A stretch of DNA of 50,118 bases from a virus. Made by a program: the position numbers and the translations under genes. The notes beneath the pieces are model-generated. The model did not search any database. It saw nothing but the letters and a program-made list of their open reading frames with translations, and was not told the origin of the DNA. The stretch spans positions 1 through 50,118 of the IMG/VR virus record IMGVR_UViG_3300007351_000013, one strand, 5' to 3'. Positions 1 to 50,118 of the stretch are shown one piece after another. Position 1 is the stretch's first letter. Every line of letters begins with the position of its first letter.

Positions 1-84
1 CTCGCGCAACATCGTCACCTGTTCGCGCAGACGGGCATTCTCATCGGCCAAAGTGCGCCCGACCTTGATCGCCAAATCCGTTCG
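1..84. repeat. Terminal direct repeat, left copy (circular closure)
   Basis: These 84 bases are identical to 50035-50118. A gene continues in frame across the overlap, so the repeat most simply marks closure of a circular map, either an assembly overlap of a circularly permuted or circular genome or a very short true terminal repeat. Sequence alone cannot separate these. The unit genome would be 50,034 bp. Confidence 0.95.
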
Positions 85-93
85 ATTGCCCAT
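1..93 (-). CDS. Small hypothetical protein, 5' part (gene spans the join)
   Basis: The ATG is at 93-91 and gives an N-terminus MGNRTDLAIKVGRTL. The frame runs off position 1 and continues at 50034-49906, giving a 73-residue protein. It has an acidic, Leu/Glu/Arg-rich N-terminal half (ADENARLREQ, probably a short coiled coil) and no recognised domain. It is part of the leftward chain of small genes and starts 5 bases after the stop of the 99-299 gene. At the right edge the same frame would appear to start at a TTG only because the true ATG lies beyond the sequence end. Confidence 0.75.
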   Translation of the reverse strand, partial: MGNRTDLAIKVGRTLADENARLREQVTMLRE

Positions 94-98
94 CGCCC

Positions 99-299
99 TT
101 ACTCCGACATCATGGTTTTATCGAGTGCCGCTATCGCTTCGCGCAGGGTCTTGGCCGCGTCCCCAGATACCCCGCCAGTAACCAGCACGTTCGAAACCGC
201 CCCGCGAAACATGATGACTTCCTGAACGAATGCATCCAGGCTGTCCACGAAGTCATGCTTGACTGCGAACAGCGGCTTCACGTCTTTCTTTCGTGCCAT
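99..299 (-). CDS. Small hypothetical protein, first gene of the leftward unit
   Basis: 66 residues beginning MARKKDVKPLFAVK. The ATG at 299 is preceded by a purine-rich GGGAGAGGGCG ribosome-binding site, so the upstream extension in this frame was rejected. The N-terminus is basic, followed by an amphipathic helix and a Gly/Val-rich middle. No family was recognised. It is the first gene behind the leftward promoter at 326-354, so it is probably expressed early. The function is unknown. Confidence 0.65.
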   Translation of the reverse strand: MARKKDVKPLFAVKHDFVDSLDAFVQEVIMFRGAVSNVLVTGGVSGDAAKTLREAIAALDKTMMSE

Positions 300-312
300 C
301 GCCCTCTCCCTT

Positions 313-354
313 GATTGACAATCGCACCATGCCATATCGTAACCCGTCCGTCAA
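313..354 (-). promoter_or_regulatory. Leftward sigma70-like promoter with downstream dyad
   Basis: On the minus strand a -35 box TTGACG (354-349) is followed by a 17-base spacer and a weak -10 box CATGGT (331-326). Just downstream is a perfect 5+1+5 dyad GATTGACAATC (313-323). The second leftward promoter at 8171-8199 has the same order: TTGACT, 17 bases, -10 box, dyad ATTGTCACAAT. The dyads would overlap the start of transcription and are candidate operators for the XRE regulator at 717. That link is inferred. Confidence 0.5.
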
Positions 355-368
355 CCCCTATTTTACGG

Positions 369-397
369 TTGACGCGGCGGGGACGTGATGGTATGAG
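369..397 (+). promoter_or_regulatory. Rightward early promoter
   Basis: TTGACG (369-374), a 17-base spacer and TATGAG (392-397) form a sigma70-like promoter. It points towards the 459-4317 gene block and lies back to back with the leftward promoter at 326-354. The -35 match is good; the -10 match is moderate. Confidence 0.45.
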
Positions 398-458
398 AAT
401 CCCGGCATGGCTGGCAATCAGCTTACTACGCTGCGACTAGTAGGGGAGTGTTAACCGA

Positions 459-710
459 GTGCGGAATCGTCCAGGACGCAAGGAACGGGCACGGGTAAAG
501 AAGCATCACCGCGGTGAAACGTGGTGTGGCGAGTGGGGCGCCGGTACCGACTTTGTGAAAATGGGCGAGAAGAAGTACCGGCGCTGGCTTAAGGTCAGAT
601 TCGGACGGAACGCACGCACGGTGGCACGCCGAACTGAACGCCAGCGGAAATGTCCCGATATGGCCCCAACTGAGGGACAGCCGGGTAGCGACCGGCCCAT
701 GCAATATTGA
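459..710 (+). CDS. Possible small basic protein
   Basis: An open frame of 83 residues from a GTG at 459, very rich in Arg and Lys (RRWLKVRFGRNARTVARR). A GGGGAG run lies about 15 bases upstream of the GTG, which is a poor spacing. It fills most of the stretch between the rightward promoter and the XRE gene. No family was recognised. It may be a nucleic-acid-binding protein, or the frame may be chance and the stretch a 5' leader. Confidence 0.35.
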   Translation: MRNRPGRKERARVKKHHRGETWCGEWGAGTDFVKMGEKKYRRWLKVRFGRNARTVARRTERQRKCPDMAPTEGQPGSDRPMQY

Positions 711-716
711 GGTAGT

Positions 717-902
717 ATGAACAAGCTCCGCAAATGGCGCCGCCGGGAAAAACTCTCGTTAACGGATGTCGCCAGCCGACTCGCCGTTACCAAAGGCGCG
801 GTATCCAGGTGGGAGAACGGGAACCGGACACCATCCCGCCCCCTCCTGTTCGCGATTGAGACCATGACTGGCGGTGAGGTGCCGGCGAAGGGGTGGCTGT
901 GA
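717..902 (+). CDS. XRE-family HTH regulator (Cro/CI-like)
   Basis: 61 residues that consist almost entirely of one helix-turn-helix: KWRRREKLSLTDVASRLAV, then TKGAVSRWENGNRTPS, the recognition helix pattern of the XRE/HTH_3 family. It lacks any dimerisation or LexA-type protease domain, so it resembles Cro or a compact repressor. GAGGTAGT precedes the ATG. It is the first well-supported gene of the rightward early unit and overlaps the next gene by GTGA. The dyads near 313-323 and 8163-8173 are plausible targets. Confidence 0.85.
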   Translation: MNKLRKWRRREKLSLTDVASRLAVTKGAVSRWENGNRTPSRPLLFAIETMTGGEVPAKGWL

Positions 903-1183
903 AACACCAGCATTTCACCCCTGAGGAAGATGCTGTGATCCTGGCCTTGGCGACAAAGGCGAAGACCTACAAGAAAACCCCGCCTTGGCAGAAGATCGCC
1001 GACACAATTAAGCGGCCACACGGCAGCACGATATATGCCAGATATCAGTTACTGATCGGTGCCCCCAAGAAATGGCCGAACGAACCATCGATCCCACTAC
1101 CACCGCCGCCGAAACCACGACACCACCCACAATTCGCCGATCCCTCGCTTGAGGCTAAGGCCAAGGCGAGGCGGGCGTTTTAA
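899..1183 (+). CDS. Small SANT/Myb- or GcrA-like DNA-binding protein
   Basis: 94 residues from the GTG at 899, which overlaps the upstream stop (GTGA). The N-terminus has the pattern F-T-P-E-E-D...W-x-K-I-A...R-x-x-x-x-I-x-x-R-Y seen in SANT/Myb-type and phage GcrA-like DNA-binding modules. The C-terminal third is Pro- and basic-rich (PLPPPPKPRHH) and probably disordered. It follows the XRE gene, so a role in early transcriptional control is likely but inferred. Confidence 0.6.
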   Translation: MKHQHFTPEEDAVILALATKAKTYKKTPPWQKIADTIKRPHGSTIYARYQLLIGAPKKWPNEPSIPLPPPPKPRHHPQFADPSLEAKAKARRAF

Positions 1184-1265
1184 CGAATGTGCCATGAACG
1201 CAATCCATCCAATCCATCATAGCATGCTTATCCGGTTAACGCACACAAACGTTGAGGTATACTAG

Positions 1266-1595
1266 ATGACGCGCAATAAGTTGGCCGCCGAGCTTCGAAA
1301 GGTTGCCGCGATAGCCTCGCCGGACAATGCGGCGAAGTACGAGGCTTTCGCGAAGCGCGCGGAGACGGGCGAGTTCGATGACTATGCCGACACCTATGTC
1401 TGCCCGATCACCCAACTCTATTCGGAACTGATCGCCGCAGGCTTTGCCAAGTTTGCCGCCCGCGTAGCAAACGGCGAGTTCGACGCCACGAAAGAAGAAA
1501 GCGACGAATGGGCGCGCAGCCCATCCGGTCAGGACGCCGCGAAGCGTCTGTTGCCGGAAATGCGCGAGATTTTTGGCCTGAAACTGAACAACTAG
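1266..1595 (+). CDS. Hypothetical protein (109 aa)
   Basis: 109 residues, mostly helical and charged, with Ala/Glu/Phe-rich segments and no Cys pattern, signal or membrane segment. GAGG lies 9 bases before the ATG; a TATACT nearby could also act as a -10 box. It is followed after 10 bases by the 1606 gene. No family was recognised. Confidence 0.65.
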   Translation: MTRNKLAAELRKVAAIASPDNAAKYEAFAKRAETGEFDDYADTYVCPITQLYSELIAAGFAKFAARVANGEFDATKEESDEWARSPSGQDAAKRLLPEMREIFGLKLNN

Positions 1596-1605
1596 GGGAA
1601 CCGCA

Positions 1606-1836
1606 ATGTCGCCCGAGATCAGCAACCAAGAAGCTATCGAAATGATGAACCGCTGCAAGCAAGAGATTATTGGCATGCGGGCAACAATCGATCGCCTCAA
1701 GCCCAAGGCCGATGCTTACGACAATCTCGTTGTCGTGCTGGGCCTACTGCCCCGTCCGAGCATCGGCATGGGCGAGGATTTGGTTTGGATCATCGACAAG
1801 CGCATCCGGGAATTGACATCGACTAAAGATGAATAA
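1606..1836 (+). CDS. Hypothetical protein (76 aa)
   Basis: 76 residues. The first half (EMMNRCKQEIIGMRATIDRL) is a likely coiled coil; the second half includes GMGEDLVWIIDKRIREL. Its stop overlaps the start of the RusA gene. This type of short helical protein is common beside RusA and replication genes in phage early regions, but I cannot assign a function. Confidence 0.6.
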   Translation: MSPEISNQEAIEMMNRCKQEIIGMRATIDRLKPKADAYDNLVVVLGLLPRPSIGMGEDLVWIIDKRIRELTSTKDE

Positions 1837-2239
1837 GATGTTCCTCCAACTCCCGATCCCACCTACCGCCAACAACCTGTTCGCCACCGGCCGCAGGAAC
1901 GGGAAATTCTGCCGTTTCCGGACAAAAAAGTATCTGGCTTGGCAGAAAGAAGCCGGGTTGATGTTGCAGACATCGAAGAAAATCCGGTTTGCCGGCGAGG
2001 TCGAAATCGAGATCACGCTCCCAAGTAACATCAGGGGCGATATCGATAATCGAGTCAAACCCATATTTGATTTACTCGTCAAGTATGGGATCGTTTGCGA
2101 CGATAGGTACATCAGGGATTTCCATGTGACCCGGCGCGGGACAAACGCATACGCGCTGATATCGGTGGTGAACGCAGACCCGCCCAAGAAACTGCCGAGC
2201 TACCGCGATGTCAGGGGCATCCTGAAAGGCAAGCCATGA
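1829..2239 (+). CDS. rusA: RusA-family Holliday junction resolvase
   Basis: 136 residues, the normal length for RusA. It has the N-terminal P-x-x-x-NNLF strand (PIPPTANNLF), the T-K-x-Y-x-x-W helix, and the catalytic acidic cluster RGDIDNRVKPIFDLL followed by GIVCDDRYI. In the family the conserved Asp residues bind Mg2+ and cleave Holliday junctions symmetrically. Here it would resolve recombination and replication intermediates made with the ERF/YqaJ pair on the opposite side of the genome. The start ATG overlaps the previous gene's stop; a second in-frame ATG lies 9 bases on. Confidence 0.88.
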   Translation: MNKMFLQLPIPPTANNLFATGRRNGKFCRFRTKKYLAWQKEAGLMLQTSKKIRFAGEVEIEITLPSNIRGDIDNRVKPIFDLLVKYGIVCDDRYIRDFHVTRRGTNAYALISVVNADPPKKLPSYRDVRGILKGKP

Positions 2240-2478
2240 CCGCCGACGTGATCCCTTTTGCCCCACCATCGCCGATAGCAACGAGGGCAGCAGCATTGGA
2301 TACCGATGCGGCGTGGCGGGATTTCGAGCGAGCGCATCGGGACTTTATTCTGGCCCCGCTCATGCCCGGATTAGCCTTGGCCGCGGTGGCAACATACAAT
2401 CGGTGGGTTCTGCTGGCAACCCGCAGCGATACGCTATCATATACCGACATCATCGATGATGATCCGGGGACGGTATGA
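2236..2478 (+). CDS. Hypothetical protein (80 aa)
   Basis: 80 residues with an overlapping ATGA start behind RusA. Ala- and Asp-rich, with a helical middle (AAWRDFERAHRDFILAPL) and a moderately hydrophobic stretch that is too short for a sure membrane segment. No family was recognised. Its stop overlaps the start of the 2475 gene, so the early genes here are translationally coupled. Confidence 0.6.
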   Translation: MTADVIPFAPPSPIATRAAALDTDAAWRDFERAHRDFILAPLMPGLALAAVATYNRWVLLATRSDTLSYTDIIDDDPGTV

Positions 2479-2672
2479 AGCGTCGGGTTCATCAACCGAA
2501 CAGCCCGATGCACGGCTGGACAATCGAGGCAACCGACACCGAATGTATGGGGGTCAAGACCTATGACTTCGAACGAGACGGAATCAGCTACCGAGTCCCC
2601 CGGGATTGGTGCCCGCCGACCGTGGGGAACAGCAAAGGAATTGGTGCGCGAGGCGATACGCCTAAAGCCTGA
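2475..2672 (+). CDS. Hypothetical protein (65 aa)
   Basis: 65 residues containing the segment MGVKTYDFERDGISYRVP followed by RDWCPP, which looks like a short beta-rich phage protein. It overlaps the 2563 frame by about 110 bases, so either its C-terminus or the N-terminus of the next gene may be mis-set. Confidence 0.5.
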   Translation: MKRRVHQPNSPMHGWTIEATDTECMGVKTYDFERDGISYRVPRDWCPPTVGNSKGIGARGDTPKA

Positions 2673-2805
2673 GTTATCTATCAAGGACATCGCGGCGGAA
2701 ACAAAGTTGGCGCGGGAATACGTTTCGGCCTGCCTGCGCCGGCTGGCGAGGGAAAAAACCAAGCCATTGGTTTACCATCGCAGCAAAATCCAGGGTGATA
2801 GATGA
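2563..2805 (+). CDS. Small HTH protein
   Basis: 80 residues. The C-terminal part (VREAIRLKPELSIKDIAAE, then REYVSACLRRLAREK) fits a winged or simple helix-turn-helix. The N-terminal 25 residues are low complexity, and the true start may be downstream of the overlap with the 2475 gene (a GTG at about 2642). Probably an early DNA-binding protein. The exact family is unknown. Confidence 0.55.
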   Translation: MTSNETESATESPGIGARRPWGTAKELVREAIRLKPELSIKDIAAETKLAREYVSACLRRLAREKTKPLVYHRSKIQGDR

Positions 2806-3071
2806 CCCGCCGCCAGCGTGAGCTATGGGATTTTATCCGGGCCTATTGGCAGGAGCACGGCATGGCACCGACCTACGATACCATGGCTACTGGAATCGGG
2901 CTCCGGAGCAAAAGCCAGGTATTTTATCTCATCAAACGACTCGAAGATCGGGGGCATGTTCGATGCGTAAAGCTGAAAGGCGGGACAACCCCGATCCCTC
3001 TCTATCCGAGGGCGATTGCGTCAAACACGTCAGGTGGTGCCGATCACAGGGCTGGACGCCGACCAGGATAA
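2802..3071 (+). CDS. LexA-type winged-helix DNA-binding protein without protease
   Basis: 89 residues. The first 65 match the LexA N-terminal winged helix: TRRQRELWDFIRAYWQEHG, then PTYDTMATGIGLRSKSQVF and LIKRLEDRGHVRC. The Ser/Lys self-cleaving peptidase domain of LexA is absent, so it cannot be inactivated by RecA-stimulated autocleavage in the usual way. It starts by ATGA overlap with the HTH gene before it. The last 25 residues overlap another frame (2963-3157) and look less convincing. Confidence 0.7.
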   Translation: MTRRQRELWDFIRAYWQEHGMAPTYDTMATGIGLRSKSQVFYLIKRLEDRGHVRCVKLKGGTTPIPLYPRAIASNTSGGADHRAGRRPG

Positions 3072-3157
3072 TTCGATCAGTCGGGCAGCCGGTCCCCGAG
3101 AATCCGGGCTGGGATGATGCCGCGGTAGGACTCATGCGGTCGGTGGGGATATGGTAG
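2963..3157 (+). CDS. Possible small hypothetical protein overlapping the LexA-like gene
   Basis: 64 residues from ATG 2963, with the segment VKHVRWCRSQGWTPTRII and GWDDAAVGLMRSVGIW at the C-terminus, more protein-like than the competing C-terminal end of the LexA-like frame. It overlaps that frame by about 110 bases and stops 4 bases before the DUF1376 gene. Either both are real or an indel has altered the LexA-like gene's end. Confidence 0.45.
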   Translation: MRKAERRDNPDPSLSEGDCVKHVRWCRSQGWTPTRIIRSVGQPVPENPGWDDAAVGLMRSVGIW

Positions 3158-3161
3158 TAAG

Positions 3162-3920
3162 ATGAAAAAACCCGACATTTGGATGCCGCTTTACATAGGC
3201 GATTATCTTGCCGATACCATCGGATTAAGCCATGCCCAGCACGGGGCCTACTTGCTCGCCATTATGGCATATTGGCGCAAGGGCGGGCCATTAAGCGAGG
3301 CCGAAGCACAGGCAATTATGGGGTCAGAGGCGGCAAGTTTGGCGCGGTTTTTCAATATCACCGATGACGGCTGGTCGCATAGCCGAATCGATTCCGAACT
3401 CGCATCCGCAGAGACAAGGCGAGAAAAAAAGTCGCAGGCCGGTCGCAAGGGTAACGCGGTGCGATACAACTGCGACAGCACCGATACATCAACCGGGTCG
3501 CAATGCGATAGCACAGCGATCGCAAACCCTCGCTCTTCACCTTCACCTTCACCTTCACCTTCACCTTCACAATCAGAACCACAATCAGTTTTGGCGTCGC
3601 AAACGACGCCAGACCAAACCCGAGATGATCTTCTCGCTGTCCCGGAGTTCTTGGACAAACGCCGGGGTTCCAGGTTGCCTGACGGCTGGCAGCCCAGCCC
3701 CGAATTGCTGGCATGGGCGAACACCGAATGCCCGATCGTTGATTGTGTGTACGAAACCGAGAAATTCACGGATTTTTGGCGGTCACAAGCCGGCGCGAAG
3801 GCGCGGAAAACCGATTGGGACGCGACATGGCGAAATTGGATGCGAAAGGCGGGCGAGAATGGCAAAGGCAGTCGCGAAAACGGATTCATCGCCATCGCCC
3901 GTGGCTATACCGGAGATTGA
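3162..3920 (+). CDS. DUF1376 (YdaU-like) replication protein
   Basis: 252 residues. The N-terminus (WMPLYIGDYLADTIGLS, then HGAYLLAIMAYW) is the DUF1376 signature found in phage proteins next to replication initiators. A Ser-Pro linker (SPSPSPSPSPS, near residues 126-136) separates it from a C-terminal domain with W-x-P-x-x-E-L...F-x-x-F-W...W-x-x-x-W-x-x-W, as in DnaT-like or phage O-like C-termini. The phage has no recognised polymerase or helicase, so this is the best candidate for recruiting the host replisome. That role is inferred from context. Confidence 0.72.
   Translation: MKKPDIWMPLYIGDYLADTIGLSHAQHGAYLLAIMAYWRKGGPLSEAEAQAIMGSEAASLARFFNITDDGWSHSRIDSELASAETRREKKSQAGRKGNAVRYNCDSTDTSTGSQCDSTAIANPRSSPSPSPSPSPSQSEPQSVLASQTTPDQTRDDLLAVPEFLDKRRGSRLPDGWQPSPELLAWANTECPIVDCVYETEKFTDFWRSQAGAKARKTDWDATWRNWMRKAGENGKGSRENGFIAIARGYTGD
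3535..3570 (+). repeat. Hexanucleotide tandem repeat in the DUF1376 gene
   Basis: Six perfect copies of CTTCAC. In the reading frame they encode alternating Ser and Pro, the flexible linker of the DUF1376 protein. A six-base unit can change copy number without a frameshift, so linker length could vary between relatives. Confidence 0.9.
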
Positions 3921-4317
3921 GAAGTGGTTGACATTCCTTGGAATTCTATGCGCCGGCCGGATGCCAGCAGACGAGGCAAGAACCAAAATCCATGCCTACG
4001 CGCCAGGTCTGGCCGGGTGGCGGGCGACAGTGTTTACGCGGGAATCCGCGTACTGGATTGCGAAACACCTGACATGGTTCCCGTCGTTCGGTGAGTTGGA
4101 CAAACTGCTGCACGACTTCAACGCCGAGGTTTTGATTCCGCGACTGCCGAAACCACCATATCTATCGGCACCGATTCATGAACCGCCAACACCGGAACAA
4201 ATCGCGCGGGTCAAGGTTGTGGCGGATAAGACCAGAGCAGCGCTGCTCGCGACTTCGGAAAGGTTGTCCATGAACAGGCCCGTGCGGGGCACAGGATCGA
4301 CGTCTGATGCCCTATAG
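3859..4317 (+). CDS. Hypothetical early protein (about 152 aa)
   Basis: Read from ATG 3859; a GTG at 3901 is an alternative start. The convincing part begins near IPEIEKWLTFLGILCAGRM and has helices such as DEARTKIHAYAPGLAG and a segment AYWIAKHLTWFPSFGELDKLL, consistent with a helical replication-linked or loader-associated protein. It overlaps the 3' end of the DUF1376 gene. It is the last gene of the early rightward unit and converges on the 4336 gene with only 18 bases between. Confidence 0.55.
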   Translation: MAKAVAKTDSSPSPVAIPEIEKWLTFLGILCAGRMPADEARTKIHAYAPGLAGWRATVFTRESAYWIAKHLTWFPSFGELDKLLHDFNAEVLIPRLPKPPYLSAPIHEPPTPEQIARVKVVADKTRAALLATSERLSMNRPVRGTGSTSDAL

Positions 4318-4335
4318 TGCGCCTACGGAATCCCC

Positions 4336-4545
4336 CTACAATACATCCTCAATCCCTTGCCACCGTCGTTTGGCAATCACTAATAGCTCTGCTCGCATTG
4401 TTTCTGGAATCGGCCGGGCGCCGGAGGCCCTGCGGTGTAGGGTCCGGCGGGAGATGCCGAGATCGCGCGCCATTGCTGTGACCCATTGGCGGCCGTACAG
4501 CGCCTCACCGATGCGGCGGAGTTCGGTGGGGGTCATTTGCCCCAC
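4336..4545 (-). CDS. Small HTH regulator
   Basis: 69 residues with the pattern ELRRIGEALYGRQW, then MARDLGISRRTLHRRASGAR and PIPETMRAELL. This is the XRE-like compact HTH commonly found in phages and genomic islands of alphaproteobacteria. It is the last gene of the leftward 8144-4336 unit and overlaps the 4533 gene's end. A regulatory role is likely; the target is unknown. Confidence 0.7.
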   Translation of the reverse strand: MGQMTPTELRRIGEALYGRQWVTAMARDLGISRRTLHRRASGARPIPETMRAELLVIAKRRWQGIEDVL

Positions 4546-4781
4546 TCCTCTGCGGCTGCTCGGATGCGCTCTTTCATTTGTTCAAATGCTGCTTTTTCGC
4601 CGGCCGCAAAATTGGTGGTTGTAGTCATTTTTGTTTCAGCAAAAAGCGCCCCGATATGGCATTCTTCGGCCATTCTCTTCGCAAACTCCCATACCGCTGC
4701 GCGCTCGCGTTCCTTAACCTGTTTATCATTCCAAAACACGTTGCCGCATACTGGATTCCCCTCATGTATGCCATCGCTCAT
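4533..4781 (-). CDS. Hypothetical protein (82 aa)
   Basis: Begins MSDGIHEGNPVCGNVFW at the ATG that overlaps the upstream stop (ATGA at 4778-4781). The segment ERERAAVWEFAKRMAEECH and a charged helical C-terminus are visible. No recognised family. Similar short helical proteins with an A-x-W-x-x-A-x-x-I/M core occur widely in phage accessory regions. Confidence 0.55.
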   Translation of the reverse strand: MSDGIHEGNPVCGNVFWNDKQVKERERAAVWEFAKRMAEECHIGALFAETKMTTTTNFAAGEKAAFEQMKERIRAAAEEWGK

Positions 4782-5098
4782 TTCTTCTCTCCGTCCAGTG
4801 CGCGCAGGGCGCTGAACAAATTGGCCCAATCATCATATTCGAGCCTTTTGTTGCTGGCCGCTTGCCCCATACGTCGTGCCGCCTTGGTCACCGCCTGTTC
4901 CAGCTTCACCCGCTCGGCGACATCGGCGGGGGCGAGGGCGGACTGTATCGCATCTAGCAAATTTACATATGAATTGTTAGCCTGTTTCAATATCTCATTC
5001 TTCCGCCGCACCAGTTCACGCAGCGCGGCGTTCTCGGCTTCAAGCTCTGCAACATATTTGTGCGATACAGAATCCATCGCCAATGTTTCGTCGGTCAT
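4778..5098 (-). CDS. Coiled-coil hypothetical protein (106 aa)
   Basis: 106 residues. Residues about 10-45 form a clear coiled coil (VAELEAENAALRELVRRKN). The rest is helical and ends in ALRALDGEKK. No enzymatic motif. It is part of the leftward unit, 13 bases after the 5112 gene. Confidence 0.6.
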   Translation of the reverse strand: MTDETLAMDSVSHKYVAELEAENAALRELVRRKNEILKQANNSYVNLLDAIQSALAPADVAERVKLEQAVTKAARRMGQAASNKRLEYDDWANLFSALRALDGEKK

Positions 5099-5111
5099 TC
5101 CATTTCCCCTT

Positions 5112-5408
5112 TCAGCGGTTCACACAATCCGATTTGCCCGAAGGCAGCCAAGCGCACAGCCTGGACAGCCCCGGGTTTCGTTCGAACAGGGCGCGGTCGG
5201 CCTCGCTCAAACCCGATTCTGTCAGATGCGAGTGATGGAATTCGTACCCGGCATGTGGTACCTTAAAGGCTGCCGCAAGCATGTTGGGTACATGGACCCG
5301 ATGGCCGTAACCTTGAACGATTTCAGAGACATACCCGTTAGGATGCGTGATCACCGCACATTCATGGGGGGCACAGGCCAGCAGGGCGGCCAGCAGGGCG
5401 GCGGTCAT
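5112..5408 (-). CDS. Hypothetical protein, possibly exported (98 aa)
   Basis: The N-terminus MTAALLAALLACAPHEC is hydrophobic and ends with a Cys-containing A-C-A stretch, so it could be a short signal or lipoprotein-type peptide, although it lacks basic residues. The rest is His/Tyr-rich (GYGHRVHVP, YEFHHSH) with a C-terminal CAWLPSGKSDCVNR. No family was recognised. Confidence 0.5.
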   Translation of the reverse strand: MTAALLAALLACAPHECAVITHPNGYVSEIVQGYGHRVHVPNMLAAAFKVPHAGYEFHHSHLTESGLSEADRALFERNPGLSRLCAWLPSGKSDCVNR

Positions 5409-5411
5409 GGC

Positions 5412-5780
5412 TCACTCCCTCTGGTCCGGTGGCGCTGGCCGCTTCGGCGTTCCCCTGCAAAGCTGCATCCATTTGTCCATCGGGTTGCCCTTCGCAGACG
5501 CAAAAACGTTGATCTCGGATATTCCGCACCGGCCGATAACCAAGGCGTGGCCCTCAGGGTATTCCAAGAACGGCTCGCGGCCGTTCGCTTCGCACCAATC
5601 ACGGTATGTGCGGGAGACGTGGCCGAAATCGTAGCTCTCGCGAATCGTCTTGTTCTCGCGCGCCAGCGTAGTTCGGATGCACTCTTGCTCCGCCTTGGTC
5701 AATTCCCGATAGTAGGGGCCGAATGTCAGGCCGCCGATTCGATAGGTATATTCGGTCGAGAAGCCAGAACGGTGTTTCAT
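5412..5780 (-). CDS. Hypothetical protein (122 aa)
   Basis: 122 residues preceded by the shared leader GGGGAGAGTGAGCTATG, which supplies a ribosome-binding site and overlaps the end of the upstream pseudogene. Features include YTYRIGGLTFGPYYREL and a segment EYPEGHALVIGRCG. No family was recognised. Confidence 0.55.
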   Translation of the reverse strand: MKHRSGFSTEYTYRIGGLTFGPYYRELTKAEQECIRTTLARENKTIRESYDFGHVSRTYRDWCEANGREPFLEYPEGHALVIGRCGISEINVFASAKGNPMDKWMQLCRGTPKRPAPPDQRE

Positions 5781-5783
5781 AGC

Positions 5784-5949
5784 TCACTCTCCCCGTGCCG
5801 GATGAGTCCACGCCAATCCGAGCTTGCGTGCGCAATCAGGCCCAATCGGGTGCGCCCCGCAATCGCCAGAATCGGGCGTATAGTTGATTTCATCGGCCGG
5901 ATGCAATACGTAGGCGCCGCGCGTTGAAGTCAAGGAATTTTGTCCGCAT
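5784..5949 (-). pseudogene. Decayed duplicate of the 7818-8075 zinc-binding-type gene
   Basis: The ATG at 5949 and the first 11 codons (MRTKFLDFNAR) match the gene at 8075, and the C-terminal half (AYVLHPADE, then DCGAHPIGPDCARKLGL) also matches, but 92 bases between them are missing. The deletion shifts the frame, so translation from the ATG stops after 19 residues. It also removes the C-C-x-C cluster present in the intact copy. GC-rich GCGGC-type sequence lies at both deletion ends, which suggests slippage or short-homology deletion. Confidence 0.8.
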
Positions 5950-5952
5950 AGC

Positions 5953-6207
5953 TCACTCTCTCGCTTTTTCTGCGACTGTTTTGGCGCCAACATCGGGCAA
6001 ATAAGACCATGCCACATTTGATACCTTGAAACGATTCCCAGTTAATGGCTGGCGTATGAAATCATTCTCCCTTTCAACACGTTTCAGGAAATACACATCG
6101 CGCATGGCGCTCTCGACATCAGGATATGTGCACCTTGAGTCTGGAACCGTCACGCCGACGAGCGGACCATCGATAAATGTCTTGTCGTGAAAGACTATGA
6201 TTTTCAT
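5953..6207 (-). pseudogene. Phage gene truncated by IS insertion (3' part)
   Basis: From the internal ATG at 6207 the frame encodes 84 residues (MKIIVFHDKTFIDGPLVG...). Removing the IS and one 8-bp target copy joins this frame exactly to an ATG at 7815: 22 plus 272 bases give 98 codons, a 97-residue protein starting MTTLPYIIPSNPAMK. The insertion lies after codon 7. The original ribosome-binding site (GGGAGAATAACC) is now on the far side of the IS, so the gene may be silent or poorly expressed from the internal ATG. No family was recognised. Confidence 0.75.
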
Positions 6208-6224
6208 GGCCGGATTCGACGGTA

Positions 6225-6232
6225 TAATATAT
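6225..6232. repeat. 8-bp target site duplication, left copy
   Basis: TAATATAT directly abuts the left inverted repeat and matches 7794-7801 exactly. An 8-bp duplication is what IS1595-family transposases produce. Confidence 0.92.
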
Positions 6233-6254
6233 GGGAATTATATACATGACTCCC
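6233..6254. repeat. IS terminal inverted repeat, left end
   Basis: 22 bases beginning GGGAATTATATAC and ending GACTCCC. It differs from the complement of the right end at one position (CATGAC against CTTGAC). Confidence 0.93.
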
Positions 6255-6264
6255 TTTTCCACAG

Positions 6265-6402
6265 CTAAGCCTCATTTTCTTTCCTCGCCTTGGCCGCGCG
6301 CCGCTTACGCTTCTTCGCGGACTTCGATTTGGGCTTGGGGCGATAGGCGAGAACCACGTCAGTTATCGCGTCGAGGGCTTTGGGCGGCTTGGGACGTTTC
6401 AT
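6265..6402 (-). CDS. IS passenger: 45-aa Lys/Arg-rich protein
   Basis: Begins MKRPKPPKALDAITDVV and ends in a very basic tail (KSKSAKKRKRRAAKARK). Its ATG overlaps the stop of the 136-residue gene (ATGA), so it is probably translated by coupling. It lies wholly inside the IS ends. The charge suggests nucleic-acid binding. No family was recognised. Confidence 0.6.
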   Translation of the reverse strand: MKRPKPPKALDAITDVVLAYRPKPKSKSAKKRKRRAAKARKENEA

Positions 6403-6809
6403 GGCTTTGCTGCCGCGTGCTTTTCCCACGCACGATCAAGCAGGGCTTTGTCTTCTGGCGTTAAAGGCTCATCGCGTTCGGCCAAGTCCGAATCTTGTGC
6501 ACGTATTTCGGACAACTCGGCCCGAAGCCGCTGATTGTCCTCACGCACGGCCTCCAAGAGATTGCGAAGCTGGATGGTATCCTCAGCACGGCGCGCGTAA
6601 ATCAGTACCTGGTTAGCTAGGGCGCTGTTTGCCGATTCCAGCTTTTGAACCCTGGCGAGAGCTTTTTCGAGCGCATCGCGGGTGCCTTCCAGCATCTCAG
6701 CAAGGCTGTCATTGTTCGGGATAATCATAGGACACCTTTCATGATCGCAGGCAAATCCAAGCACCTGCATGTTTGTCGCACCGCAGTCTGAGCAATAGCG
6801 TCTCATCAT
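6399..6809 (-). CDS. IS passenger: zinc-finger plus coiled-coil protein
   Basis: 136 residues. The N-terminus has CSDCG and CDHERC, a likely small zinc-binding knuckle. It is followed by a long coiled coil (EKALARVQKLESANSALAN through LRAELSEIRAQ) and a C-terminal helix. The start overlaps the transposase stop (A-TGA-TG at 6804-6809). Being inside the inverted repeats it is a passenger of the IS. It could assist transposition or regulate it, but there is no direct evidence for either. Confidence 0.65.
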   Translation of the reverse strand: MMRRYCSDCGATNMQVLGFACDHERCPMIIPNNDSLAEMLEGTRDALEKALARVQKLESANSALANQVLIYARRAEDTIQLRNLLEAVREDNQRLRAELSEIRAQDSDLAERDEPLTPEDKALLDRAWEKHAAAKP

Positions 6810-7723
6810 TGGATCAGTGCCTTGTAGGTCAGGCGCTTGCCCTTCGTGCCGCTCACAAAGCTTTCCAGCCGCTCCATGGTGTGACGCTTCACGTTGCCGT
6901 CATTCAGACGGAAGGCAAATTCGTCAACGTAGCGGCCAAGGTGCTTTTTGCTGGCGTGGTGATAGACGCCAATCAGGCCGCGCTTCATGACCGCGAACAC
7001 GCTTTCAACGCCGTTGGTGGTCACGCTATCGCGGACGTATTCGCCTTCGCTGTGGTTGACAGTTTCGTGGTTGAAGAACAGCCCGCCAAGGCCACGGTAA
7101 ACGCCAGCTTCATCGGTGTGCAGCGTGGAACCGGCGGCGACGTGTTGGTGAATTTTGGTGTGCAGGGTCGCCATGTCGGCATCTTCAACCGCCATGGCTT
7201 TCATCTTGCCGCCGCGCTCGCGCATGGCGACAACGGCAGTCTTGCCGACCGTCCCGCGACCGGCTTTGAGCTTCTTGGACTCGTGCTTGTTCTTTTCGAT
7301 GCCGCCGACATAGGTTTCGTCGATTTCGACGATGCCTTGCAGTTTGGTCAGGTCGTCGCCGCAGGCTTCGCGAAGGCGATGCAGGACGAACCAAGCCGAC
7401 TTTTGCGTAATCCCGATTTCCTTCGCCAATTGCAGGCTGGAAATGCCCTTGCGGGCCGTGACCAGCAGATACATCGCGTAAATCCACTTGTGCAGCGGGA
7501 CATGGCTGCGCTCGAAAATGGTTCCCGTCCGCACCGTAAAATCCTCTTTGCACTGGTTGCAGCGGAAGTAGCCGCCCGCCCGCGCCGTGATCCGCTCGCC
7601 AAGGCCACAGACCGGGCACTTGGGGCCTTCCGGCCACAGACGCCCCTCCAAATAGACCCGCGCCGTCTCTTGATCCGGGAACATCGCGAACAACTCAAAG
7701 GTGGAAATCGTGGACTTACTCAT
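6806..7723 (-). CDS. IS1595-family (ISXO2-like) transposase
   Basis: 305 residues, full length. An N-terminal zinc ribbon (C36-P-V-C39 and C55-N-Q-C58) is followed by an HTH-like stretch (ISSLQLAKEIGITQKSAW) and the DDE-type catalytic core: D135 in EIDETYVGG, D204 in LHTDEAG, and N237/E240 in TTNGVESVFAVMKRG. In the family this domain cuts and joins the IS ends and makes an 8-bp target duplication, as seen here. All catalytic positions are present, so the enzyme is probably active. The gene lies on the same strand as the leftward phage unit. Confidence 0.95.
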   Translation of the reverse strand: MSKSTISTFELFAMFPDQETARVYLEGRLWPEGPKCPVCGLGERITARAGGYFRCNQCKEDFTVRTGTIFERSHVPLHKWIYAMYLLVTARKGISSLQLAKEIGITQKSAWFVLHRLREACGDDLTKLQGIVEIDETYVGGIEKNKHESKKLKAGRGTVGKTAVVAMRERGGKMKAMAVEDADMATLHTKIHQHVAAGSTLHTDEAGVYRGLGGLFFNHETVNHSEGEYVRDSVTTNGVESVFAVMKRGLIGVYHHASKKHLGRYVDEFAFRLNDGNVKRHTMERLESFVSGTKGKRLTYKALIQ

Positions 7724-7771
7724 GACCCATATCCCTCGTTTCTATGGGCAAAATCTAGTCAAAAATGGCGA

Positions 7772-7793
7772 GGGAGTCAAGTATATAATTCCC
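7772..7793. repeat. IS terminal inverted repeat, right end
   Basis: Complement of the left end at 21 of 22 positions; it ends TATATAATTCCC against the target duplication. Confidence 0.93.
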
Positions 7794-7801
7794 TAATATA
7801 T
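7794..7801. repeat. 8-bp target site duplication, right copy
   Basis: TAATATAT, identical to 6225-6232. In the uninterrupted gene these bases fall in codons 5-8. The ATG of the interrupted gene is at 7815. Confidence 0.92.
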
Positions 7802-7817
7802 GGAAGTGTTGTCATGG

Positions 7818-8075
7818 TTATTCTCCCTGTGCTTGGTGGGTCCACCCCAATCCGAGCTTGCGTGCGCAATCAGGCCCAATCGGGTGCGCCCCGCAATCGC
7901 CAGCGTCGGGCTTGTAATTGGCTTCGTCGGCCGGGTGCAGCACGTAAGCGCCGCCGCCGATCAAGTGGACCATGCGATAAGGCGTGCCCGGCCTGATGTC
8001 GCGCTGGCACCGGCAGCAAAATATATTCGTTTTCGGCTGATGCCGCGCGTTGAAGTCAAGGAATTTCGTCCGCAT
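7818..8075 (-). CDS. Small Cys-rich, probably zinc-binding protein (intact copy)
   Basis: 85 residues beginning MRTKFLDFNARHQPK. It has a C-C-x-C cluster (FCCRCQRDI) and DCGAHPIGPDCARKLGL, four or five Cys plus His, consistent with a small zinc-binding fold. GGGGAGAGTGAGCTATG precedes the start. A decayed duplicate lies at 5784-5949 on the other side of the IS-interrupted gene. Function unknown. Confidence 0.7.
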   Translation of the reverse strand: MRTKFLDFNARHQPKTNIFCCRCQRDIRPGTPYRMVHLIGGGAYVLHPADEANYKPDAGDCGAHPIGPDCARKLGLGWTHQAQGE

Positions 8076-8078
8076 AGC

Positions 8079-8144
8079 TCACTCTCCCCGTGCCTTGGCG
8101 ATGGCTGGCAGTTCCCGGACGATATTGTGTCGGGTGAAAGTCAT
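8079..8144 (-). CDS. 21-aa leader peptide of the leftward unit
   Basis: ATG 8144 follows a strong AAGGAGG ribosome-binding site and the promoter at 8171-8199. The peptide starts MTFTRHNIVRELPAIAK and ends ARGE, the same C-terminal end as the pseudogene at 5784. Its stop lies 3 bases before the next ATG, so it may set translation of the following gene. Confidence 0.5.
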   Translation of the reverse strand: MTFTRHNIVRELPAIAKARGE

Positions 8145-8162
8145 CTTCGGCCTCCTTGGTTG

Positions 8163-8199
8163 ATTGTCACAATATAGCGACCGGCGGGGCAGGAGTCAA
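8163..8199 (-). promoter_or_regulatory. Leftward sigma70 promoter with operator-like dyad
   Basis: On the minus strand: TTGACT (8199-8194), a 17-base spacer and TATATT (8176-8171), a near-consensus promoter for the 8144-4336 unit. The dyad ATTGTCACAAT (8163-8173, perfect 5+1+5) overlaps the -10 box and probable start site, as expected for repressor control. The other leftward promoter at 313-354 carries a related dyad in nearly the same place. Confidence 0.65.
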
Positions 8200-8213
8200 T
8201 AAGGAAGATATTC

Positions 8214-8669
8214 ATGGCGAAGAAAAAAGCGCTTTCTCGGAAGCCTGAAGAATCTGATCTCGGGCCACCAGAACCTACAGCCAGGCTTGAACGCATTATT
8301 GACCAAGCTGCGGCATTTCCCCGTGTCCGGAGACGGATTGAGAATGTGTTGGATTACTACAAGGCGAGCGATCGGATATCGGCGGACCAACACAAGGCAG
8401 GAATGACATTCAGACGGTTATGGATTCTCGCGAATCAGCTACCGAAAATCATTAGTCGATACGATCGAATTGGACATGGAATTGAGGTACTTTGTGAACG
8501 GCAGGTCGAGGCAAAAGGCGAGATAGACAATATTTTACGCAAAATGACCGTTGAATGTCGTGATATCACGGTAACTGTATGTGGGTTGGATACACCTGCC
8601 GGGCGGGGAAAGATGGATTATCTTCGAGCCGGGCTGGACATAATAGGTAACTACAAACCGCTTGCGTGA
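8214..8669 (+). CDS. Hypothetical protein upstream of terminase (151 aa)
   Basis: 151 residues. The centre (FPRVRRRIENVLDYYKASD, then QHKAGMTFRRLWILANQ) resembles the DUF6456-type pattern of phage and alphaproteobacterial proteins, but the match is from memory and weak. GGAAG precedes the ATG. It is the first gene of the long rightward unit, so it may be an early or regulatory gene rather than a structural one. Confidence 0.6.
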   Translation: MAKKKALSRKPEESDLGPPEPTARLERIIDQAAAFPRVRRRIENVLDYYKASDRISADQHKAGMTFRRLWILANQLPKIISRYDRIGHGIEVLCERQVEAKGEIDNILRKMTVECRDITVTVCGLDTPAGRGKMDYLRAGLDIIGNYKPLA

Positions 8670-8709
8670 ATAAACGGGATATGGTAAAGACGATGGACCA
8701 TCAGAAATT

Positions 8710-9357
8710 ATGTCCATGGGAAACCGTCAAACCAAGCCCGGTGTTGATTGGGAATTGATCCGGCAGAGAATCGCGGCCGGCGAGAGCCTGAGAGAGATCA
8801 GCAAAACGGCCGGATGTTCTCATGTGGCAATCAGCCGGAGAGCCAGGCGGGAGGGATGGGCGGTAATCCCGGCGGCAGCACATTGGGACAAGCGGATTCG
8901 GAAAACCGGAACGGCTCGTAAATTGGCCGCTGCCGAACAAGGCAAACCAGGCGCCGGCTATTTGAAGCGGTACGGTTTGAGAACCCCCGAAAACATTTCG
9001 ATAATCCTAGAACAATGCAAGCTGGGCGCATCCGAGCGAGTGATAGCGGCTAAAATCGGCATGAGTCTAGGCGGATATCAGGCATGGGTCGAATCCGATG
9101 CCGAACTCAGAACCCAGATCGAAGATGCTCAGGCAGACTTTGCATGTCGTCACCTCGATAGCGTCTCAAAAGCCGGATACAGAGGTGATTGGAAGGCTTC
9201 AGAGGCTATCCTGAAAAGGCATAAATTGACGCGCGAAGACTGGAGCGATGGTCAGGGTAAGGTTGCCGCCCAACTTGCAGTCCAGATCAACATTGGCCGA
9301 GCTTCTCCTGACGAACAGCCGCAAGTCATTGAGATATCTGGTAAAACGGCGGATTAG
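8710..9357 (+). CDS. terS: Terminase small subunit-like DNA-binding protein
   Basis: 215 residues with two HTH-like segments: IAAGESLREISKTAGCSHVA near the N-terminus and KLGASERVIAAKIGMSLGGY at mid-protein, then a helical region (ESDAELRTQIEDAQADFAC) and a C-terminal tail. This HTH-plus-helical layout and its place upstream of TerL fit a terminase small subunit that recognises packaging sites. A second ATG at 8716 is an alternative start. Confidence 0.7.
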   Translation: MSMGNRQTKPGVDWELIRQRIAAGESLREISKTAGCSHVAISRRARREGWAVIPAAAHWDKRIRKTGTARKLAAAEQGKPGAGYLKRYGLRTPENISIILEQCKLGASERVIAAKIGMSLGGYQAWVESDAELRTQIEDAQADFACRHLDSVSKAGYRGDWKASEAILKRHKLTREDWSDGQGKVAAQLAVQINIGRASPDEQPQVIEISGKTAD

Positions 9358-9658
9358 CCCGTGCCTGCTTTCCATAATGCATCTTATCCGGTCGTGGTTA
9401 ATAGGCCGTACACGAATGAAAGTGCGGTAATCTGATACCGACCTTTGGTGTCTGGCCGCCGTCGCGCCCGCGCGGCTTCGGCCTCATTCACACCCCCGTT
9501 TCGGTTTCCGAATTCGCTTACCTCCGTTCTAAAAACAAAATCCGCGTGGGTTCCCGGCTACCTGCGGTTGTGATTTTCGCCCGTTTCTGGTCCTGTTCCG
9601 GACTTCGGTGCCAGAAATCCCGTGCTGACACCAGTTTCGCGCTACTTCTGATAGAAGG
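9358..9658 (+). other. Non-coding gap between TerS and the TerL operon
   Basis: About 300 bases with no convincing gene; a 24-codon GTG frame (MPAFHNASYPVVV...) starts at 9361. The stretch is pyrimidine-rich and contains a stem-loop at 9584-9617 (TTTCTGG paired with CCAGAAA, with CCG/CGG inside). In many phages the packaging site or a late control element sits here, but no cos or pac consensus can be read directly. Confidence 0.5.
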
Positions 9659-9904
9659 ATGATGTCGGTGACCCTATTGTTGTGCGCCGCTGCTCTATTA
9701 GGAATGTGGTGGCTTGGGGTTTACGGGCTTATTCTGTTCGGGCAGATTACATTGCCGCTTCACCGTTATTTTAGTGTTCGGGCCGGAGGTCCCTCTTGGG
9801 GGGTAGATGAACAGTTTTCCAGGAAGATGACCGGGCTTGGGGCGATTCTGGCGGCGTGTGTTGCCATACCGGGAGCGACTATTATTTTTCTGCTGGGGCC
9901 ATGA
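9659..9904 (+). CDS. Small two-helix membrane protein
   Basis: 81 residues with two hydrophobic segments, at about residues 2-30 (LLLCAAALLGMWWLGVYGL) and about 60-80 (GAILAACVAIPGATIIFLL), joined by a polar loop. GAAGG precedes the double ATG. Its stop overlaps the next start (ATGA). An inner-membrane location is expected. Placement before TerL does not indicate a specific role. Confidence 0.6.
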   Translation: MMSVTLLLCAAALLGMWWLGVYGLILFGQITLPLHRYFSVRAGGPSWGVDEQFSRKMTGLGAILAACVAIPGATIIFLLGP

Positions 9905-10092
9905 TGCCTGAACCGAAGGAGATCAACATTAACGCCTTTGTCGGGGCATCTCCTTCCGGTACGTTCAGCCTTGTAATACAGTTGGATGGATTCAGGGATC
10001 ATGAACTGGCCACCAGATGCGGCGAAGCTCTCCTGGGGCTGATCTACGAGAATCTGAGACAGAACGCCCCTACCACTGAGGTCGAGCAATGA
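9901..10092 (+). CDS. Hypothetical protein (63 aa)
   Basis: 63 residues from ATG 9901, overlapping the upstream stop. It has INAFVGASPSGTFSLVIQL and an acidic C-terminus. Its own stop overlaps the next gene (ATGA). No family was recognised. Confidence 0.6.
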   Translation: MMPEPKEININAFVGASPSGTFSLVIQLDGFRDHELATRCGEALLGLIYENLRQNAPTTEVEQ

Positions 10093-10253
10093 ACGGTTCC
10101 CAGAGCCGATCCAAGCGACAAAAGGTCGAGAAGGTCATGGGGGAGTACAAGCGGGGTGAGCTTCACTCCGGCAAGAAGGGCCCCGTGGTCAAATCCAGGA
10201 GTCAGGCCGTAGCGATTGCGATGTCCGAGGCGGGTATCGGAAAGAAAGGATGA
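10089..10253 (+). CDS. DUF6496-like small basic protein
   Basis: 54 residues. The sequence KVEKVMGEYKRGELHSG, then KKGPVVKSRSQAVAIAMSE and AGIGKKG, matches the DUF6496-type pattern, a short Lys-rich protein found in phages and alphaproteobacteria. It overlaps its neighbours by ATGA. The family function is unknown; its basic character suggests DNA contact. Confidence 0.8.
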   Translation: MNGSQSRSKRQKVEKVMGEYKRGELHSGKKGPVVKSRSQAVAIAMSEAGIGKKG

Positions 10254-10259
10254 TTGGCA

Positions 10260-10496
10260 ATGTACGCCGGCATGAGATTTGGCATCAGGGCGGTTTTAAG
10301 AAATGGGACGACCATTGAATTCGGCTGGTCTGACAGTGAGGATGTCGTTCGTATTCTTTTCGGAAAATTCAGGTCAGCATTATTGGAATCGGATGATCGG
10401 CGTTTGGGGAGGCCAATTTGGCATCCTGATAGCATTGATGTGTTTCTGGACTTGAGCGAGATTGCTGGCGCATCAATCGTTTCCAGAGTTTATTGA
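10260..10496 (+). CDS. Hypothetical protein (78 aa)
   Basis: 78 residues from ATG 10260, preceded by AAGGA. It has a beta-like N-terminus (MRFGIRAVLRNGTTIEFGW) and a helical middle. No family was recognised. A TTG at 10254 would add two residues. Confidence 0.55.
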   Translation: MYAGMRFGIRAVLRNGTTIEFGWSDSEDVVRILFGKFRSALLESDDRRLGRPIWHPDSIDVFLDLSEIAGASIVSRVY

Positions 10497-10521
10497 GGCC
10501 AGATGAAGAAGAAATGACCCC

Positions 10522-10683
10522 GTGAAGCCCTGCAAGCACAAATACGACCGAAAACTCCTCAGGGAACACGAGTATATGTGGGATAATTTCAGTGATCCAT
10601 CAAAGTACATCCCTGGAATGTTGTATTACAGGCCGTGTCGGCTATGTGGAGACCGGAAGCTGGTCAAGTGGGTTGCTGATTGA
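10522..10683 (+). CDS. Small Cys/His protein upstream of TerL (53 aa)
   Basis: 53 residues from the GTG at 10522. C-x-H-K near the start (KPCKHKY) and C-x-x-C-G near the end (RPCRLCGDRKLVKW) could bind one zinc ion. Its stop overlaps the TerL TTG start (TTGA), so the two are probably translationally coupled. Confidence 0.55.
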   Translation: MKPCKHKYDRKLLREHEYMWDNFSDPSKYIPGMLYYRPCRLCGDRKLVKWVAD

Positions 10684-12107
10684 TTGTTCTCGATTACACC
10701 CCGCAACCAAGACAGAAACTGCTCCATGAAACTCCGGCGACGTTCATACTCTACGGCGGTGCTGCCGGGGGGGCGAAAAGCCACGGACTGCGCTGGGATT
10801 TGTACGGTTGGTGTCTGACAGTTCCAGGTATCGACTGCTTCCTTTTCCGCAAAACACTTCCTGAGCTTGAGGCGAATCACATCCGCAAGATGCGTGCGGA
10901 GATTCCCGGCTCCATTGCCACCTACAACGAGTCCCGCAAGAGACTAGAATTCCTGAACGGTTCCGGTCTGAATATGTGTTTCTGCGAAACCGACGATGAT
11001 GTCGTGAAGTACCAGGGCTCGGAAATGCATGTCTTCGCTTTTGACGAGGCTGCTCTTGCGAAACCCGATCACCTGGCCTTCCTGCTGACCCGTAATCGAC
11101 TCGGGGGATTCCAGGAGCGAATCCCGCCGCAATATCGCCATCTTCTGCCGAGGGCCGTGTTTTCCTCCAACCCCGGAGGCCCGGCGCACAACTTCCTGAA
11201 AGAGAACTTCATCGACCCCGCTCCGGCGGAGACGGTCTTTCTCCATCCCCTGTACAGGCGGAAGACCATCTTCATCCCGTCCTCGATGAAGGACAACAAG
11301 TACCTCGATACCGGGTATGAAAACCAGTTCGTCGGGCTGCCCGAGGAACGGAGAAAAGCTCTCGTCGAGGGAGATTGGGATGCCATTGTCGGACAGGCTC
11401 TTCCGATAGACCGTTCCGTCCACATGATTGGTCCATTCAAACCTCCACCCCATTGGACGAAGTTCATGGCGATGGATTGGGGTACGGCGAGGCCGTTTTC
11501 CGTTGGCTGGTACTGCGTCTCGGAGGGGACCGAGGTCGAGTGGAAGATCGGGAATTGGGGGAAGAGATATCTCCCCGCGGGGTCAGTGATTCGGTATCGG
11601 GAATGGTATGGCTGGAACGGCAAAGCCAACCACGGTTGTCGGATGGAATCCCCGGCAGTAGCGAAGAAGATTCTCGAAATCGAAAACGGGGAAAACATCG
11701 ATTACCGTATTGCTGATGGTGCGATGTGGGCCAAAACAGACGGCCCCTCTCCGGCTGAGAGAATGCTTGAAGCTACAGATGGCAGACTGGCCCTTCGCTC
11801 CACAGGGGCCAAGGACCGCAAGATGATGTACGCCGAATGCATTGCGAGACTCATGGGGCAGGACGGCCATCCGATGTTCTTTGCGACATCTGATTGTAAG
11901 CATTTCTGGAGAACGGTTCCAGTATTGATTACAGACGAAATAGACCCCGACAAAGGGCCGGATACAAAGATGGAGGACCACGTATACGATGAATGGTCCT
12001 ATGCTATGCGTTCTCGTCCCTTCATTCAGACGAAGGACGACAGATGGTATCAAGAGAACTACGAAGATTTGAAAAATCTTAAGCCGATTGATCCGTATGC
12101 AACATAA
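10680..12107 (+). CDS. terL: Terminase large subunit
   Basis: 475 residues, typical length. The ATPase domain has Walker A at residues 26-34 (GGAAGGAKS) and Walker B with the catalytic pair D122-E123 in VFAFDEA. The C-terminal RNase H-like nuclease begins near D266 in MAMDWGTA. The enzyme cuts concatemeric DNA and pumps it into the prohead through the portal. Translation starts at TTG 10680, which overlaps the upstream stop. The portal gene normally follows closely; here about 6 kb of sugar and methyl transfer genes lie between. Confidence 0.95.
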   Translation: MIVLDYTPQPRQKLLHETPATFILYGGAAGGAKSHGLRWDLYGWCLTVPGIDCFLFRKTLPELEANHIRKMRAEIPGSIATYNESRKRLEFLNGSGLNMCFCETDDDVVKYQGSEMHVFAFDEAALAKPDHLAFLLTRNRLGGFQERIPPQYRHLLPRAVFSSNPGGPAHNFLKENFIDPAPAETVFLHPLYRRKTIFIPSSMKDNKYLDTGYENQFVGLPEERRKALVEGDWDAIVGQALPIDRSVHMIGPFKPPPHWTKFMAMDWGTARPFSVGWYCVSEGTEVEWKIGNWGKRYLPAGSVIRYREWYGWNGKANHGCRMESPAVAKKILEIENGENIDYRIADGAMWAKTDGPSPAERMLEATDGRLALRSTGAKDRKMMYAECIARLMGQDGHPMFFATSDCKHFWRTVPVLITDEIDPDKGPDTKMEDHVYDEWSYAMRSRPFIQTKDDRWYQENYEDLKNLKPIDPYAT

Positions 12108-12849
12108 TCCTACCGTCTATATTACCGAACATATCAATTCCAAGGTAGTTGGTTCGGCCTTTGCGGAAGGCTGCGGGGGCCGGATAGCCTCACCCGTTCG
12201 GCTTCTTGATGGGCCGGCAGTCGTATATGGAATCCTTAGAGGATGCGGCGACATCATACGCCAAGCCGAGTGGGTGGGGCGGGATTTCTTCCATATTGAC
12301 CTCGGGTATTTCAAACGGGGTCACTATGAGGGTTACTACAGAGTTACGCAGAACGCCTTCCAAGCCGATCTTGACGATGTTCTCGTAAGACCAGACAGGT
12401 GGGAAACCCTAAAAATCCCCCTTCGTCCATGGAAAAGGACGGGACGGAACGTAGTCGTATGTCCGATGACGGGAGCCGTGGGCGATTTTCTCAACATCAA
12501 TACGAGAAAATGGATCGAAACCGTTACCGACGAATTGAGGAAGTATACCGAACGCCCAATAATCGTGAAGCCTAAGGGCGATGTCGATATATCCGAGATG
12601 TTTGAGGACGCGTGGTGTGTTGTCACACACTCATCGAATGCTGCCGTGGATGCGGTTTTAGCCGGAGTCCCCGTCGTGACCCTGGGGGATTCGGCCTGCG
12701 AACAGATTTCTTGGGGTTTAAGTGATATCGAATCTCCATTCTGGCCTGAACGGGACTGGTGGTGCCATAAACTCGCCTATCATCAGTTTACTCTTGATGA
12801 ATTCCGTAACGGCGTGGCATGGAAAATCCTTCAGGAACACGATGTTTGA
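12097..12849 (+). CDS. GT-B-like glycosyltransferase (capsule-synthesis type)
   Basis: 250 residues from ATG 12097; a TTG at 12088 is an alternative. The segment VVTHSSNAAVDAVLAGVPVV followed by TLGDSACEQIS is the nucleotide-sugar-binding motif seen in GT-B and KpsS/KpsC-like capsule transferases. PIIVKPKGD earlier fits the second Rossmann domain. The protein is short for a two-domain GT-B enzyme, so the N-terminal domain may be reduced. It opens the cassette between TerL and portal and overlaps both neighbours. The acceptor is unknown. Confidence 0.65.
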   Translation: MQHNPTVYITEHINSKVVGSAFAEGCGGRIASPVRLLDGPAVVYGILRGCGDIIRQAEWVGRDFFHIDLGYFKRGHYEGYYRVTQNAFQADLDDVLVRPDRWETLKIPLRPWKRTGRNVVVCPMTGAVGDFLNINTRKWIETVTDELRKYTERPIIVKPKGDVDISEMFEDAWCVVTHSSNAAVDAVLAGVPVVTLGDSACEQISWGLSDIESPFWPERDWWCHKLAYHQFTLDEFRNGVAWKILQEHDV

Positions 12850-13441
12850 AGTCATCACCATCGAAGGAATCCAGTATCCGAATCACTCTGATGCTCAGAG
12901 ATGGTATGACCAGCTTCAATATCTGAAAATCGGCCTTTCATACGTCAAGAATTTCGACCTCGCCATTGATGGTGGAGCGTTTGTCGGGGCATGGACGCGG
13001 GAAATGGCGAAAAGATTCAAGAAGGTTGTTGCTTTCGAGCCCGACCCGCAGAATTTCGAGCTTCTGAAGCGAAATACGAAGGAATTCGATAACGTTTTTC
13101 TTCACAACGCCGCTTTGGGCGACCAGAACACGAAAATCGGCCTTGACGGCAAGGTTCCGTGTTCAAGATACATCATTCCGGAGGGCGAAATCCAAATGCT
13201 AAGACTGGATTCGCTCAATCTTGCCCCAACATTCGTGAAATTCGACCTTGAGGGCACTGAAATCTTCGCTCTCCGTGGAGCAGAACAGACCCTGAAGGCA
13301 TATAAGCCAGTTGTTCAGATGGAATACAAGGACAGGGTGTGGGATCGATACAATTCCGGTGATCCGGAAAGGCTTTTGAAATCATGGGGCTGGAAATTCC
13401 AGGAAAAGGCCCACGTTGACCGTATCTACACATGGACCTGA
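12842..13441 (+). CDS. FkbM-family methyltransferase
   Basis: 199 residues from ATG 12842. The SAM-binding motif I is AIDGGAFVGAWT (from residue 41), followed by VAFEPDPQNFELLKRN (acidic loop, E66), an NAALGD strand and the FkbM-type VKFDLEGTEIFALRGA. FkbM enzymes O-methylate hydroxyls, often on sugars or polyketides. Its start overlaps the end of the glycosyltransferase gene, so sugar O-methylation is the natural reading. The substrate is not known. Confidence 0.85.
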   Translation: MFEVITIEGIQYPNHSDAQRWYDQLQYLKIGLSYVKNFDLAIDGGAFVGAWTREMAKRFKKVVAFEPDPQNFELLKRNTKEFDNVFLHNAALGDQNTKIGLDGKVPCSRYIIPEGEIQMLRLDSLNLAPTFVKFDLEGTEIFALRGAEQTLKAYKPVVQMEYKDRVWDRYNSGDPERLLKSWGWKFQEKAHVDRIYTWT

Positions 13442-13941
13442 TCGAACAGTACCGGATGATGCATGAAGCCGGGAAGTTTCCCGGTTTTTCCTGTCTCCCT
13501 CATCTGAATGAGATCGGTCTTGCGATCATGCGATCGAGATCGAAGACGCTTCTGGACTATGGCTCAGGTGACGGGCAGCAGTACTCTCTTGCCAAGCTCG
13601 ACAAACGCTGGGGTGTTGAGGTCACCTGTTACGATCCAGCGGTGAAGAAATTCGAGACGAAACCATTTCGGAAATTCGATTTCGTTCTCTGCTGTGACGT
13701 TCTTGAACACATTCCGGAAGAGGGCATTGGCCCGGTTCTCGGGGATGTCTTCTGGCACGCCGGGAAATATGTCTTTTTGACCATATCGACCAGGGAAGCG
13801 AGGAAAACGCTTCCCGATGGAAGAAACTGCCATTTGACGGTGAAGCCGATTGAATGGTGGCTACAGCAGATCGGCCCAAGACAGGTGCCCTACGATGTCG
13901 TTTTCGATGAAAAGAATTCTATGTCTTCTCGGGCTTCATGA
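13432..13941 (+). CDS. Class I SAM-dependent methyltransferase
   Basis: 169 residues. Motif I is LLDYGSGDGQQY (from residue 40), then CYDPAV, and the post-motif DFVLCCDVLEHIPEE typical of the Methyltransf_11/23 group. It is shorter than most and lacks an obvious substrate-binding domain. It overlaps the FkbM gene by 10 bases and the next small gene by about 35. It probably methylates a small molecule or glycan in the same pathway. Confidence 0.78.
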   Translation: MDLIEQYRMMHEAGKFPGFSCLPHLNEIGLAIMRSRSKTLLDYGSGDGQQYSLAKLDKRWGVEVTCYDPAVKKFETKPFRKFDFVLCCDVLEHIPEEGIGPVLGDVFWHAGKYVFLTISTREARKTLPDGRNCHLTVKPIEWWLQQIGPRQVPYDVVFDEKNSMSSRAS

Positions 13942-14056
13942 CGACCAGGTTACGTGGTTCGGCCGGAGAAAGGTCGGACAAAACGAATACGTCCTCTCGG
14001 TTCATGTCTGCCGTGTGTGCGGAAGAAGAAAGAATGTAACGAATGATCACCGATAA
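13907..14056 (+). CDS. Small CxxC protein
   Basis: 49 residues from ATG 13907 (MKRILCLLGLHDDQV), or 53 from ATG 13895. It has the layout of a phage mini zinc-ribbon: an L-C-x-L-G-x-H motif at the start and CRVCGRRK near the end. It overlaps the genes on both sides in other frames. Function unknown. Confidence 0.6.
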   Translation: MKRILCLLGLHDDQVTWFGRRKVGQNEYVLSVHVCRVCGRRKNVTNDHR

Positions 14057-14987
14057 GATTGACAACATCACCAGTATCGGCCCGGAATTCCGGGCTTCTT
14101 TTTTGCCCGCCCCGAAAAGCGTCAAGATCGAACTGACGGGACGCTGTAACTACCGATGTGGATTCTGCGCTCTTCGCACCCGTACCGTACAGCCGAAATC
14201 AGACATGGATTGGGATTTGTACACCCGTCTGGTTCTGGAAATGCGACAGGCGGATGTCGAGGAACTCGGGATGTTCTATCTCGGCGAATCCTTTCTTTTC
14301 GATTGGCTCCCAGAGGCAATCCGGTTCGCCAAGTCGGCGGGATTCCCATATGTCTTCCTGACCACGAACGGTTCCTGTGCGACCCCGGAAATGGTCGAAG
14401 CCTGCATGGCCGCCGGGCTGGACTCCCTGAAATTCTCAATGAACAACGCCGATGAAGCACAATTCACGAAAGTCGCCGGGGTGAAGGCGAAACTGTGGGC
14501 CGATGCGATAGCAAATCTTCATGCAGCCCGTAAAATACGCGATCAGGGCCCATACGATTGCGGGTTATACGCTTCTTCGATCCGGTACGACGGCGAACAG
14601 CAGGAGAAAATGGAGGCGTTCCTTGAACGGGACGTAATCCCTTATGTGGATGAGCATTACTGGCTACCCCTTTATTCTATGGGCTCTCTGGCTGCACGGC
14701 GTGAGAAAGAGCTTGGATACCGTCCGATTGCCGGAAACCAGGGGAGACTCGGCAATCTCAGGGAGCCGCTGCCGTGCTGGTCCGCCTTTACCGAGGGACA
14801 TATCACTGCCTCGGGAAAACTCAGCGCGTGTTGTTTCGATGCCGACGAACGTTGGGCGATGGCTGATCTCACGGAAGTTGGGTTCATGGACGGATGGAAT
14901 TCCGAATCCTTCCAACGATTACGGGCCGCTCACTTGAAAAAGGATGTCTTCGGAACGCCGTGTGAGGAATGCGTCGCATATGCCTGA
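14043..14987 (+). CDS. Radical SAM/SPASM-domain enzyme
   Basis: 314 residues. C35-x3-C39-x2-C42 (GRCNYRCGFC) binds the 4Fe-4S cluster that cleaves SAM. YLGESFL and LTTNGS are TIM-barrel strands. The C-terminal Cys set (C245, C263-C264, C307, C310) fits a SPASM/Twitch region holding extra iron-sulfur clusters. SPASM enzymes modify peptides, proteins and some small molecules. In this cassette it may modify a sugar or a virion protein. The substrate cannot be read from sequence. Confidence 0.88.
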   Translation: MITDKIDNITSIGPEFRASFLPAPKSVKIELTGRCNYRCGFCALRTRTVQPKSDMDWDLYTRLVLEMRQADVEELGMFYLGESFLFDWLPEAIRFAKSAGFPYVFLTTNGSCATPEMVEACMAAGLDSLKFSMNNADEAQFTKVAGVKAKLWADAIANLHAARKIRDQGPYDCGLYASSIRYDGEQQEKMEAFLERDVIPYVDEHYWLPLYSMGSLAARREKELGYRPIAGNQGRLGNLREPLPCWSAFTEGHITASGKLSACCFDADERWAMADLTEVGFMDGWNSESFQRLRAAHLKKDVFGTPCEECVAYA

Positions 14988-15162
14988 TTGGGGGCGCATC
15001 GAAAATCAATACGGCGTTGATTTCGTGGCCTATCTGAAGAGTATTGGTTATCCGGATGATCCTGTAACCAAAGAACTGTCCGAGAATGACGGATATCCAG
15101 GAATTGAAATAATCCACAGTGCGTGGAAGGCATGGAATGAAGGATTTCGTTGCTATGCCTAG
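14980..15162 (+). CDS. Small hypothetical protein in the cassette (60 aa)
   Basis: 60 residues from ATG 14980, overlapping the radical SAM stop. Acidic and aromatic (WGRIENQYGVDFVAYLKSIG, then HSAWKAWNEG). No family was recognised. It may be an accessory or substrate peptide for the upstream radical SAM enzyme. That is speculation based only on position. Confidence 0.5.
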   Translation: MPDWGRIENQYGVDFVAYLKSIGYPDDPVTKELSENDGYPGIEIIHSAWKAWNEGFRCYA

Positions 15163-15343
15163 CGAACAAGCAATAACCGGGATGATTTTATTGTTATGCC
15201 TTTATCTCCCGCTTCTAATCTGGCTCGCTTTCGTAATCATAAAAGATAATGGGCTCATATGTCGTCTGATTGATCATAAGACGGTGTATTTCTGTTCTGG
15301 TTGGGTTCGATGCGACAGATGTTTTAAATGGTTTAATCAATGA
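15137..15343 (+). CDS. Small membrane protein with CxxC (68 aa)
   Basis: One strong hydrophobic segment (GMILLLCLYLPLLIWLAFVI) is followed by a short tail with the paired-Cys pattern C-S-G-W-V-R-C-D-R-C. The start was chosen at ATG 15137, downstream of a longer frame. It is the only clear membrane protein of the cassette and could hold the glycosyltransferases at the membrane. That role is inferred. Confidence 0.5.
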   Translation: MKDFVAMPSEQAITGMILLLCLYLPLLIWLAFVIIKDNGLICRLIDHKTVYFCSGWVRCDRCFKWFNQ

Positions 15344-16047
15344 AAGTCTTTGTTGGCTATGACGCCCGCGAACCGGAAGCTTACAAGGTCTGCGTTCGCT
15401 CGCTCCTGAAACATTCATCTATTGATCTTGATATTATACCACTTCTGGACGCCGACCTAAGGGCGAAGAATTTATACCGGCGACAATACAAGCAACTCGC
15501 CGTGGGCCCGAGATATGATTTTCTTGATGGCAAGCCGTTTTCTACGGATTTTGCGTTCACCCGTTTCCTTGTTCCATCCCTGTGCGATTTTGGACCGGCG
15601 GTTTTCTGCGATGCGGATTTCCTGTGGCGCGGCGATATCAATAGCCTCTTGGATCATTTCGACAATTCCAAGGCTGTGCTGGTTGTCCAACACGACCACA
15701 AGCCGGACGAATCCGAGAAGATGGATCACATGATCCAGGAATCGTACCCGAGAAAGAACTGGTCAAGCCTGATCCTGTGGAACTGCTCGCACTATGCTTG
15801 CCGGGCATTGACGCCAGAGTATGTGAATACAAAACCAGGCTCGGACCTTCATGGGTTCAAATGGGTTGACGACGATCATATCGGGTCGCTCCCCGTTGAG
15901 TGGAATTATCTTGTCGGCTGGAACACGAAGGAACAATGCGAACATCCTTCCGCCGTTCATTTCACGAACGGTATCCCGACGATGCCGGGTTGGTGGAATC
16001 AGGAATATGCCTCGGAATGGCTGAGCACATTGAGAGAAATCCAGTGA
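15340..16047 (+). CDS. GT-A glycosyltransferase (GT8-like)
   Basis: 235 residues. The N-terminus MKVFVGYDARE starts a Rossmann-like sheet. The metal and nucleotide-sugar DXD motif is D91-A-D93 in VFCDADFLW, and RKNWSSLILWNC with WNYLVGWN are conserved in phage GT8-like enzymes. It would transfer a hexose-type sugar from a nucleotide donor. It overlaps both neighbours (ATGA and GTGA). Confidence 0.8.
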   Translation: MKVFVGYDAREPEAYKVCVRSLLKHSSIDLDIIPLLDADLRAKNLYRRQYKQLAVGPRYDFLDGKPFSTDFAFTRFLVPSLCDFGPAVFCDADFLWRGDINSLLDHFDNSKAVLVVQHDHKPDESEKMDHMIQESYPRKNWSSLILWNCSHYACRALTPEYVNTKPGSDLHGFKWVDDDHIGSLPVEWNYLVGWNTKEQCEHPSAVHFTNGIPTMPGWWNQEYASEWLSTLREIQ

Positions 16048-16772
16048 GACGCTGCATAACCAGTTTCTCACAAGCAGGATACGCAGAATATGGCAAGAGA
16101 TTTCTCCAGTCCTATGTGGGGCACTGGCCTATTCCAATTACGGTATTCTATGAGCACAAGAAGCCGGATTTCGAGCATGAAAAAGTCTCCTATATCGACT
16201 TGATGGCTGATGAAGACCTGATCTTCTTTCTCATAGATCATGAATGGGAATCCGCAGCGAACGGAATTCAATGGGACGATTCCGGTAAACCCTTTGCTAA
16301 CTATCGCTATCAGGCGTGCAAGTTCGCCAGAAAAATCTACGCGCTTACATCTCCGCGCATGGAAGATTCCGATTGGCTGATCTGGCTGGACGCCGATATC
16401 GAAACCCACAAGGACATCGACGACAGATTCTTTGCAGAAACCTGCAAGAAAGAATTCGTCGCCTCTTATCTCGGGCGGGCGGATTGGCACCATTCCGAAT
16501 GTGGGTTCGTCGCCTACAATATAAACAAGCGTGGCGACGATTTCCTGGCCCGCATGAGGGATATCTACAATTCCGGGGAACTGTTCGATCTGGACGAATG
16601 GCATGATTCGTTCGTTTTCGATCATGTCAGGAAGAAATGCGAGGAAAGCGGATTGAAATTCCTCAACCTGTCCGCCGGGGTGCCGGGGAATCATGTCTGG
16701 CCGAATACGATCCTCGGCGAATACATGAGTCATAACAAAGGCCCAGAACTGAAGGAACGAGCCTATAAATGA
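16044..16772 (+). CDS. Second GT-A-like glycosyltransferase
   Basis: 242 residues from GTG 16044, overlapping the previous stop (GTGA). D116-A-D118 in WLIWLDADIET is a clear DXD motif. FANYRYQACKFARKIYAL before it and EWHDSFVFDHVRK after it follow the pattern of phage and bacterial glycosyltransferases of unassigned family. With the 15340 gene it forms an adjacent pair, suggesting sequential sugar additions. Confidence 0.72.
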   Translation: MRRCITSFSQAGYAEYGKRFLQSYVGHWPIPITVFYEHKKPDFEHEKVSYIDLMADEDLIFFLIDHEWESAANGIQWDDSGKPFANYRYQACKFARKIYALTSPRMEDSDWLIWLDADIETHKDIDDRFFAETCKKEFVASYLGRADWHHSECGFVAYNINKRGDDFLARMRDIYNSGELFDLDEWHDSFVFDHVRKKCEESGLKFLNLSAGVPGNHVWPNTILGEYMSHNKGPELKERAYK

Positions 16773-18160
16773 GCCGTTATATCCAACTTCATGCATTGAT
16801 CGACCATCACAAGCCGCAGACGTTCGTTGAGATCGGTACTTGGAACGGGATGCGAGCACTTGAGCTTTCCAAGTCCCTTCTCAAGCACCATCAACAGGTC
16901 ATGTATTATGGGTTCGACCTGTTCGAAGACGCTACGGAAGAAACCGATAAGGCAGAGTTGAACGTCAAGGCCCATTCCAGCTTGGAAGCGGTAACTGATC
17001 TGCTGTCCCAAGTAGGGCCGGGATTCAAATTCACCCTGATCAAAGGTAATACCCGCGAGACGCTTCCGAAATGGAAGTCGCAGCTTTCGCAGGCTGACAT
17101 GGTGTTCATCGACGGCGGGCACTCAGTCGAAACCATCGCGTCGGACTATGAGAATGTGAGGGGGGCGAAGGTCGTCATTTTCGACGACTATTATGTCCCT
17201 GATGACAAGGGGAGATGTCAGGACACGGAAAAACACGGCTGCAACAAGCTCCTTGAAAACGTACCTCATACGATCCTGTCCGCGAAAGACCCGGTGAAGG
17301 GGGGCGGATTGGTGCAAATGGCCGTCAGTCCTCCGGAGGCGGCAAAGATACAGCTACAGCGGAACGTAGAGGTCAAGACCAAGAACTGCGTCCCGCATCC
17401 GGAGATACAGGCAAACATCCGATATTCGGTCGGATTGAAACCACCGTTGATGCCGAAGATGCCGGCCCACAAACACCTTGCCTTGATGTGCTCGGGCGGC
17501 CCTTCGCTGGAATGGTATCTCTACGAACTGGCGGAAAAACAGAAGGCCGGCGGGAAACTCGTATGTGTCAAGCACGCCCACGATCTTCTGCTGAAAAACA
17601 ACATCGTGCCGGATTTCTGCATCCTTCTCGACCCGAGGGGACATGTGCAGGACTTCATTGATAACCCGCATCCCGAGGTTCATTACCTCGTGGCGTCGAT
17701 GTGCCATCCGTCCACGTTCGACAAGCTGATCGAGAAAAAGGCGAAGCTGTGGACGTATCATGCTGCAGTAGGCGCCGATGAACAAAATCTGCTCAAGGAA
17801 ATCGGTGGACAGGGGCTTCTTATCGGTGGCGGGTCTTCCTCTTGCACAAGAGGGATTTCCGTCATGTGGTCCATCGGATTCCGCAGATTCGAATTGTTTG
17901 GGTATGATTCGTCGTATGTCGAACCGCCAAATTTGTGGAATATGGAACCGGAAGAGCGCAACAAGTTTTGCAAGATCGCCATCAATGGGCGGGAATTTTA
18001 TACGGACTTCGAGAAGCTCGCGGAAGTCCAGGATTACGAAAAACTCAGGAAACACGACATGGGCGGGGATTTCACCGTCCACGGCGGCGGTATGATCCCC
18101 CATGTCGAAAGGATTTTGACACAGAATGTCAATGATACCTTCAGACGCATCTTCGGCTGA
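16769..18160 (+). CDS. Methyltransferase-DUF115 (Maf/MptE-like) fusion
   Basis: 463 residues in two parts. Residues 1-200 are a Methyltransf_24-type SAM domain (FVEIGTWNG at 19-27, MVFIDGGHSVE, IFDDYY). Residues about 230-460 match DUF115 of the Maf/MptE group (LMCSGGPSLEWYL, IVPDFCILLDPRGH, GLLIGGGSSSC, FELFGYDSS). Bacterial Maf proteins attach nonulosonic acids to flagellin; archaeal relatives are pyrophosphokinases. The fusion is unusual. It ends the cassette, and the portal start overlaps its 3' end by 35 bases. Confidence 0.78.
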   Translation: MSRYIQLHALIDHHKPQTFVEIGTWNGMRALELSKSLLKHHQQVMYYGFDLFEDATEETDKAELNVKAHSSLEAVTDLLSQVGPGFKFTLIKGNTRETLPKWKSQLSQADMVFIDGGHSVETIASDYENVRGAKVVIFDDYYVPDDKGRCQDTEKHGCNKLLENVPHTILSAKDPVKGGGLVQMAVSPPEAAKIQLQRNVEVKTKNCVPHPEIQANIRYSVGLKPPLMPKMPAHKHLALMCSGGPSLEWYLYELAEKQKAGGKLVCVKHAHDLLLKNNIVPDFCILLDPRGHVQDFIDNPHPEVHYLVASMCHPSTFDKLIEKKAKLWTYHAAVGADEQNLLKEIGGQGLLIGGGSSSCTRGISVMWSIGFRRFELFGYDSSYVEPPNLWNMEPEERNKFCKIAINGREFYTDFEKLAEVQDYEKLRKHDMGGDFTVHGGGMIPHVERILTQNVNDTFRRIFG

Positions 18161-20117
18161 GCTTGCGAACCTCGCCCAGAGTCTGCCCGAAGATGAACTG
18201 AAGAAAATTGCCGATCAGTGCATCCGTGAATTCGATGACGACGACGCAACCCGGAAGCCGTGGTTGCAGATGCACGCCGAGTGGATGAAGCTCTTTTATC
18301 AGGACGATAAGCCGAAAAATCCCCCGTGGCAGGGCGCTTCCAGTGAATCTCTACCCTTGCTTGCCGAGGCTTGTGTCCAGTTTCAGGCCCGCGCTTATCG
18401 CAACCTGTTCCCGAACGAACACGTCATCAAGGCGATGCCGGAGGGAGAGGTTACGAATGACAAAAAAGAACGCGCCAACAGGGTCGGGAAACACATAAGC
18501 TGGCAGCTTATGGTCCGCGACAAGCGGTACAAGTCCGACAAGGACGCCCTCCTGCTTTCCGTTCCCCTACATGGATCGTTTTTCACGAAGACCTATTACG
18601 ATCCGTTTTTGGGGAGAAATCGTACCGATAACGTCAGGGCAGAGGATTTGGTTGTCCCCTACGGGGTCGGGCCGAGGGAACTGGAGGATATCGAACGTAA
18701 AACGCACATCATTTGGATGTCCGTCAACCAGACCCGGTCATTGAAAGCATCTGGATATTTTATTGAGGAAGGGAAACCCTATACGCTCGGTCAGAAAACG
18801 GAAACCCAGAAAGCAACCGAGAAACAGGAAGGATTGCAGGAATCCATCCTCCAGCAAGAACACCTGCCCTGCAAAATTCTTGAACAGCACCGCCTTCTCG
18901 ACTTGGATGGGGACGGTCTGGCGGAGCCCTATATCGTAACGCTCGATTACGCCTCAAGGAAGATACTGAGAATCGCGATCCGGTATGAAACGGACGAAAT
19001 GGGGAATCCTATCGGGGACAAGCGACCGATTGAATTCTTCGTCCATTATCCATTTATGCCGAATCCGGATGGGTTCTACGGGCTGGGATATGGGCATCTG
19101 CTTGGTAACATAAATATTGCCCTCAACAAGATGCTTCGTCAGACGGTTGATGCGGCCACGCTCGCGAATGTTGGGAATCATTCAGGATTCGTGAACCAGG
19201 CTGTCGGGGCCGGCAAGGGCGATATCGAATTCCATCTCGGGAAGTTCAAGACCATCCGGGGGACATCGGAAGACCTTTCCCGCTCGATATATCAGTTCAA
19301 ATTCCCTGGTCCTAATGCTGCGCTGATCGAATTGATAGCCCTTCTGGACGGGAAGGGCCGTGGGCTGGCGTCAGTGCCAGAAGCCCTGACCGGACAGATG
19401 GACAAGGTTGTCCAGCCCACGACTGTTCTTGCTCTTATCGAGCAGGGTTTGCAGGTTTTCTCGACGGTCTATGAGCGGATCATCGAATCGTGGAAGCGCG
19501 AACTTGCCATTCACTATCGTTTGAACCGGAAGTACATGCCGAATTCGGAGTACTTCACGATCCAGGATATGGCGCAGGGACTCCAGAATCTGGCCATCGG
19601 AAAAGACGACTACAAGGATGACTTCCTCGTTACGCCTATCGTCGATCCGAAGATGGCGACCGAACAGCAGAGGCTTGCTAAGGCACAGGCCGAATGGCAG
19701 TTCGTTTCTACGAATCCCATTATCATGCAGAATCCAATTGCATTGTACCGGGCGTCGAAGCGTTATCTTGAAGCCATCGGCTCGACGGACATAGATGAGA
19801 TTCTTCCCCCGATGGTCGCTGACACGCCGCCGAGGGTGGACGATCAGGGGATAGAGAACATGGGGGCGCTCCAACCGATTCCCATGATGTCCGATGTCTA
19901 TATGGACCAGAACCACCTTGAGCATATCAAGAAGATCGACGAATTCCTGCAATCCCCGTATGCCGCACAGATCACGCCAATGGGCCTTCAGATTCTCATG
20001 GGGCATCGGCAGAAGCACGCCGCGTTCCTGTACGGCATGACGGAAACAAATCTGCCTTCCGTCATTGACGATAAGGCTCCGACTATCCCAAGTGCCCAGA
20101 TGGCTCCGCTCCAATGA
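18126..20117 (+). CDS. Portal protein (P22-like podovirus type)
   Basis: 663 residues. PWQGASSESLPLLAEACVQF with FQARAYRNLFP near the N-terminus, the middle KPIEFF/HYPFMPNPDGFYG-type region and LTGQMDKVVQPTTVLALIEQ towards the C-terminus are typical of the large portals of short-tailed phages. Twelve copies form the ring at one capsid vertex through which DNA passes. It starts within the end of the DUF115 gene and its stop overlaps the next start. Confidence 0.85.
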   Translation: MSMIPSDASSAELANLAQSLPEDELKKIADQCIREFDDDDATRKPWLQMHAEWMKLFYQDDKPKNPPWQGASSESLPLLAEACVQFQARAYRNLFPNEHVIKAMPEGEVTNDKKERANRVGKHISWQLMVRDKRYKSDKDALLLSVPLHGSFFTKTYYDPFLGRNRTDNVRAEDLVVPYGVGPRELEDIERKTHIIWMSVNQTRSLKASGYFIEEGKPYTLGQKTETQKATEKQEGLQESILQQEHLPCKILEQHRLLDLDGDGLAEPYIVTLDYASRKILRIAIRYETDEMGNPIGDKRPIEFFVHYPFMPNPDGFYGLGYGHLLGNINIALNKMLRQTVDAATLANVGNHSGFVNQAVGAGKGDIEFHLGKFKTIRGTSEDLSRSIYQFKFPGPNAALIELIALLDGKGRGLASVPEALTGQMDKVVQPTTVLALIEQGLQVFSTVYERIIESWKRELAIHYRLNRKYMPNSEYFTIQDMAQGLQNLAIGKDDYKDDFLVTPIVDPKMATEQQRLAKAQAEWQFVSTNPIIMQNPIALYRASKRYLEAIGSTDIDEILPPMVADTPPRVDDQGIENMGALQPIPMMSDVYMDQNHLEHIKKIDEFLQSPYAAQITPMGLQILMGHRQKHAAFLYGMTETNLPSVIDDKAPTIPSAQMAPLQ

Positions 20118-20299
20118 TGGAAAAAGAGGAACGTCTGGCATGGGGGAACAGTTTCCCTACGAAGGATTTCCTGAGAGAGCTTACACAGAGATTCCAGCCC
20201 GGCGAGGAATGGGCGAGAACGTCGAACTTCGACCGGGTTAATATGCTCAGGGGGCAGAAAGAGGTTCTTGACTGGATTTTCGAGGAATATCTGAAATGA
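20114..20299 (+). CDS. Hypothetical protein (61 aa)
   Basis: 61 residues, charged and aromatic (KDFLRELTQRFQPGEEWAR), overlapping the portal stop and the next gene's start. No family was recognised. Short linker genes of this kind are common between portal and scaffold. Confidence 0.6.
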   Translation: MMEKEERLAWGNSFPTKDFLRELTQRFQPGEEWARTSNFDRVNMLRGQKEVLDWIFEEYLK

Positions 20300-21390
20300 A
20301 TTTCATGCAAGAACTAGCCAGGGCTACACAGAAAAAGCCGATTAATGAACAATATGGTATGGATTGGTTATCGAATTTGTCTCGCTATCGCATGGCCGAA
20401 CGGCGCGGTAGAACGGCCAAAGGCAGGGAGCGCCACGTCGAAAATTATCCGTCGAACATGCCGGAAATTGCTGATGATATGGCGATGATGGGGCGTGGCG
20501 GCGACAACATGGTCGCCCACATGACCAAGGGTGAATTCAATATCCCCCGGAAGGTTCTCGACGAAAATCCGAATCTTCTTGGTGCTATCGCCAAGGCCAT
20601 GACTCGTTCCGGTCTTGACTGGACGGAATTCGTCGCCGGCTCTCCGAACATGAAGCGAAATCCTGAAACCGGGGCCGGGGAATTTTATGTCGGCGAAGGT
20701 ACATCCGGTGATGCGCCTGGAATCGATGCGAGCATTTCTGATACAGGCGCGTCTATCGGTGGTGCTCCTGGAATGGAGGGCATTTCTGATCCTGGCCAGA
20801 CTGGCGCTCCAACGGGCGTATCTCCGGCTGAAGGTGGAGGTGGTATTGGCGGAAACATCAGTTTTTCGGAACAGGTGAACCAGGCGGTCCCAAGTCTTCT
20901 GGGCTATTCCATGTATAGCAAGGGGGCCGAACAAATTGGTTCGAGCATTAATGCCTTACTCGGCGCTCTTGGCATCGAAGGGAGCGCGCCGGCTGTTGGT
21001 TCTGCTGACCCGGGCGGGCATGGAATAGGGACGCTCGAAAATCTTTCCCCGGCCCAAAAAGAAACGCTTGAAGAAGTCATCAAGAAATATTCCCGCCCTG
21101 TGGAACTAGCTCAGCCCGGTTTTCTTGGTCTAGGAGCAGGAATGACGCCGCTCCAGCTTCGTTCGGCTATCGCAACATATGGAACCGAAGGCGAGGATTC
21201 AGCATTCGATGATCCTCTAACCAAATCTTACTACAAGAATCTTCTGCAGCGATCATTGATTTCCGATACCGGAGAACTCGGGGACTATTCCCAGATTCTC
21301 CCCATAGAGCATCGTTATCTACAGCAGGCGCTCGGGCTGAACTATCAGCCCACGACCCAAGGCCTTCTGGACGCCATCGCGGCGTCGTAA
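20296..21390 (+). CDS. Gly-rich structural-type protein (364 aa)
   Basis: The N-terminus contains the motif GRGGDNMVAHMTKGEFNIP, a D-x-x-V-A-H-x-T-x-G-E segment often seen in phage structural or tail-associated proteins. The middle is Gly/Ala/Ser-rich and probably flexible. The C-terminus has PVELAQPGFLGL and a helical end. Lying between portal and scaffold, it is most likely a virion component. Its role is unknown. Confidence 0.6.
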   Translation: MNFMQELARATQKKPINEQYGMDWLSNLSRYRMAERRGRTAKGRERHVENYPSNMPEIADDMAMMGRGGDNMVAHMTKGEFNIPRKVLDENPNLLGAIAKAMTRSGLDWTEFVAGSPNMKRNPETGAGEFYVGEGTSGDAPGIDASISDTGASIGGAPGMEGISDPGQTGAPTGVSPAEGGGGIGGNISFSEQVNQAVPSLLGYSMYSKGAEQIGSSINALLGALGIEGSAPAVGSADPGGHGIGTLENLSPAQKETLEEVIKKYSRPVELAQPGFLGLGAGMTPLQLRSAIATYGTEGEDSAFDDPLTKSYYKNLLQRSLISDTGELGDYSQILPIEHRYLQQALGLNYQPTTQGLLDAIAAS

Positions 21391-21447
21391 TCGCGTCTGG
21401 CCGCTTCAGGCCCGTTAGACGCACTTTCCTCAAAGCACGGAGCTTAC

Positions 21448-21735
21448 ATGGCAATCGACCCTCTATTTGCGCGCGTACTCCTTCAGCGGGAAAAGCTGAA
21501 GACTTCTATTATCATTCCGGACATAGCGGCGAAGCGAAACGCCCCCTGTATCGGGACGGTCCTGAAGACCGGAGATACCTGTGAAGACAGGATCAAGGGA
21601 CTTGTTGGAAAGAAAGTCCTTTTCGGCCAGCACGCCGGGACATGGATCAATGAGGACGGAACGGCCGTCGCCGATCCGCTGAAGGCCGAATTTTTCATGT
21701 GCATGGAAGAAGACCTACTTGGAGTCATCGAATGA
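21448..21735 (+). CDS. GroES-like co-chaperonin
   Basis: 95 residues, the normal Cpn10 length. DPLFARVLLQREKLKT aligns with the GroES start D-R-V-L-V-x-R-x-E, SIIIPDIAAKRNAPCIGTV resembles the mobile-loop strand region, GKKVLFGQHAGTW resembles V-L-F-x-x-Y-A-G-T, and the C-terminus EEDLLGVIE matches E-D-D-I-L-A-V-I. Phage T4 gp31 is a precedent: it replaces GroES for capsid folding. The place directly before scaffold and capsid supports the same role. The mobile loop looks divergent. Confidence 0.78.
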   Translation: MAIDPLFARVLLQREKLKTSIIIPDIAAKRNAPCIGTVLKTGDTCEDRIKGLVGKKVLFGQHAGTWINEDGTAVADPLKAEFFMCMEEDLLGVIE

Positions 21736-22508
21736 CCGAGCAGACAGCAGAACAGCAAACCGAAGTGAAAACGGAGCAGAAGCCGGGTACGGAATTCGTC
21801 GATTTCGCGGACCTTCCCCCGGAAGTAAGGGAAAAAGTCGAGCCGCGGTTCAAGCGTTTGTACTGGAACTTGAAAGAGCATGAACGCGCTCTTGTCGATA
21901 TCGGTTCCCGGTACAAGGTGGTTGAAGACGAGCTTCTGAATCTCAAGCAGAATCACGTCAACCAGAAGACCGAAGACGAATTGACCGGGCTGAGACGCGA
22001 GAAGATCGCGGCTCTTGAACGGGCCGATTATGTCCGCGCCGCCGAACTGGACGAGAAGATTTTCGAAATCAAGGCTCAACCAAAAAAAGCCGAGGTCAAG
22101 CAGCCGGAAACTACCGAAGCCCAGCTTGGCCCCACTGAAATGGCGGCCTATCAGATGTGGTCCGGCCAGACGGATCAGAATGGGAATCTCATGCGTCCGT
22201 GGACGCAGAAGACGCACCCGCTGTTCTCGAAGGCAATGGCTGAGGTTCATGCCGTAGGGGCGGACCCGAGATTTTCCGGCGAACCTGTTGAAAAAATTCT
22301 ACAGGAAATCGATCGCCGCATGGGGATAACCGGGCGCCCGGCCGCGCAACAGGTTCTTGGCGCCTCGCAGACACGTCAGGTGGACAAGAAAATTGCATTG
22401 TCCGAAGACGAAAAGCGGGTTGCCCGCAGACTTTACCGCCTCTCCGGCATCGTGAAAAACGACGATGAGGCATTTGACCGCTATCTGAAAGCAAAGGGGA
22501 CAAAGTAA
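21732..22508 (+). CDS. Capsid scaffolding protein
   Basis: 258 residues from ATG 21732, overlapping the GroES-like gene. Glu/Gln/Lys-rich with long coiled coils (EHERALVDIGSRYKVVEDEL and ELTGLRREKIAALERADYV), a TEMAAYQMWSG segment and a basic helical C-terminus (KRVARRLYRLSGI), the usual capsid-binding end of a scaffold. No protease was found nearby, so it may leave the prohead intact as in P22. Confidence 0.78.
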   Translation: MTEQTAEQQTEVKTEQKPGTEFVDFADLPPEVREKVEPRFKRLYWNLKEHERALVDIGSRYKVVEDELLNLKQNHVNQKTEDELTGLRREKIAALERADYVRAAELDEKIFEIKAQPKKAEVKQPETTEAQLGPTEMAAYQMWSGQTDQNGNLMRPWTQKTHPLFSKAMAEVHAVGADPRFSGEPVEKILQEIDRRMGITGRPAAQQVLGASQTRQVDKKIALSEDEKRVARRLYRLSGIVKNDDEAFDRYLKAKGTK

Positions 22509-22924
22509 TGACCGAGACAAAGAAAAATGGCCGTCCTTCGTGGAAGCCGGCCTCGATGCTCGATGTCGTCAGGAAAGTCCCTGGCTTTCGTTACCGCTGG
22601 GTATCAAAGGACCCGGCGAACATGGACAAGAAGCAGCGTGAAGGATGGGCTCACGTCAATCAGATGACGGGGCTCGAAGGAGAGCATATCGCACCCGGAA
22701 ATGCAGCAGATGGCAAACCGCTTACGTCCCTGAAGGAATACCGCGATCTTACTCTGATGGCGATGCCGGAAGAGATGGCACAGGAACGCGACAGGTATTT
22801 CCAGGAGAAAACCCTTGCCCAGACTGCGGGTCTGAAAAAGCGCGCGGAAGAAGCCAACGAGGACAACGCGCGCAAATACGGAGCCGACCCAACGGGGGTA
22901 AGGGGGAAAATCGTCATCGAATAA
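22508..22924 (+). CDS. Hypothetical head-region protein (138 aa)
   Basis: 138 residues. PGFRYRWVSKDPANMDKKQ and a charged helical C-terminal half (PEEMAQERDRYFQEKTLAQ) are visible. Proteins of this layout lie between scaffold and capsid genes in related podoviruses. Possibly a head-assembly accessory. Function unknown. Confidence 0.6.
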   Translation: MTETKKNGRPSWKPASMLDVVRKVPGFRYRWVSKDPANMDKKQREGWAHVNQMTGLEGEHIAPGNAADGKPLTSLKEYRDLTLMAMPEEMAQERDRYFQEKTLAQTAGLKKRAEEANEDNARKYGADPTGVRGKIVIE

Positions 22925-22939
22925 CCCCAGGAGAAGAAA

Positions 22940-23515
22940 ATGGCTACTTCCGGTAGTCGTCGCCGGGGATTCGTGCCTTGCCGTCACCTTTCCGGGAGCA
23001 AGACTTTCCGCACGAATCTTTACCCGGTGAGCGCCGATAACGCAGCCGTGTGGCCCGGTGATCCGGTCTGCATGGTCGGCGGTCGCGCCGCTCGCTATAC
23101 CACGGCTCAGGGTGTCAACTATCTTGGTATCATCAAGGCTTGTTACGATACCAACAAGAAGCCCCTGACCTTCAACCAGCCCACTCGCGGCCCGTACCTG
23201 ATTGCTTCGCAGGGCGGTTATGTCGAGGTCTACGACGATCCCGACATCACCTATCTGGTGGAGTACAACGGCACGGCTGCGGACACCACGCCCGGCCAGG
23301 TGGCGGAGATCGAGCTTACTGCGGGTTCTACCGCCGTAGGCCAGTCCCGTGTCTTCATCGCGGCCGTTACCGCGAATTCAGGCGTGACCGCTGCCGCCGT
23401 GGGCAAGCCGTTCCGCGTCATCGGACTCGGTCCGAACGAACTGGACGAGGCCGGCGGCACCGGCAACGATCTTGAGGTCGTGGCTCGAAACCACGTCTTC
23501 AAGAAGGCCACGTAA
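22940..23515 (+). CDS. Capsid-associated structural protein (possible decoration)
   Basis: 191 residues, mostly beta-strand and Thr/Gly/Val/Ala-rich, without membrane segments. It lies directly before the major capsid gene with a GGAG ribosome-binding site. Its length and position suggest a decoration or head-stabilising protein. There is no motif that proves it. Confidence 0.6.
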   Translation: MATSGSRRRGFVPCRHLSGSKTFRTNLYPVSADNAAVWPGDPVCMVGGRAARYTTAQGVNYLGIIKACYDTNKKPLTFNQPTRGPYLIASQGGYVEVYDDPDITYLVEYNGTAADTTPGQVAEIELTAGSTAVGQSRVFIAAVTANSGVTAAAVGKPFRVIGLGPNELDEAGGTGNDLEVVARNHVFKKAT

Positions 23516-23528
23516 GGAGGGCTGAGCA

Positions 23529-24419
23529 ATGACTGTATCCACTGGCAATTTTGCCGAACTGCTCTGGCCCGGCATCAAGGACCTGTTCGGTCAGGCTTAC
23601 GAGCGTTGGGAGACGAAGTACACGCAGTTCTGCGACATCATGGAATCGGACAAGGCGTTCGAGAAGCTCCAGGGTGTCACCGGCCTGCCGCTGGCTTCGA
23701 TCAAGACCCAGGGCAACCAGATTCCGTTTGTCGATCCCATGCAGGGGTTGCAGAAGGAATTCGTGAACGTCACCTACGCCATCGGTTCCGGTGTTACCCG
23801 CGAAATGTACGAGGACGATCAGTACAACTACATCAACTCGATCCCCTCGATGATCGCGGAGAGCGTCCGGCAGACCGAAGAGACTGTGGCGACGAATGTG
23901 CTGAACAACGGCTTTTCCACCGCTACGGCGGCGGATGGCCTCAGCGTGTTCAACGCAAGCCATGTTCTTGTCGCAGGCGGGACGTATCGCAATCAGCCTT
24001 CGACGGCCGCCGATCTCACGCAGACCTCGCTTGAGCAGGCGTTCATCGACATCTCGGACTACACCGACGACCAAGGCCTGAAGATCAACATCATGCCCAA
24101 GGTTCTCATCGTTCCGACCGCGTTGCAGTTCGTCGCGGAGAAAATCCTCAATACTGAGTATGAGGTCGATACCGCGAACAATACGGTCAATCCGATGAAG
24201 GGCCGGTTGCCGCTCGTTGTCACCCCGTTCCTGACCGATACCGACGCATGGTTCATCAAGACCTCGTCCCGCAACGGGATGGTCTTCTTCAACCGGCGCT
24301 CGGCCGATCTGGAGCGCGACAACGACTTCAACACCCAGAACCTCTTGTTCGCCGGCACCCGCCGTTTCTCGGTTGGCGTCGCCGACGCGCATGGTCTTTA
24401 CGGTTCGCAGGGCGCGTAA
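23529..24419 (+). CDS. Major capsid protein (HK97 fold, Mu gpT-like)
   Basis: 296 residues. FAELLWPGIKDLFGQAYER at the N-terminus, PKVLIVPTALQFVAEKIL and LPLVVTPFLTDTDAWFI in the middle and TQNLLFAGTRRFSVGVAD near the end follow the Mu-like head subunit gpT pattern. There is no long N-terminal delta domain, in keeping with a separate scaffold gene. GGAGG precedes the ATG. A strong terminator follows, as often found after the most highly expressed virion gene. Confidence 0.88.
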   Translation: MTVSTGNFAELLWPGIKDLFGQAYERWETKYTQFCDIMESDKAFEKLQGVTGLPLASIKTQGNQIPFVDPMQGLQKEFVNVTYAIGSGVTREMYEDDQYNYINSIPSMIAESVRQTEETVATNVLNNGFSTATAADGLSVFNASHVLVAGGTYRNQPSTAADLTQTSLEQAFIDISDYTDDQGLKINIMPKVLIVPTALQFVAEKILNTEYEVDTANNTVNPMKGRLPLVVTPFLTDTDAWFIKTSSRNGMVFFNRRSADLERDNDFNTQNLLFAGTRRFSVGVADAHGLYGSQGA

Positions 24420-24430
24420 GAGCACTCACC

Positions 24431-24460
24431 GGGGGAGGCTTCGGCCTCCCCCTTCTTCTC
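24431..24460 (+). terminator. Rho-independent terminator after the capsid gene
   Basis: A perfect 9-bp stem GGGGGAGGC / GCCTCCCCC closed by a TTCG tetraloop and followed by TTCTTCTC. It ends 12 bases past the capsid stop. It probably ends or reduces transcription and stabilises the capsid mRNA 3' end, so downstream genes need readthrough or another promoter. Confidence 0.88.
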
Positions 24461-24515
24461 AAGTCACTGACTGACCGTTGAACACGGCAGACGGAACCCA
24501 TAAGGAGTCCGACAG

Positions 24516-24962
24516 ATGACCACTTTCCGTGGCCCGCTCTACGTGCGGGCAAAGGCAGATAACGGTATCCCCGCGCAGAGCGACAAGGGCACCGTCATTC
24601 TCGAACAGATGGTGTCGCTGGCCGCAGATACCTCGGGGGCATCCTCGATTGTCCTGCCGGCGAATTCCCGCATCGTGGATATGAATGTCGTCGTCATCAC
24701 CCCGGCGACGCTCAATACCCAGGGCATTCTTGTCCGCGTCGGTACCACGAGCGATGCGATCAAGTTCGCCAACATCAAGACATCGGCCTCAAATATCTAT
24801 CGCTGCGGTTACGCCCCTAACCTCACGGCCGGTTCCGTGGCGGCATGGCACAACATCGGGACGGGCTCTCAGCGGCTTTATATCGATGTAACCGCCGCCG
24901 CCTCGGCTGCCGAAACCGCCGAATTCACCGGCCTGCTCTCCATCCAGTACGTATTGAGGTAA
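24516..24962 (+). CDS. Beta-rich structural protein (148 aa)
   Basis: 148 residues, strand-rich, Thr/Ala/Val-rich, with IVLPANSRIVDMNVVVITP in the middle. Preceded by AAGGAG. Similar proteins follow capsid genes in many podoviruses and are virion proteins of unknown role. It is the first gene after the terminator. Confidence 0.6.
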   Translation: MTTFRGPLYVRAKADNGIPAQSDKGTVILEQMVSLAADTSGASSIVLPANSRIVDMNVVVITPATLNTQGILVRVGTTSDAIKFANIKTSASNIYRCGYAPNLTAGSVAAWHNIGTGSQRLYIDVTAAASAAETAEFTGLLSIQYVLR

Positions 24963-24965
24963 GTC

Positions 24966-25298
24966 ATGGCCCGCACTACGACAGTCAGTGCGAAGGGCAG
25001 CGCCGGAACTCAATCTGCCTGGATTCCGCTTGACCAGCATATCTCCCCGTTCAACGTGGGATTTGGCGTTGTCAAGTCGGGAACCGGGGACATCACCTAT
25101 TCGGTCCAGCATACCTTCAACGACGTGCTGGCCGGAGAAACGGCGACGGCCTTCGATCACTCTTCCGTTTCCGGGGCTACGGGCTCCGTGGACGGAAACT
25201 ACGCCTATCCGGTCAAGGCCGTCCGCCTCAACATCACGGCGGCTTCCGGGGCGTCGTCCCTTCAGTTCTACGTGATCCAGGCCGGGATCACGCAATGA
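24966..25298 (+). CDS. Beta-rich structural protein (110 aa)
   Basis: 110 residues, strand-rich (ISPFNVGFGVVKSG, then TYSVQHTFNDV and VKAVRLNITAASG). It resembles the small head or tail proteins of this region. It overlaps the next gene by ATGA. Confidence 0.6.
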   Translation: MARTTTVSAKGSAGTQSAWIPLDQHISPFNVGFGVVKSGTGDITYSVQHTFNDVLAGETATAFDHSSVSGATGSVDGNYAYPVKAVRLNITAASGASSLQFYVIQAGITQ

Positions 25299-25537
25299 GT
25301 ATCCTGGATTGGTTCCGGCCGAAACCAGAGGTCGAGGTTCCGAAGGAGATTCCTCGGATCGGAGTCAAGGGCAAGGAGATTTCGTTCGGGTCCAAGCCGA
25401 AGAAGAAACGGGCCGAAATGCGTTCCGCGCGAATCCGGGTCAAACTGTCGGAACTGGAAAGCGAGGGACGGTCGGATTCTCCCGAAGCCGAGAAACTCAG
25501 GAAGGAACTCAAGTTCCTGTCCGCATTCACGGGGTAA
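25295..25537 (+). CDS. Charged small protein (80 aa)
   Basis: 80 residues, Lys/Glu-rich. It begins SILDWFRPKPEVEVPKE and contains a coiled-coil C-terminus (RIRVKLSELESEGR). No family was recognised; possibly a virion-assembly accessory. Confidence 0.55.
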   Translation: MSILDWFRPKPEVEVPKEIPRIGVKGKEISFGSKPKKKRAEMRSARIRVKLSELESEGRSDSPEAEKLRKELKFLSAFTG

Positions 25538-25540
25538 GAC

Positions 25541-25984
25541 ATGGCTTGGGTAGTCTATCCGAACTGGATCAAACTCCAGCACAACGGCTCGGCCGTTGAT
25601 CTGGACCTTGCCAGCAATCTGGCGATGTTCTTCCTGACATCCGCCTACACACCGAACAACGGTGACGGGACTTGGGTCAATGTCACGGCGGCTATGGTGG
25701 CCTCGGGAGCTTCTTATGCCCCTAACGTCGGGAAATCCATTACTTCGCCGACGATCACGCTTGCCACCACGCAGGGCGTTACGACTTTTGACTGCGCTGA
25801 CGTGACTGTAACGGCGGATGCCGGTGGATTCACGAACGCCCGATACGCCATTATTGGAGTCTCTGCCGCAACCACGGCCAATCGACGATTGATCTGCTAT
25901 GCGGATTTGGGTGCCGACAAGACCATCGTGGGCGGTGATCTTGTCATTCAGATGGCAGCCTCCGGCGTGTTCGAGGTCAGTTGA
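25541..25984 (+). CDS. Beta-rich structural protein (147 aa)
   Basis: 147 residues, low in charge, strand-rich (GKSITSPTITLATTQGVTTF, then DVTVTADAGGFTN). Its start shares AWVVYPNWIKLQ with small fibre- or head-associated proteins. Probably a virion component. Confidence 0.55.
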   Translation: MAWVVYPNWIKLQHNGSAVDLDLASNLAMFFLTSAYTPNNGDGTWVNVTAAMVASGASYAPNVGKSITSPTITLATTQGVTTFDCADVTVTADAGGFTNARYAIIGVSAATTANRRLICYADLGADKTIVGGDLVIQMAASGVFEVS

Positions 25985-26487
25985 TGGCTAATTCTTTCAA
26001 GATCGTCTATTCGGCGGTCGTTAATTGCTCCGTACAGGGATTGCATAACCAGGTATCCACCGCTGCGCAGGGATGGCAATCGACCGTTCAGGATAATGCT
26101 ACGGCTGCGGGTGGGTTTCAAGACGCCCTAGTCATGCCGACAATCTCGTTCAATGCGACGGCGGCACCGGCCAATTCCAAAGCCGCTTTCATCTATGCCT
26201 ATGCAGGCGTATCAGCGGATAATCTGACCAATCCAGCTACTGGTACGGAAGGTACGTTGAACGTGGTTGATTTTACGTCCAATGCGCTTGCCATGAGACT
26301 CATTGGAACAATTCCGTATACAACCCAAGGGGAAACGGTTGAGGGCGGACCATTTTCGGTGGCACAGGGATTCGGTGGTATTCTTCCACCCTATTGGGGG
26401 ATTTTCATTCTTAATCATTCCGGCGCTCAGGTTTCCGCCGCCGGCAGTTCCGTCAAATACGTCTATGTGCATGTGACGGCGGCTTGA
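25984..26487 (+). CDS. Beta-rich structural protein (167 aa)
   Basis: 167 residues from ATG 25984, overlapping the previous stop. Ala/Thr/Val/Asn-rich beta protein (MPTISFNATAAPANSKAAF) ending VKYVYVHVTAA. No family was recognised. Likely virion-associated by position. Confidence 0.55.
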   Translation: MANSFKIVYSAVVNCSVQGLHNQVSTAAQGWQSTVQDNATAAGGFQDALVMPTISFNATAAPANSKAAFIYAYAGVSADNLTNPATGTEGTLNVVDFTSNALAMRLIGTIPYTTQGETVEGGPFSVAQGFGGILPPYWGIFILNHSGAQVSAAGSSVKYVYVHVTAA

Positions 26488-26488
26488 T

Positions 26489-27739
26489 GTGGCCGCGCTC
26501 CTGAACCCCCAACGCTGGCTGACGAAGCCGAGCTATCCGGTCGAAGCCAACGAAGCGCACTGGTTTGCACAGCAATGCAGTCTGATCATGCCGATGTGGC
26601 AGGACCACGGGCTGATCAATGTTGGGCGCCGCCGGGATATCGTGCCGGCGTTCAGTGGCAATTCACGGATGTCGGTCGATGCATTCGACCAGCACTACAA
26701 CATCGCGACCCTTGGCGACTACATCGATTGCGGCGCCGTTACACCGCTTCAAGTCAATAGTTTTACGCTTCTCTGTGTTGTCCGCCCCGGCACCATCGCG
26801 GCCATCACGACCGTTGCGCAATCGAACTTCACGGCTGGCGCGGCGAGTGACAGTGGGATGCAATTCCGTCTCAGCGCTCTAGGGAAAGTTGACCTCATCA
26901 AGGACAACGTCGCTGCGATCTATGGCGGCACTCGGGCCCTGACCACGACAAAGGCGCACGCCGTCGGGCTTTCGTACAATTCATCCACGGGGCTTTGCAG
27001 CGTCGCCATCGATGGCACCCCGGATGGTACAGCGACATCAGCCCAGACCTTCACGCACAACAAGTTTGTGCTCGGCCGGAAGCGCGGGAACGATCTTACG
27101 GAGACACAACTTCACCGCGATTATCTGTTCGCCCACGCTGGTTATATCGCGACGATGGCCGAACTCTGCAATCTGACCGCCGAGCCCTACGCCATCCTGC
27201 GCCCGCGCCGGTCGATGCTATACTTTCCTGTATCTGTTGCCGGTGGCGGGGAAACCGTCCAGATCGGCAAGGGAACGATCTCCTATGCCGAGAAAATTCC
27301 TCAATCCAATGTATTCTATCTTATCGGCCGGACGGCCATTCAGTATACCGGAAAGGCTACCGCAACAAGATTGATCACATCGGTCGCTCGTGGGGCGGTA
27401 AATTACAATGAAAAGACCCTGAAGGCGAATTCCTATTCCGCCGTCGGCAAGGGTTCGGCGGCGTATTCCGGCAAGGCCACAAACGCACGGTCCTTCATCG
27501 AGATAGCGAAGGATACAATTATCTATGCCGGAAAGGCGGTAACGACTCTCGGACAATCCATCGTCAACATCGCCACCGGGGCGATAAACTACACCGGAAA
27601 AGCCATTGCCACCGGAGCCACGGCCATATTCTCGGTATGGCTTGGCCGTTCGGTGGCTCGTATCACTGCATCTCTGAGATCGGGAGTCGGAAGGAGCGGC
27701 ATGTCAACCGTGTCGAACGAGGAAGATGTCAATCCGTAA
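26489..27739 (+). CDS. LamG-like protein with C-terminal 20-residue repeats
   Basis: 416 residues from GTG 26489. Residues about 70-240 look like a concanavalin/LamG-type jelly roll (SFTLLCVVRPGTIAAITTV, KAHAVGLSYNSSTGLCSVAI). From about residue 255 there are six tandem repeats of roughly 20 residues with the core I-x-Y-x-G-K-A (IQYTGKAT, VNYNEKTL, AAYSGKAT, IIYAGKAV, INYTGKAI). LamG folds bind carbohydrate in many proteins, so a receptor-binding or capsid-surface role is plausible. Confidence 0.65.
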   Translation: MAALLNPQRWLTKPSYPVEANEAHWFAQQCSLIMPMWQDHGLINVGRRRDIVPAFSGNSRMSVDAFDQHYNIATLGDYIDCGAVTPLQVNSFTLLCVVRPGTIAAITTVAQSNFTAGAASDSGMQFRLSALGKVDLIKDNVAAIYGGTRALTTTKAHAVGLSYNSSTGLCSVAIDGTPDGTATSAQTFTHNKFVLGRKRGNDLTETQLHRDYLFAHAGYIATMAELCNLTAEPYAILRPRRSMLYFPVSVAGGGETVQIGKGTISYAEKIPQSNVFYLIGRTAIQYTGKATATRLITSVARGAVNYNEKTLKANSYSAVGKGSAAYSGKATNARSFIEIAKDTIIYAGKAVTTLGQSIVNIATGAINYTGKAIATGATAIFSVWLGRSVARITASLRSGVGRSGMSTVSNEEDVNP

Positions 27740-28112
27740 CACTCACGCGGTCGGCGACTATTTGATGGTGTCCGACGAAAGCGGATTCACGCATTACGCC
27801 TCGGAGATGGTCCGGACATGGGACGGCAGATGGGTTCACAAGGACGAATGGGAGCCCAGACATCCGCAGGATTTCGTCCGCGCCAAGAACGACCCTGTTT
27901 CCCTTCAGATCGTCCGTCCGAATCAGACCGTTTCGGCCGTCCCGACAAGCGCGGAAAGCATCGTCGGGCTTCTGACCGTGGGCGAGACGGGGATTCAGAC
28001 CGTCTACGGTCCAGCAACGCATATCTTCGACCCCGATGATCTCTGGCATCAGCTTCTCTCGCCAATAGGAATCGGGGACATGGAAATCGGAACAACTTTC
28101 ATCGTGTCATGA
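27726..28112 (+). CDS. Hypothetical virion-region protein (128 aa)
   Basis: 128 residues. DYLMVSDESGFTHYASEMV, then WDGRWVHKDEWEPRHPQDF is a pattern I associate with a short protein conserved in proteobacterial phages near head-tail genes. Function unknown. It overlaps both neighbours. Confidence 0.6.
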   Translation: MSIRNTHAVGDYLMVSDESGFTHYASEMVRTWDGRWVHKDEWEPRHPQDFVRAKNDPVSLQIVRPNQTVSAVPTSAESIVGLLTVGETGIQTVYGPATHIFDPDDLWHQLLSPIGIGDMEIGTTFIVS

Positions 28113-28453
28113 CAGCACAAACGCGCGCCGTCAACAAAGCCGTCTTCGAACAGGGGGACAGACCCCAAGGCTCGAATTATGTCGATTTGATCGATTCGTT
28201 CCTGTCATTGCAGGATACGACCGCCCAGACGATGAATTCCGATCTCACCGCACAGGTTATTACCGCGACTGAAGTTTCGGCCGGAACCGTGAATGCAGCT
28301 ACCGTCTCGGTTTCCGCCCTTACTGTCACGGTGACAACGACTGTCGCCGCGTCCGGTGGAGTCGGCGGAGCGGTTCCAACATCCGCAGACGGGTTTTTCC
28401 CGATCACGGTTGGGGGGAATATCCGTTACGTTCCGTTCTTCAAAGTCAAATAA
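28109..28453 (+). CDS. Fibre-like protein with docking motif (114 aa)
   Basis: 114 residues. The N-terminal motif NKAVFEQGDRPQGSNYVDL continuing IDSFLS resembles KSYFETGDKPTQAEFANL of the 35067 protein, so both probably attach to the same virion partner. The rest is low-complexity Thr/Val/Ala beta sequence (ATVSVSALTVTVTTTVAAS). Probably a small head or tail fibre. Confidence 0.65.
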   Translation: MTAQTRAVNKAVFEQGDRPQGSNYVDLIDSFLSLQDTTAQTMNSDLTAQVITATEVSAGTVNAATVSVSALTVTVTTTVAASGGVGGAVPTSADGFFPITVGGNIRYVPFFKVK

Positions 28454-29146
28454 ATGGCCCTGACAGACCTCCGCCAGACCTCAATTCAGATCGTCAACCG
28501 GGTGCAGAGAAAGCTTGGGGTCAATGCGACTGCCTCGCTTGCCTCCACAAAACATTCCATCGTCCTGACCGATCTTCTGAACGAGGTTGTTTCAGACCTG
28601 TCCGATGCCGGCGAATGGCAGGAAATGATTCGCGAGGTCAATGTCACTGCTGCGACCTCGACAATCACCTATTCCGTCGAGACATCCGCCGTCGTTCATC
28701 ATATCTCGGAAATTGCCTTTGATACCGACGTATCTCCCCTGAGTGTCGTGGATGTCGAGGAAATCCGTCGCCTCAATCGTCTTTCCGGGACCGGGAGGCC
28801 GAGACACTTTTCCCCGTTTGGAACCGATTCGGTTGGGAACCCGCAAATCCGCGTCCATCCACAGCCCGGCTCGAATGAAAATGGGAAACTCCTGAAAATA
28901 CTCTACTACCAGAAGCCACGTCTCTACACGACCTCGGACGATTCCATTTCCATCCCGTTCCCTGCCGATGTCGTTTTCCAGGGTTTGTATGCAAAGGCCC
29001 TTTTGGAAGAAAACGGGGGCGAACAAACCAGACAATACCAGACTGCCTATGCTGAATATGAACGGATGAAGCAGGAGGCGATAAACCGCTTCACCACGGA
29101 CACCGGGACCGACATGAACATCGTTCCGATGGGCGGGCGTGGATGA
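28454..29146 (+). CDS. Head-tail adaptor (P22 gp4/T7 gp11-like)
   Basis: 230 residues. The N-terminal helix (LRQTSIQIVNRVQRKLGV) and LNEVVSDLSDAGEWQEM, the middle beta domain and the C-terminal helix (FQGLYAKALLEENGGEQTR, YAEYERMKQEAINRF) fit the podovirus adaptor family that binds beneath the portal. It precedes the gp10-like hub gene, the expected order. Confidence 0.7.
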   Translation: MALTDLRQTSIQIVNRVQRKLGVNATASLASTKHSIVLTDLLNEVVSDLSDAGEWQEMIREVNVTAATSTITYSVETSAVVHHISEIAFDTDVSPLSVVDVEEIRRLNRLSGTGRPRHFSPFGTDSVGNPQIRVHPQPGSNENGKLLKILYYQKPRLYTTSDDSISIPFPADVVFQGLYAKALLEENGGEQTRQYQTAYAEYERMKQEAINRFTTDTGTDMNIVPMGGRG

Positions 29147-31167
29147 GCCGGCGAGAGGTCGTCTATCCCGTTGCTTCGAAGGGAATGGCGACGGCATACG
29201 CGGAAGCCGAACTCCCGATTGATTATGCAGCCTATATCCGGAATCGCTTTCTCAATGCCGCTGGTGGATATGAGAAGCGCGAAGGGATTTCCCAGCTAGG
29301 TTCCACCATAAGCGGTTCTCCGACGCTTACGGGAGTCCATGAGCTTATCAAATCCGATGGCACCGCGATCCTGTTCGTTTCCGGGAACGGGAAAATTTAC
29401 AAATACGATGATGTTTCCGCATGGTCGCAGGTCTATGCTTTCGAGAACACGACGGCTCATGTCCATGCCGTCCAGTTCGATAAGAGACTGATCTTCTGCA
29501 ACGGCTCAAACAGGGATATCTATACCGAGGACGGTACCACATTCAAGGAATTGGTCCCGCTCATTGAGATCGGAAAGACGACATCCGGGACAAACGAAAC
29601 CGGGCTGCATGATTCCGATATAACGAACTGGATTTCGGCGACCGATGTGGCGGTAAACGATCTGGTCTACAACGTGACCAGAGGTGGATACGGCATTGTC
29701 ACGGCTGTAACGACCGCTTCCGTCTCGCATACCAGAATCGCCCCCAACGGAACGGGAATCGGTATTGTCGCGGCCACGGCTTCCGCCGGCGATGCCTATG
29801 AAATCCACGATCTGGTAGAACTCAACATCATCCCGGTCGGAAACGATCTCGACAATACCGCGATTCTCACAAGCGGAGCCTCAGCCACCGTCGTTGCGGT
29901 TTCGGGAGTGAATTTCTCGACCACGGAGGTCAGGGCCGGCGATATCATCTATAATTCGACCCGGAATGCCGCCACTCAGGTAGTCACAGCATCGGCAAAT
30001 CTTGTCGTTACGTCAGTCGCCGGACAAACCTCGGGAGACACGATCACCCTCCACAAGTCGGCGATGCCAATATCGACGATCATGCACGTCCATTATGGGC
30101 GGTTGTATCATTTGGATGCGAGAGACAAAAAGAAAATCCGTATCTCGGGGGCGAATGATCCGCAGGACATGACCTCGGATGCCGGGACACTGGATTCGAT
30201 CTCGTTCAATGTAGGCGCCCTTCAGCCGTTCGGGGATACGATCCAGAATATGGCGTCGTTCCAGCGGTTCTTTGTCATCGCTGGAAAGCATAATATCTTC
30301 GCCTATACCGGGACTACCCCCATTGGGACGGGGGCGGATTTCAGCCCCGTCGGTTTATTTCCTCAGGGTCTTGTTGCCGAACACGGTCTTGTCTCTCTTG
30401 GTAACGACGTTGCGATAGTCACGCACGATGGTATTCAGGCGCTTTCGGTAATCGACGATTCGTCCAATTTGAATCGAGCGAATATCTCCGAAGCCATCCG
30501 GCCGACGCTGCGGAAGGAAATCAATGCCACGAACCCCGATAATATCTGGGCTGTTCACTATCCCCAGAGATCGTGGTTGCTCCTGAAGGTCGGCTCACTT
30601 CTCTACTGCTATACCTATTCCACGGTCGGAAGGGATAAGCAGGGAAGACCTATCCCCGGCGGATGGACGGTTTTCGATGGTCCGTTTGCCCAGCAGAGAG
30701 CCTATTACGTCCGCCAGAACGGCGATCTGATCTGCTGCGGTACAGGTGGGAAGGTCTATGAATTCGACACCGGCATTTATTCCGACGACAGCCGGACGAT
30801 CCCGACCGAATACCGTACCGGATGGCTTGATCTCGAAGAGCCGAAGCTGACCAATCGCATCAAGCAAGGGACTTATATCAAGCCGGTCATCGATGCGGCC
30901 TCCACGGTTTATACCATCCGTGCCGAATCGCCCTATGACTTCGAAAGTTCGGATGTCATAGAAATTTCGGCCACCGGGGCCTCCTCTCCTATCGGCGTCG
31001 CGGTTATCGGTGAAACTATTATCGGCGGGTCGTCGGTGCAGAACGAGAAGTACTCTCTCCGGTGGAGGGGGGAATCCGTCCGTCTCACGTTCACGACTGA
31101 CGACGCGAATGGTCCCGATACGCTTTCTCGCTTCTCCCTCTACGTCAACGTTCTGGGCAGAGAATAA
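29143..31167 (+). CDS. Tail hub / DNA-stabilisation protein (P22 gp10-like)
   Basis: 674 residues. IDYAAYIRNRFLNAAGGYE and KREGISQLGSTISGSPTLT at the N-terminus, a propeller-like middle (GKIYKYDDVSAWSQV, HVHAVQFDKRLIFCNGSN) and a long beta-rich C-terminal half match the podovirus gp10-type hub that closes the portal channel. Position after the adaptor supports this. Start ATG 29143 overlaps the adaptor stop. Confidence 0.72.
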   Translation: MSRREVVYPVASKGMATAYAEAELPIDYAAYIRNRFLNAAGGYEKREGISQLGSTISGSPTLTGVHELIKSDGTAILFVSGNGKIYKYDDVSAWSQVYAFENTTAHVHAVQFDKRLIFCNGSNRDIYTEDGTTFKELVPLIEIGKTTSGTNETGLHDSDITNWISATDVAVNDLVYNVTRGGYGIVTAVTTASVSHTRIAPNGTGIGIVAATASAGDAYEIHDLVELNIIPVGNDLDNTAILTSGASATVVAVSGVNFSTTEVRAGDIIYNSTRNAATQVVTASANLVVTSVAGQTSGDTITLHKSAMPISTIMHVHYGRLYHLDARDKKKIRISGANDPQDMTSDAGTLDSISFNVGALQPFGDTIQNMASFQRFFVIAGKHNIFAYTGTTPIGTGADFSPVGLFPQGLVAEHGLVSLGNDVAIVTHDGIQALSVIDDSSNLNRANISEAIRPTLRKEINATNPDNIWAVHYPQRSWLLLKVGSLLYCYTYSTVGRDKQGRPIPGGWTVFDGPFAQQRAYYVRQNGDLICCGTGGKVYEFDTGIYSDDSRTIPTEYRTGWLDLEEPKLTNRIKQGTYIKPVIDAASTVYTIRAESPYDFESSDVIEISATGASSPIGVAVIGETIIGGSSVQNEKYSLRWRGESVRLTFTTDDANGPDTLSRFSLYVNVLGRE

Positions 31168-31793
31168 TGCTCGACTTTCTCAAGGATATCGCCGGCATCG
31201 GTTCGGCGGCAACGGGTATCGCATCCCTTTTCATGGGGGGCGACGAACCCGAGGGCATGGCCGAACTTCGGGGCACTGCGGCGCAGCAGCAACGCTATGC
31301 CTCCGCGCTGGTGAATCCCGATGATCTTCTTTACAAGCAGCTTGTCGCTGAGGGAGAAACTGCGTCCAAGGCCGATCTTGCGGAGGCCATCAGACAAATC
31401 GCCATCCGGAACCGTCGTGATACCGCCCGCACCGGAATGGGCATCCTGAACCCTGAAAGACGGGACGAATCTCTCGCCCAGGCGTTTGCGAAATCCTACG
31501 AATCCTCCCGGCTCAACGCCCGTCTTGCGGCGAGAAACTATCTAGCCCAAGCTGCGGGATTGAATGCGAACACGGCCTCGATGTTCGGTAATCTCATGCA
31601 GGCATCCATGCTTCAGGGTGCATTGAACAGAGGCCAGACCGCCTCTGGGCTTCAGGCCCTTTTCACGGGATTGGGGAAGGTTCCCTCCATTCTTGATTCG
31701 CAATTCGGCGATAAGCCCCTTAACGGTTCATCTTCAACAGTCTCCCAGCCTTACGTCTCACGATTCGGCACCGGCAGAACGGACGAACAGTAA
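31167..31793 (+). CDS. Internal virion / ejection protein (208 aa)
   Basis: 208 residues, Ala/Gly/Leu-rich and helical. The N-terminus FLKDIAGIGSAATGIASLF is weakly hydrophobic, and the repeated Asn/Ala/Gln helices (LAARNYLAQAAGLNANTAS) are typical of P22 gp7-like ejection proteins that insert into the host envelope on infection. It is followed by two larger internal-type proteins. Confidence 0.62.
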   Translation: MLDFLKDIAGIGSAATGIASLFMGGDEPEGMAELRGTAAQQQRYASALVNPDDLLYKQLVAEGETASKADLAEAIRQIAIRNRRDTARTGMGILNPERRDESLAQAFAKSYESSRLNARLAARNYLAQAAGLNANTASMFGNLMQASMLQGALNRGQTASGLQALFTGLGKVPSILDSQFGDKPLNGSSSTVSQPYVSRFGTGRTDEQ

Positions 31794-33055
31794 TGGACGA
31801 TCTCTCCACTGCGCTCGCGCAATCCCGAGACAGGATCACGGAACTCCTGCGCCCTAAGGAAAGCGGCCTCATGGATGTCGGCATGGCTGCGCTTGAGGCT
31901 TACGGAACCGGGAAACCGTTTTCGCAGATTTACAAAGCCGGGGAATCCGAGAATCTGAACAAGGCGTCGGCGCTCTACAACATGTTCCGGCAGGAACGTC
32001 AGTTCGGGTTGCAGGAACGGGGACTCCAGCGTCAGAATCGATTGGCCGATCTCCAGGAAGCGAAGATGGTCTTCGACATGACCACTACCGCTGCGGATAG
32101 GGGTGACAAACGCGCGAAGGCTGTTCAAGAAGCCGTTTACGGGATCACCGACAATCCTAACGAGCGAATGGATATCCTTCATCGGCTCTACAAAGACCCC
32201 GACCCCGTAACCCCGACGAATGTTCATGAAAAGATCGCTGGTCTGGGAATTGGACTGACGGGAAAGCCGAAAAACGTCCAGACCGTCCAGACGGCCGAAG
32301 GCGTATATGCCCTGACCCCCGAGGGTGGATTGGGGACCAGATTCGGTTCTCCGGCCACGGCGGCTGCCCCGGCACCCTATGAAAAAACCGAGCAGCAGGG
32401 ATTGGGGAAGTTCGGGGCCGAAACTTATACCGGATATCTTACGAAAGCTCGTACCGCCCAGACCTTTTTGGACCGACTTGACGGCGTTTCGATTCTTCTG
32501 GATCAGGTGAGGAATCAAGGTGCCGGCGGGCCGATGCTGAATACGATTTCCTCATATCTCCAGACCTTCGGGATTGATCCAGCGAGAGTCACCCCCTTCT
32601 TGCAGAACGCCGGCCCCGGCGAAGCCTCCCAAGCCCTTTCGAATGCGCTTATCAAGGAAAGCATCGGTTCCCTGGGGTCTGGTGTATCCGAAGGAGACAG
32701 GAAACTGGTCACAACCATGTTTCCCCAGCTTGGGTTCACCAAGGAAGGTAATAATTTACTCACGGATGCCCTGCGGAGGATGTCGCAGAGGCAGTTGGAA
32801 ATCGCCCGGTTCGCGCAGGACTACCGCACTAGTGGAAAGTCATTGGTCGATCTCGACCTTGCGATTGCGAGTGAATTTGCGGGAAAACCCATTTTCGATC
32901 AGACATTTATCTCGCAGGCCCGGTCGGTCGCCTCGACCTCTCGACCTCCTGAAGTTCCTCCGGACGTAACCCAGCGGACGATAGGGGCAAAATACTGGTC
33001 GCCGAAACTTAACCGTGTCGTCATCTGGCGCGGGGACGGGTGGGATACGGAATGA
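31793..33055 (+). CDS. Internal virion / ejection protein (420 aa)
   Basis: 420 residues, helical, Gln/Leu/Arg-rich (MFRQERQFGLQERGLQRQN, then AKMVFDMTTTAADR) with no membrane segment, and a C-terminal SPKLNRVVIWRGDGW strand. Size, composition and position match the middle ejection protein of P22-like phages. No catalytic motif was seen. Confidence 0.6.
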   Translation: MDDLSTALAQSRDRITELLRPKESGLMDVGMAALEAYGTGKPFSQIYKAGESENLNKASALYNMFRQERQFGLQERGLQRQNRLADLQEAKMVFDMTTTAADRGDKRAKAVQEAVYGITDNPNERMDILHRLYKDPDPVTPTNVHEKIAGLGIGLTGKPKNVQTVQTAEGVYALTPEGGLGTRFGSPATAAAPAPYEKTEQQGLGKFGAETYTGYLTKARTAQTFLDRLDGVSILLDQVRNQGAGGPMLNTISSYLQTFGIDPARVTPFLQNAGPGEASQALSNALIKESIGSLGSGVSEGDRKLVTTMFPQLGFTKEGNNLLTDALRRMSQRQLEIARFAQDYRTSGKSLVDLDLAIASEFAGKPIFDQTFISQARSVASTSRPPEVPPDVTQRTIGAKYWSPKLNRVVIWRGDGWDTE

Positions 33056-35070
33056 CCAGACTTTCCGACGCTGACGTTCTCGGGACCACTCCAAATACCA
33101 GACTGACTGACGCAGATGTCATCGGAGAGGCCCCGCAGAAGCCGAGATTTGACGTTTCAGGGGCCTTGAAGGCATTTGAGGACCCGAGAGCCCTTGAGGC
33201 GATGGGCGCCCCAGAACGAGTTATGGGCGGAATGGTGGGCCAGACCATTCAGGGCTTCAACGTTGGTTTGGCTGAAATGCTCTCCATCCCGACCCGCCTC
33301 AATAATCTTGCCCGCGAAGCAGTGGGTATGGAGACTGTCCCAGATGCGAGGCAAGTCTTTGAAAAACTTGGCGTAATTTCCGGCAGGAAACCGGAAAACA
33401 TCGCAGAGGAATTCGTCGGGCGAATCGGAGAGGAGTTAGGGGCTGTAACAGCTACTGGCGGGGCGGTTCTTGGTGCCGGTCGAGCCGTGGGCAGGGCGGG
33501 CGGTGTAGTCGCCAATCTTCTAAGGGAGGCGGCGAGGGACCCTGTTGGATTCCTGAGGCGGGAACTCAAGCTCGGTGTCGGTGCCGGGGCTGGGGCCGGA
33601 GTAGCAGAACAGGTTGCCCCGGACCAGCCCTTGGTGGAGTTGGGTGCGCAGATAGCCGGCGCGACGATAGCCGGCAGGCCACCGAAAATGCCCGCCGGAC
33701 AGAAGGCTGTTGCCGAATCTCTTGAACAAGCCGCCGGGGTTGAGGGTCGTCTATTGCGTTCGGAAATTACCGAAGGTGAGGCGGCGGTGAGAGAAGTCAT
33801 TCCCGACTATCCCGTTACCGTGGCACAGGCCACCGGAAGACCAGGCTTGGCCGGCATGGAACAATCTATGCGTGGACAGGAATATGGGCGCCCTCTTTCC
33901 GAACGGTTGTCCTATCAGCAGCAATTGGAGAAAGAAGCCCTTCTAGGGCCATCCCCGATCCGTATGGAGCCGGAACAAGCCGGTCTTGCGATTCGAGAGG
34001 AATTGGAAACTGGCTATAAGGCTGTGAAGGGTGCGAGAAAGACTGCCGCGGAGCCGCTTTTCACGGCGGCCGAGAAAAGCACCACTCCCGTAGATACGAA
34101 ATCCATACTTGATTTTGTTGACGAACGAATCGGCGCAACAAAAGGCGCTATTCGTTCTGCGCTGGAATCTGTTCGGAACGATCTATTTTCCGGGAAGGAA
34201 CTGGATACCACCGCATCCGGCATGATGGCGACGCGGAAAGCTATCGGAGAACGTCTCGACGCCATTGGGGAGCGAAGACTATCCAATCTCCAGCGTACCG
34301 AACTCATTACGATTCGAGACAAGATCGATGAAGTGATGCAGGCCGTCCCTGAATTCGCACAGGCACAGGCCGAATTCAAGCGTCTTTCCTCACCTGTTAA
34401 TATCTATACCGAACGCCCTGCTGTTTCTGGTGTTCTGGAAAAAGACCGTCTGACAAAACGATACGATATCGAAGCCTCACAAGTTCCAAAGGAATTCGTC
34501 GGACTTCAGAAAGCACAACCGGAAACATTCCGCCAACTTGTCGAGGCTACCGGATCGAGATCAAATGCCGTGGAAGCGGCTAAAAACATCCTTGGCCAGA
34601 CGCTGGAACGGAAAATGTCATCCGGTGAGGGCGTCTTGACGGCGCAGAAAATGGGCGAAGTCGTGGCGAATTTCGCGCCGTTGATTCGAGAGGCATATGG
34701 CCCCGATCAGCTTCAGAGAATCAACGAACTTCGTCGCGTCGTCGCCATGCGGGAGGTCTCCACAAAACCCGTCTCGGCATGGGCAAGACAATCTACAACT
34801 GCGGAGAAAATGGCCGGCACGGCACAGATCATAGATACTCTATGGCCGGGGCGTGCTCTGGCACTCAAATTTCCCTTCGCAGCGCAATGGGGTCGCAGAG
34901 CACTTCAAGGCGCTGGAGAACGAGAAGCACAAAGACGTGCCGTGATCCTTCGCGACGCCATGCTCGACCCACAGATTGCTAAAGACCTTCTCACGAAACT
35001 CGATTCCGTCAGGGCCGAACAGGCCATTACAAGACTTAATCTCTATCTTGCCAACACGGGGCAGGAATGA
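33052..35070 (+). CDS. Large internal virion / ejection protein (672 aa)
   Basis: 672 residues from ATG 33052, overlapping the previous stop. The N-terminus has a duplicated motif L-S/T-D-A-D-V-L/I-G (RLSDADVLG and RLTDADVIG). Next comes a Gly/Ala-rich, amphipathic region (GAVLGAGRAVGRAGGVV), then long helices (LQRTELITIRDKIDEVM). No lysozyme or transglycosylase motif was seen. Probably the largest ejection protein, helping DNA cross the periplasm. Confidence 0.62.
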   Translation: MTRLSDADVLGTTPNTRLTDADVIGEAPQKPRFDVSGALKAFEDPRALEAMGAPERVMGGMVGQTIQGFNVGLAEMLSIPTRLNNLAREAVGMETVPDARQVFEKLGVISGRKPENIAEEFVGRIGEELGAVTATGGAVLGAGRAVGRAGGVVANLLREAARDPVGFLRRELKLGVGAGAGAGVAEQVAPDQPLVELGAQIAGATIAGRPPKMPAGQKAVAESLEQAAGVEGRLLRSEITEGEAAVREVIPDYPVTVAQATGRPGLAGMEQSMRGQEYGRPLSERLSYQQQLEKEALLGPSPIRMEPEQAGLAIREELETGYKAVKGARKTAAEPLFTAAEKSTTPVDTKSILDFVDERIGATKGAIRSALESVRNDLFSGKELDTTASGMMATRKAIGERLDAIGERRLSNLQRTELITIRDKIDEVMQAVPEFAQAQAEFKRLSSPVNIYTERPAVSGVLEKDRLTKRYDIEASQVPKEFVGLQKAQPETFRQLVEATGSRSNAVEAAKNILGQTLERKMSSGEGVLTAQKMGEVVANFAPLIREAYGPDQLQRINELRRVVAMREVSTKPVSAWARQSTTAEKMAGTAQIIDTLWPGRALALKFPFAAQWGRRALQGAGEREAQRRAVILRDAMLDPQIAKDLLTKLDSVRAEQAITRLNLYLANTGQE

Positions 35071-35705
35071 CCATTAAAACCAAGACATCCCTGAAATCAT
35101 ACTTCGAAACCGGGGACAAACCAACACAGGCAGAATTTGCGAACTTGATAGACACGTTCTATCGGGATTCCCTGCTTGCCATTGCAACAGCAGCGGAAAC
35201 CGACAAGACCGGAATCATTGAAATCCAGGCATCGGCACTTGTCACGGCATTACCTGTCGGAGCAGTTGGAAGACAACTGATCTCCGTCGCCGCCACGGCT
35301 TCGGCGAGAATGGCCCTTGGGATCACGTCGGCGGCCGGAACAATTCTCGACGCCTCTACTACTGCCGCCGCCAGACAAGCCCTGAATATCGAGACGGATT
35401 CGTTTTCCGTTTTCATCGAGGAACCGCAGAACAAGACTTATGTTCTCGACCTGAAAGCAGCTTATCCATATACGATTTCATGGGTTGCCGTAAAGACTTC
35501 GGCCGGATCAGTAATCTGCAATCACCAGATTGAGGGGGTTTCGATCACCAATATGTCCGCCGTAACGGCCGGATCGACAGAACAGACCGCATCTGCTGGA
35601 GGGGCGAATTCCGTCGCATTGGGAAATACCTATCAGGTCGTTCTCACCGGGAATTCGACCGCCGCCGATCTTTCAATGACCATCGCTTATCAGAGGACCG
35701 GATGA
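35067..35705 (+). CDS. Fibre-like protein with docking motif (212 aa)
   Basis: 212 residues. The N-terminus KSYFETGDKPTQAEFANL followed by IDTFYRD is a common anchoring motif of phage fibre and structural proteins, shared with the 28109 protein. The middle is low complexity (SARMALGITSAAG, TTAAARQALNIETD), and the C-terminal half is a beta domain (NKTYVLDLKAAYPYTI). It may be a minor tail or head fibre. Confidence 0.68.
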   Translation: MTIKTKTSLKSYFETGDKPTQAEFANLIDTFYRDSLLAIATAAETDKTGIIEIQASALVTALPVGAVGRQLISVAATASARMALGITSAAGTILDASTTAAARQALNIETDSFSVFIEEPQNKTYVLDLKAAYPYTISWVAVKTSAGSVICNHQIEGVSITNMSAVTAGSTEQTASAGGANSVALGNTYQVVLTGNSTAADLSMTIAYQRTG

Positions 35706-36373
35706 GAGCAATTATTTTCGGCGCTCCCGCCGCTGATTCTCTGCCGGTATTCGAATCGATCACAAGTACAGCAGATTCATCGCGTAGAACGACATGGGCA
35801 ATAGATCATGTGGTAACTGCAAATAACGATAGAATTGTACTGGTCCATGTCGCCATCATAGGCACCGCTCTTTCCAATATAAATGCGATAGTGAATTGTG
35901 ACGGGCAGACTATGACCAGAGTTACAGGGGCATCTAATACTACTAATACTTCCGTCGAATCAAGCTGGTGGTATCTTACTGGTGTTTCTGCCGGTACTAT
36001 AACAATAGATGGTACATTTTTTGGCAAACCAAACGCAGATTGTATTGCTGCGATTAATTATTCCAATGTCAATCAAGTCAAGCCAATAGGTGTCGTTAGA
36101 AAATGGCAGAATTTGACAACTCCAACTGCATCGGTTGCAACGACATTATTCAAAAATTCCCTTCTTGTCGGCTCAATAACAGGAAATGATTCGACAGATA
36201 CTTATACTCCTGTCTGTGCCGCCGTAACAGAACAACTTGAAAAAGATATAGGGACGCAAGGAACAACCTGGATAGGGCAAATGCCTGCCGCCTCTCAAGG
36301 GGATTACAAATTCGGCGTTGCCGATGCCATCGTTAATGATCTCACGATTGTCTTCGAACTACGGGGGACATAA
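35702..36373 (+). CDS. Beta-rich, AT-rich surface-type protein (223 aa)
   Basis: 223 residues, beta-strand-rich with many Thr, Asn, Ile and Val (ITSTADSSRRTTWAIDH, GTALSNINAIVNCDGQT). Base composition is unusual: 36001-36120 has 43 G/C of 120, against 36 of 60 in 34801-34860. This suggests recent acquisition, as often seen for host-range modules. It overlaps the fibre-like gene and the following gene. Confidence 0.6.
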   Translation: MRAIIFGAPAADSLPVFESITSTADSSRRTTWAIDHVVTANNDRIVLVHVAIIGTALSNINAIVNCDGQTMTRVTGASNTTNTSVESSWWYLTGVSAGTITIDGTFFGKPNADCIAAINYSNVNQVKPIGVVRKWQNLTTPTASVATTLFKNSLLVGSITGNDSTDTYTPVCAAVTEQLEKDIGTQGTTWIGQMPAASQGDYKFGVADAIVNDLTIVFELRGT

Positions 36374-36663
36374 TGCGTATCCTTGCCTTCATACTGATGC
36401 TGGTTTCAACGCCTGCCTTAGGACAGATTCTTGGCACCATACAGATGCCATGCGCCCCATCCGAACTTGCATTGATGCCGGTCGAGGCAGCGGGGTATAG
36501 TCTGAAGGCCCGCGCGGCGGACGAAGACGGATCGCTATGGATGCGCTTCGAGCACAAGGATGGGCGATATCTTCTTCTCCTGGAATTCCCTCAGAACGGC
36601 TTGACATGCCGGGCTGGGGGTGGCGACCAATGGGAGGCGACCCAACAGGGAATCGGATCGTGA
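36373..36663 (+). CDS. Exported hypothetical protein (96 aa)
   Basis: The signal peptide MRILAFILMLVSTPALGQ has a good cleavage site (ALG-Q), followed by about 78 residues with two Cys (MPCAPSE and LTCRAGG) that could form a disulfide. No lipobox. Its place before the XhlA-like gene suggests a periplasmic lysis or exclusion role, but this is inference. Confidence 0.6.
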   Translation: MRILAFILMLVSTPALGQILGTIQMPCAPSELALMPVEAAGYSLKARAADEDGSLWMRFEHKDGRYLLLLEFPQNGLTCRAGGGDQWEATQQGIGS

Positions 36664-36878
36664 CCCCCGAGGAGCAGCGCCGATTAGCTGTCGTGGAAAC
36701 TCGCGCCGAAACCATGGCCGCCGATATCCACGAAATGAAGGTTGATCTCAAACGTATCGCCGATATTCTTGCTCAAGCCAAGGGATCATGGCGAACGTTG
36801 GTCGTCATCGGGGCGATTTCGGGGGCGGTGGGAGCGTTCATTGGCAAATTCGCCCCGTTCCTGCCATTTGGGAAATAA
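36660..36878 (+). CDS. XhlA-like membrane protein (holin-type)
   Basis: 72 residues from GTG 36660 (GTGA overlap). A short N-terminal coiled coil (AVVETRAETMAADIHEMKV) is followed by one membrane segment (LVVIGAISGAVGAFIGKFA), the arrangement of XhlA/hemolysin-type phage proteins. It could assist the holin at 39807 or act as a second holin. Confidence 0.62.
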   Translation: MTPEEQRRLAVVETRAETMAADIHEMKVDLKRIADILAQAKGSWRTLVVIGAISGAVGAFIGKFAPFLPFGK

Positions 36879-36881
36879 TCA

Positions 36882-37109
36882 ATGCCAACCCCCAGACTCA
36901 CAAAAGCGGAAGCCGAACGACGAATTGCATTGGTCGAACAAAAACTACGCGAAGGGTACAAACCGCAGGGCATAGCTGTACGTGCCGGCGAAACTGGGGC
37001 CGTCCGTGCCGCCATAGAATCTGATGGTCTGAGCATAGGCGGGGCGGGAACCGGATTGGTCGCTGTATATTCCGGAACCAAAGCCCGAGGTCTTCCGTCC
37101 GGTCTATGA
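36882..37109 (+). CDS. N-terminal fragment of split metallophosphoesterase gene
   Basis: 75 residues from ATG 36882, starting RLTKAEAERRIALVEQKLR with an HTH-like GETGAVRAAIESDGLS. From about 37039 the protein-like sequence moves to the +1 frame (REPDWSLYIPEPKPEVFRP), which continues without stop into the phosphoesterase. The last 20 or so residues of this frame look like nonsense. A +1 slip, a base indel in nature or a sequencing error in the G-rich stretch at 37038-37048 would restore one long gene. Confidence 0.55.
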   Translation: MPTPRLTKAEAERRIALVEQKLREGYKPQGIAVRAGETGAVRAAIESDGLSIGGAGTGLVAVYSGTKARGLPSGL

Positions 37110-37212
37110 GGATCGTACCCCGCCAAATAATGATCTCGCTGCCCTGCTCCGCAAGGGCCCTCTGACCCTGGAATCCGCTGCTGAAAAACTTCGTATTACC
37201 CGTGGCGCCGCG

Positions 37213-38139
37213 TTGGATATGATTGATATCCTCCGTGCAAGCGGGATGAACATCCATCAATCTGGTGATTATTGGTCGGTTGCCAAGACTCAACCGCCGG
37301 CATTCACCGATGGCGACCTGCCGACCTATATTTCCAGGCCGGATAATACCTTTCGATTCGGTGCGTGGGGTGATTCGCATCTCGGGTCAAAATACGAACG
37401 TCTCGATGTCGCCAACGATCTTTATGATTGGTACGCCAAGGAAGGGGCAGACCGGGTATTCAATACCGGCAACTGGGTTGATGGCTACAAAGTTGGGTTG
37501 AACGAACACGATTTCCATATCCCGCATATGGAGGGCCAGCTTAAATATCTGGCCGAGAATTACCCCAAACGCGATGGCTTGATAACCTACGCGATCACAG
37601 GGGAAGACCACGAAGGCTGGTGGGCGCGTTCGATGGGCATCGACATCGGTAGACGTGCAGAACAGACGATGCGCGAATACGGTAGAGAAGATTGGATCAA
37701 TCTTGGTTTTATGGAGGCCCACGTCAGATTGGTGAATGCCAATACCGGAACAGAATCCATTCTTGCAGTTGTCCATCCCGGTGGCGGTACAGCCTACGCG
37801 CTGAGCTATTCGGTCCAAAAAATCGTCGAGGCCCTGGAGGGTGGTGAAAAACCCGCCGTTGCGCTGTACGGCCATTATCATAAACTATGGGCTGGGAATA
37901 TCCGTAATGTCTGGGTTGTCGTGACAGGTTGCGGTCAGGACCAAACGGTGTTCACCCGGAATAAGATCAAGCAGGAGGTCCATGTCGGCGGTACTCTGAT
38001 CGATTTGGAACAAGACCCCGAAACCGGCGCTATCATCGGCATGACGCCGCGATTGCGGCGCTACTTCGTGAAGGGGTACTATAACAACCGCTGGAACAAG
38101 GCCGGCGATGTCACTTTGCCAAAACGGGGCATCGGATGA
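37213..38139 (+). CDS. Calcineurin-like metallophosphoesterase
   Basis: 308 residues from ATG 37213, with open frame upstream to 37039. Metal-binding motifs in family order: D-x-H (GAWGDSHLG), a degenerate G-D/N segment (NTGNWVDG), GEDHEG in place of G-N-H-E, HPGGG, and YGHYHK (G-H-x-H). Such phage enzymes may act on nucleic acid or a phosphodiester, but the substrate is unknown. Probably one gene with the 36882 fragment after frame correction, about 418 residues. Confidence 0.75.
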   Translation: MDMIDILRASGMNIHQSGDYWSVAKTQPPAFTDGDLPTYISRPDNTFRFGAWGDSHLGSKYERLDVANDLYDWYAKEGADRVFNTGNWVDGYKVGLNEHDFHIPHMEGQLKYLAENYPKRDGLITYAITGEDHEGWWARSMGIDIGRRAEQTMREYGREDWINLGFMEAHVRLVNANTGTESILAVVHPGGGTAYALSYSVQKIVEALEGGEKPAVALYGHYHKLWAGNIRNVWVVVTGCGQDQTVFTRNKIKQEVHVGGTLIDLEQDPETGAIIGMTPRLRRYFVKGYYNNRWNKAGDVTLPKRGIG

Positions 38140-38369
38140 ACGATAACGTCGTCTGGCTTCCAACGACACTCGATATCCCTCCTGATCGCGTATTGCAAGA
38201 AGCGATAATGGACCCGTCGCTTGACACAGTTGTTGTCATTGGGAAAACACAAGAGGGCAGGCTTTATCTAGCATCTTCAACTGGTAACGGCGGGGAAATT
38301 TCTTTGCTGATACGGCGCGCAGAGCATTTCCTGATCCATTGGCTTATTGAACAGTGCGGGGATGCATGA
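38136..38369 (+). CDS. Hypothetical protein (77 aa)
   Basis: 77 residues. LDTVVVIGKTQEGRLYLAS, then LIRRAEHFLIHWLIEQ is a pattern seen in short conserved proteins of phages of GC-rich hosts. It overlaps both neighbours. Function unknown. Confidence 0.6.
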   Translation: MNDNVVWLPTTLDIPPDRVLQEAIMDPSLDTVVVIGKTQEGRLYLASSTGNGGEISLLIRRAEHFLIHWLIEQCGDA

Positions 38370-38584
38370 AAATCGTCCGCATCACCTGGCACGACGCCGA
38401 AGCCGATGCGGAGTGGGCGAAAGCCGATGATCCTGTTACTGTACCGGAGTGCGAGACGGTGGGGTTCCTGGTGAAGAAAACACGGAAAGAAATCGTGATC
38501 GCACATACCCGTTCGGGTGATGATGTCAACGGTAGATTCAGCATACCGAGGGGGTGTGTGGTCAGGATCAAGGAGATCGCATGA
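38366..38584 (+). CDS. Hypothetical protein (72 aa)
   Basis: 72 residues from ATG 38366 (overlap with previous stop). ECETVGFLVKKTRKEIVIAH and GRFSIPRGCVVRI form a likely small beta barrel common in phage genomes. No assigned function. Confidence 0.6.
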   Translation: MKIVRITWHDAEADAEWAKADDPVTVPECETVGFLVKKTRKEIVIAHTRSGDDVNGRFSIPRGCVVRIKEIA

Positions 38585-38931
38585 AGCAACCGATGTTCTG
38601 GTATCTGGCAACCCCGTACAGCAAATATCCCGCTGGATTGACGCGGGCTTTCGAAGATGCAGCGATACAAGCCGCGCGTCTGATCGAACGAGGTCTTCGA
38701 ATCTATTCACCCATTGCCCATACACATCCGGTCGCAACACACGGCAATATCGATCCATTGGATCATGATATCTGGCTTGCACTCGACGAAGCGATGATGC
38801 ACGCCGCTGTCGGTTTAATCGTCTGCCGGATGGAAAGTTGGCAGGAAAGCCACGGGATAAAGATCGAAATCGAGGCATTTCAGAAAGCCGGCAAGCCGGT
38901 GCTCTACATGGACCCGTTGCCTCAAAAATGA
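38581..38931 (+). CDS. DUF1937 protein (nucleoside deoxyribosyltransferase-like fold)
   Basis: 116 residues from ATG 38581. FWYLATPYSKYPAG, LRIYSPIAHTHPVA, DPLDHDIWLALDEAMM and GIKIEIEAFQKAGKPVLYM follow the DUF1937 pattern, related to nucleoside 2-deoxyribosyltransferases. Members may act in nucleotide salvage or base exchange, but activity is mostly unproven. Confidence 0.72.
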   Translation: MKQPMFWYLATPYSKYPAGLTRAFEDAAIQAARLIERGLRIYSPIAHTHPVATHGNIDPLDHDIWLALDEAMMHAAVGLIVCRMESWQESHGIKIEIEAFQKAGKPVLYMDPLPQK

Positions 38932-38977
38932 TGCAACACGAACGCTAACGCCCCTTATGCCTTGCAAATGAGGCACC

Positions 38978-39181
38978 ATGAACCATTGTCGAGATTGCCA
39001 TCATTATCTCCCAAATCTGCATCACCCGAACATGGGCGAATGCAAGTCGCTGCATTGGTGGCGGGGATATGAGTACAATTTAGATGATATCCCGATAACA
39101 GATATTTTAATCGAATATGATGAGGGATGGGGCGCGTATATGGGATCGGATTTCGGTTGCGTACATTGGGAAAAGAAATGA
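38978..39181 (+). CDS. Small Cys-rich protein (67 aa)
   Basis: 67 residues, CRDCHHYLPN at the start, GECKSLHWW and FGCVHWEKK at the end: four Cys and several His, compatible with one zinc site. It overlaps the lysin gene start by ATGA. Function unknown. Confidence 0.6.
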   Translation: MNHCRDCHHYLPNLHHPNMGECKSLHWWRGYEYNLDDIPITDILIEYDEGWGAYMGSDFGCVHWEKK

Positions 39182-39687
39182 ATCCGAAACAGTTCACCCA
39201 ATTCGTGATCTACCCGGTACTGCAAAACCTGGGAATGTGGAGCCCGGCGGCAAGCCATCTTGTTCTCGGCACCGCGTTAGTCGAATCAAACCTTCACGAT
39301 ATCGACCAGATCATCGGATCAGATGACGGTGAATTGGGTCCGGCACTAGGCATCTATCAGATCGAACCGCAGACGCATTGGGACCTCTACCACAACTTTC
39401 TCGACTTGCTGACAGGGGACGAGGAACGGGATTTCAAACGCCAGGCATTAAAAGGATCACTCCTTCGGATGCTGGCGCTCTCACCACCACCCGAGGTCCA
39501 GCTTGTCACCAATCTCTGGTACGCCACCGCGATCTGTAGATTGATCTATTACCGTAGACCGGAACCGTTACCCCCGGATTCCCCGGCCGAATTGGCGAGA
39601 TATTACAAGCTGTGGTTCAATACGGCGGAGGGGAAATCGTCGATTAATAAGGCAATACCCCATTTCGAGCGGGCATGTGCCTTATAA
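39178..39687 (+). CDS. Endolysin, transglycosylase-like
   Basis: 169 residues from ATG 39178. HLVLGTALVESNLHDI contains the catalytic-type Glu of lysozyme-like transglycosylases, and GPALGIYQIEPQTHWDLY matches the G-x-x-Q-I/G strand region that follows. There is no signal peptide, so it needs a holin for release; one is at 39807. It would cut the peptidoglycan glycan chain at lysis. Confidence 0.72.
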   Translation: MNPKQFTQFVIYPVLQNLGMWSPAASHLVLGTALVESNLHDIDQIIGSDDGELGPALGIYQIEPQTHWDLYHNFLDLLTGDEERDFKRQALKGSLLRMLALSPPPEVQLVTNLWYATAICRLIYYRRPEPLPPDSPAELARYYKLWFNTAEGKSSINKAIPHFERACAL

Positions 39688-39691
39688 AAGA

Positions 39692-39770
39692 GGCCCCCGG
39701 AGCCGAAGCTCTACGGGGGCCAGTTGGGTCCGGGGTACGCACCCGGACAGGGAGGCCAGCCATTGGCTGG
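39692..39770 (+). ncRNA. Three-hairpin structured RNA between lysin and holin
   Basis: Three stem-loops in 79 bases: (1) 39692-39721, GGCCCCCG / CGGGGGCC enclosing GAGC-CGAA-GCTC; (2) 39728-39748, GTCCGGG / CCCGGAC; (3) 39756-39770, CCAGCC / GGCTGG. There is no T-run, so it is not a standard terminator. It lies in the 119-base gap before the holin and could act as an attenuator, RNase-processing site or translation control of holin timing. Confidence 0.5.
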
Positions 39771-39806
39771 AATTGAAACTCTACCACACCCATGGAGGAT
39801 GTCAAG

Positions 39807-40010
39807 ATGCGCTCGAAACTGTCGTCGCTGACCATCAAGGGCCTGATCCTCACCGCTCTTGGTGCTGTCAGCCAGGTCCTCACATTGCTCGGCTTCGGTC
39901 TGGCACCGGAGGAATATGCCGGGATGGTCAAATTCGTCGAGGTCGGGTTTGAGGCTGTTGGTTTGCTGACCGCCTACATCGGCCGGGTCCGGATCGGTGA
40001 TCTGAAATGA
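39807..40010 (+). CDS. Holin
   Basis: 67 residues from ATG 39807, with GGAGG 10 bases upstream; an ATG at 39792 lacks a good site. Two hydrophobic segments (GLILTALGAVSQVLTLLGF and KFVEVGFEAVGLLTAYIG) and a charged C-terminus fit a small two-helix holin. It follows the lysin, and the next small frame overlaps it. Confidence 0.68.
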   Translation: MRSKLSSLTIKGLILTALGAVSQVLTLLGFGLAPEEYAGMVKFVEVGFEAVGLLTAYIGRVRIGDLK

Positions 40011-40078
40011 TCGATGCAATCCGGGGCATGGTGGCGGCGGCGATTTTCTTTTTCGATCCGCACGCCCCTGCTTTGTAA
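40007..40078 (+). CDS. Tiny 23-aa hydrophobic peptide after the holin
   Basis: ATG 40007 overlaps the holin stop (ATGA). The peptide starts MIDAIRGMVAAAIFFFD and ends at TAA. Beyond the stop the same frame stays open for about 44 codons with protein-like sequence (LRLPITYGETVYQAP). It could be a holin regulator or a truncated gene. Weak evidence. Confidence 0.35.
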   Translation: MIDAIRGMVAAAIFFFDPHAPAL

Positions 40079-40562
40079 CGCGGCTTTTCGGTTGGCGCTT
40101 TGCGACTTCCTATCACCTACGGTGAAACCGTGTATCAGGCTCCGGCATCTAACCTGCCGACTGGAACTGCGGGCCGGGCGTTACCCCGACGTGACGCATC
40201 ATCACGGCCGTGAGAGCAGGTGTACAACATCCACGCTCGCCGCAGCACGCTGGATCATGCCATACCAGAATGGCGCTGTAAAGTGGTGCGGCCCCCGGCC
40301 CCTGAATCCATCGCCATCGCTGGCAACTGCCTCCGGCTGGAGACTCGGGGGTGTTCCGGCGCTGACCGCACCACCGACATTATATCAGAAAGCAGAACGG
40401 CCGCCCATTGCTGAGCGGCCGTCTGCGGCGCACCGGGGCCCAAATGAAGTAGGCTGCCAATTCTTGTACCCAGAGGGAGTCTGGGCCACTCGTCTGCTGC
40501 AACAGAACGACATTGCAGTGTCGCAAAAGGCAGCAAATCCACCCTCCCACACCGGCCCTGCG
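40079..40562 (+). other. 484-base structured non-coding region
   Basis: No convincing gene on either strand. There are several strong inverted repeats: a 12-base perfect palindrome TCACGGCCGTGA (40202-40213), a long-range stem GGTGCGG / CCGCACC (about 40285-40372) enclosing CCCCCG/CGGGGG and the hairpin CTCC-GGCT-GGAG, an ACGGCCGC/GCGGCCGT hairpin near 40397-40422, and CCCAGA/TCTGGG near 40470-40486. It may hold a structured RNA or a remnant of a degraded gene. Confidence 0.5.
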
Positions 40563-41258
40563 ATGTCAATATCCCCCCGCCTGATCCACGCCGCCGCCGT
40601 AGCCTCTGACCGGGTTTACGATGTCTTCCTCAGCGGTGCCGATACTGGTGACGCCGTTGCCTTTGATGAGAACGGCTCGCATATCCTGTGCCTGAAAACG
40701 CCAGAATATCTGATGGTGGCATGGCAGGGGACCGATTCCAGTAATTGGCGGGATGTCGCCTCGAATATGAGGATCGATCCCAAACCAACACCGCTGGGAG
40801 GCTGGGCGCACGCCGGATATCTGTCCTATACCTTGAAGGGGTGGGGCCCGGTAAGGGGCTGGCTGGAACAGAACGCTGATGGACGACCTGTTTACGCAAC
40901 GGGCCACTCAAGGGGCGGAGCCGCGGCTACAGTGGCTTTACAGTTCTGGCACCACTGGACGGCCGCGATCACGTTTGGTGCTCCTAAACCCGGAAATCTG
41001 GCGTTCTGGGCGGCTATTAAAGCCCCGGTCTACAGGGTGACGATCGAATCCGACTTCGCCCCCGAACATCCCACGGTATTTGGGATTCCAGTACCGGGTT
41101 ATTGGCAAGGTGGAGAACAATTGATGCTGGATCAATTCGGGCTGACCCCAGTCGAATGGAAGCCGATGGCGAACCGGGGCCGGCAGGACCGATCACCGCA
41201 CAATTCCGGGCTCTACCGGACATGGGCGGCGATGGCGGCGGCATTAAGTACCGTTTAG
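40563..41258 (+). CDS. Class 3 lipase-like hydrolase
   Basis: 231 residues from ATG 40563; the longer frame upstream was rejected because it is low quality and non-homologous in style. The nucleophile motif is GHSRGG (S116), with D164 in ESDFAPEH and H213 in SPHNSGLY completing the triad in the Lipase_3 order; WQGTDSSNWRD and WAHAGYL are the usual conserved neighbours. Family members hydrolyse lipid or other ester bonds. It lies just behind the lysis genes and has no signal peptide. Confidence 0.82.
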   Translation: MSISPRLIHAAAVASDRVYDVFLSGADTGDAVAFDENGSHILCLKTPEYLMVAWQGTDSSNWRDVASNMRIDPKPTPLGGWAHAGYLSYTLKGWGPVRGWLEQNADGRPVYATGHSRGGAAATVALQFWHHWTAAITFGAPKPGNLAFWAAIKAPVYRVTIESDFAPEHPTVFGIPVPGYWQGGEQLMLDQFGLTPVEWKPMANRGRQDRSPHNSGLYRTWAAMAAALSTV

Positions 41259-41278
41259 GCCGGGGACTAAATTTAGCA

Positions 41279-41352
41279 TGGCATAGGCGGCCGGGCTCGA
41301 ACCGGCATCTGCGGTTTTGGAGACCGCTGCTCTACCATTGAGCTACGCCCAC
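41279..41352 (-). tRNA. trnW: tRNA-Trp (CCA)
   Basis: 74 bases with encoded 3' CCA. Acceptor stem GTGGGCG / CGCCTAT (one G-T pair inside and one at the end), T8-A9, D stem GCTC/GAGC, anticodon stem GCGGT/ACCGC with loop CTCCAAA (anticodon CCA), a short 4-base variable loop, and T stem GCCGG/CCGGC with loop TTCGAGC. It converges on the lipase gene. The 41332 gene overlaps its first 21 bases. Confidence 0.93.
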
Positions 41353-41517
41353 ATCCGGCTTACGCCACGGCCCCGGTCCGTCCCCCTGCACAGCGGCTGA
41401 CCATACCATGACGCGGTTGTAGACCGGGTACAAACCACCGCACCACAGCAGATTCATCAAACGGCCGATAATCCCGCCGAGCCGGCACAGGGCCCACGCT
41501 AGAAGCCAGCGCATCAT
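41332..41517 (-). CDS. Small hydrophobic protein overlapping the tRNA
   Basis: 61 residues. RWLLAWALCRLGGIIGRLM is hydrophobic and amphipathic, and LYPVYNRVMVWSAAVQGDG with GPGPWRKP is a pattern I recall from small phage proteins. Its last codons fall in the tRNA-Trp 5' part. Preceded by GAGG. Probably membrane-associated, function unknown. Confidence 0.55.
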   Translation of the reverse strand: MMRWLLAWALCRLGGIIGRLMNLLWCGGLYPVYNRVMVWSAAVQGDGPGPWRKPDVGVAQW

Positions 41518-41526
41518 CTACCTCAT

Positions 41527-41573
41527 GTTATAAACCGGCTGTAATTACACCGGATCAACCGACGTTTTATAAC
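41527..41573. promoter_or_regulatory. Nested inverted repeats
   Basis: An outer repeat GTTATAAA (41527-41534) / TTTATAAC (41566-41573) encloses CCGG...CCGG and a perfect 10-base palindrome TGTAATTACA (41540-41549). The symmetry suggests an operator or an RNA element ahead of the 41517 gene, in a gap of about 50 bases. Confidence 0.4.
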
Positions 41574-41668
41574 ACCCGCCGGGGGAGGGCGGTCCATCGC
41601 GGCCCAAGCTGGACAGTCGCTGCATTGCGCCCATGCAGCCCTGGGCCGACCCCGGCGGATTCAATCAT
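41567..41668 (-). CDS. Possible 33-aa peptide
   Basis: From ATG 41668, overlapping the stop of the 41661 gene: MIESAGVGPGLHGRN, then VQLGPRWTALPRRVL. It overlaps the inverted repeat at 41566-41573. Coding potential is uncertain. Confidence 0.35.
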   Translation of the reverse strand: MIESAGVGPGLHGRNAATVQLGPRWTALPRRVL

Positions 41669-42005
41669 CGCGCGCATGAGGATATTCACATTTCCTCGGG
41701 TCGCCATTCACGCATCGCGCCGCCCCATTTTGGCAACGCCAACAATTATGCAGGACGAACATGCCTTCGCGCGAATAATCTGGATCGCGCGGGTCGAGCG
41801 GCTTTCTATGAGTCTTTTCATGTGCATCGCGGCATTCGGGCTTTTTGCAAACATGCACAATTTTCTCGCCACTAGAATTGATGCCGCAATCCGAGCACGC
41901 CCAAACCGTGTCAACCCCACATATAACGCAGGGGGCAACACTGTACGGGCATTTGAATGACCCAAAATGTGTGCCGCCGCAAATTGGACAATTATTCATA
42001 TTCAT
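41661..42005 (-). CDS. Cys-rich zinc-finger protein (114 aa)
   Basis: 114 residues from ATG 42005, with GGAGG 6 bases upstream. Several C-x-x-C pairs (CPICGG, CVICG, CSDCG) and HVCKKPECRD, NCWRCQNG point to at least two zinc sites. No enzyme domain was seen. Possibly a nucleic-acid-binding or inhibitor-type early protein. Confidence 0.65.
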   Translation of the reverse strand: MNMNNCPICGGTHFGSFKCPYSVAPCVICGVDTVWACSDCGINSSGEKIVHVCKKPECRDAHEKTHRKPLDPRDPDYSREGMFVLHNCWRCQNGAARCVNGDPRKCEYPHARDD

Positions 42006-42039
42006 CCCAGGCCTCCAATACATGACGACCCCGGCGGGT

Positions 42040-42225
42040 TCATATTAAGTCAGTACGGCAGCCCTCACATAGCGGACCAACACCAACGACAAATATCGAA
42101 TCATCTTCGCATCTGCCTGTTGGCGAGTTGCAGAGAACACATAACTGACGTGTCCCTGGGTAGTGGCTGGCATTGATGATGCGATGTGTGTCTTGGTCAA
42201 GCGTTTTCCCATCCCACCAGTTCAT
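42040..42225 (-). CDS. Small zinc-finger protein (61 aa)
   Basis: 61 residues. QLCVLCNSPTGRC and GPLCEGCRTDL give two C-x-x-C pairs, fit for one zinc ion. GGAGG precedes the ATG. It resembles short zinc-ribbon genes in phage early regions. Function unknown. Confidence 0.6.
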   Translation of the reverse strand: MNWWDGKTLDQDTHRIINASHYPGTRQLCVLCNSPTGRCEDDSIFVVGVGPLCEGCRTDLI

Positions 42226-42240
42226 TCTCTCCCTACCTCC

Positions 42241-42498
42241 TTAGTTGGAGCGCGGGCCGGGCCCTCGGTCTATAGACCAGAACGGCGGACGTTCCGGCTC
42301 CCGTACTTGCAAGTATTCTCCGCCGTAGGCCGCGCTTCCCGCCTCTCGGCGGAACTGTTGGGTGTGGGCCGGGCATTTCGGCATCGGGCTTCTCGCTGTG
42401 CGGTCTCCCGCCTCGGATTCGCTGGCGCCAGCTATAGCGATATTCACCCTGGAAAGCATCCCGAACCTAGTCACGGTGCATTTCTGCCCCACACCCAC
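42241..42498 (-). CDS. Doubtful 85-aa frame in a palindrome-rich stretch
   Basis: The frame starts at GTG 42498 and ends with YGGEYLQVREPERPPFW, then SIDRGPGPRSN, which looks partly protein-like. The same 260 bases contain perfect 12-base palindromes GGTCTATAGACC (42267-42278) and TACTTGCAAGTA (42304-42315), an inverted repeat TCCGCCG / CGGCGGA, and a hairpin CCCGTC/GACGGG with a GAGA loop on the minus strand (42498-42513). Either a small gene or a structured non-coding segment. Confidence 0.35.
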   Translation of the reverse strand: MGVGQKCTVTRFGMLSRVNIAIAGASESEAGDRTARSPMPKCPAHTQQFRREAGSAAYGGEYLQVREPERPPFWSIDRGPGPRSN

Positions 42499-42528
42499 CC
42501 GTCTCTCGACGGGAACTGAAACACGAAT

Positions 42529-42858
42529 TCATCTATTCCAAGTCTGCCTAATTGTTGCGTGGTGCAGATATTGCTGTATCGACCTCACTTTCCGTTCTTC
42601 TGCTTTGGTGATGTTATCGCGCGTCACCCCCATTTGAGCGGCAACTACAGCATCAGCCGCAATCAATAGGTCGCCGATTTCCTTTGCCAGCAATTCAGCA
42701 TTGGTTGTTTCATCTTCGTCTTTGGGATGGTGCGATTTCAGGCCATGCCGCAATATCTTGCCGACGATTTGCACAACCTCACCGCATTCCTCGGCGAGCA
42801 AGGCTAGCAACTCGGTCTGTGCTGGTGTAAGCTGATTGAAGTTTTCTTCCGCCATCAT
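42529..42858 (-). CDS. MazG-like NTP pyrophosphohydrolase
   Basis: 109 residues from ATG 42858, preceded by AAGGAG. LALLAEECGEVVQIVGKIL gives the E-E-C-G-E helix (E-E-x-x-E) and LLAKEIGDLLIAADAVV the E-x-x-D helix of all-alpha NTP pyrophosphatases. Such phage enzymes hydrolyse nucleoside triphosphates or lower (p)ppGpp-type signals to favour phage DNA synthesis. The substrate here is not determined. Confidence 0.78.
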   Translation of the reverse strand: MMAEENFNQLTPAQTELLALLAEECGEVVQIVGKILRHGLKSHHPKDEDETTNAELLAKEIGDLLIAADAVVAAQMGVTRDNITKAEERKVRSIQQYLHHATIRQTWNR

Positions 42859-42859
42859 C

Positions 42860-43102
42860 CTACTCCTTTTCCTGTGCCGATGCGAGCATGGCGCGCCAGC
42901 AATCACTAGCACGCTCTGGCAGAGTTCGATTCGCCATCTCACACCATCCCTTTTCTCCCGCGAGCTTCATCTGTTCCGTTGGCCCTGCTTTCTCCAACGC
43001 GGCAATGACAACATCAGCTTCCGGCAACCAGTTCTCCCAAACTGGGTCGAGGGACGCATTATGCTCGGCTAGCGCACGCGCGATGATCTCTCGGATGGTC
43101 AT
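42860..43102 (-). CDS. Hypothetical protein (80 aa)
   Basis: 80 residues from ATG 43102 (ATGA overlap with the upstream gene). The sequence MTIREIIARALAEHNA, then GEKGWCEMANRTLPERASD and CWRAMLASA, looks like a small helical phage protein. No assigned function. Confidence 0.6.
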   Translation of the reverse strand: MTIREIIARALAEHNASLDPVWENWLPEADVVIAALEKAGPTEQMKLAGEKGWCEMANRTLPERASDCWRAMLASAQEKE

Positions 43103-43281
43103 GACACCCCCATGCGCTTGCGCCGGAGGACGAGCCATTGTTGTAAAATGATTGGTCGATAATCACCCCTATTAAAACCCATTGCAACCCATTCATCTTC
43201 TGTCGGGTCGGCAAGGCATTCGGCTTTGCATTCGTCTATCGCTACCTTGACAAAGCTATTTGGTGCTTTGCGTTTGGTCAT
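43099..43281 (-). CDS. Hypothetical protein (60 aa)
   Basis: 60 residues: AIDECKAECLADPTEDEWV with two Cys and a basic C-terminus (QQWLVLRRKRMGVS). It overlaps both neighbours. No family. Confidence 0.55.
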   Translation of the reverse strand: MTKRKAPNSFVKVAIDECKAECLADPTEDEWVAMGFNRGDYRPIILQQWLVLRRKRMGVS

Positions 43282-43472
43282 GTCTTCATCCTCCGCAGGG
43301 CCGCTTCGATATAAACCGCTGCGTCAAGCAGTTCTTCCTGCAAGTGCGATAACCATTGTGTGTGACTGAGGTTAGCTTGGTCTGTCGTCACCCCGTACTT
43401 TGCAATTCCCCGCCGCGATCTGGCGGTTAATTTCTTGCACACGGAGGCGACGTTCTGGTCAGGCGTTGTCAT
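43278..43472 (-). CDS. MazG-like short helical protein (64 aa)
   Basis: 64 residues from ATG 43472. RRGIAKYGVTTDQANLSHTQ, then WLSHLQEELLDAAVYIEAAL matches the C-terminal helices of phage dATP/dGTP-type MazG-like proteins (E-E-L-x-D-A). It lacks the first EExxE helix, so it may be a reduced or non-catalytic relative. Confidence 0.62.
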   Translation of the reverse strand: MTTPDQNVASVCKKLTARSRRGIAKYGVTTDQANLSHTQWLSHLQEELLDAAVYIEAALRRMKT

Positions 43473-43473
43473 A

Positions 43474-43983
43474 TCATCCCCCGTAAAGCCATGTTTCGTA
43501 CCGCTGCCGCAGTATCCGCTTGCGCGCCAACCCCCGTCGGATAAGACTAACCATTGATACGGATATGCCATAAGTTTTTGCCGTCACAGCGAGAGGCCCT
43601 GAACTATCTCGAATCGCGACAACATCTTCGTCTGTGAGCTTTGTCTGTGGAAGATCGGCACCAAATTTGATGTTGCGGTTAATTGGTGTTTTCCGCCGGC
43701 CCTTGCGGGACATATCGCGAGAATTGTCAAGATTAGTTCCAAGAAAAAGATGGTTGGGGTTGACGCAAGATGGCGTATCACAACGATGTAAAACGCATAT
43801 GCCGTTTGGGATAGGCCCGTGGTGGGCCAACCAAGATGCGCGTGAAGCTATATACGATTTACCTTTATTCCGGAGCTTTCCATACCCGCCAGGATTTAGC
43901 GCACCAATCCATAGCCAGCACCCGGACATTGGTTCTGGGGTTGAGCCGTTTTCTATTGCCTGCATCAAATCAATAGCTCGCAT
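43474..43983 (-). CDS. HNH endonuclease
   Basis: 169 residues. CWLWIGALNPGGYGKLR, then CVLHRCDTPSCVNPNHLFL and GTNLDNSRDM is the HNH_3 motif with its Cys zinc ligands. The C-terminal LTDEDVVAIRD...KTYGISVSMVSLIRRG is an HTH (NUMOD-type) DNA-binding end. A free-standing homing-type nuclease is likely. It sits in a run of small genes and may be a mobile insertion. Confidence 0.85.
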   Translation of the reverse strand: MRAIDLMQAIENGSTPEPMSGCWLWIGALNPGGYGKLRNKGKSYIASRASWLAHHGPIPNGICVLHRCDTPSCVNPNHLFLGTNLDNSRDMSRKGRRKTPINRNIKFGADLPQTKLTDEDVVAIRDSSGPLAVTAKTYGISVSMVSLIRRGLARKRILRQRYETWLYGG

Positions 43984-44275
43984 TGTTGCCCGCCGCCCAT
44001 TTCCGGTATCGTTCCCGAAGCATGGGCTTCATGATTTTTTCGAGCCACCATTCCGGCCCCGGATTCGCCTCTTGATCCGCATGGCAGGTGAAGCACAGCG
44101 CAACGACCAGGCTGTCATCCGGTTTCAGCGATTGCCCGCCTTCGTGCCCGGCCCGGACGTGCGCCGGGATCGTGGTGCCGTCATTGCGCCCGCACGCCTC
44201 GCATTCACGGCCCGCGAAGCTGTCGAGATAGCGGCGGTCGCGGATGCGCTGGCGCTTCGGGAGCAGGAGAGTCAT
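43970..44275 (-). CDS. HNH/zinc nuclease-like recombination protein
   Basis: 101 residues. CEACGRNDGTTIPAHVRAG, then KPDDSLVVALCFTCHADQE gives a C-x-x-C ... H-V-R ... C-x-x-C-H layout seen in HNH-type phage recombination nucleases (Ref or DUF968-like). The His and Cys positions are intact. It lies downstream of recombination genes. Confidence 0.65.
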   Translation of the reverse strand: MTLLLPKRQRIRDRRYLDSFAGRECEACGRNDGTTIPAHVRAGHEGGQSLKPDDSLVVALCFTCHADQEANPGPEWWLEKIMKPMLRERYRKWAAGNNASY

Positions 44276-44319
44276 GCCTTCTCAAGCTCCTCGATCAGCG
44301 CGTCGCGCATGGCGCTCAT
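44272..44319 (-). CDS. Possible 15-aa coupling peptide
   Basis: MSAMRDALIEELEKA, overlapping the stop before it and the start after it by ATGA. It may serve mainly to pass ribosomes to the nuclease gene. Low coding confidence. Confidence 0.25.
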   Translation of the reverse strand: MSAMRDALIEELEKA

Positions 44320-44429
44320 CGTCCGTTCATTCTCTTATTGATCTGCCGCAACTCACGGATTCGCTCGTCGCACAGGATCTGCAGCCGGTCGTACACCTTG
44401 CCCGGCGGGCACGCGGCCGTGTCGGTCAT
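44316..44429 (-). CDS. Small hypothetical protein (37 aa)
   Basis: From ATG 44429, overlapping the upstream stop. It begins MTDTAACPPGKVYDRLQ and continues into a helical basic end (RIRELRQINKRMNGR). Short and of unknown role. Confidence 0.45.
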   Translation of the reverse strand: MTDTAACPPGKVYDRLQILCDERIRELRQINKRMNGR

Positions 44430-44932
44430 TTCGGCATCCCTTCCTTCGCTGAGGCTTCTGCCTTCGCCGAGGCTTCGGCGGCCGGCTTCGGCGCGCGCTC
44501 GGCATCTTCGGCCCGAAAGATCACGGCATGGTCGGCCGGCAGCCACGACCGGAGCGCGGCAACCGCTTCATCGATGTTTGGATGCCGCTGCGACATCCCG
44601 CCATCGGCGGATCGTTGTGAGAACACCAGCTTGAAATAGTCCCGGGTGTGGGTGCTGATCTCGAACCGGATGCGCGCCTCGTGGCAGAGCAGGACGAGCT
44701 TGGTCAGGCCGTCGAAGTCGAACGTCGACAGCCGGTTCGACCGCGCGACGATCTCGACCGCCCGCCCGCCGAGGAACGGCCGCCAGTGCCGCTTGAACGC
44801 GATCGGCGCGTTGTAGATGCCGCCGTAGCTGAGGCCGATGATCTCGGCGACCTTCGCCTCGGTCCGTGACAATGGCCGGTCGAGCATCTCGCGCAGCCAG
44901 TACGCATGATCGTATTTGACGTACTGGGTCAC
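44426..44932 (-). CDS. Hypothetical protein with Ala/Glu/Lys repeat tail (168 aa)
   Basis: 168 residues. The N-terminal half (DRPLSRTEAKVAEIIGLSYG, then LTKLVLLCHEARIRFEIST) is folded in appearance; the tail is a low-complexity repeat of A-E-A-S-A-K units (PAAEASAKAEASAKEG). No known family. It overlaps the DUF5131 gene. Confidence 0.6.
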   Translation of the reverse strand: MTQYVKYDHAYWLREMLDRPLSRTEAKVAEIIGLSYGGIYNAPIAFKRHWRPFLGGRAVEIVARSNRLSTFDFDGLTKLVLLCHEARIRFEISTHTRDYFKLVFSQRSADGGMSQRHPNIDEAVAALRSWLPADHAVIFRAEDAERAPKPAAEASAKAEASAKEGMPK

Positions 44933-45936
44933 TTAGGCACCTCGTTCCATTCGCGGCCGTCGAGCAGGCGGCCGGCGCGGGATTTGCCGACGCGGGCCAT
45001 GCAGAAATCGCCGCGCATCCGGCAGCGCGCGACATGAATCGCGGGCGTTACCGAGCCGTCATCATCATCGGTGACAAAGCCAATCCCGTCGGTGCGCGCG
45101 GGTGCATAGCTACCCCACTGCTTGAAGAAGTAGGGAATGCCGTGCGCGGCACAGAAGTCGCGCGCGGCGCGGTGCCAGTCGGGATGCGAGGGCCGCGCCT
45201 TCGGCCCCGATTCGCCGCCCGAGATCAGCCAGCGCAGGAATTCCCAGCCGCGCCAGTCGATCGGACCAAGCGCCGGTTCGTAGGAGACGAAGGTGTTCCA
45301 GCCGGCTGCGGCGAGGGCGGCAAGATCGTCGCGGCGCCGGTCGGCCCACTCCTGGTTCTCGACGCTGACGCCGAGCCAGACGTTCGGCAGGGGCCAGACG
45401 CCGAGGCGGATGCGGCGGCCAGGCGGCGCGTGTGGTTCATGTTCCGGATCGGCGATCAGCACCAAGGTAATATCGCGGGCATCTGTCAGCGCCAGATCGC
45501 AGACCTGATCGTAGACCCGCTGCGCCACGCCGGGGTCGGTCATGTACGCCCGCATCCGCTCCGGCCGCTTGGTGAGGATTTGGAAGGTGTGCTGCGGCGC
45601 CAGCGCCATCACCGCGAGGTGCCGGTCGATCCAGTCGTCGGGGACCCAGTCGCCGAACAGGTCGGTCATCGAGTTCCAGAAGATGCGGCGCGGTTTGCGC
45701 CAGCGCAGAGGCATCAGCAGCGCGGCTTCGTCGAGGAACATACCGACCTTGGAGGCATCCTGCGCGGCGAAGCGCACCGGGTTGCCGAAGCGGGTCTGGA
45801 ACCGCTCGCTGTAGCAATTGGCGCAGCCGGGCGAGACGTGGATGCAGAAGTGCCCGGTCTTGCTGGCCTTACGGTTGCGCGCCCGAATCGGGTTCACCGA
45901 CGAATCGGTCCATTCGATCTTGCTGTTCTCAGCCAA
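44929..45936 (-). CDS. Gp37/Gp68 (DUF5131) family protein
   Basis: 335 residues from TTG 45936, preceded by GGAGG. KIEWTDSSVNPIRARNRKA, then CIHVSPGCANCYSERF, PLRWRKPRRIFWNSMTDLFG, TFQILTKRPERM and NVWLGVSVENQEWADRR, and GGESGPKARP are the conserved blocks of the phage Gp37/Gp68 family. The fold is TIM-barrel-like with a Cys cluster, distantly related to radical SAM proteins. The role is unknown in most phages. Confidence 0.9.
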   Translation of the reverse strand: MAENSKIEWTDSSVNPIRARNRKASKTGHFCIHVSPGCANCYSERFQTRFGNPVRFAAQDASKVGMFLDEAALLMPLRWRKPRRIFWNSMTDLFGDWVPDDWIDRHLAVMALAPQHTFQILTKRPERMRAYMTDPGVAQRVYDQVCDLALTDARDITLVLIADPEHEPHAPPGRRIRLGVWPLPNVWLGVSVENQEWADRRRDDLAALAAAGWNTFVSYEPALGPIDWRGWEFLRWLISGGESGPKARPSHPDWHRAARDFCAAHGIPYFFKQWGSYAPARTDGIGFVTDDDDGSVTPAIHVARCRMRGDFCMARVGKSRAGRLLDGREWNEVPK

Positions 45937-46051
45937 TCCACCCTCCTTCAGTCGGCCGGCAAGCCGCCCGCCTTTCGCCGGCCATCATGCGTTCAGCCGC
46001 TGCGCTGTTTTCCGTGTGCATCGGGAATGCGGCTGGCGGGGACGAATTCAT
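45929..46051 (-). CDS. Small linker peptide (40 aa)
   Basis: From ATG 46051, overlapping the exonuclease stop by ATGA and the DUF5131 start. Ala/Pro/Arg-rich (NSSPPAAFPMHTENSAAAE). It carries the GGAGG used by the next gene. Coding confidence is modest. Confidence 0.4.
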   Translation of the reverse strand: MNSSPPAAFPMHTENSAAAERMMAGERRAACRPTEGGWIG

Positions 46052-46782
46052 ACCGTAAACCCCTCGGCGATGAATCGTTTCTCGTTCTGCCGGCGGAACT
46101 CGGCGTTGATGTCCTGGACCTCGCGGAGCAGGGCCGGGGTCGAGACGCGGCGCAACGGCTGGAAAGCGCCCAGCGCCAGCGCCCGGCGGTGCATGTCGTC
46201 AAGGGTGCCGCAGAACCGTTTCAGGGCGTCCGACAGTTTGGCGATATACGGTTCGTCGGGTGCGGTCTGGATCAGTGCCGGCGGGCAATGCGGGTGGAAG
46301 GCGTAGAGATCGGCGCGCTCCAGTTCGGCGACGAGGATCTGGCCCTGTACCTGCGGCTTGTAGTCGTCGGTCATTCCATCGAGCAGATAGCCCAAATGGA
46401 CATGGGGTGACGGGCACTTGATCTCGACCGCGACCCGGCGCGACCCGACGACGAGACGATCCGGCGAGCAGCCGATCGACCCGTCATCGGTGGTGATGAA
46501 CGACACCGCGACGGTCTCGACATCGAACTGGAATTGGTACTGCTGGACCGCCATGTCCTCCAGATCCTTTCCACGTTCCATCCACGGATTTGAGAACGAG
46601 CTTTCGGTCGGCATGTTCAGCAGGCGTTCGGCGACCAAGCGGAGGGCGTAATCGGCGGCCTGCGCCGACAGCTCGGCCTTCTTTTTCGTGACGACGCGAT
46701 GGAAATTTGACGCCGTCGGGATGCCGAGCCGAAGGGCAAGCCATTCGTCGGAGCCCTGCGCGACGCCGGTCCAGATTTTCAT
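46048..46782 (-). CDS. YqaJ/lambda-type exonuclease
   Basis: 244 residues. QGSDEWLALRLGIPTASNF is the YqaJ N-terminal signature; the catalytic D-x-n-E-x-K core is in GCSPDRLVV and VEIKCPSP, with YKPQVQGQI as the conserved Gln helix. In the family the enzyme digests one strand 5' to 3' from double-strand ends and hands the tail to an annealing protein. The ERF gene directly upstream is its partner. Confidence 0.9.
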   Translation of the reverse strand: MKIWTGVAQGSDEWLALRLGIPTASNFHRVVTKKKAELSAQAADYALRLVAERLLNMPTESSFSNPWMERGKDLEDMAVQQYQFQFDVETVAVSFITTDDGSIGCSPDRLVVGSRRVAVEIKCPSPHVHLGYLLDGMTDDYKPQVQGQILVAELERADLYAFHPHCPPALIQTAPDEPYIAKLSDALKRFCGTLDDMHRRALALGAFQPLRRVSTPALLREVQDINAEFRRQNEKRFIAEGFTV

Positions 46783-47534
46783 GCCGGCACCTTCCGGAGC
46801 TTGGTCAGCAACAGGTTCTTCGCCATGGTGAATGCCCCATGCGGGATTTCCGCCAGGTGCGCGGCCCCGGTTGCGGCGAGGAACTTCTGTTCGTCGGTGC
46901 CGGTTTCGTCGATCAGGGCTTCCAGTTCGGCAACCTGTTCGGGCGTGACGAACGAAACGCCACCCTTCACGCCGTCGTCATCGTCACCCTCGCGCACGAT
47001 GTTCAGCAGCATCTCGGCGCAGTAGCGCTTGCCGTAGCTGAGCGTGGACCCGACCGCCTGGAGGTTGTTCCGGCCCGGCCCTGTATCGACGGGAAGCGGG
47101 ATCTCGGCCCGCTTGGAATGCCCGCTGCTGTGCAGCAGTTCCCCGGTGACGACCAGCCCGCCGCCTTCCTTCGCCGCAGAGTTGAACGTCAGCGAGAATC
47201 CTTCCGCGCTGTAGACCGGCCGAATCACCGCATCCATGTCCTCCCACTTCGCGAACGGGATCGCACGGCCCTTGCCGAGATCGATGGTGCCGTTCTTCTT
47301 GACCCTGGGCAGCTTCGCCGACAGCCGGGAAAAGGCTTCGGTGAATTCACGCCTCGCCTGCCGGTCCTCCATTTCGGCCTGCATCCGGAGCAGGGCGTCG
47401 AGCTTGGCGACATCGACCGATGCATCTTTGGCGAGCGCGATGATTGCCGGCAGAAGCGATTGCGGTTGTTCCGTCGGTATAGGTGACAGCGCCGTTTGTG
47501 TGACGGGCGACAATGCGCCGGGTTCGTCGATCAC
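46779..47534 (-). CDS. erf: ERF-family single-strand annealing protein
   Basis: 251 residues. VKKNGTIDLGKGRAIPFAKW, then MDAVIRPVYSAEGFSLTF and NNLQAVGSTLSYGKRYCAEM are the ERF superfamily core. Oligomeric ERF proteins pair complementary single strands. With the YqaJ exonuclease it forms a two-gene recombination system, probably also used in genome circularisation. Confidence 0.92.
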   Translation of the reverse strand: MIDEPGALSPVTQTALSPIPTEQPQSLLPAIIALAKDASVDVAKLDALLRMQAEMEDRQARREFTEAFSRLSAKLPRVKKNGTIDLGKGRAIPFAKWEDMDAVIRPVYSAEGFSLTFNSAAKEGGGLVVTGELLHSSGHSKRAEIPLPVDTGPGRNNLQAVGSTLSYGKRYCAEMLLNIVREGDDDDGVKGGVSFVTPEQVAELEALIDETGTDEQKFLAATGAAHLAEIPHGAFTMAKNLLLTKLRKVPA

Positions 47535-47899
47535 AGCCCCTCTCCCTCGGTGATGGTGATGACCTTACGGGCGTCATGCCCACGAAGTTCCCTTGGGTTC
47601 ACATCGCCGTATGCCACATCGACGGTCGTCACGACACCGTTTCGAAATAAGAACACCGTCACCGTATGCGTGGCGGGCTCGTTGACGAGGTCCCAATCAG
47701 GATAACTCCCATGCGGATGCCATAGGCCGTTCAAATGCCATGATTCGGCACTTTCCTCTCTATCGCCCAACACGAGCCCGACGATTGGCTCCGAACTCGC
47801 TGCATCCGTACAGAGTATCCGCACCCTCCGGCCATCGCGGGTCCGCGCGATCAGGTGCCCGTTCTCGTCCTCGCGGCACTTCGTGATATCGAAGGTCAT
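47531..47899 (-). CDS. Hypothetical phage protein (122 aa)
   Basis: 122 residues from ATG 47899. HLIARTRDGRRVRILCTDAA and IVGLVLGDREESAESWHLNG resemble a short conserved phage protein (R-D-G-R-x-V-R-I-L-C-T-D) found widely in early regions; function unknown. It overlaps its neighbours. Confidence 0.65.
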   Translation of the reverse strand: MTFDITKCREDENGHLIARTRDGRRVRILCTDAASSEPIVGLVLGDREESAESWHLNGLWHPHGSYPDWDLVNEPATHTVTVFLFRNGVVTTVDVAYGDVNPRELRGHDARKVITITEGEGL

Positions 47900-47985
47900 G
47901 ACCACACCACCATTAATGCGATGAACATCAAGAATCCGAAGACCAAGGTGGTCGTCAGCGTAGAAAACCACCATTCATCGCTCAC
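47896..47985 (-). CDS. 29-aa membrane peptide
   Basis: From GTG 47985: MSDEWWFSTLTTTLV then FGFLMFIALMVVWS, a single membrane helix. It overlaps both neighbours, which supports real translation. Confidence 0.5.
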   Translation of the reverse strand: MSDEWWFSTLTTTLVFGFLMFIALMVVWS

Positions 47986-48089
47986 GACACCACCATCCTT
48001 ATCAGTTCGAACGCCACTGCGAAGGCCAGTACCAGGAAGGCCCGGCCGAGGGGATTGGAAAGCGGGGGCGGGATATAGCAGCGAGTCAT
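47982..48089 (-). CDS. 35-aa membrane peptide
   Basis: From ATG 48089: MTRCYIPPPLSNPLGRA then FLVLAFAVAFELIRMVVS, one membrane helix at the C-terminal half. It overlaps the 47896 and 48086 genes. Confidence 0.5.
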   Translation of the reverse strand: MTRCYIPPPLSNPLGRAFLVLAFAVAFELIRMVVS

Positions 48090-48286
48090 GGCTTCCCCTT
48101 AATAGCCTGGGGCGTGCTGCATGTCTTGACCAGTTCATCGCCGCGTTCGGCGTACCGCAGCCGCTCAAGCACACGCGTTACAGCGAGGTCCGTCAAATCC
48201 CATTTCCCCGCCGCATATCGCGTATGCCCGATCAGATAATTGAGCGCGCGCGCTATTCTGCGCTCGCCCTCCCCATATGTGGTCAT
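48086..48286 (-). CDS. Hypothetical protein (66 aa)
   Basis: 66 residues, basic and helical (GEGERRIARALNYLIGHTR, then DLAVTRVLERLRYAERG). Its ATG overlaps a 12-codon frame (MPRCYAEKEGAA, 48284-48322), another possible coupling peptide. No family. Confidence 0.55.
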   Translation of the reverse strand: MTTYGEGERRIARALNYLIGHTRYAAGKWDLTDLAVTRVLERLRYAERGDELVKTCSTPQAIKGKP

Positions 48287-48325
48287 GCCGCACCTTCCTT
48301 CTCTGCATAGCAGCGGGGCATGGTT

Positions 48326-48511
48326 TCACCACCACCCAAACCAAATGCCGATGCCATGAACCACGCCGACGGGCGGGAATACCAGCCCAAGAATAAGCAG
48401 GGCGGCATAATTCGTGGCGACGGTCACATAAATGTGTGTCACTATTGCGACCAAACATGTGACCGCGACAGCCACCCAAAAAAATCCGGCAAGATCATCC
48501 GAATATTTCAT
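48326..48511 (-). CDS. Small membrane protein (61 aa)
   Basis: 61 residues with two membrane segments (FFWVAVAVTCLVAIVTHIYV and AALLILGLVFPPVGVVHGIG) and a short acidic start (MKYSDDLAG). Overlaps the 48508 gene by ATGA. Possibly superinfection exclusion or holin-like; not shown. Confidence 0.55.
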   Translation of the reverse strand: MKYSDDLAGFFWVAVAVTCLVAIVTHIYVTVATNYAALLILGLVFPPVGVVHGIGIWFGWW

Positions 48512-48675
48512 TCCGCATCTTCCTTCTTTCCGGGCCGCTCACCGGTATCGTGCTCGGCGTTGTGGGCGACCTTTTCCTGTTCCGCCCGCTTGGCCTGTTC
48601 CTCGAACTTCGCGAAGCCGGGGATATGTTTCCGGCACCACGGCAGGTCGAGTTCACGCATGGTGAGGTCGGTCAT
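48508..48675 (-). CDS. Hypothetical protein (55 aa)
   Basis: From ATG 48675: MTDLTMRELDLPWCRKH, then IPGFAKFEEQAKRAEQEKV and a charged end. Helical, no family. ATGA overlaps on both sides. Confidence 0.55.
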   Translation of the reverse strand: MTDLTMRELDLPWCRKHIPGFAKFEEQAKRAEQEKVAHNAEHDTGERPGKKEDAE

Positions 48676-48902
48676 GCGATTCTCCACACCCGGACACCGC
48701 CATCAACGGTGCGGCAGAGGAATTTATAGGGCGGATGGCGGGCTGCCCAGCCTGAAGGTGTCGAACCCATGGAGTAAACCGTTTTGCCTGGGATAAAGAG
48801 TGAGTCCCCCACCTCCATTTCGGCCCATGGATATTTCCCGACTCGCCCCCCTACACCCGTTGGCGGGATCGATATGCTTTTCTCGATTTTGAATTCGGTC
48901 AT
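48672..48902 (-). CDS. Hypothetical protein (76 aa)
   Basis: 76 residues from ATG 48902. KYPWAEMEVGDSLFIPGKT, then PYKFLCRTVDGGVRVWRIA is the short phage fold with P-W-x-x-M-x-V-G-D-S-F seen in many phage accessory regions. Function unknown. Confidence 0.65.
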   Translation of the reverse strand: MTEFKIEKSISIPPTGVGGRVGKYPWAEMEVGDSLFIPGKTVYSMGSTPSGWAARHPPYKFLCRTVDGGVRVWRIA

Positions 48903-49060
48903 TCGATTTCTCCTGCTTCCTTGAGGGCGGCACGGGCGACATTCGCCTGCCACAACCCGCCAAGGGTGATCTCTTTCAGCGCCGCCACGAGGGCGGGGTA
49001 TTTATCGGCGCGGCGATCGCGTTCGGCTGCCAGATTGGCAATCCATTCCTCGGCCCTCAT
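48899..49060 (-). CDS. Hypothetical protein (53 aa)
   Basis: From ATG 49060: MRAEEWIANLAAERDRRAD, then KYPALVAALKEITLGGLWQ. Helical. ATGA overlaps with both neighbours indicate coupling. No family. Confidence 0.55.
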   Translation of the reverse strand: MRAEEWIANLAAERDRRADKYPALVAALKEITLGGLWQANVARAALKEAGEIE

Positions 49061-49227
49061 TTCTTCCTCCTCACTTCCCGGATTTCGACGCGGATGACGG
49101 TTTCGCCCAAATTGGCCTCAACTGCATCCGGGATAGCCCATATCCGCGGAGAGACCGCATATCGAGCTAACTTCCCGCGTTTTGATTTCATCCCCCACGC
49201 CAGCACCGGCTTCGCGCGCTTCTTCAT
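49057..49227 (-). CDS. Hypothetical basic protein (56 aa)
   Basis: From ATG 49227: MKKRAKPVLAWGMKSKRGK, then a beta-like centre (AVEANLGETVIRVEI) and EVRRKK end. No family. Overlaps both neighbours. Confidence 0.55.
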   Translation of the reverse strand: MKKRAKPVLAWGMKSKRGKLARYAVSPRIWAIPDAVEANLGETVIRVEIREVRRKK

Positions 49228-49382
49228 GGCGTCACCCCCCTCAGCGTCTTCCGAATCTCGCGCTTAACATTCGCTCGTGCCGCAGTCTTGCCGCTATTGC
49301 CACCGTGGTTGATCTTGGAGTAACGCGACTGGCAGCACGGGCAGCGGCGCAGGCGAGTAATGGCGGCGTGTAAGGGTTTCAT
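49224..49382 (-). CDS. Small CxCC basic protein (52 aa)
   Basis: From ATG 49382: MKPLHAAITRLRRCPCCQS, then a basic stretch (RANVKREIRKTLRG). The C-P-C-C group could bind metal. No family. Confidence 0.5.
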   Translation of the reverse strand: MKPLHAAITRLRRCPCCQSRYSKINHGGNSGKTAARANVKREIRKTLRGVTP

Positions 49383-49612
49383 GGCGTCACCTTCAGCCTG
49401 CGGACTTGACCAGCGATTGCAGATTCATCGTATCCGTCAACTTTCGCCGCCGCATCTTCGACTCCGGCGTTGTAGGCTTCGCGCAGTAGGACGGCCAATC
49501 TCCCCGCATCTTCGTCGACCGTTTTATCCGACACCAGCGATTGCAGATTATCCGACCATTCCCCGCCGGCCTGTTCGGTTACGAACAACTTTGCTGTTGC
49601 CAGGAAATCCAT
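49379..49612 (-). CDS. Hypothetical protein (77 aa)
   Basis: 77 residues from ATG 49612, acidic and helical (GRLAVLLREAYNAGVEDAA). The frame overlaps the previous stop. No family. Confidence 0.55.
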   Translation of the reverse strand: MDFLATAKLFVTEQAGGEWSDNLQSLVSDKTVDEDAGRLAVLLREAYNAGVEDAAAKVDGYDESAIAGQVRRLKVTP

Positions 49613-49902
49613 CACTTCCCCTCCCGTTCCTCATATTCGTGTTCCCGTGCGGCGGCGCGGTCGTCATCATCCCATTCCCAGAAATGGCCATCGCACCATT
49701 CGACCACCGCGGATTTCATTGACCGCAGCTTATCGTACAATATGACCCCCATAGATTCCCACGGTACCGTCACGCACCCATAATCACGGTGGTACAGCGA
49801 TATCGAATGGACGATCCAGCCGCCATCATCGCTGACCTCGGCCTCAAGGGACCAGCCATCCTGCAACGGCACGGAAACATCGCGGGCCATGAGCGGTGCC
49901 AT
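49612..49902 (-). CDS. Hypothetical protein (96 aa)
   Basis: 96 residues; a second ATG 12 bases in (MARDVSVPLQDGWSLEA) may be the true start. Trp- and acid-rich (VEWCDGHFWEWDDDD). No family. It precedes the join-spanning gene. Confidence 0.55.
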   Translation of the reverse strand: MAPLMARDVSVPLQDGWSLEAEVSDDGGWIVHSISLYHRDYGCVTVPWESMGVILYDKLRSMKSAVVEWCDGHFWEWDDDDRAAAREHEYEEREGK

Positions 49903-49905
49903 CGG

Positions 49906-50118
49906 TCAGGATTCCGTTTTGGCAATGGCGGCGTCTATGACGGCCAAATCCGGCGCCGTCAATCGTTTGTCAGGCGTGGTGAAGGTCATTGTCCCATCCA
50001 CGGCAGCAACGTACCCTCGCGCGATTGTCAGTGCCTCGCGCAACATCGTCACCTGTTCGCGCAGACGGGCATTCTCATCGGCCAAAGTGCGCCCGACCTT
50101 GATCGCCAAATCCGTTCG
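49906..50118 (-). CDS. Join-spanning small gene, 3' part
   Basis: The frame continues from the ATG at 93-91 at the left edge; the last 84 bases (50035-50118) duplicate 1-84. Residues include ADENARLREQVTMLREAL (coiled coil) and TTPDKRLTAPDLAVIDAA. In the unit genome the gene is 73 codons plus stop. No family. Confidence 0.75.
   Translation of the reverse strand, partial: RTDLAIKVGRTLADENARLREQVTMLREALTIARGYVAAVDGTMTFTTPDKRLTAPDLAVIDAAIAKTES
50035..50118. repeat. Terminal direct repeat, right copy
   Basis: Identical to 1-84 over all 84 bases. See the left copy for interpretation. Confidence 0.95.

Follow-up and report, generated by a model that had tools for sequence, protein, structure and literature searches.

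The window analysed in the present study, a stretch of 50,118 nucleotides, was a phage genome, circular and complete at about 50.0 kb. Between the genes for the terminase large subunit (TerL) and the portal, we found seven enzymes and three small open reading frames (ORFs), labelled A to J.

10680..12107, + strand: TerL, left cassette boundary; PHROG terminase large subunit match (E 9e-28)
12097..12849, + strand: A, GT-B-type glycosyltransferase with a KpsC/WbbB-like predicted fold and weak Pfam matches
12842..13441, + strand: B, FkbM-family methyltransferase, optional part; PF05050 and TIGR01444
13432..13941, + strand: C, class I SAM methyltransferase, optional part; PF13489 above cut-off, phrog_24759 (1e-22)
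13907..14056, + strand: D, small CxxC protein with no assigned function; phrog_15735 (E 2.5e-4)
14043..14987, + strand: E, radical SAM/SPASM enzyme, optional part; PF04055 and PF13186 above cut-offs
14980..15162, + strand: F, small ORF, called from the reading frame alone; no family match in Pfam or PHROG
about 15155..15343, + strand: G, small ORF with one transmembrane segment predicted by hydropathy
15340..16047, + strand: H, GT8-like GT-A glycosyltransferase, core part; phrog_28018 (7e-64)
16017..16772, + strand: I, GT-A-fold glycosyltransferase, core part; predicted structure and DXD motif
16769..18160, + strand: J, Methyltransf_24 domain followed by a DUF115/MptE-like (Maf-type) domain, both above cut-off
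18126..20117, + strand: portal, right cassette boundary; tblastn matches to named portal/head-to-tail connector proteins (best E 7e-76)

A first-pass annotation had placed glycan-type genes between a TerL end at 12107 and a portal start at 18126, and both the coordinates and the families were borne out. Its title counted six enzymes, which was wrong, but its own list named seven, all of which were found. It had also described overlapping starts and stops throughout; with the likely start codons, every junction from TerL to portal indeed overlapped, by 4 to 35 bp.

The AlphaFold model of A had a pLDDT of 93.5, and its best fold matches in Foldseek and VIA were Kdo transferases, with a Z of 12.6 to KpsC over 222 residues. 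The top 27 Foldseek matches were all KpsC, WbbB or KrkA, which indicated a modified GT-B fold. Retaining β-Kdo transferases such as these (GT107/GT99/GT140) are defined by a QxxxD nucleophile and an HP CMP-binding motif, both located C-terminally in the second domain (PMC12887879). By inspection of a 28-sequence alignment, neither motif was conserved in A, so A shares the fold but was ruled out as a true Kdo transferase. B belonged to the FkbM family, scoring 40.6 bits for PF05050 (cut-off 22.7) and 66.2 for TIGR01444 (cut-off 37.7; E 4e-18). The Pfam GT8 score of H was below the cut-off (21.3 versus 24.3 bits), and H is described here as GT8-like without assignment to that family; its DXD motif (D91/D93) and H207 were invariant in the alignment. 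The model of I (pLDDT 94.9) matched BoGT6a (Z 15.2), PBCV-1 A64R (14.8) and glycogenin (14.6), and its DXD motif (D125/D127) was invariant. A64R is a capsid-glycan glycosyltransferase, but it ties with the other two matches, shares 8% identity with I and comes from a eukaryotic virus, and a common GT-A fold proves no common function. In many relatives, I and the DUF115 domain formed a single fused protein.

E carried an invariant CX3CX2C motif and invariant SPASM cysteines, which placed it among the radical SAM/SPASM enzymes; it presumably modifies a sugar or a peptide. It was absent from all 44 relatives with both flanking genes. A homologue with 53% identity occupied the same cassette slot in another relative (L194), and 66 viral relatives of E were found, 41 of them with gene H nearby; E is thus not unique to this phage.

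In J, PF01973 (Maf_flag10/DUF115) was detected at 7.5e-16 and PF13578 (Methyltransf_24) at 2.3e-12. The nearest solved structure to the DUF115 domain by sequence was the Maf protein 5mu5, a weak match (E 0.006). The PseD family model matched at 1.6e-6, but the score of 27 bits, for a cut-off of 670, does not amount to a full-length match. Maf proteins bear a FliS/flagellin-like C-terminal domain (PMC11339370); J, at 463 aa compared with 666 aa in 5mu5, ended shortly past DUF115 and lacked it. The substrate of Maf is flagellin still in the cytoplasm, before its export (PMC4065374), and Maf is not strict about its donor (PMC11339370). From its domain matches, we propose J as a candidate protein-linking glycosyltransferase. 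Like the Maf/PseD flagellin glycosyltransferases (PF01973), which place a nonulosonic acid on protein Ser/Thr residues, J has a Rossmann-type domain before DUF115, and as proposed it would likewise be soluble, cytoplasmic and independent of a lipid carrier. It differs from them in that it lies in a phage, beside a portal and without flagellin, in that its N-terminal domain scores as a methyltransferase, and in that partner glycosyltransferases and methyltransferases accompany it in one overlapping gene run.

Relatives in IMG/VR were reached first via gene H and then via the portal; single-protein IMG/VR scans with portal and J patterns, which were too specific, returned no matches. Among the 44 relatives with both flanking genes, 42 held 3.5-6.7 kb in the slot. 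The order was A-(C)-H-(B)-I-DUF115-portal, where brackets denote optional genes; A was present in 41, B in 20, C in 26 and H in 42. The cassette is therefore a core (A, H, I and DUF115) with optional parts (B, C and E). A search for DUF115 was made independently of the portal, and 25 of its contigs lay outside the portal search; the portal was the next conserved gene after all 80 DUF115 ORFs, within 400 bp in 77. The core order was retained down to about 40% portal identity, and cassette divergence tracked that of the portal, with Spearman coefficients of 0.58 (DUF115) and 0.60 (A) compared with 0.46 (TerL). In pairs close enough to compute, dN/dS was 0.04-0.37, indicating purifying selection. 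Two changes were needed on the portal phylogeny, which we interpret as a single gain and a single loss. Outside the cassettes, about 480 kb searched as a control contained none of the cassette families. In some relatives the slot also held sugar-nucleotide-type genes (epimerase/dehydratase, cytidylyltransferase, phosphomannomutase-like and GT9-like).

The ordered set that the first-pass annotation had proposed to seek in viral genomes thus exists as a core, in the same slot, in dozens of uncultured relatives. Its statement that no described system has this exact set needed recasting, since the set is a recurring core with optional parts; it still agreed with the literature searched, whose coverage was incomplete and in which no glycosylation cassette between TerL and portal turned up. 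Named phages related by portal had no cassette: TerL and portal either adjoined each other or were split by, for example, a PcfJ-like protein or a tRNA. Judged on named phages only, the cassette would have looked like a private insert. Clusters of the same families were also seen elsewhere among phages: homologues of A, H, I and FkbM/methyltransferases stand side by side in Pelagibacter phage Mosig, Caulobacter Ccr phages and pelagimyophages. Those clusters differ in lying beside tail or replication genes, and J had no match in named phages. One genome-collection scan pointed to no clear host; its sole match was a distant portal, carried by a gammaproteobacterial MAG. The MAG is of the Gram-negative type and has LpxC; J was absent from MAG relatives.

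Two small genes behind the capsid gene were candidate acceptors of a glycan.

23529-24419: major capsid protein, directly preceding the 148-aa protein
24516..24962, + strand: 148-aa post-capsid protein, candidate glycan acceptor, directly 3' of the major capsid protein
24966..25298, + strand: 110-aa post-capsid protein, candidate glycan acceptor, Ser/Thr-rich (23% S+T), with the same presence pattern

Cassette carriers had the 148-aa protein or another ORF after the capsid gene, filling at least 640 bp. One cassette-less lineage (L131/L134) was also without the post-capsid genes present in carriers, with no ORF in its 60-bp post-capsid gap; this joint loss is one evolutionary event seen in partial contigs. 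The cassette-less outgroup L007 has the 148-aa protein, which rules that protein out as a strict cassette partner.

Starting from what was observed (the gene families and their order, the folds predicted for A and I, conservation and purifying selection), we infer the catalytic steps, donor, acceptor and benefit as follows. The Maf-type DUF115 domain of J would draw on the nucleotide sugars of the host and link a sugar to Ser/Thr residues in a virion protein. The glycan would be lengthened by A, H and I and capped by the methyltransferases, namely B, C and J through its N-terminal half, and E might optionally alter a sugar or side chain. The acceptor would be a head protein, perhaps one of the two small proteins encoded just past the major capsid protein, and the benefit could be shielding, stability or adsorption. 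On balance, and with modest confidence, we favour this reading of the cassette as a phage-encoded pathway that O-glycosylates a virion protein in the cytoplasm, tied to head assembly. The shared core in one slot suggests that related viruses glycosylate a particle protein during assembly. The first-pass annotation had the cassette building a methylated glycan for the virion or the host surface. A glycan-building and methylating gene set was indeed kept together beside virion genes over deep divergence, and of the two targets the evidence leans towards a virion protein, given the proximity of DUF115 to Maf/PseD, the lack of genes for membrane carriers and the place of DUF115 immediately ahead of the portal. 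Against this reading stand the weak Maf match, the PseD score far below cut-off, the missing FliS-like domain, the single loss event in L131/L134 and the 148-aa protein of L007.

The main rival, which we consider rather unlikely, is that the target lies on the host: the enzymes would remodel a glycan of the cell surface (LPS, O-antigen or capsule), blocking superinfection or keeping progeny off debris. The GT8-like H, the fold of A shared with the capsule and O-antigen Kdo transferases KpsC and WbbB, and the Gram-negative MAG with LpxC are consistent with such a role. Similar pelagimyophage sets, with glycosyltransferases near tail fibres, have been interpreted as host O-chain modifiers (PMC7029224), which also counts against the virion-protein reading. 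However, no flippase, polymerase, ligase or other multi-pass membrane protein was found in the cassettes of the window or its relatives, including the relatives' unassigned cassette ORFs. No integrase or repressor domain was detected among 48 further window ORFs, which makes lysogenic conversion unlikely. The locus accordingly differs from the Gtr serotype-conversion cassette of temperate phages, with its membrane flippase and membrane glycosyltransferase. The constant location of the cassette, flanked by TerL and portal and with DUF115 adjoining the latter, and the proximity of DUF115 to protein glycosyltransferases also argue against host-surface remodelling.

It is improbable that the cassette is a loose moron island of unrelated carbohydrate genes without joint action. 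The optional parts do vary among relatives, and the adjacency of TerL and portal in several named relatives means that the slot can be empty or otherwise filled, as a permissive site would be. Nevertheless, the core order kept to about 40% portal identity, the purifying selection, the I-DUF115 fusion and the joint presence of these families in further phages argue against such an island. Decoration of phage DNA with hypermodified bases, evading restriction, appears very improbable. Phage glycosyltransferases can serve DNA hypermodification, according to work cited in PMC12619734, and the cassette adjoins a packaging gene. Among the 48 further window ORFs, with small ORFs covered in part, Pfam revealed no thymidylate synthase, hydroxymethylase or TET-like oxygenase. 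The DUF115 and FkbM families are not known to modify DNA. The weakest proposal, that E is a viperin-like antiviral or nucleotide enzyme outside glycan synthesis, draws on local matches to pVip models (E 2e-11) and viperin structures, but we reject it as barely credible because the match spans the generic radical-SAM core only, viperins not being known to have a SPASM domain and relatives of E often lying near H.

The usual view of phage particles is one of bare protein, with few known cases of virion glycosylation. In mycobacteriophages, glycans were reported on capsid and tail subunits (Freeman et al. 2023, as relayed in PMC12619734). Compared with that account, the present cassette occurs in an unrelated phage lineage, with a proposed Maf-type linker and several methyltransferases. 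More broadly, and only tentatively, virion-protein glycosylation of this kind may be a lineage-wide, lipid-carrier-free O-glycosylation with a Maf-type linker beside the portal and a capsid decoration protein as its target. Assembly would then be coupled to glycan attachment, and the glycan type would be swapped via optional modules (methyltransferases, radical SAM and sugar-nucleotide enzymes). Across deep divergence, an uncultured phage lineage has retained this glycosylation-type gene set in one place, flanked by TerL and portal. Why phages would glycosylate themselves can now be tested directly, using the candidate linker J, the few candidate acceptors and the relatives that naturally lack the cassette. 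These results also indicated that FkbM, GT8 and radical SAM genes called 'auxiliary metabolic' in viromes can belong to one recurring system.

The first 84 bases of the window recurred at its end (direct repeat, 1-84 and 50035-50118), and the window is thus a complete circular-mapping phage genome of ~50.0 kb. It was contig 24 in a 5.4-Mb bacterial MAG (host or bin-mate), which was of Gram-negative type because it encoded LpxC. The first-pass annotation had placed a six-enzyme cassette between TerL and the portal. Both boundaries were exact and the cassette was confirmed, but the gap was filled by seven enzymes, together with three small ORFs. The genes, A to J, were as follows, with the curated family cut-offs passed by B, C, E and J:

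10680-12107, TerL (left boundary)
12097-12849, A, GT-B-like glycosyltransferase
B, FkbM (over the curated cut-off)
C, class I methyltransferase (over the curated cut-off)
14043-14987, E, radical SAM plus SPASM (over the curated cut-offs)
D, F and G, small ORFs
H, GT8-like
I, GT-A fold
16769-18160, J, Methyltransf_24 plus DUF115/MptE-like (over the curated cut-offs)
18126-20117, portal (right boundary)

Judged by likely start codons, each cassette gene overlapped its downstream neighbour, suggesting a single run with translational coupling.

The remaining enzymes were identified from profiles and structural models. H scored slightly below the Pfam cut-off for GT8, matched phrog_28018 at 7e-64 and had an invariant DXD and histidine. 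I had no family match; its AlphaFold model (pLDDT 94.9) predicted a GT-A enzyme, with Z scores of 15.2 to BoGT6a, 14.8 to PBCV-1 A64R and 14.6 to glycogenin, and its DXD was invariant. Sequence matches of A were weak throughout, and its model (pLDDT 93.5) matched Kdo transferases (KpsC, WbbB and KrkA; Z 12.6 to 8.8). Kdo-transferase chemistry is defined by QxxxD and HP motifs, neither of which was conserved in A, so the donor of A is not assignable from this likeness. For the DUF115 part of J, the closest structure was Maf 5mu5 (E 0.006), and a PseD flagellin-modification model was also close (1.6e-6, partial match).

The cassette had been proposed to build a methylated glycan for the virion or the host surface. 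This was partly supported and could be made more specific: on balance, the cassette probably represents a cytoplasmic pathway that glycosylates a virion protein. Maf enzymes that link sugar to flagellin do so in the cytoplasm, before export (PMC4065374), and accept several CMP-sugars, including Kdo (PMC11339370). Remodelling of the host surface, the main rival, appeared less likely, because the DUF115 domain resembled these cytoplasmic enzymes, no multi-pass membrane protein lay alongside the cassette, and no integrase was found in 48 further ORFs of the window; the last point also makes lysogenic conversion unlikely.

The cassette was absent from the named-record phages nearest by portal (27-34% identity), in which TerL adjoined the portal or other genes lay between (for example a PcfJ-like protein or a tRNA). 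Among IMG/VR relatives (39-55% portal identity), 44 loci had both flanks; the cassette genes recovered there were H (42 loci), DUF115 (42), A (41), I (38), C (26) and B (20). The order was mostly A-C-H-B-I-DUF115-portal. I and DUF115 were fused in many relatives; some relatives encoded the methyltransferase half of J as a separate gene, the first after TerL. A DUF115-only search added 25 contigs to those of the portal search. The portal was the next conserved gene for 80/80 DUF115 ORFs with room downstream (within 400 bp in 77), with a profile built mostly from portal-adjacent members, which distant DUF115 proteins elsewhere would escape. Cassette-family HMMs gave zero matches in ~480 kb outside cassettes.

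In the portal tree, all carriers formed one group (SH-aLRT 100), with two state changes: the cassette was gained once and was lost once, in the sister loci L131/L134, whose TerL and portal genes abutted (~20 bp). Cassette-gene divergence followed portal divergence about as well as TerL divergence did, and dN/dS was 0.04-0.37 in close pairs. Carriers with the region resolved had at least 640 bp of genes downstream of the major capsid protein; in the window these encode 148-aa and 110-aa proteins (24516-25298), and other relatives had variants. L131/L134 had 60 bp there and neither gene. Their joint absence with the cassette is a lead only, because it reflects one evolutionary event in partial contigs and a cassette-less outgroup encodes the 148-aa protein. 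A small gene downstream of the portal (21448-21735), conserved across the lineage, occupied the position of an annotated GroES co-chaperonin in named relatives.

Variable slots in relatives held sugar-nucleotide and glycan enzymes: an NAD-dependent epimerase/dehydratase, a cytidylyltransferase, a phosphomannomutase-like enzyme, a GT9-like protein and additional methyltransferases. E was absent from all 44 loci with both flanks, and a homologue (53% identity) occupied the same slot in the contig L194. A phage radical SAM/SPASM family with 47-70% identity to E was found in 66 viral contigs (L247-L312); genes nearby were H (41 contigs), C (25), I (18), A (11), B (9) and DUF115 (7), and the named phage collection gave only 4 matches, all weak.

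As the first-pass annotation had suggested looking for, the same families clustered in unrelated phages: differing subsets of A, H, I and FkbM were grouped in the genomes of Pelagibacter phage Mosig, Caulobacter Ccr phages and a Manatee Spring podovirus. In the podovirus (L178:2165-7998), homologues of A and I, a methyltransferase and a PLP-dependent enzyme lay directly upstream of TerL. Virion glycosylation and Maf enzymes are each already known; the literature searched contained no description of a phage lineage that keeps a Maf-type cassette in a set position between TerL and portal.

Elsewhere in the window, we observed an IS1595-type transposase with a zinc ribbon (6809-7723, minus strand) within the phage genome; insertion sequences are unusual in phages. 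One tRNA-Trp (cca) gene lay at 41279-41352 (minus strand). A DUF5131 protein (44932-45936, minus strand; E 2e-75) was encoded next to a YqaJ exonuclease (46051-46782) and an ERF annealing protein (46782-47534).
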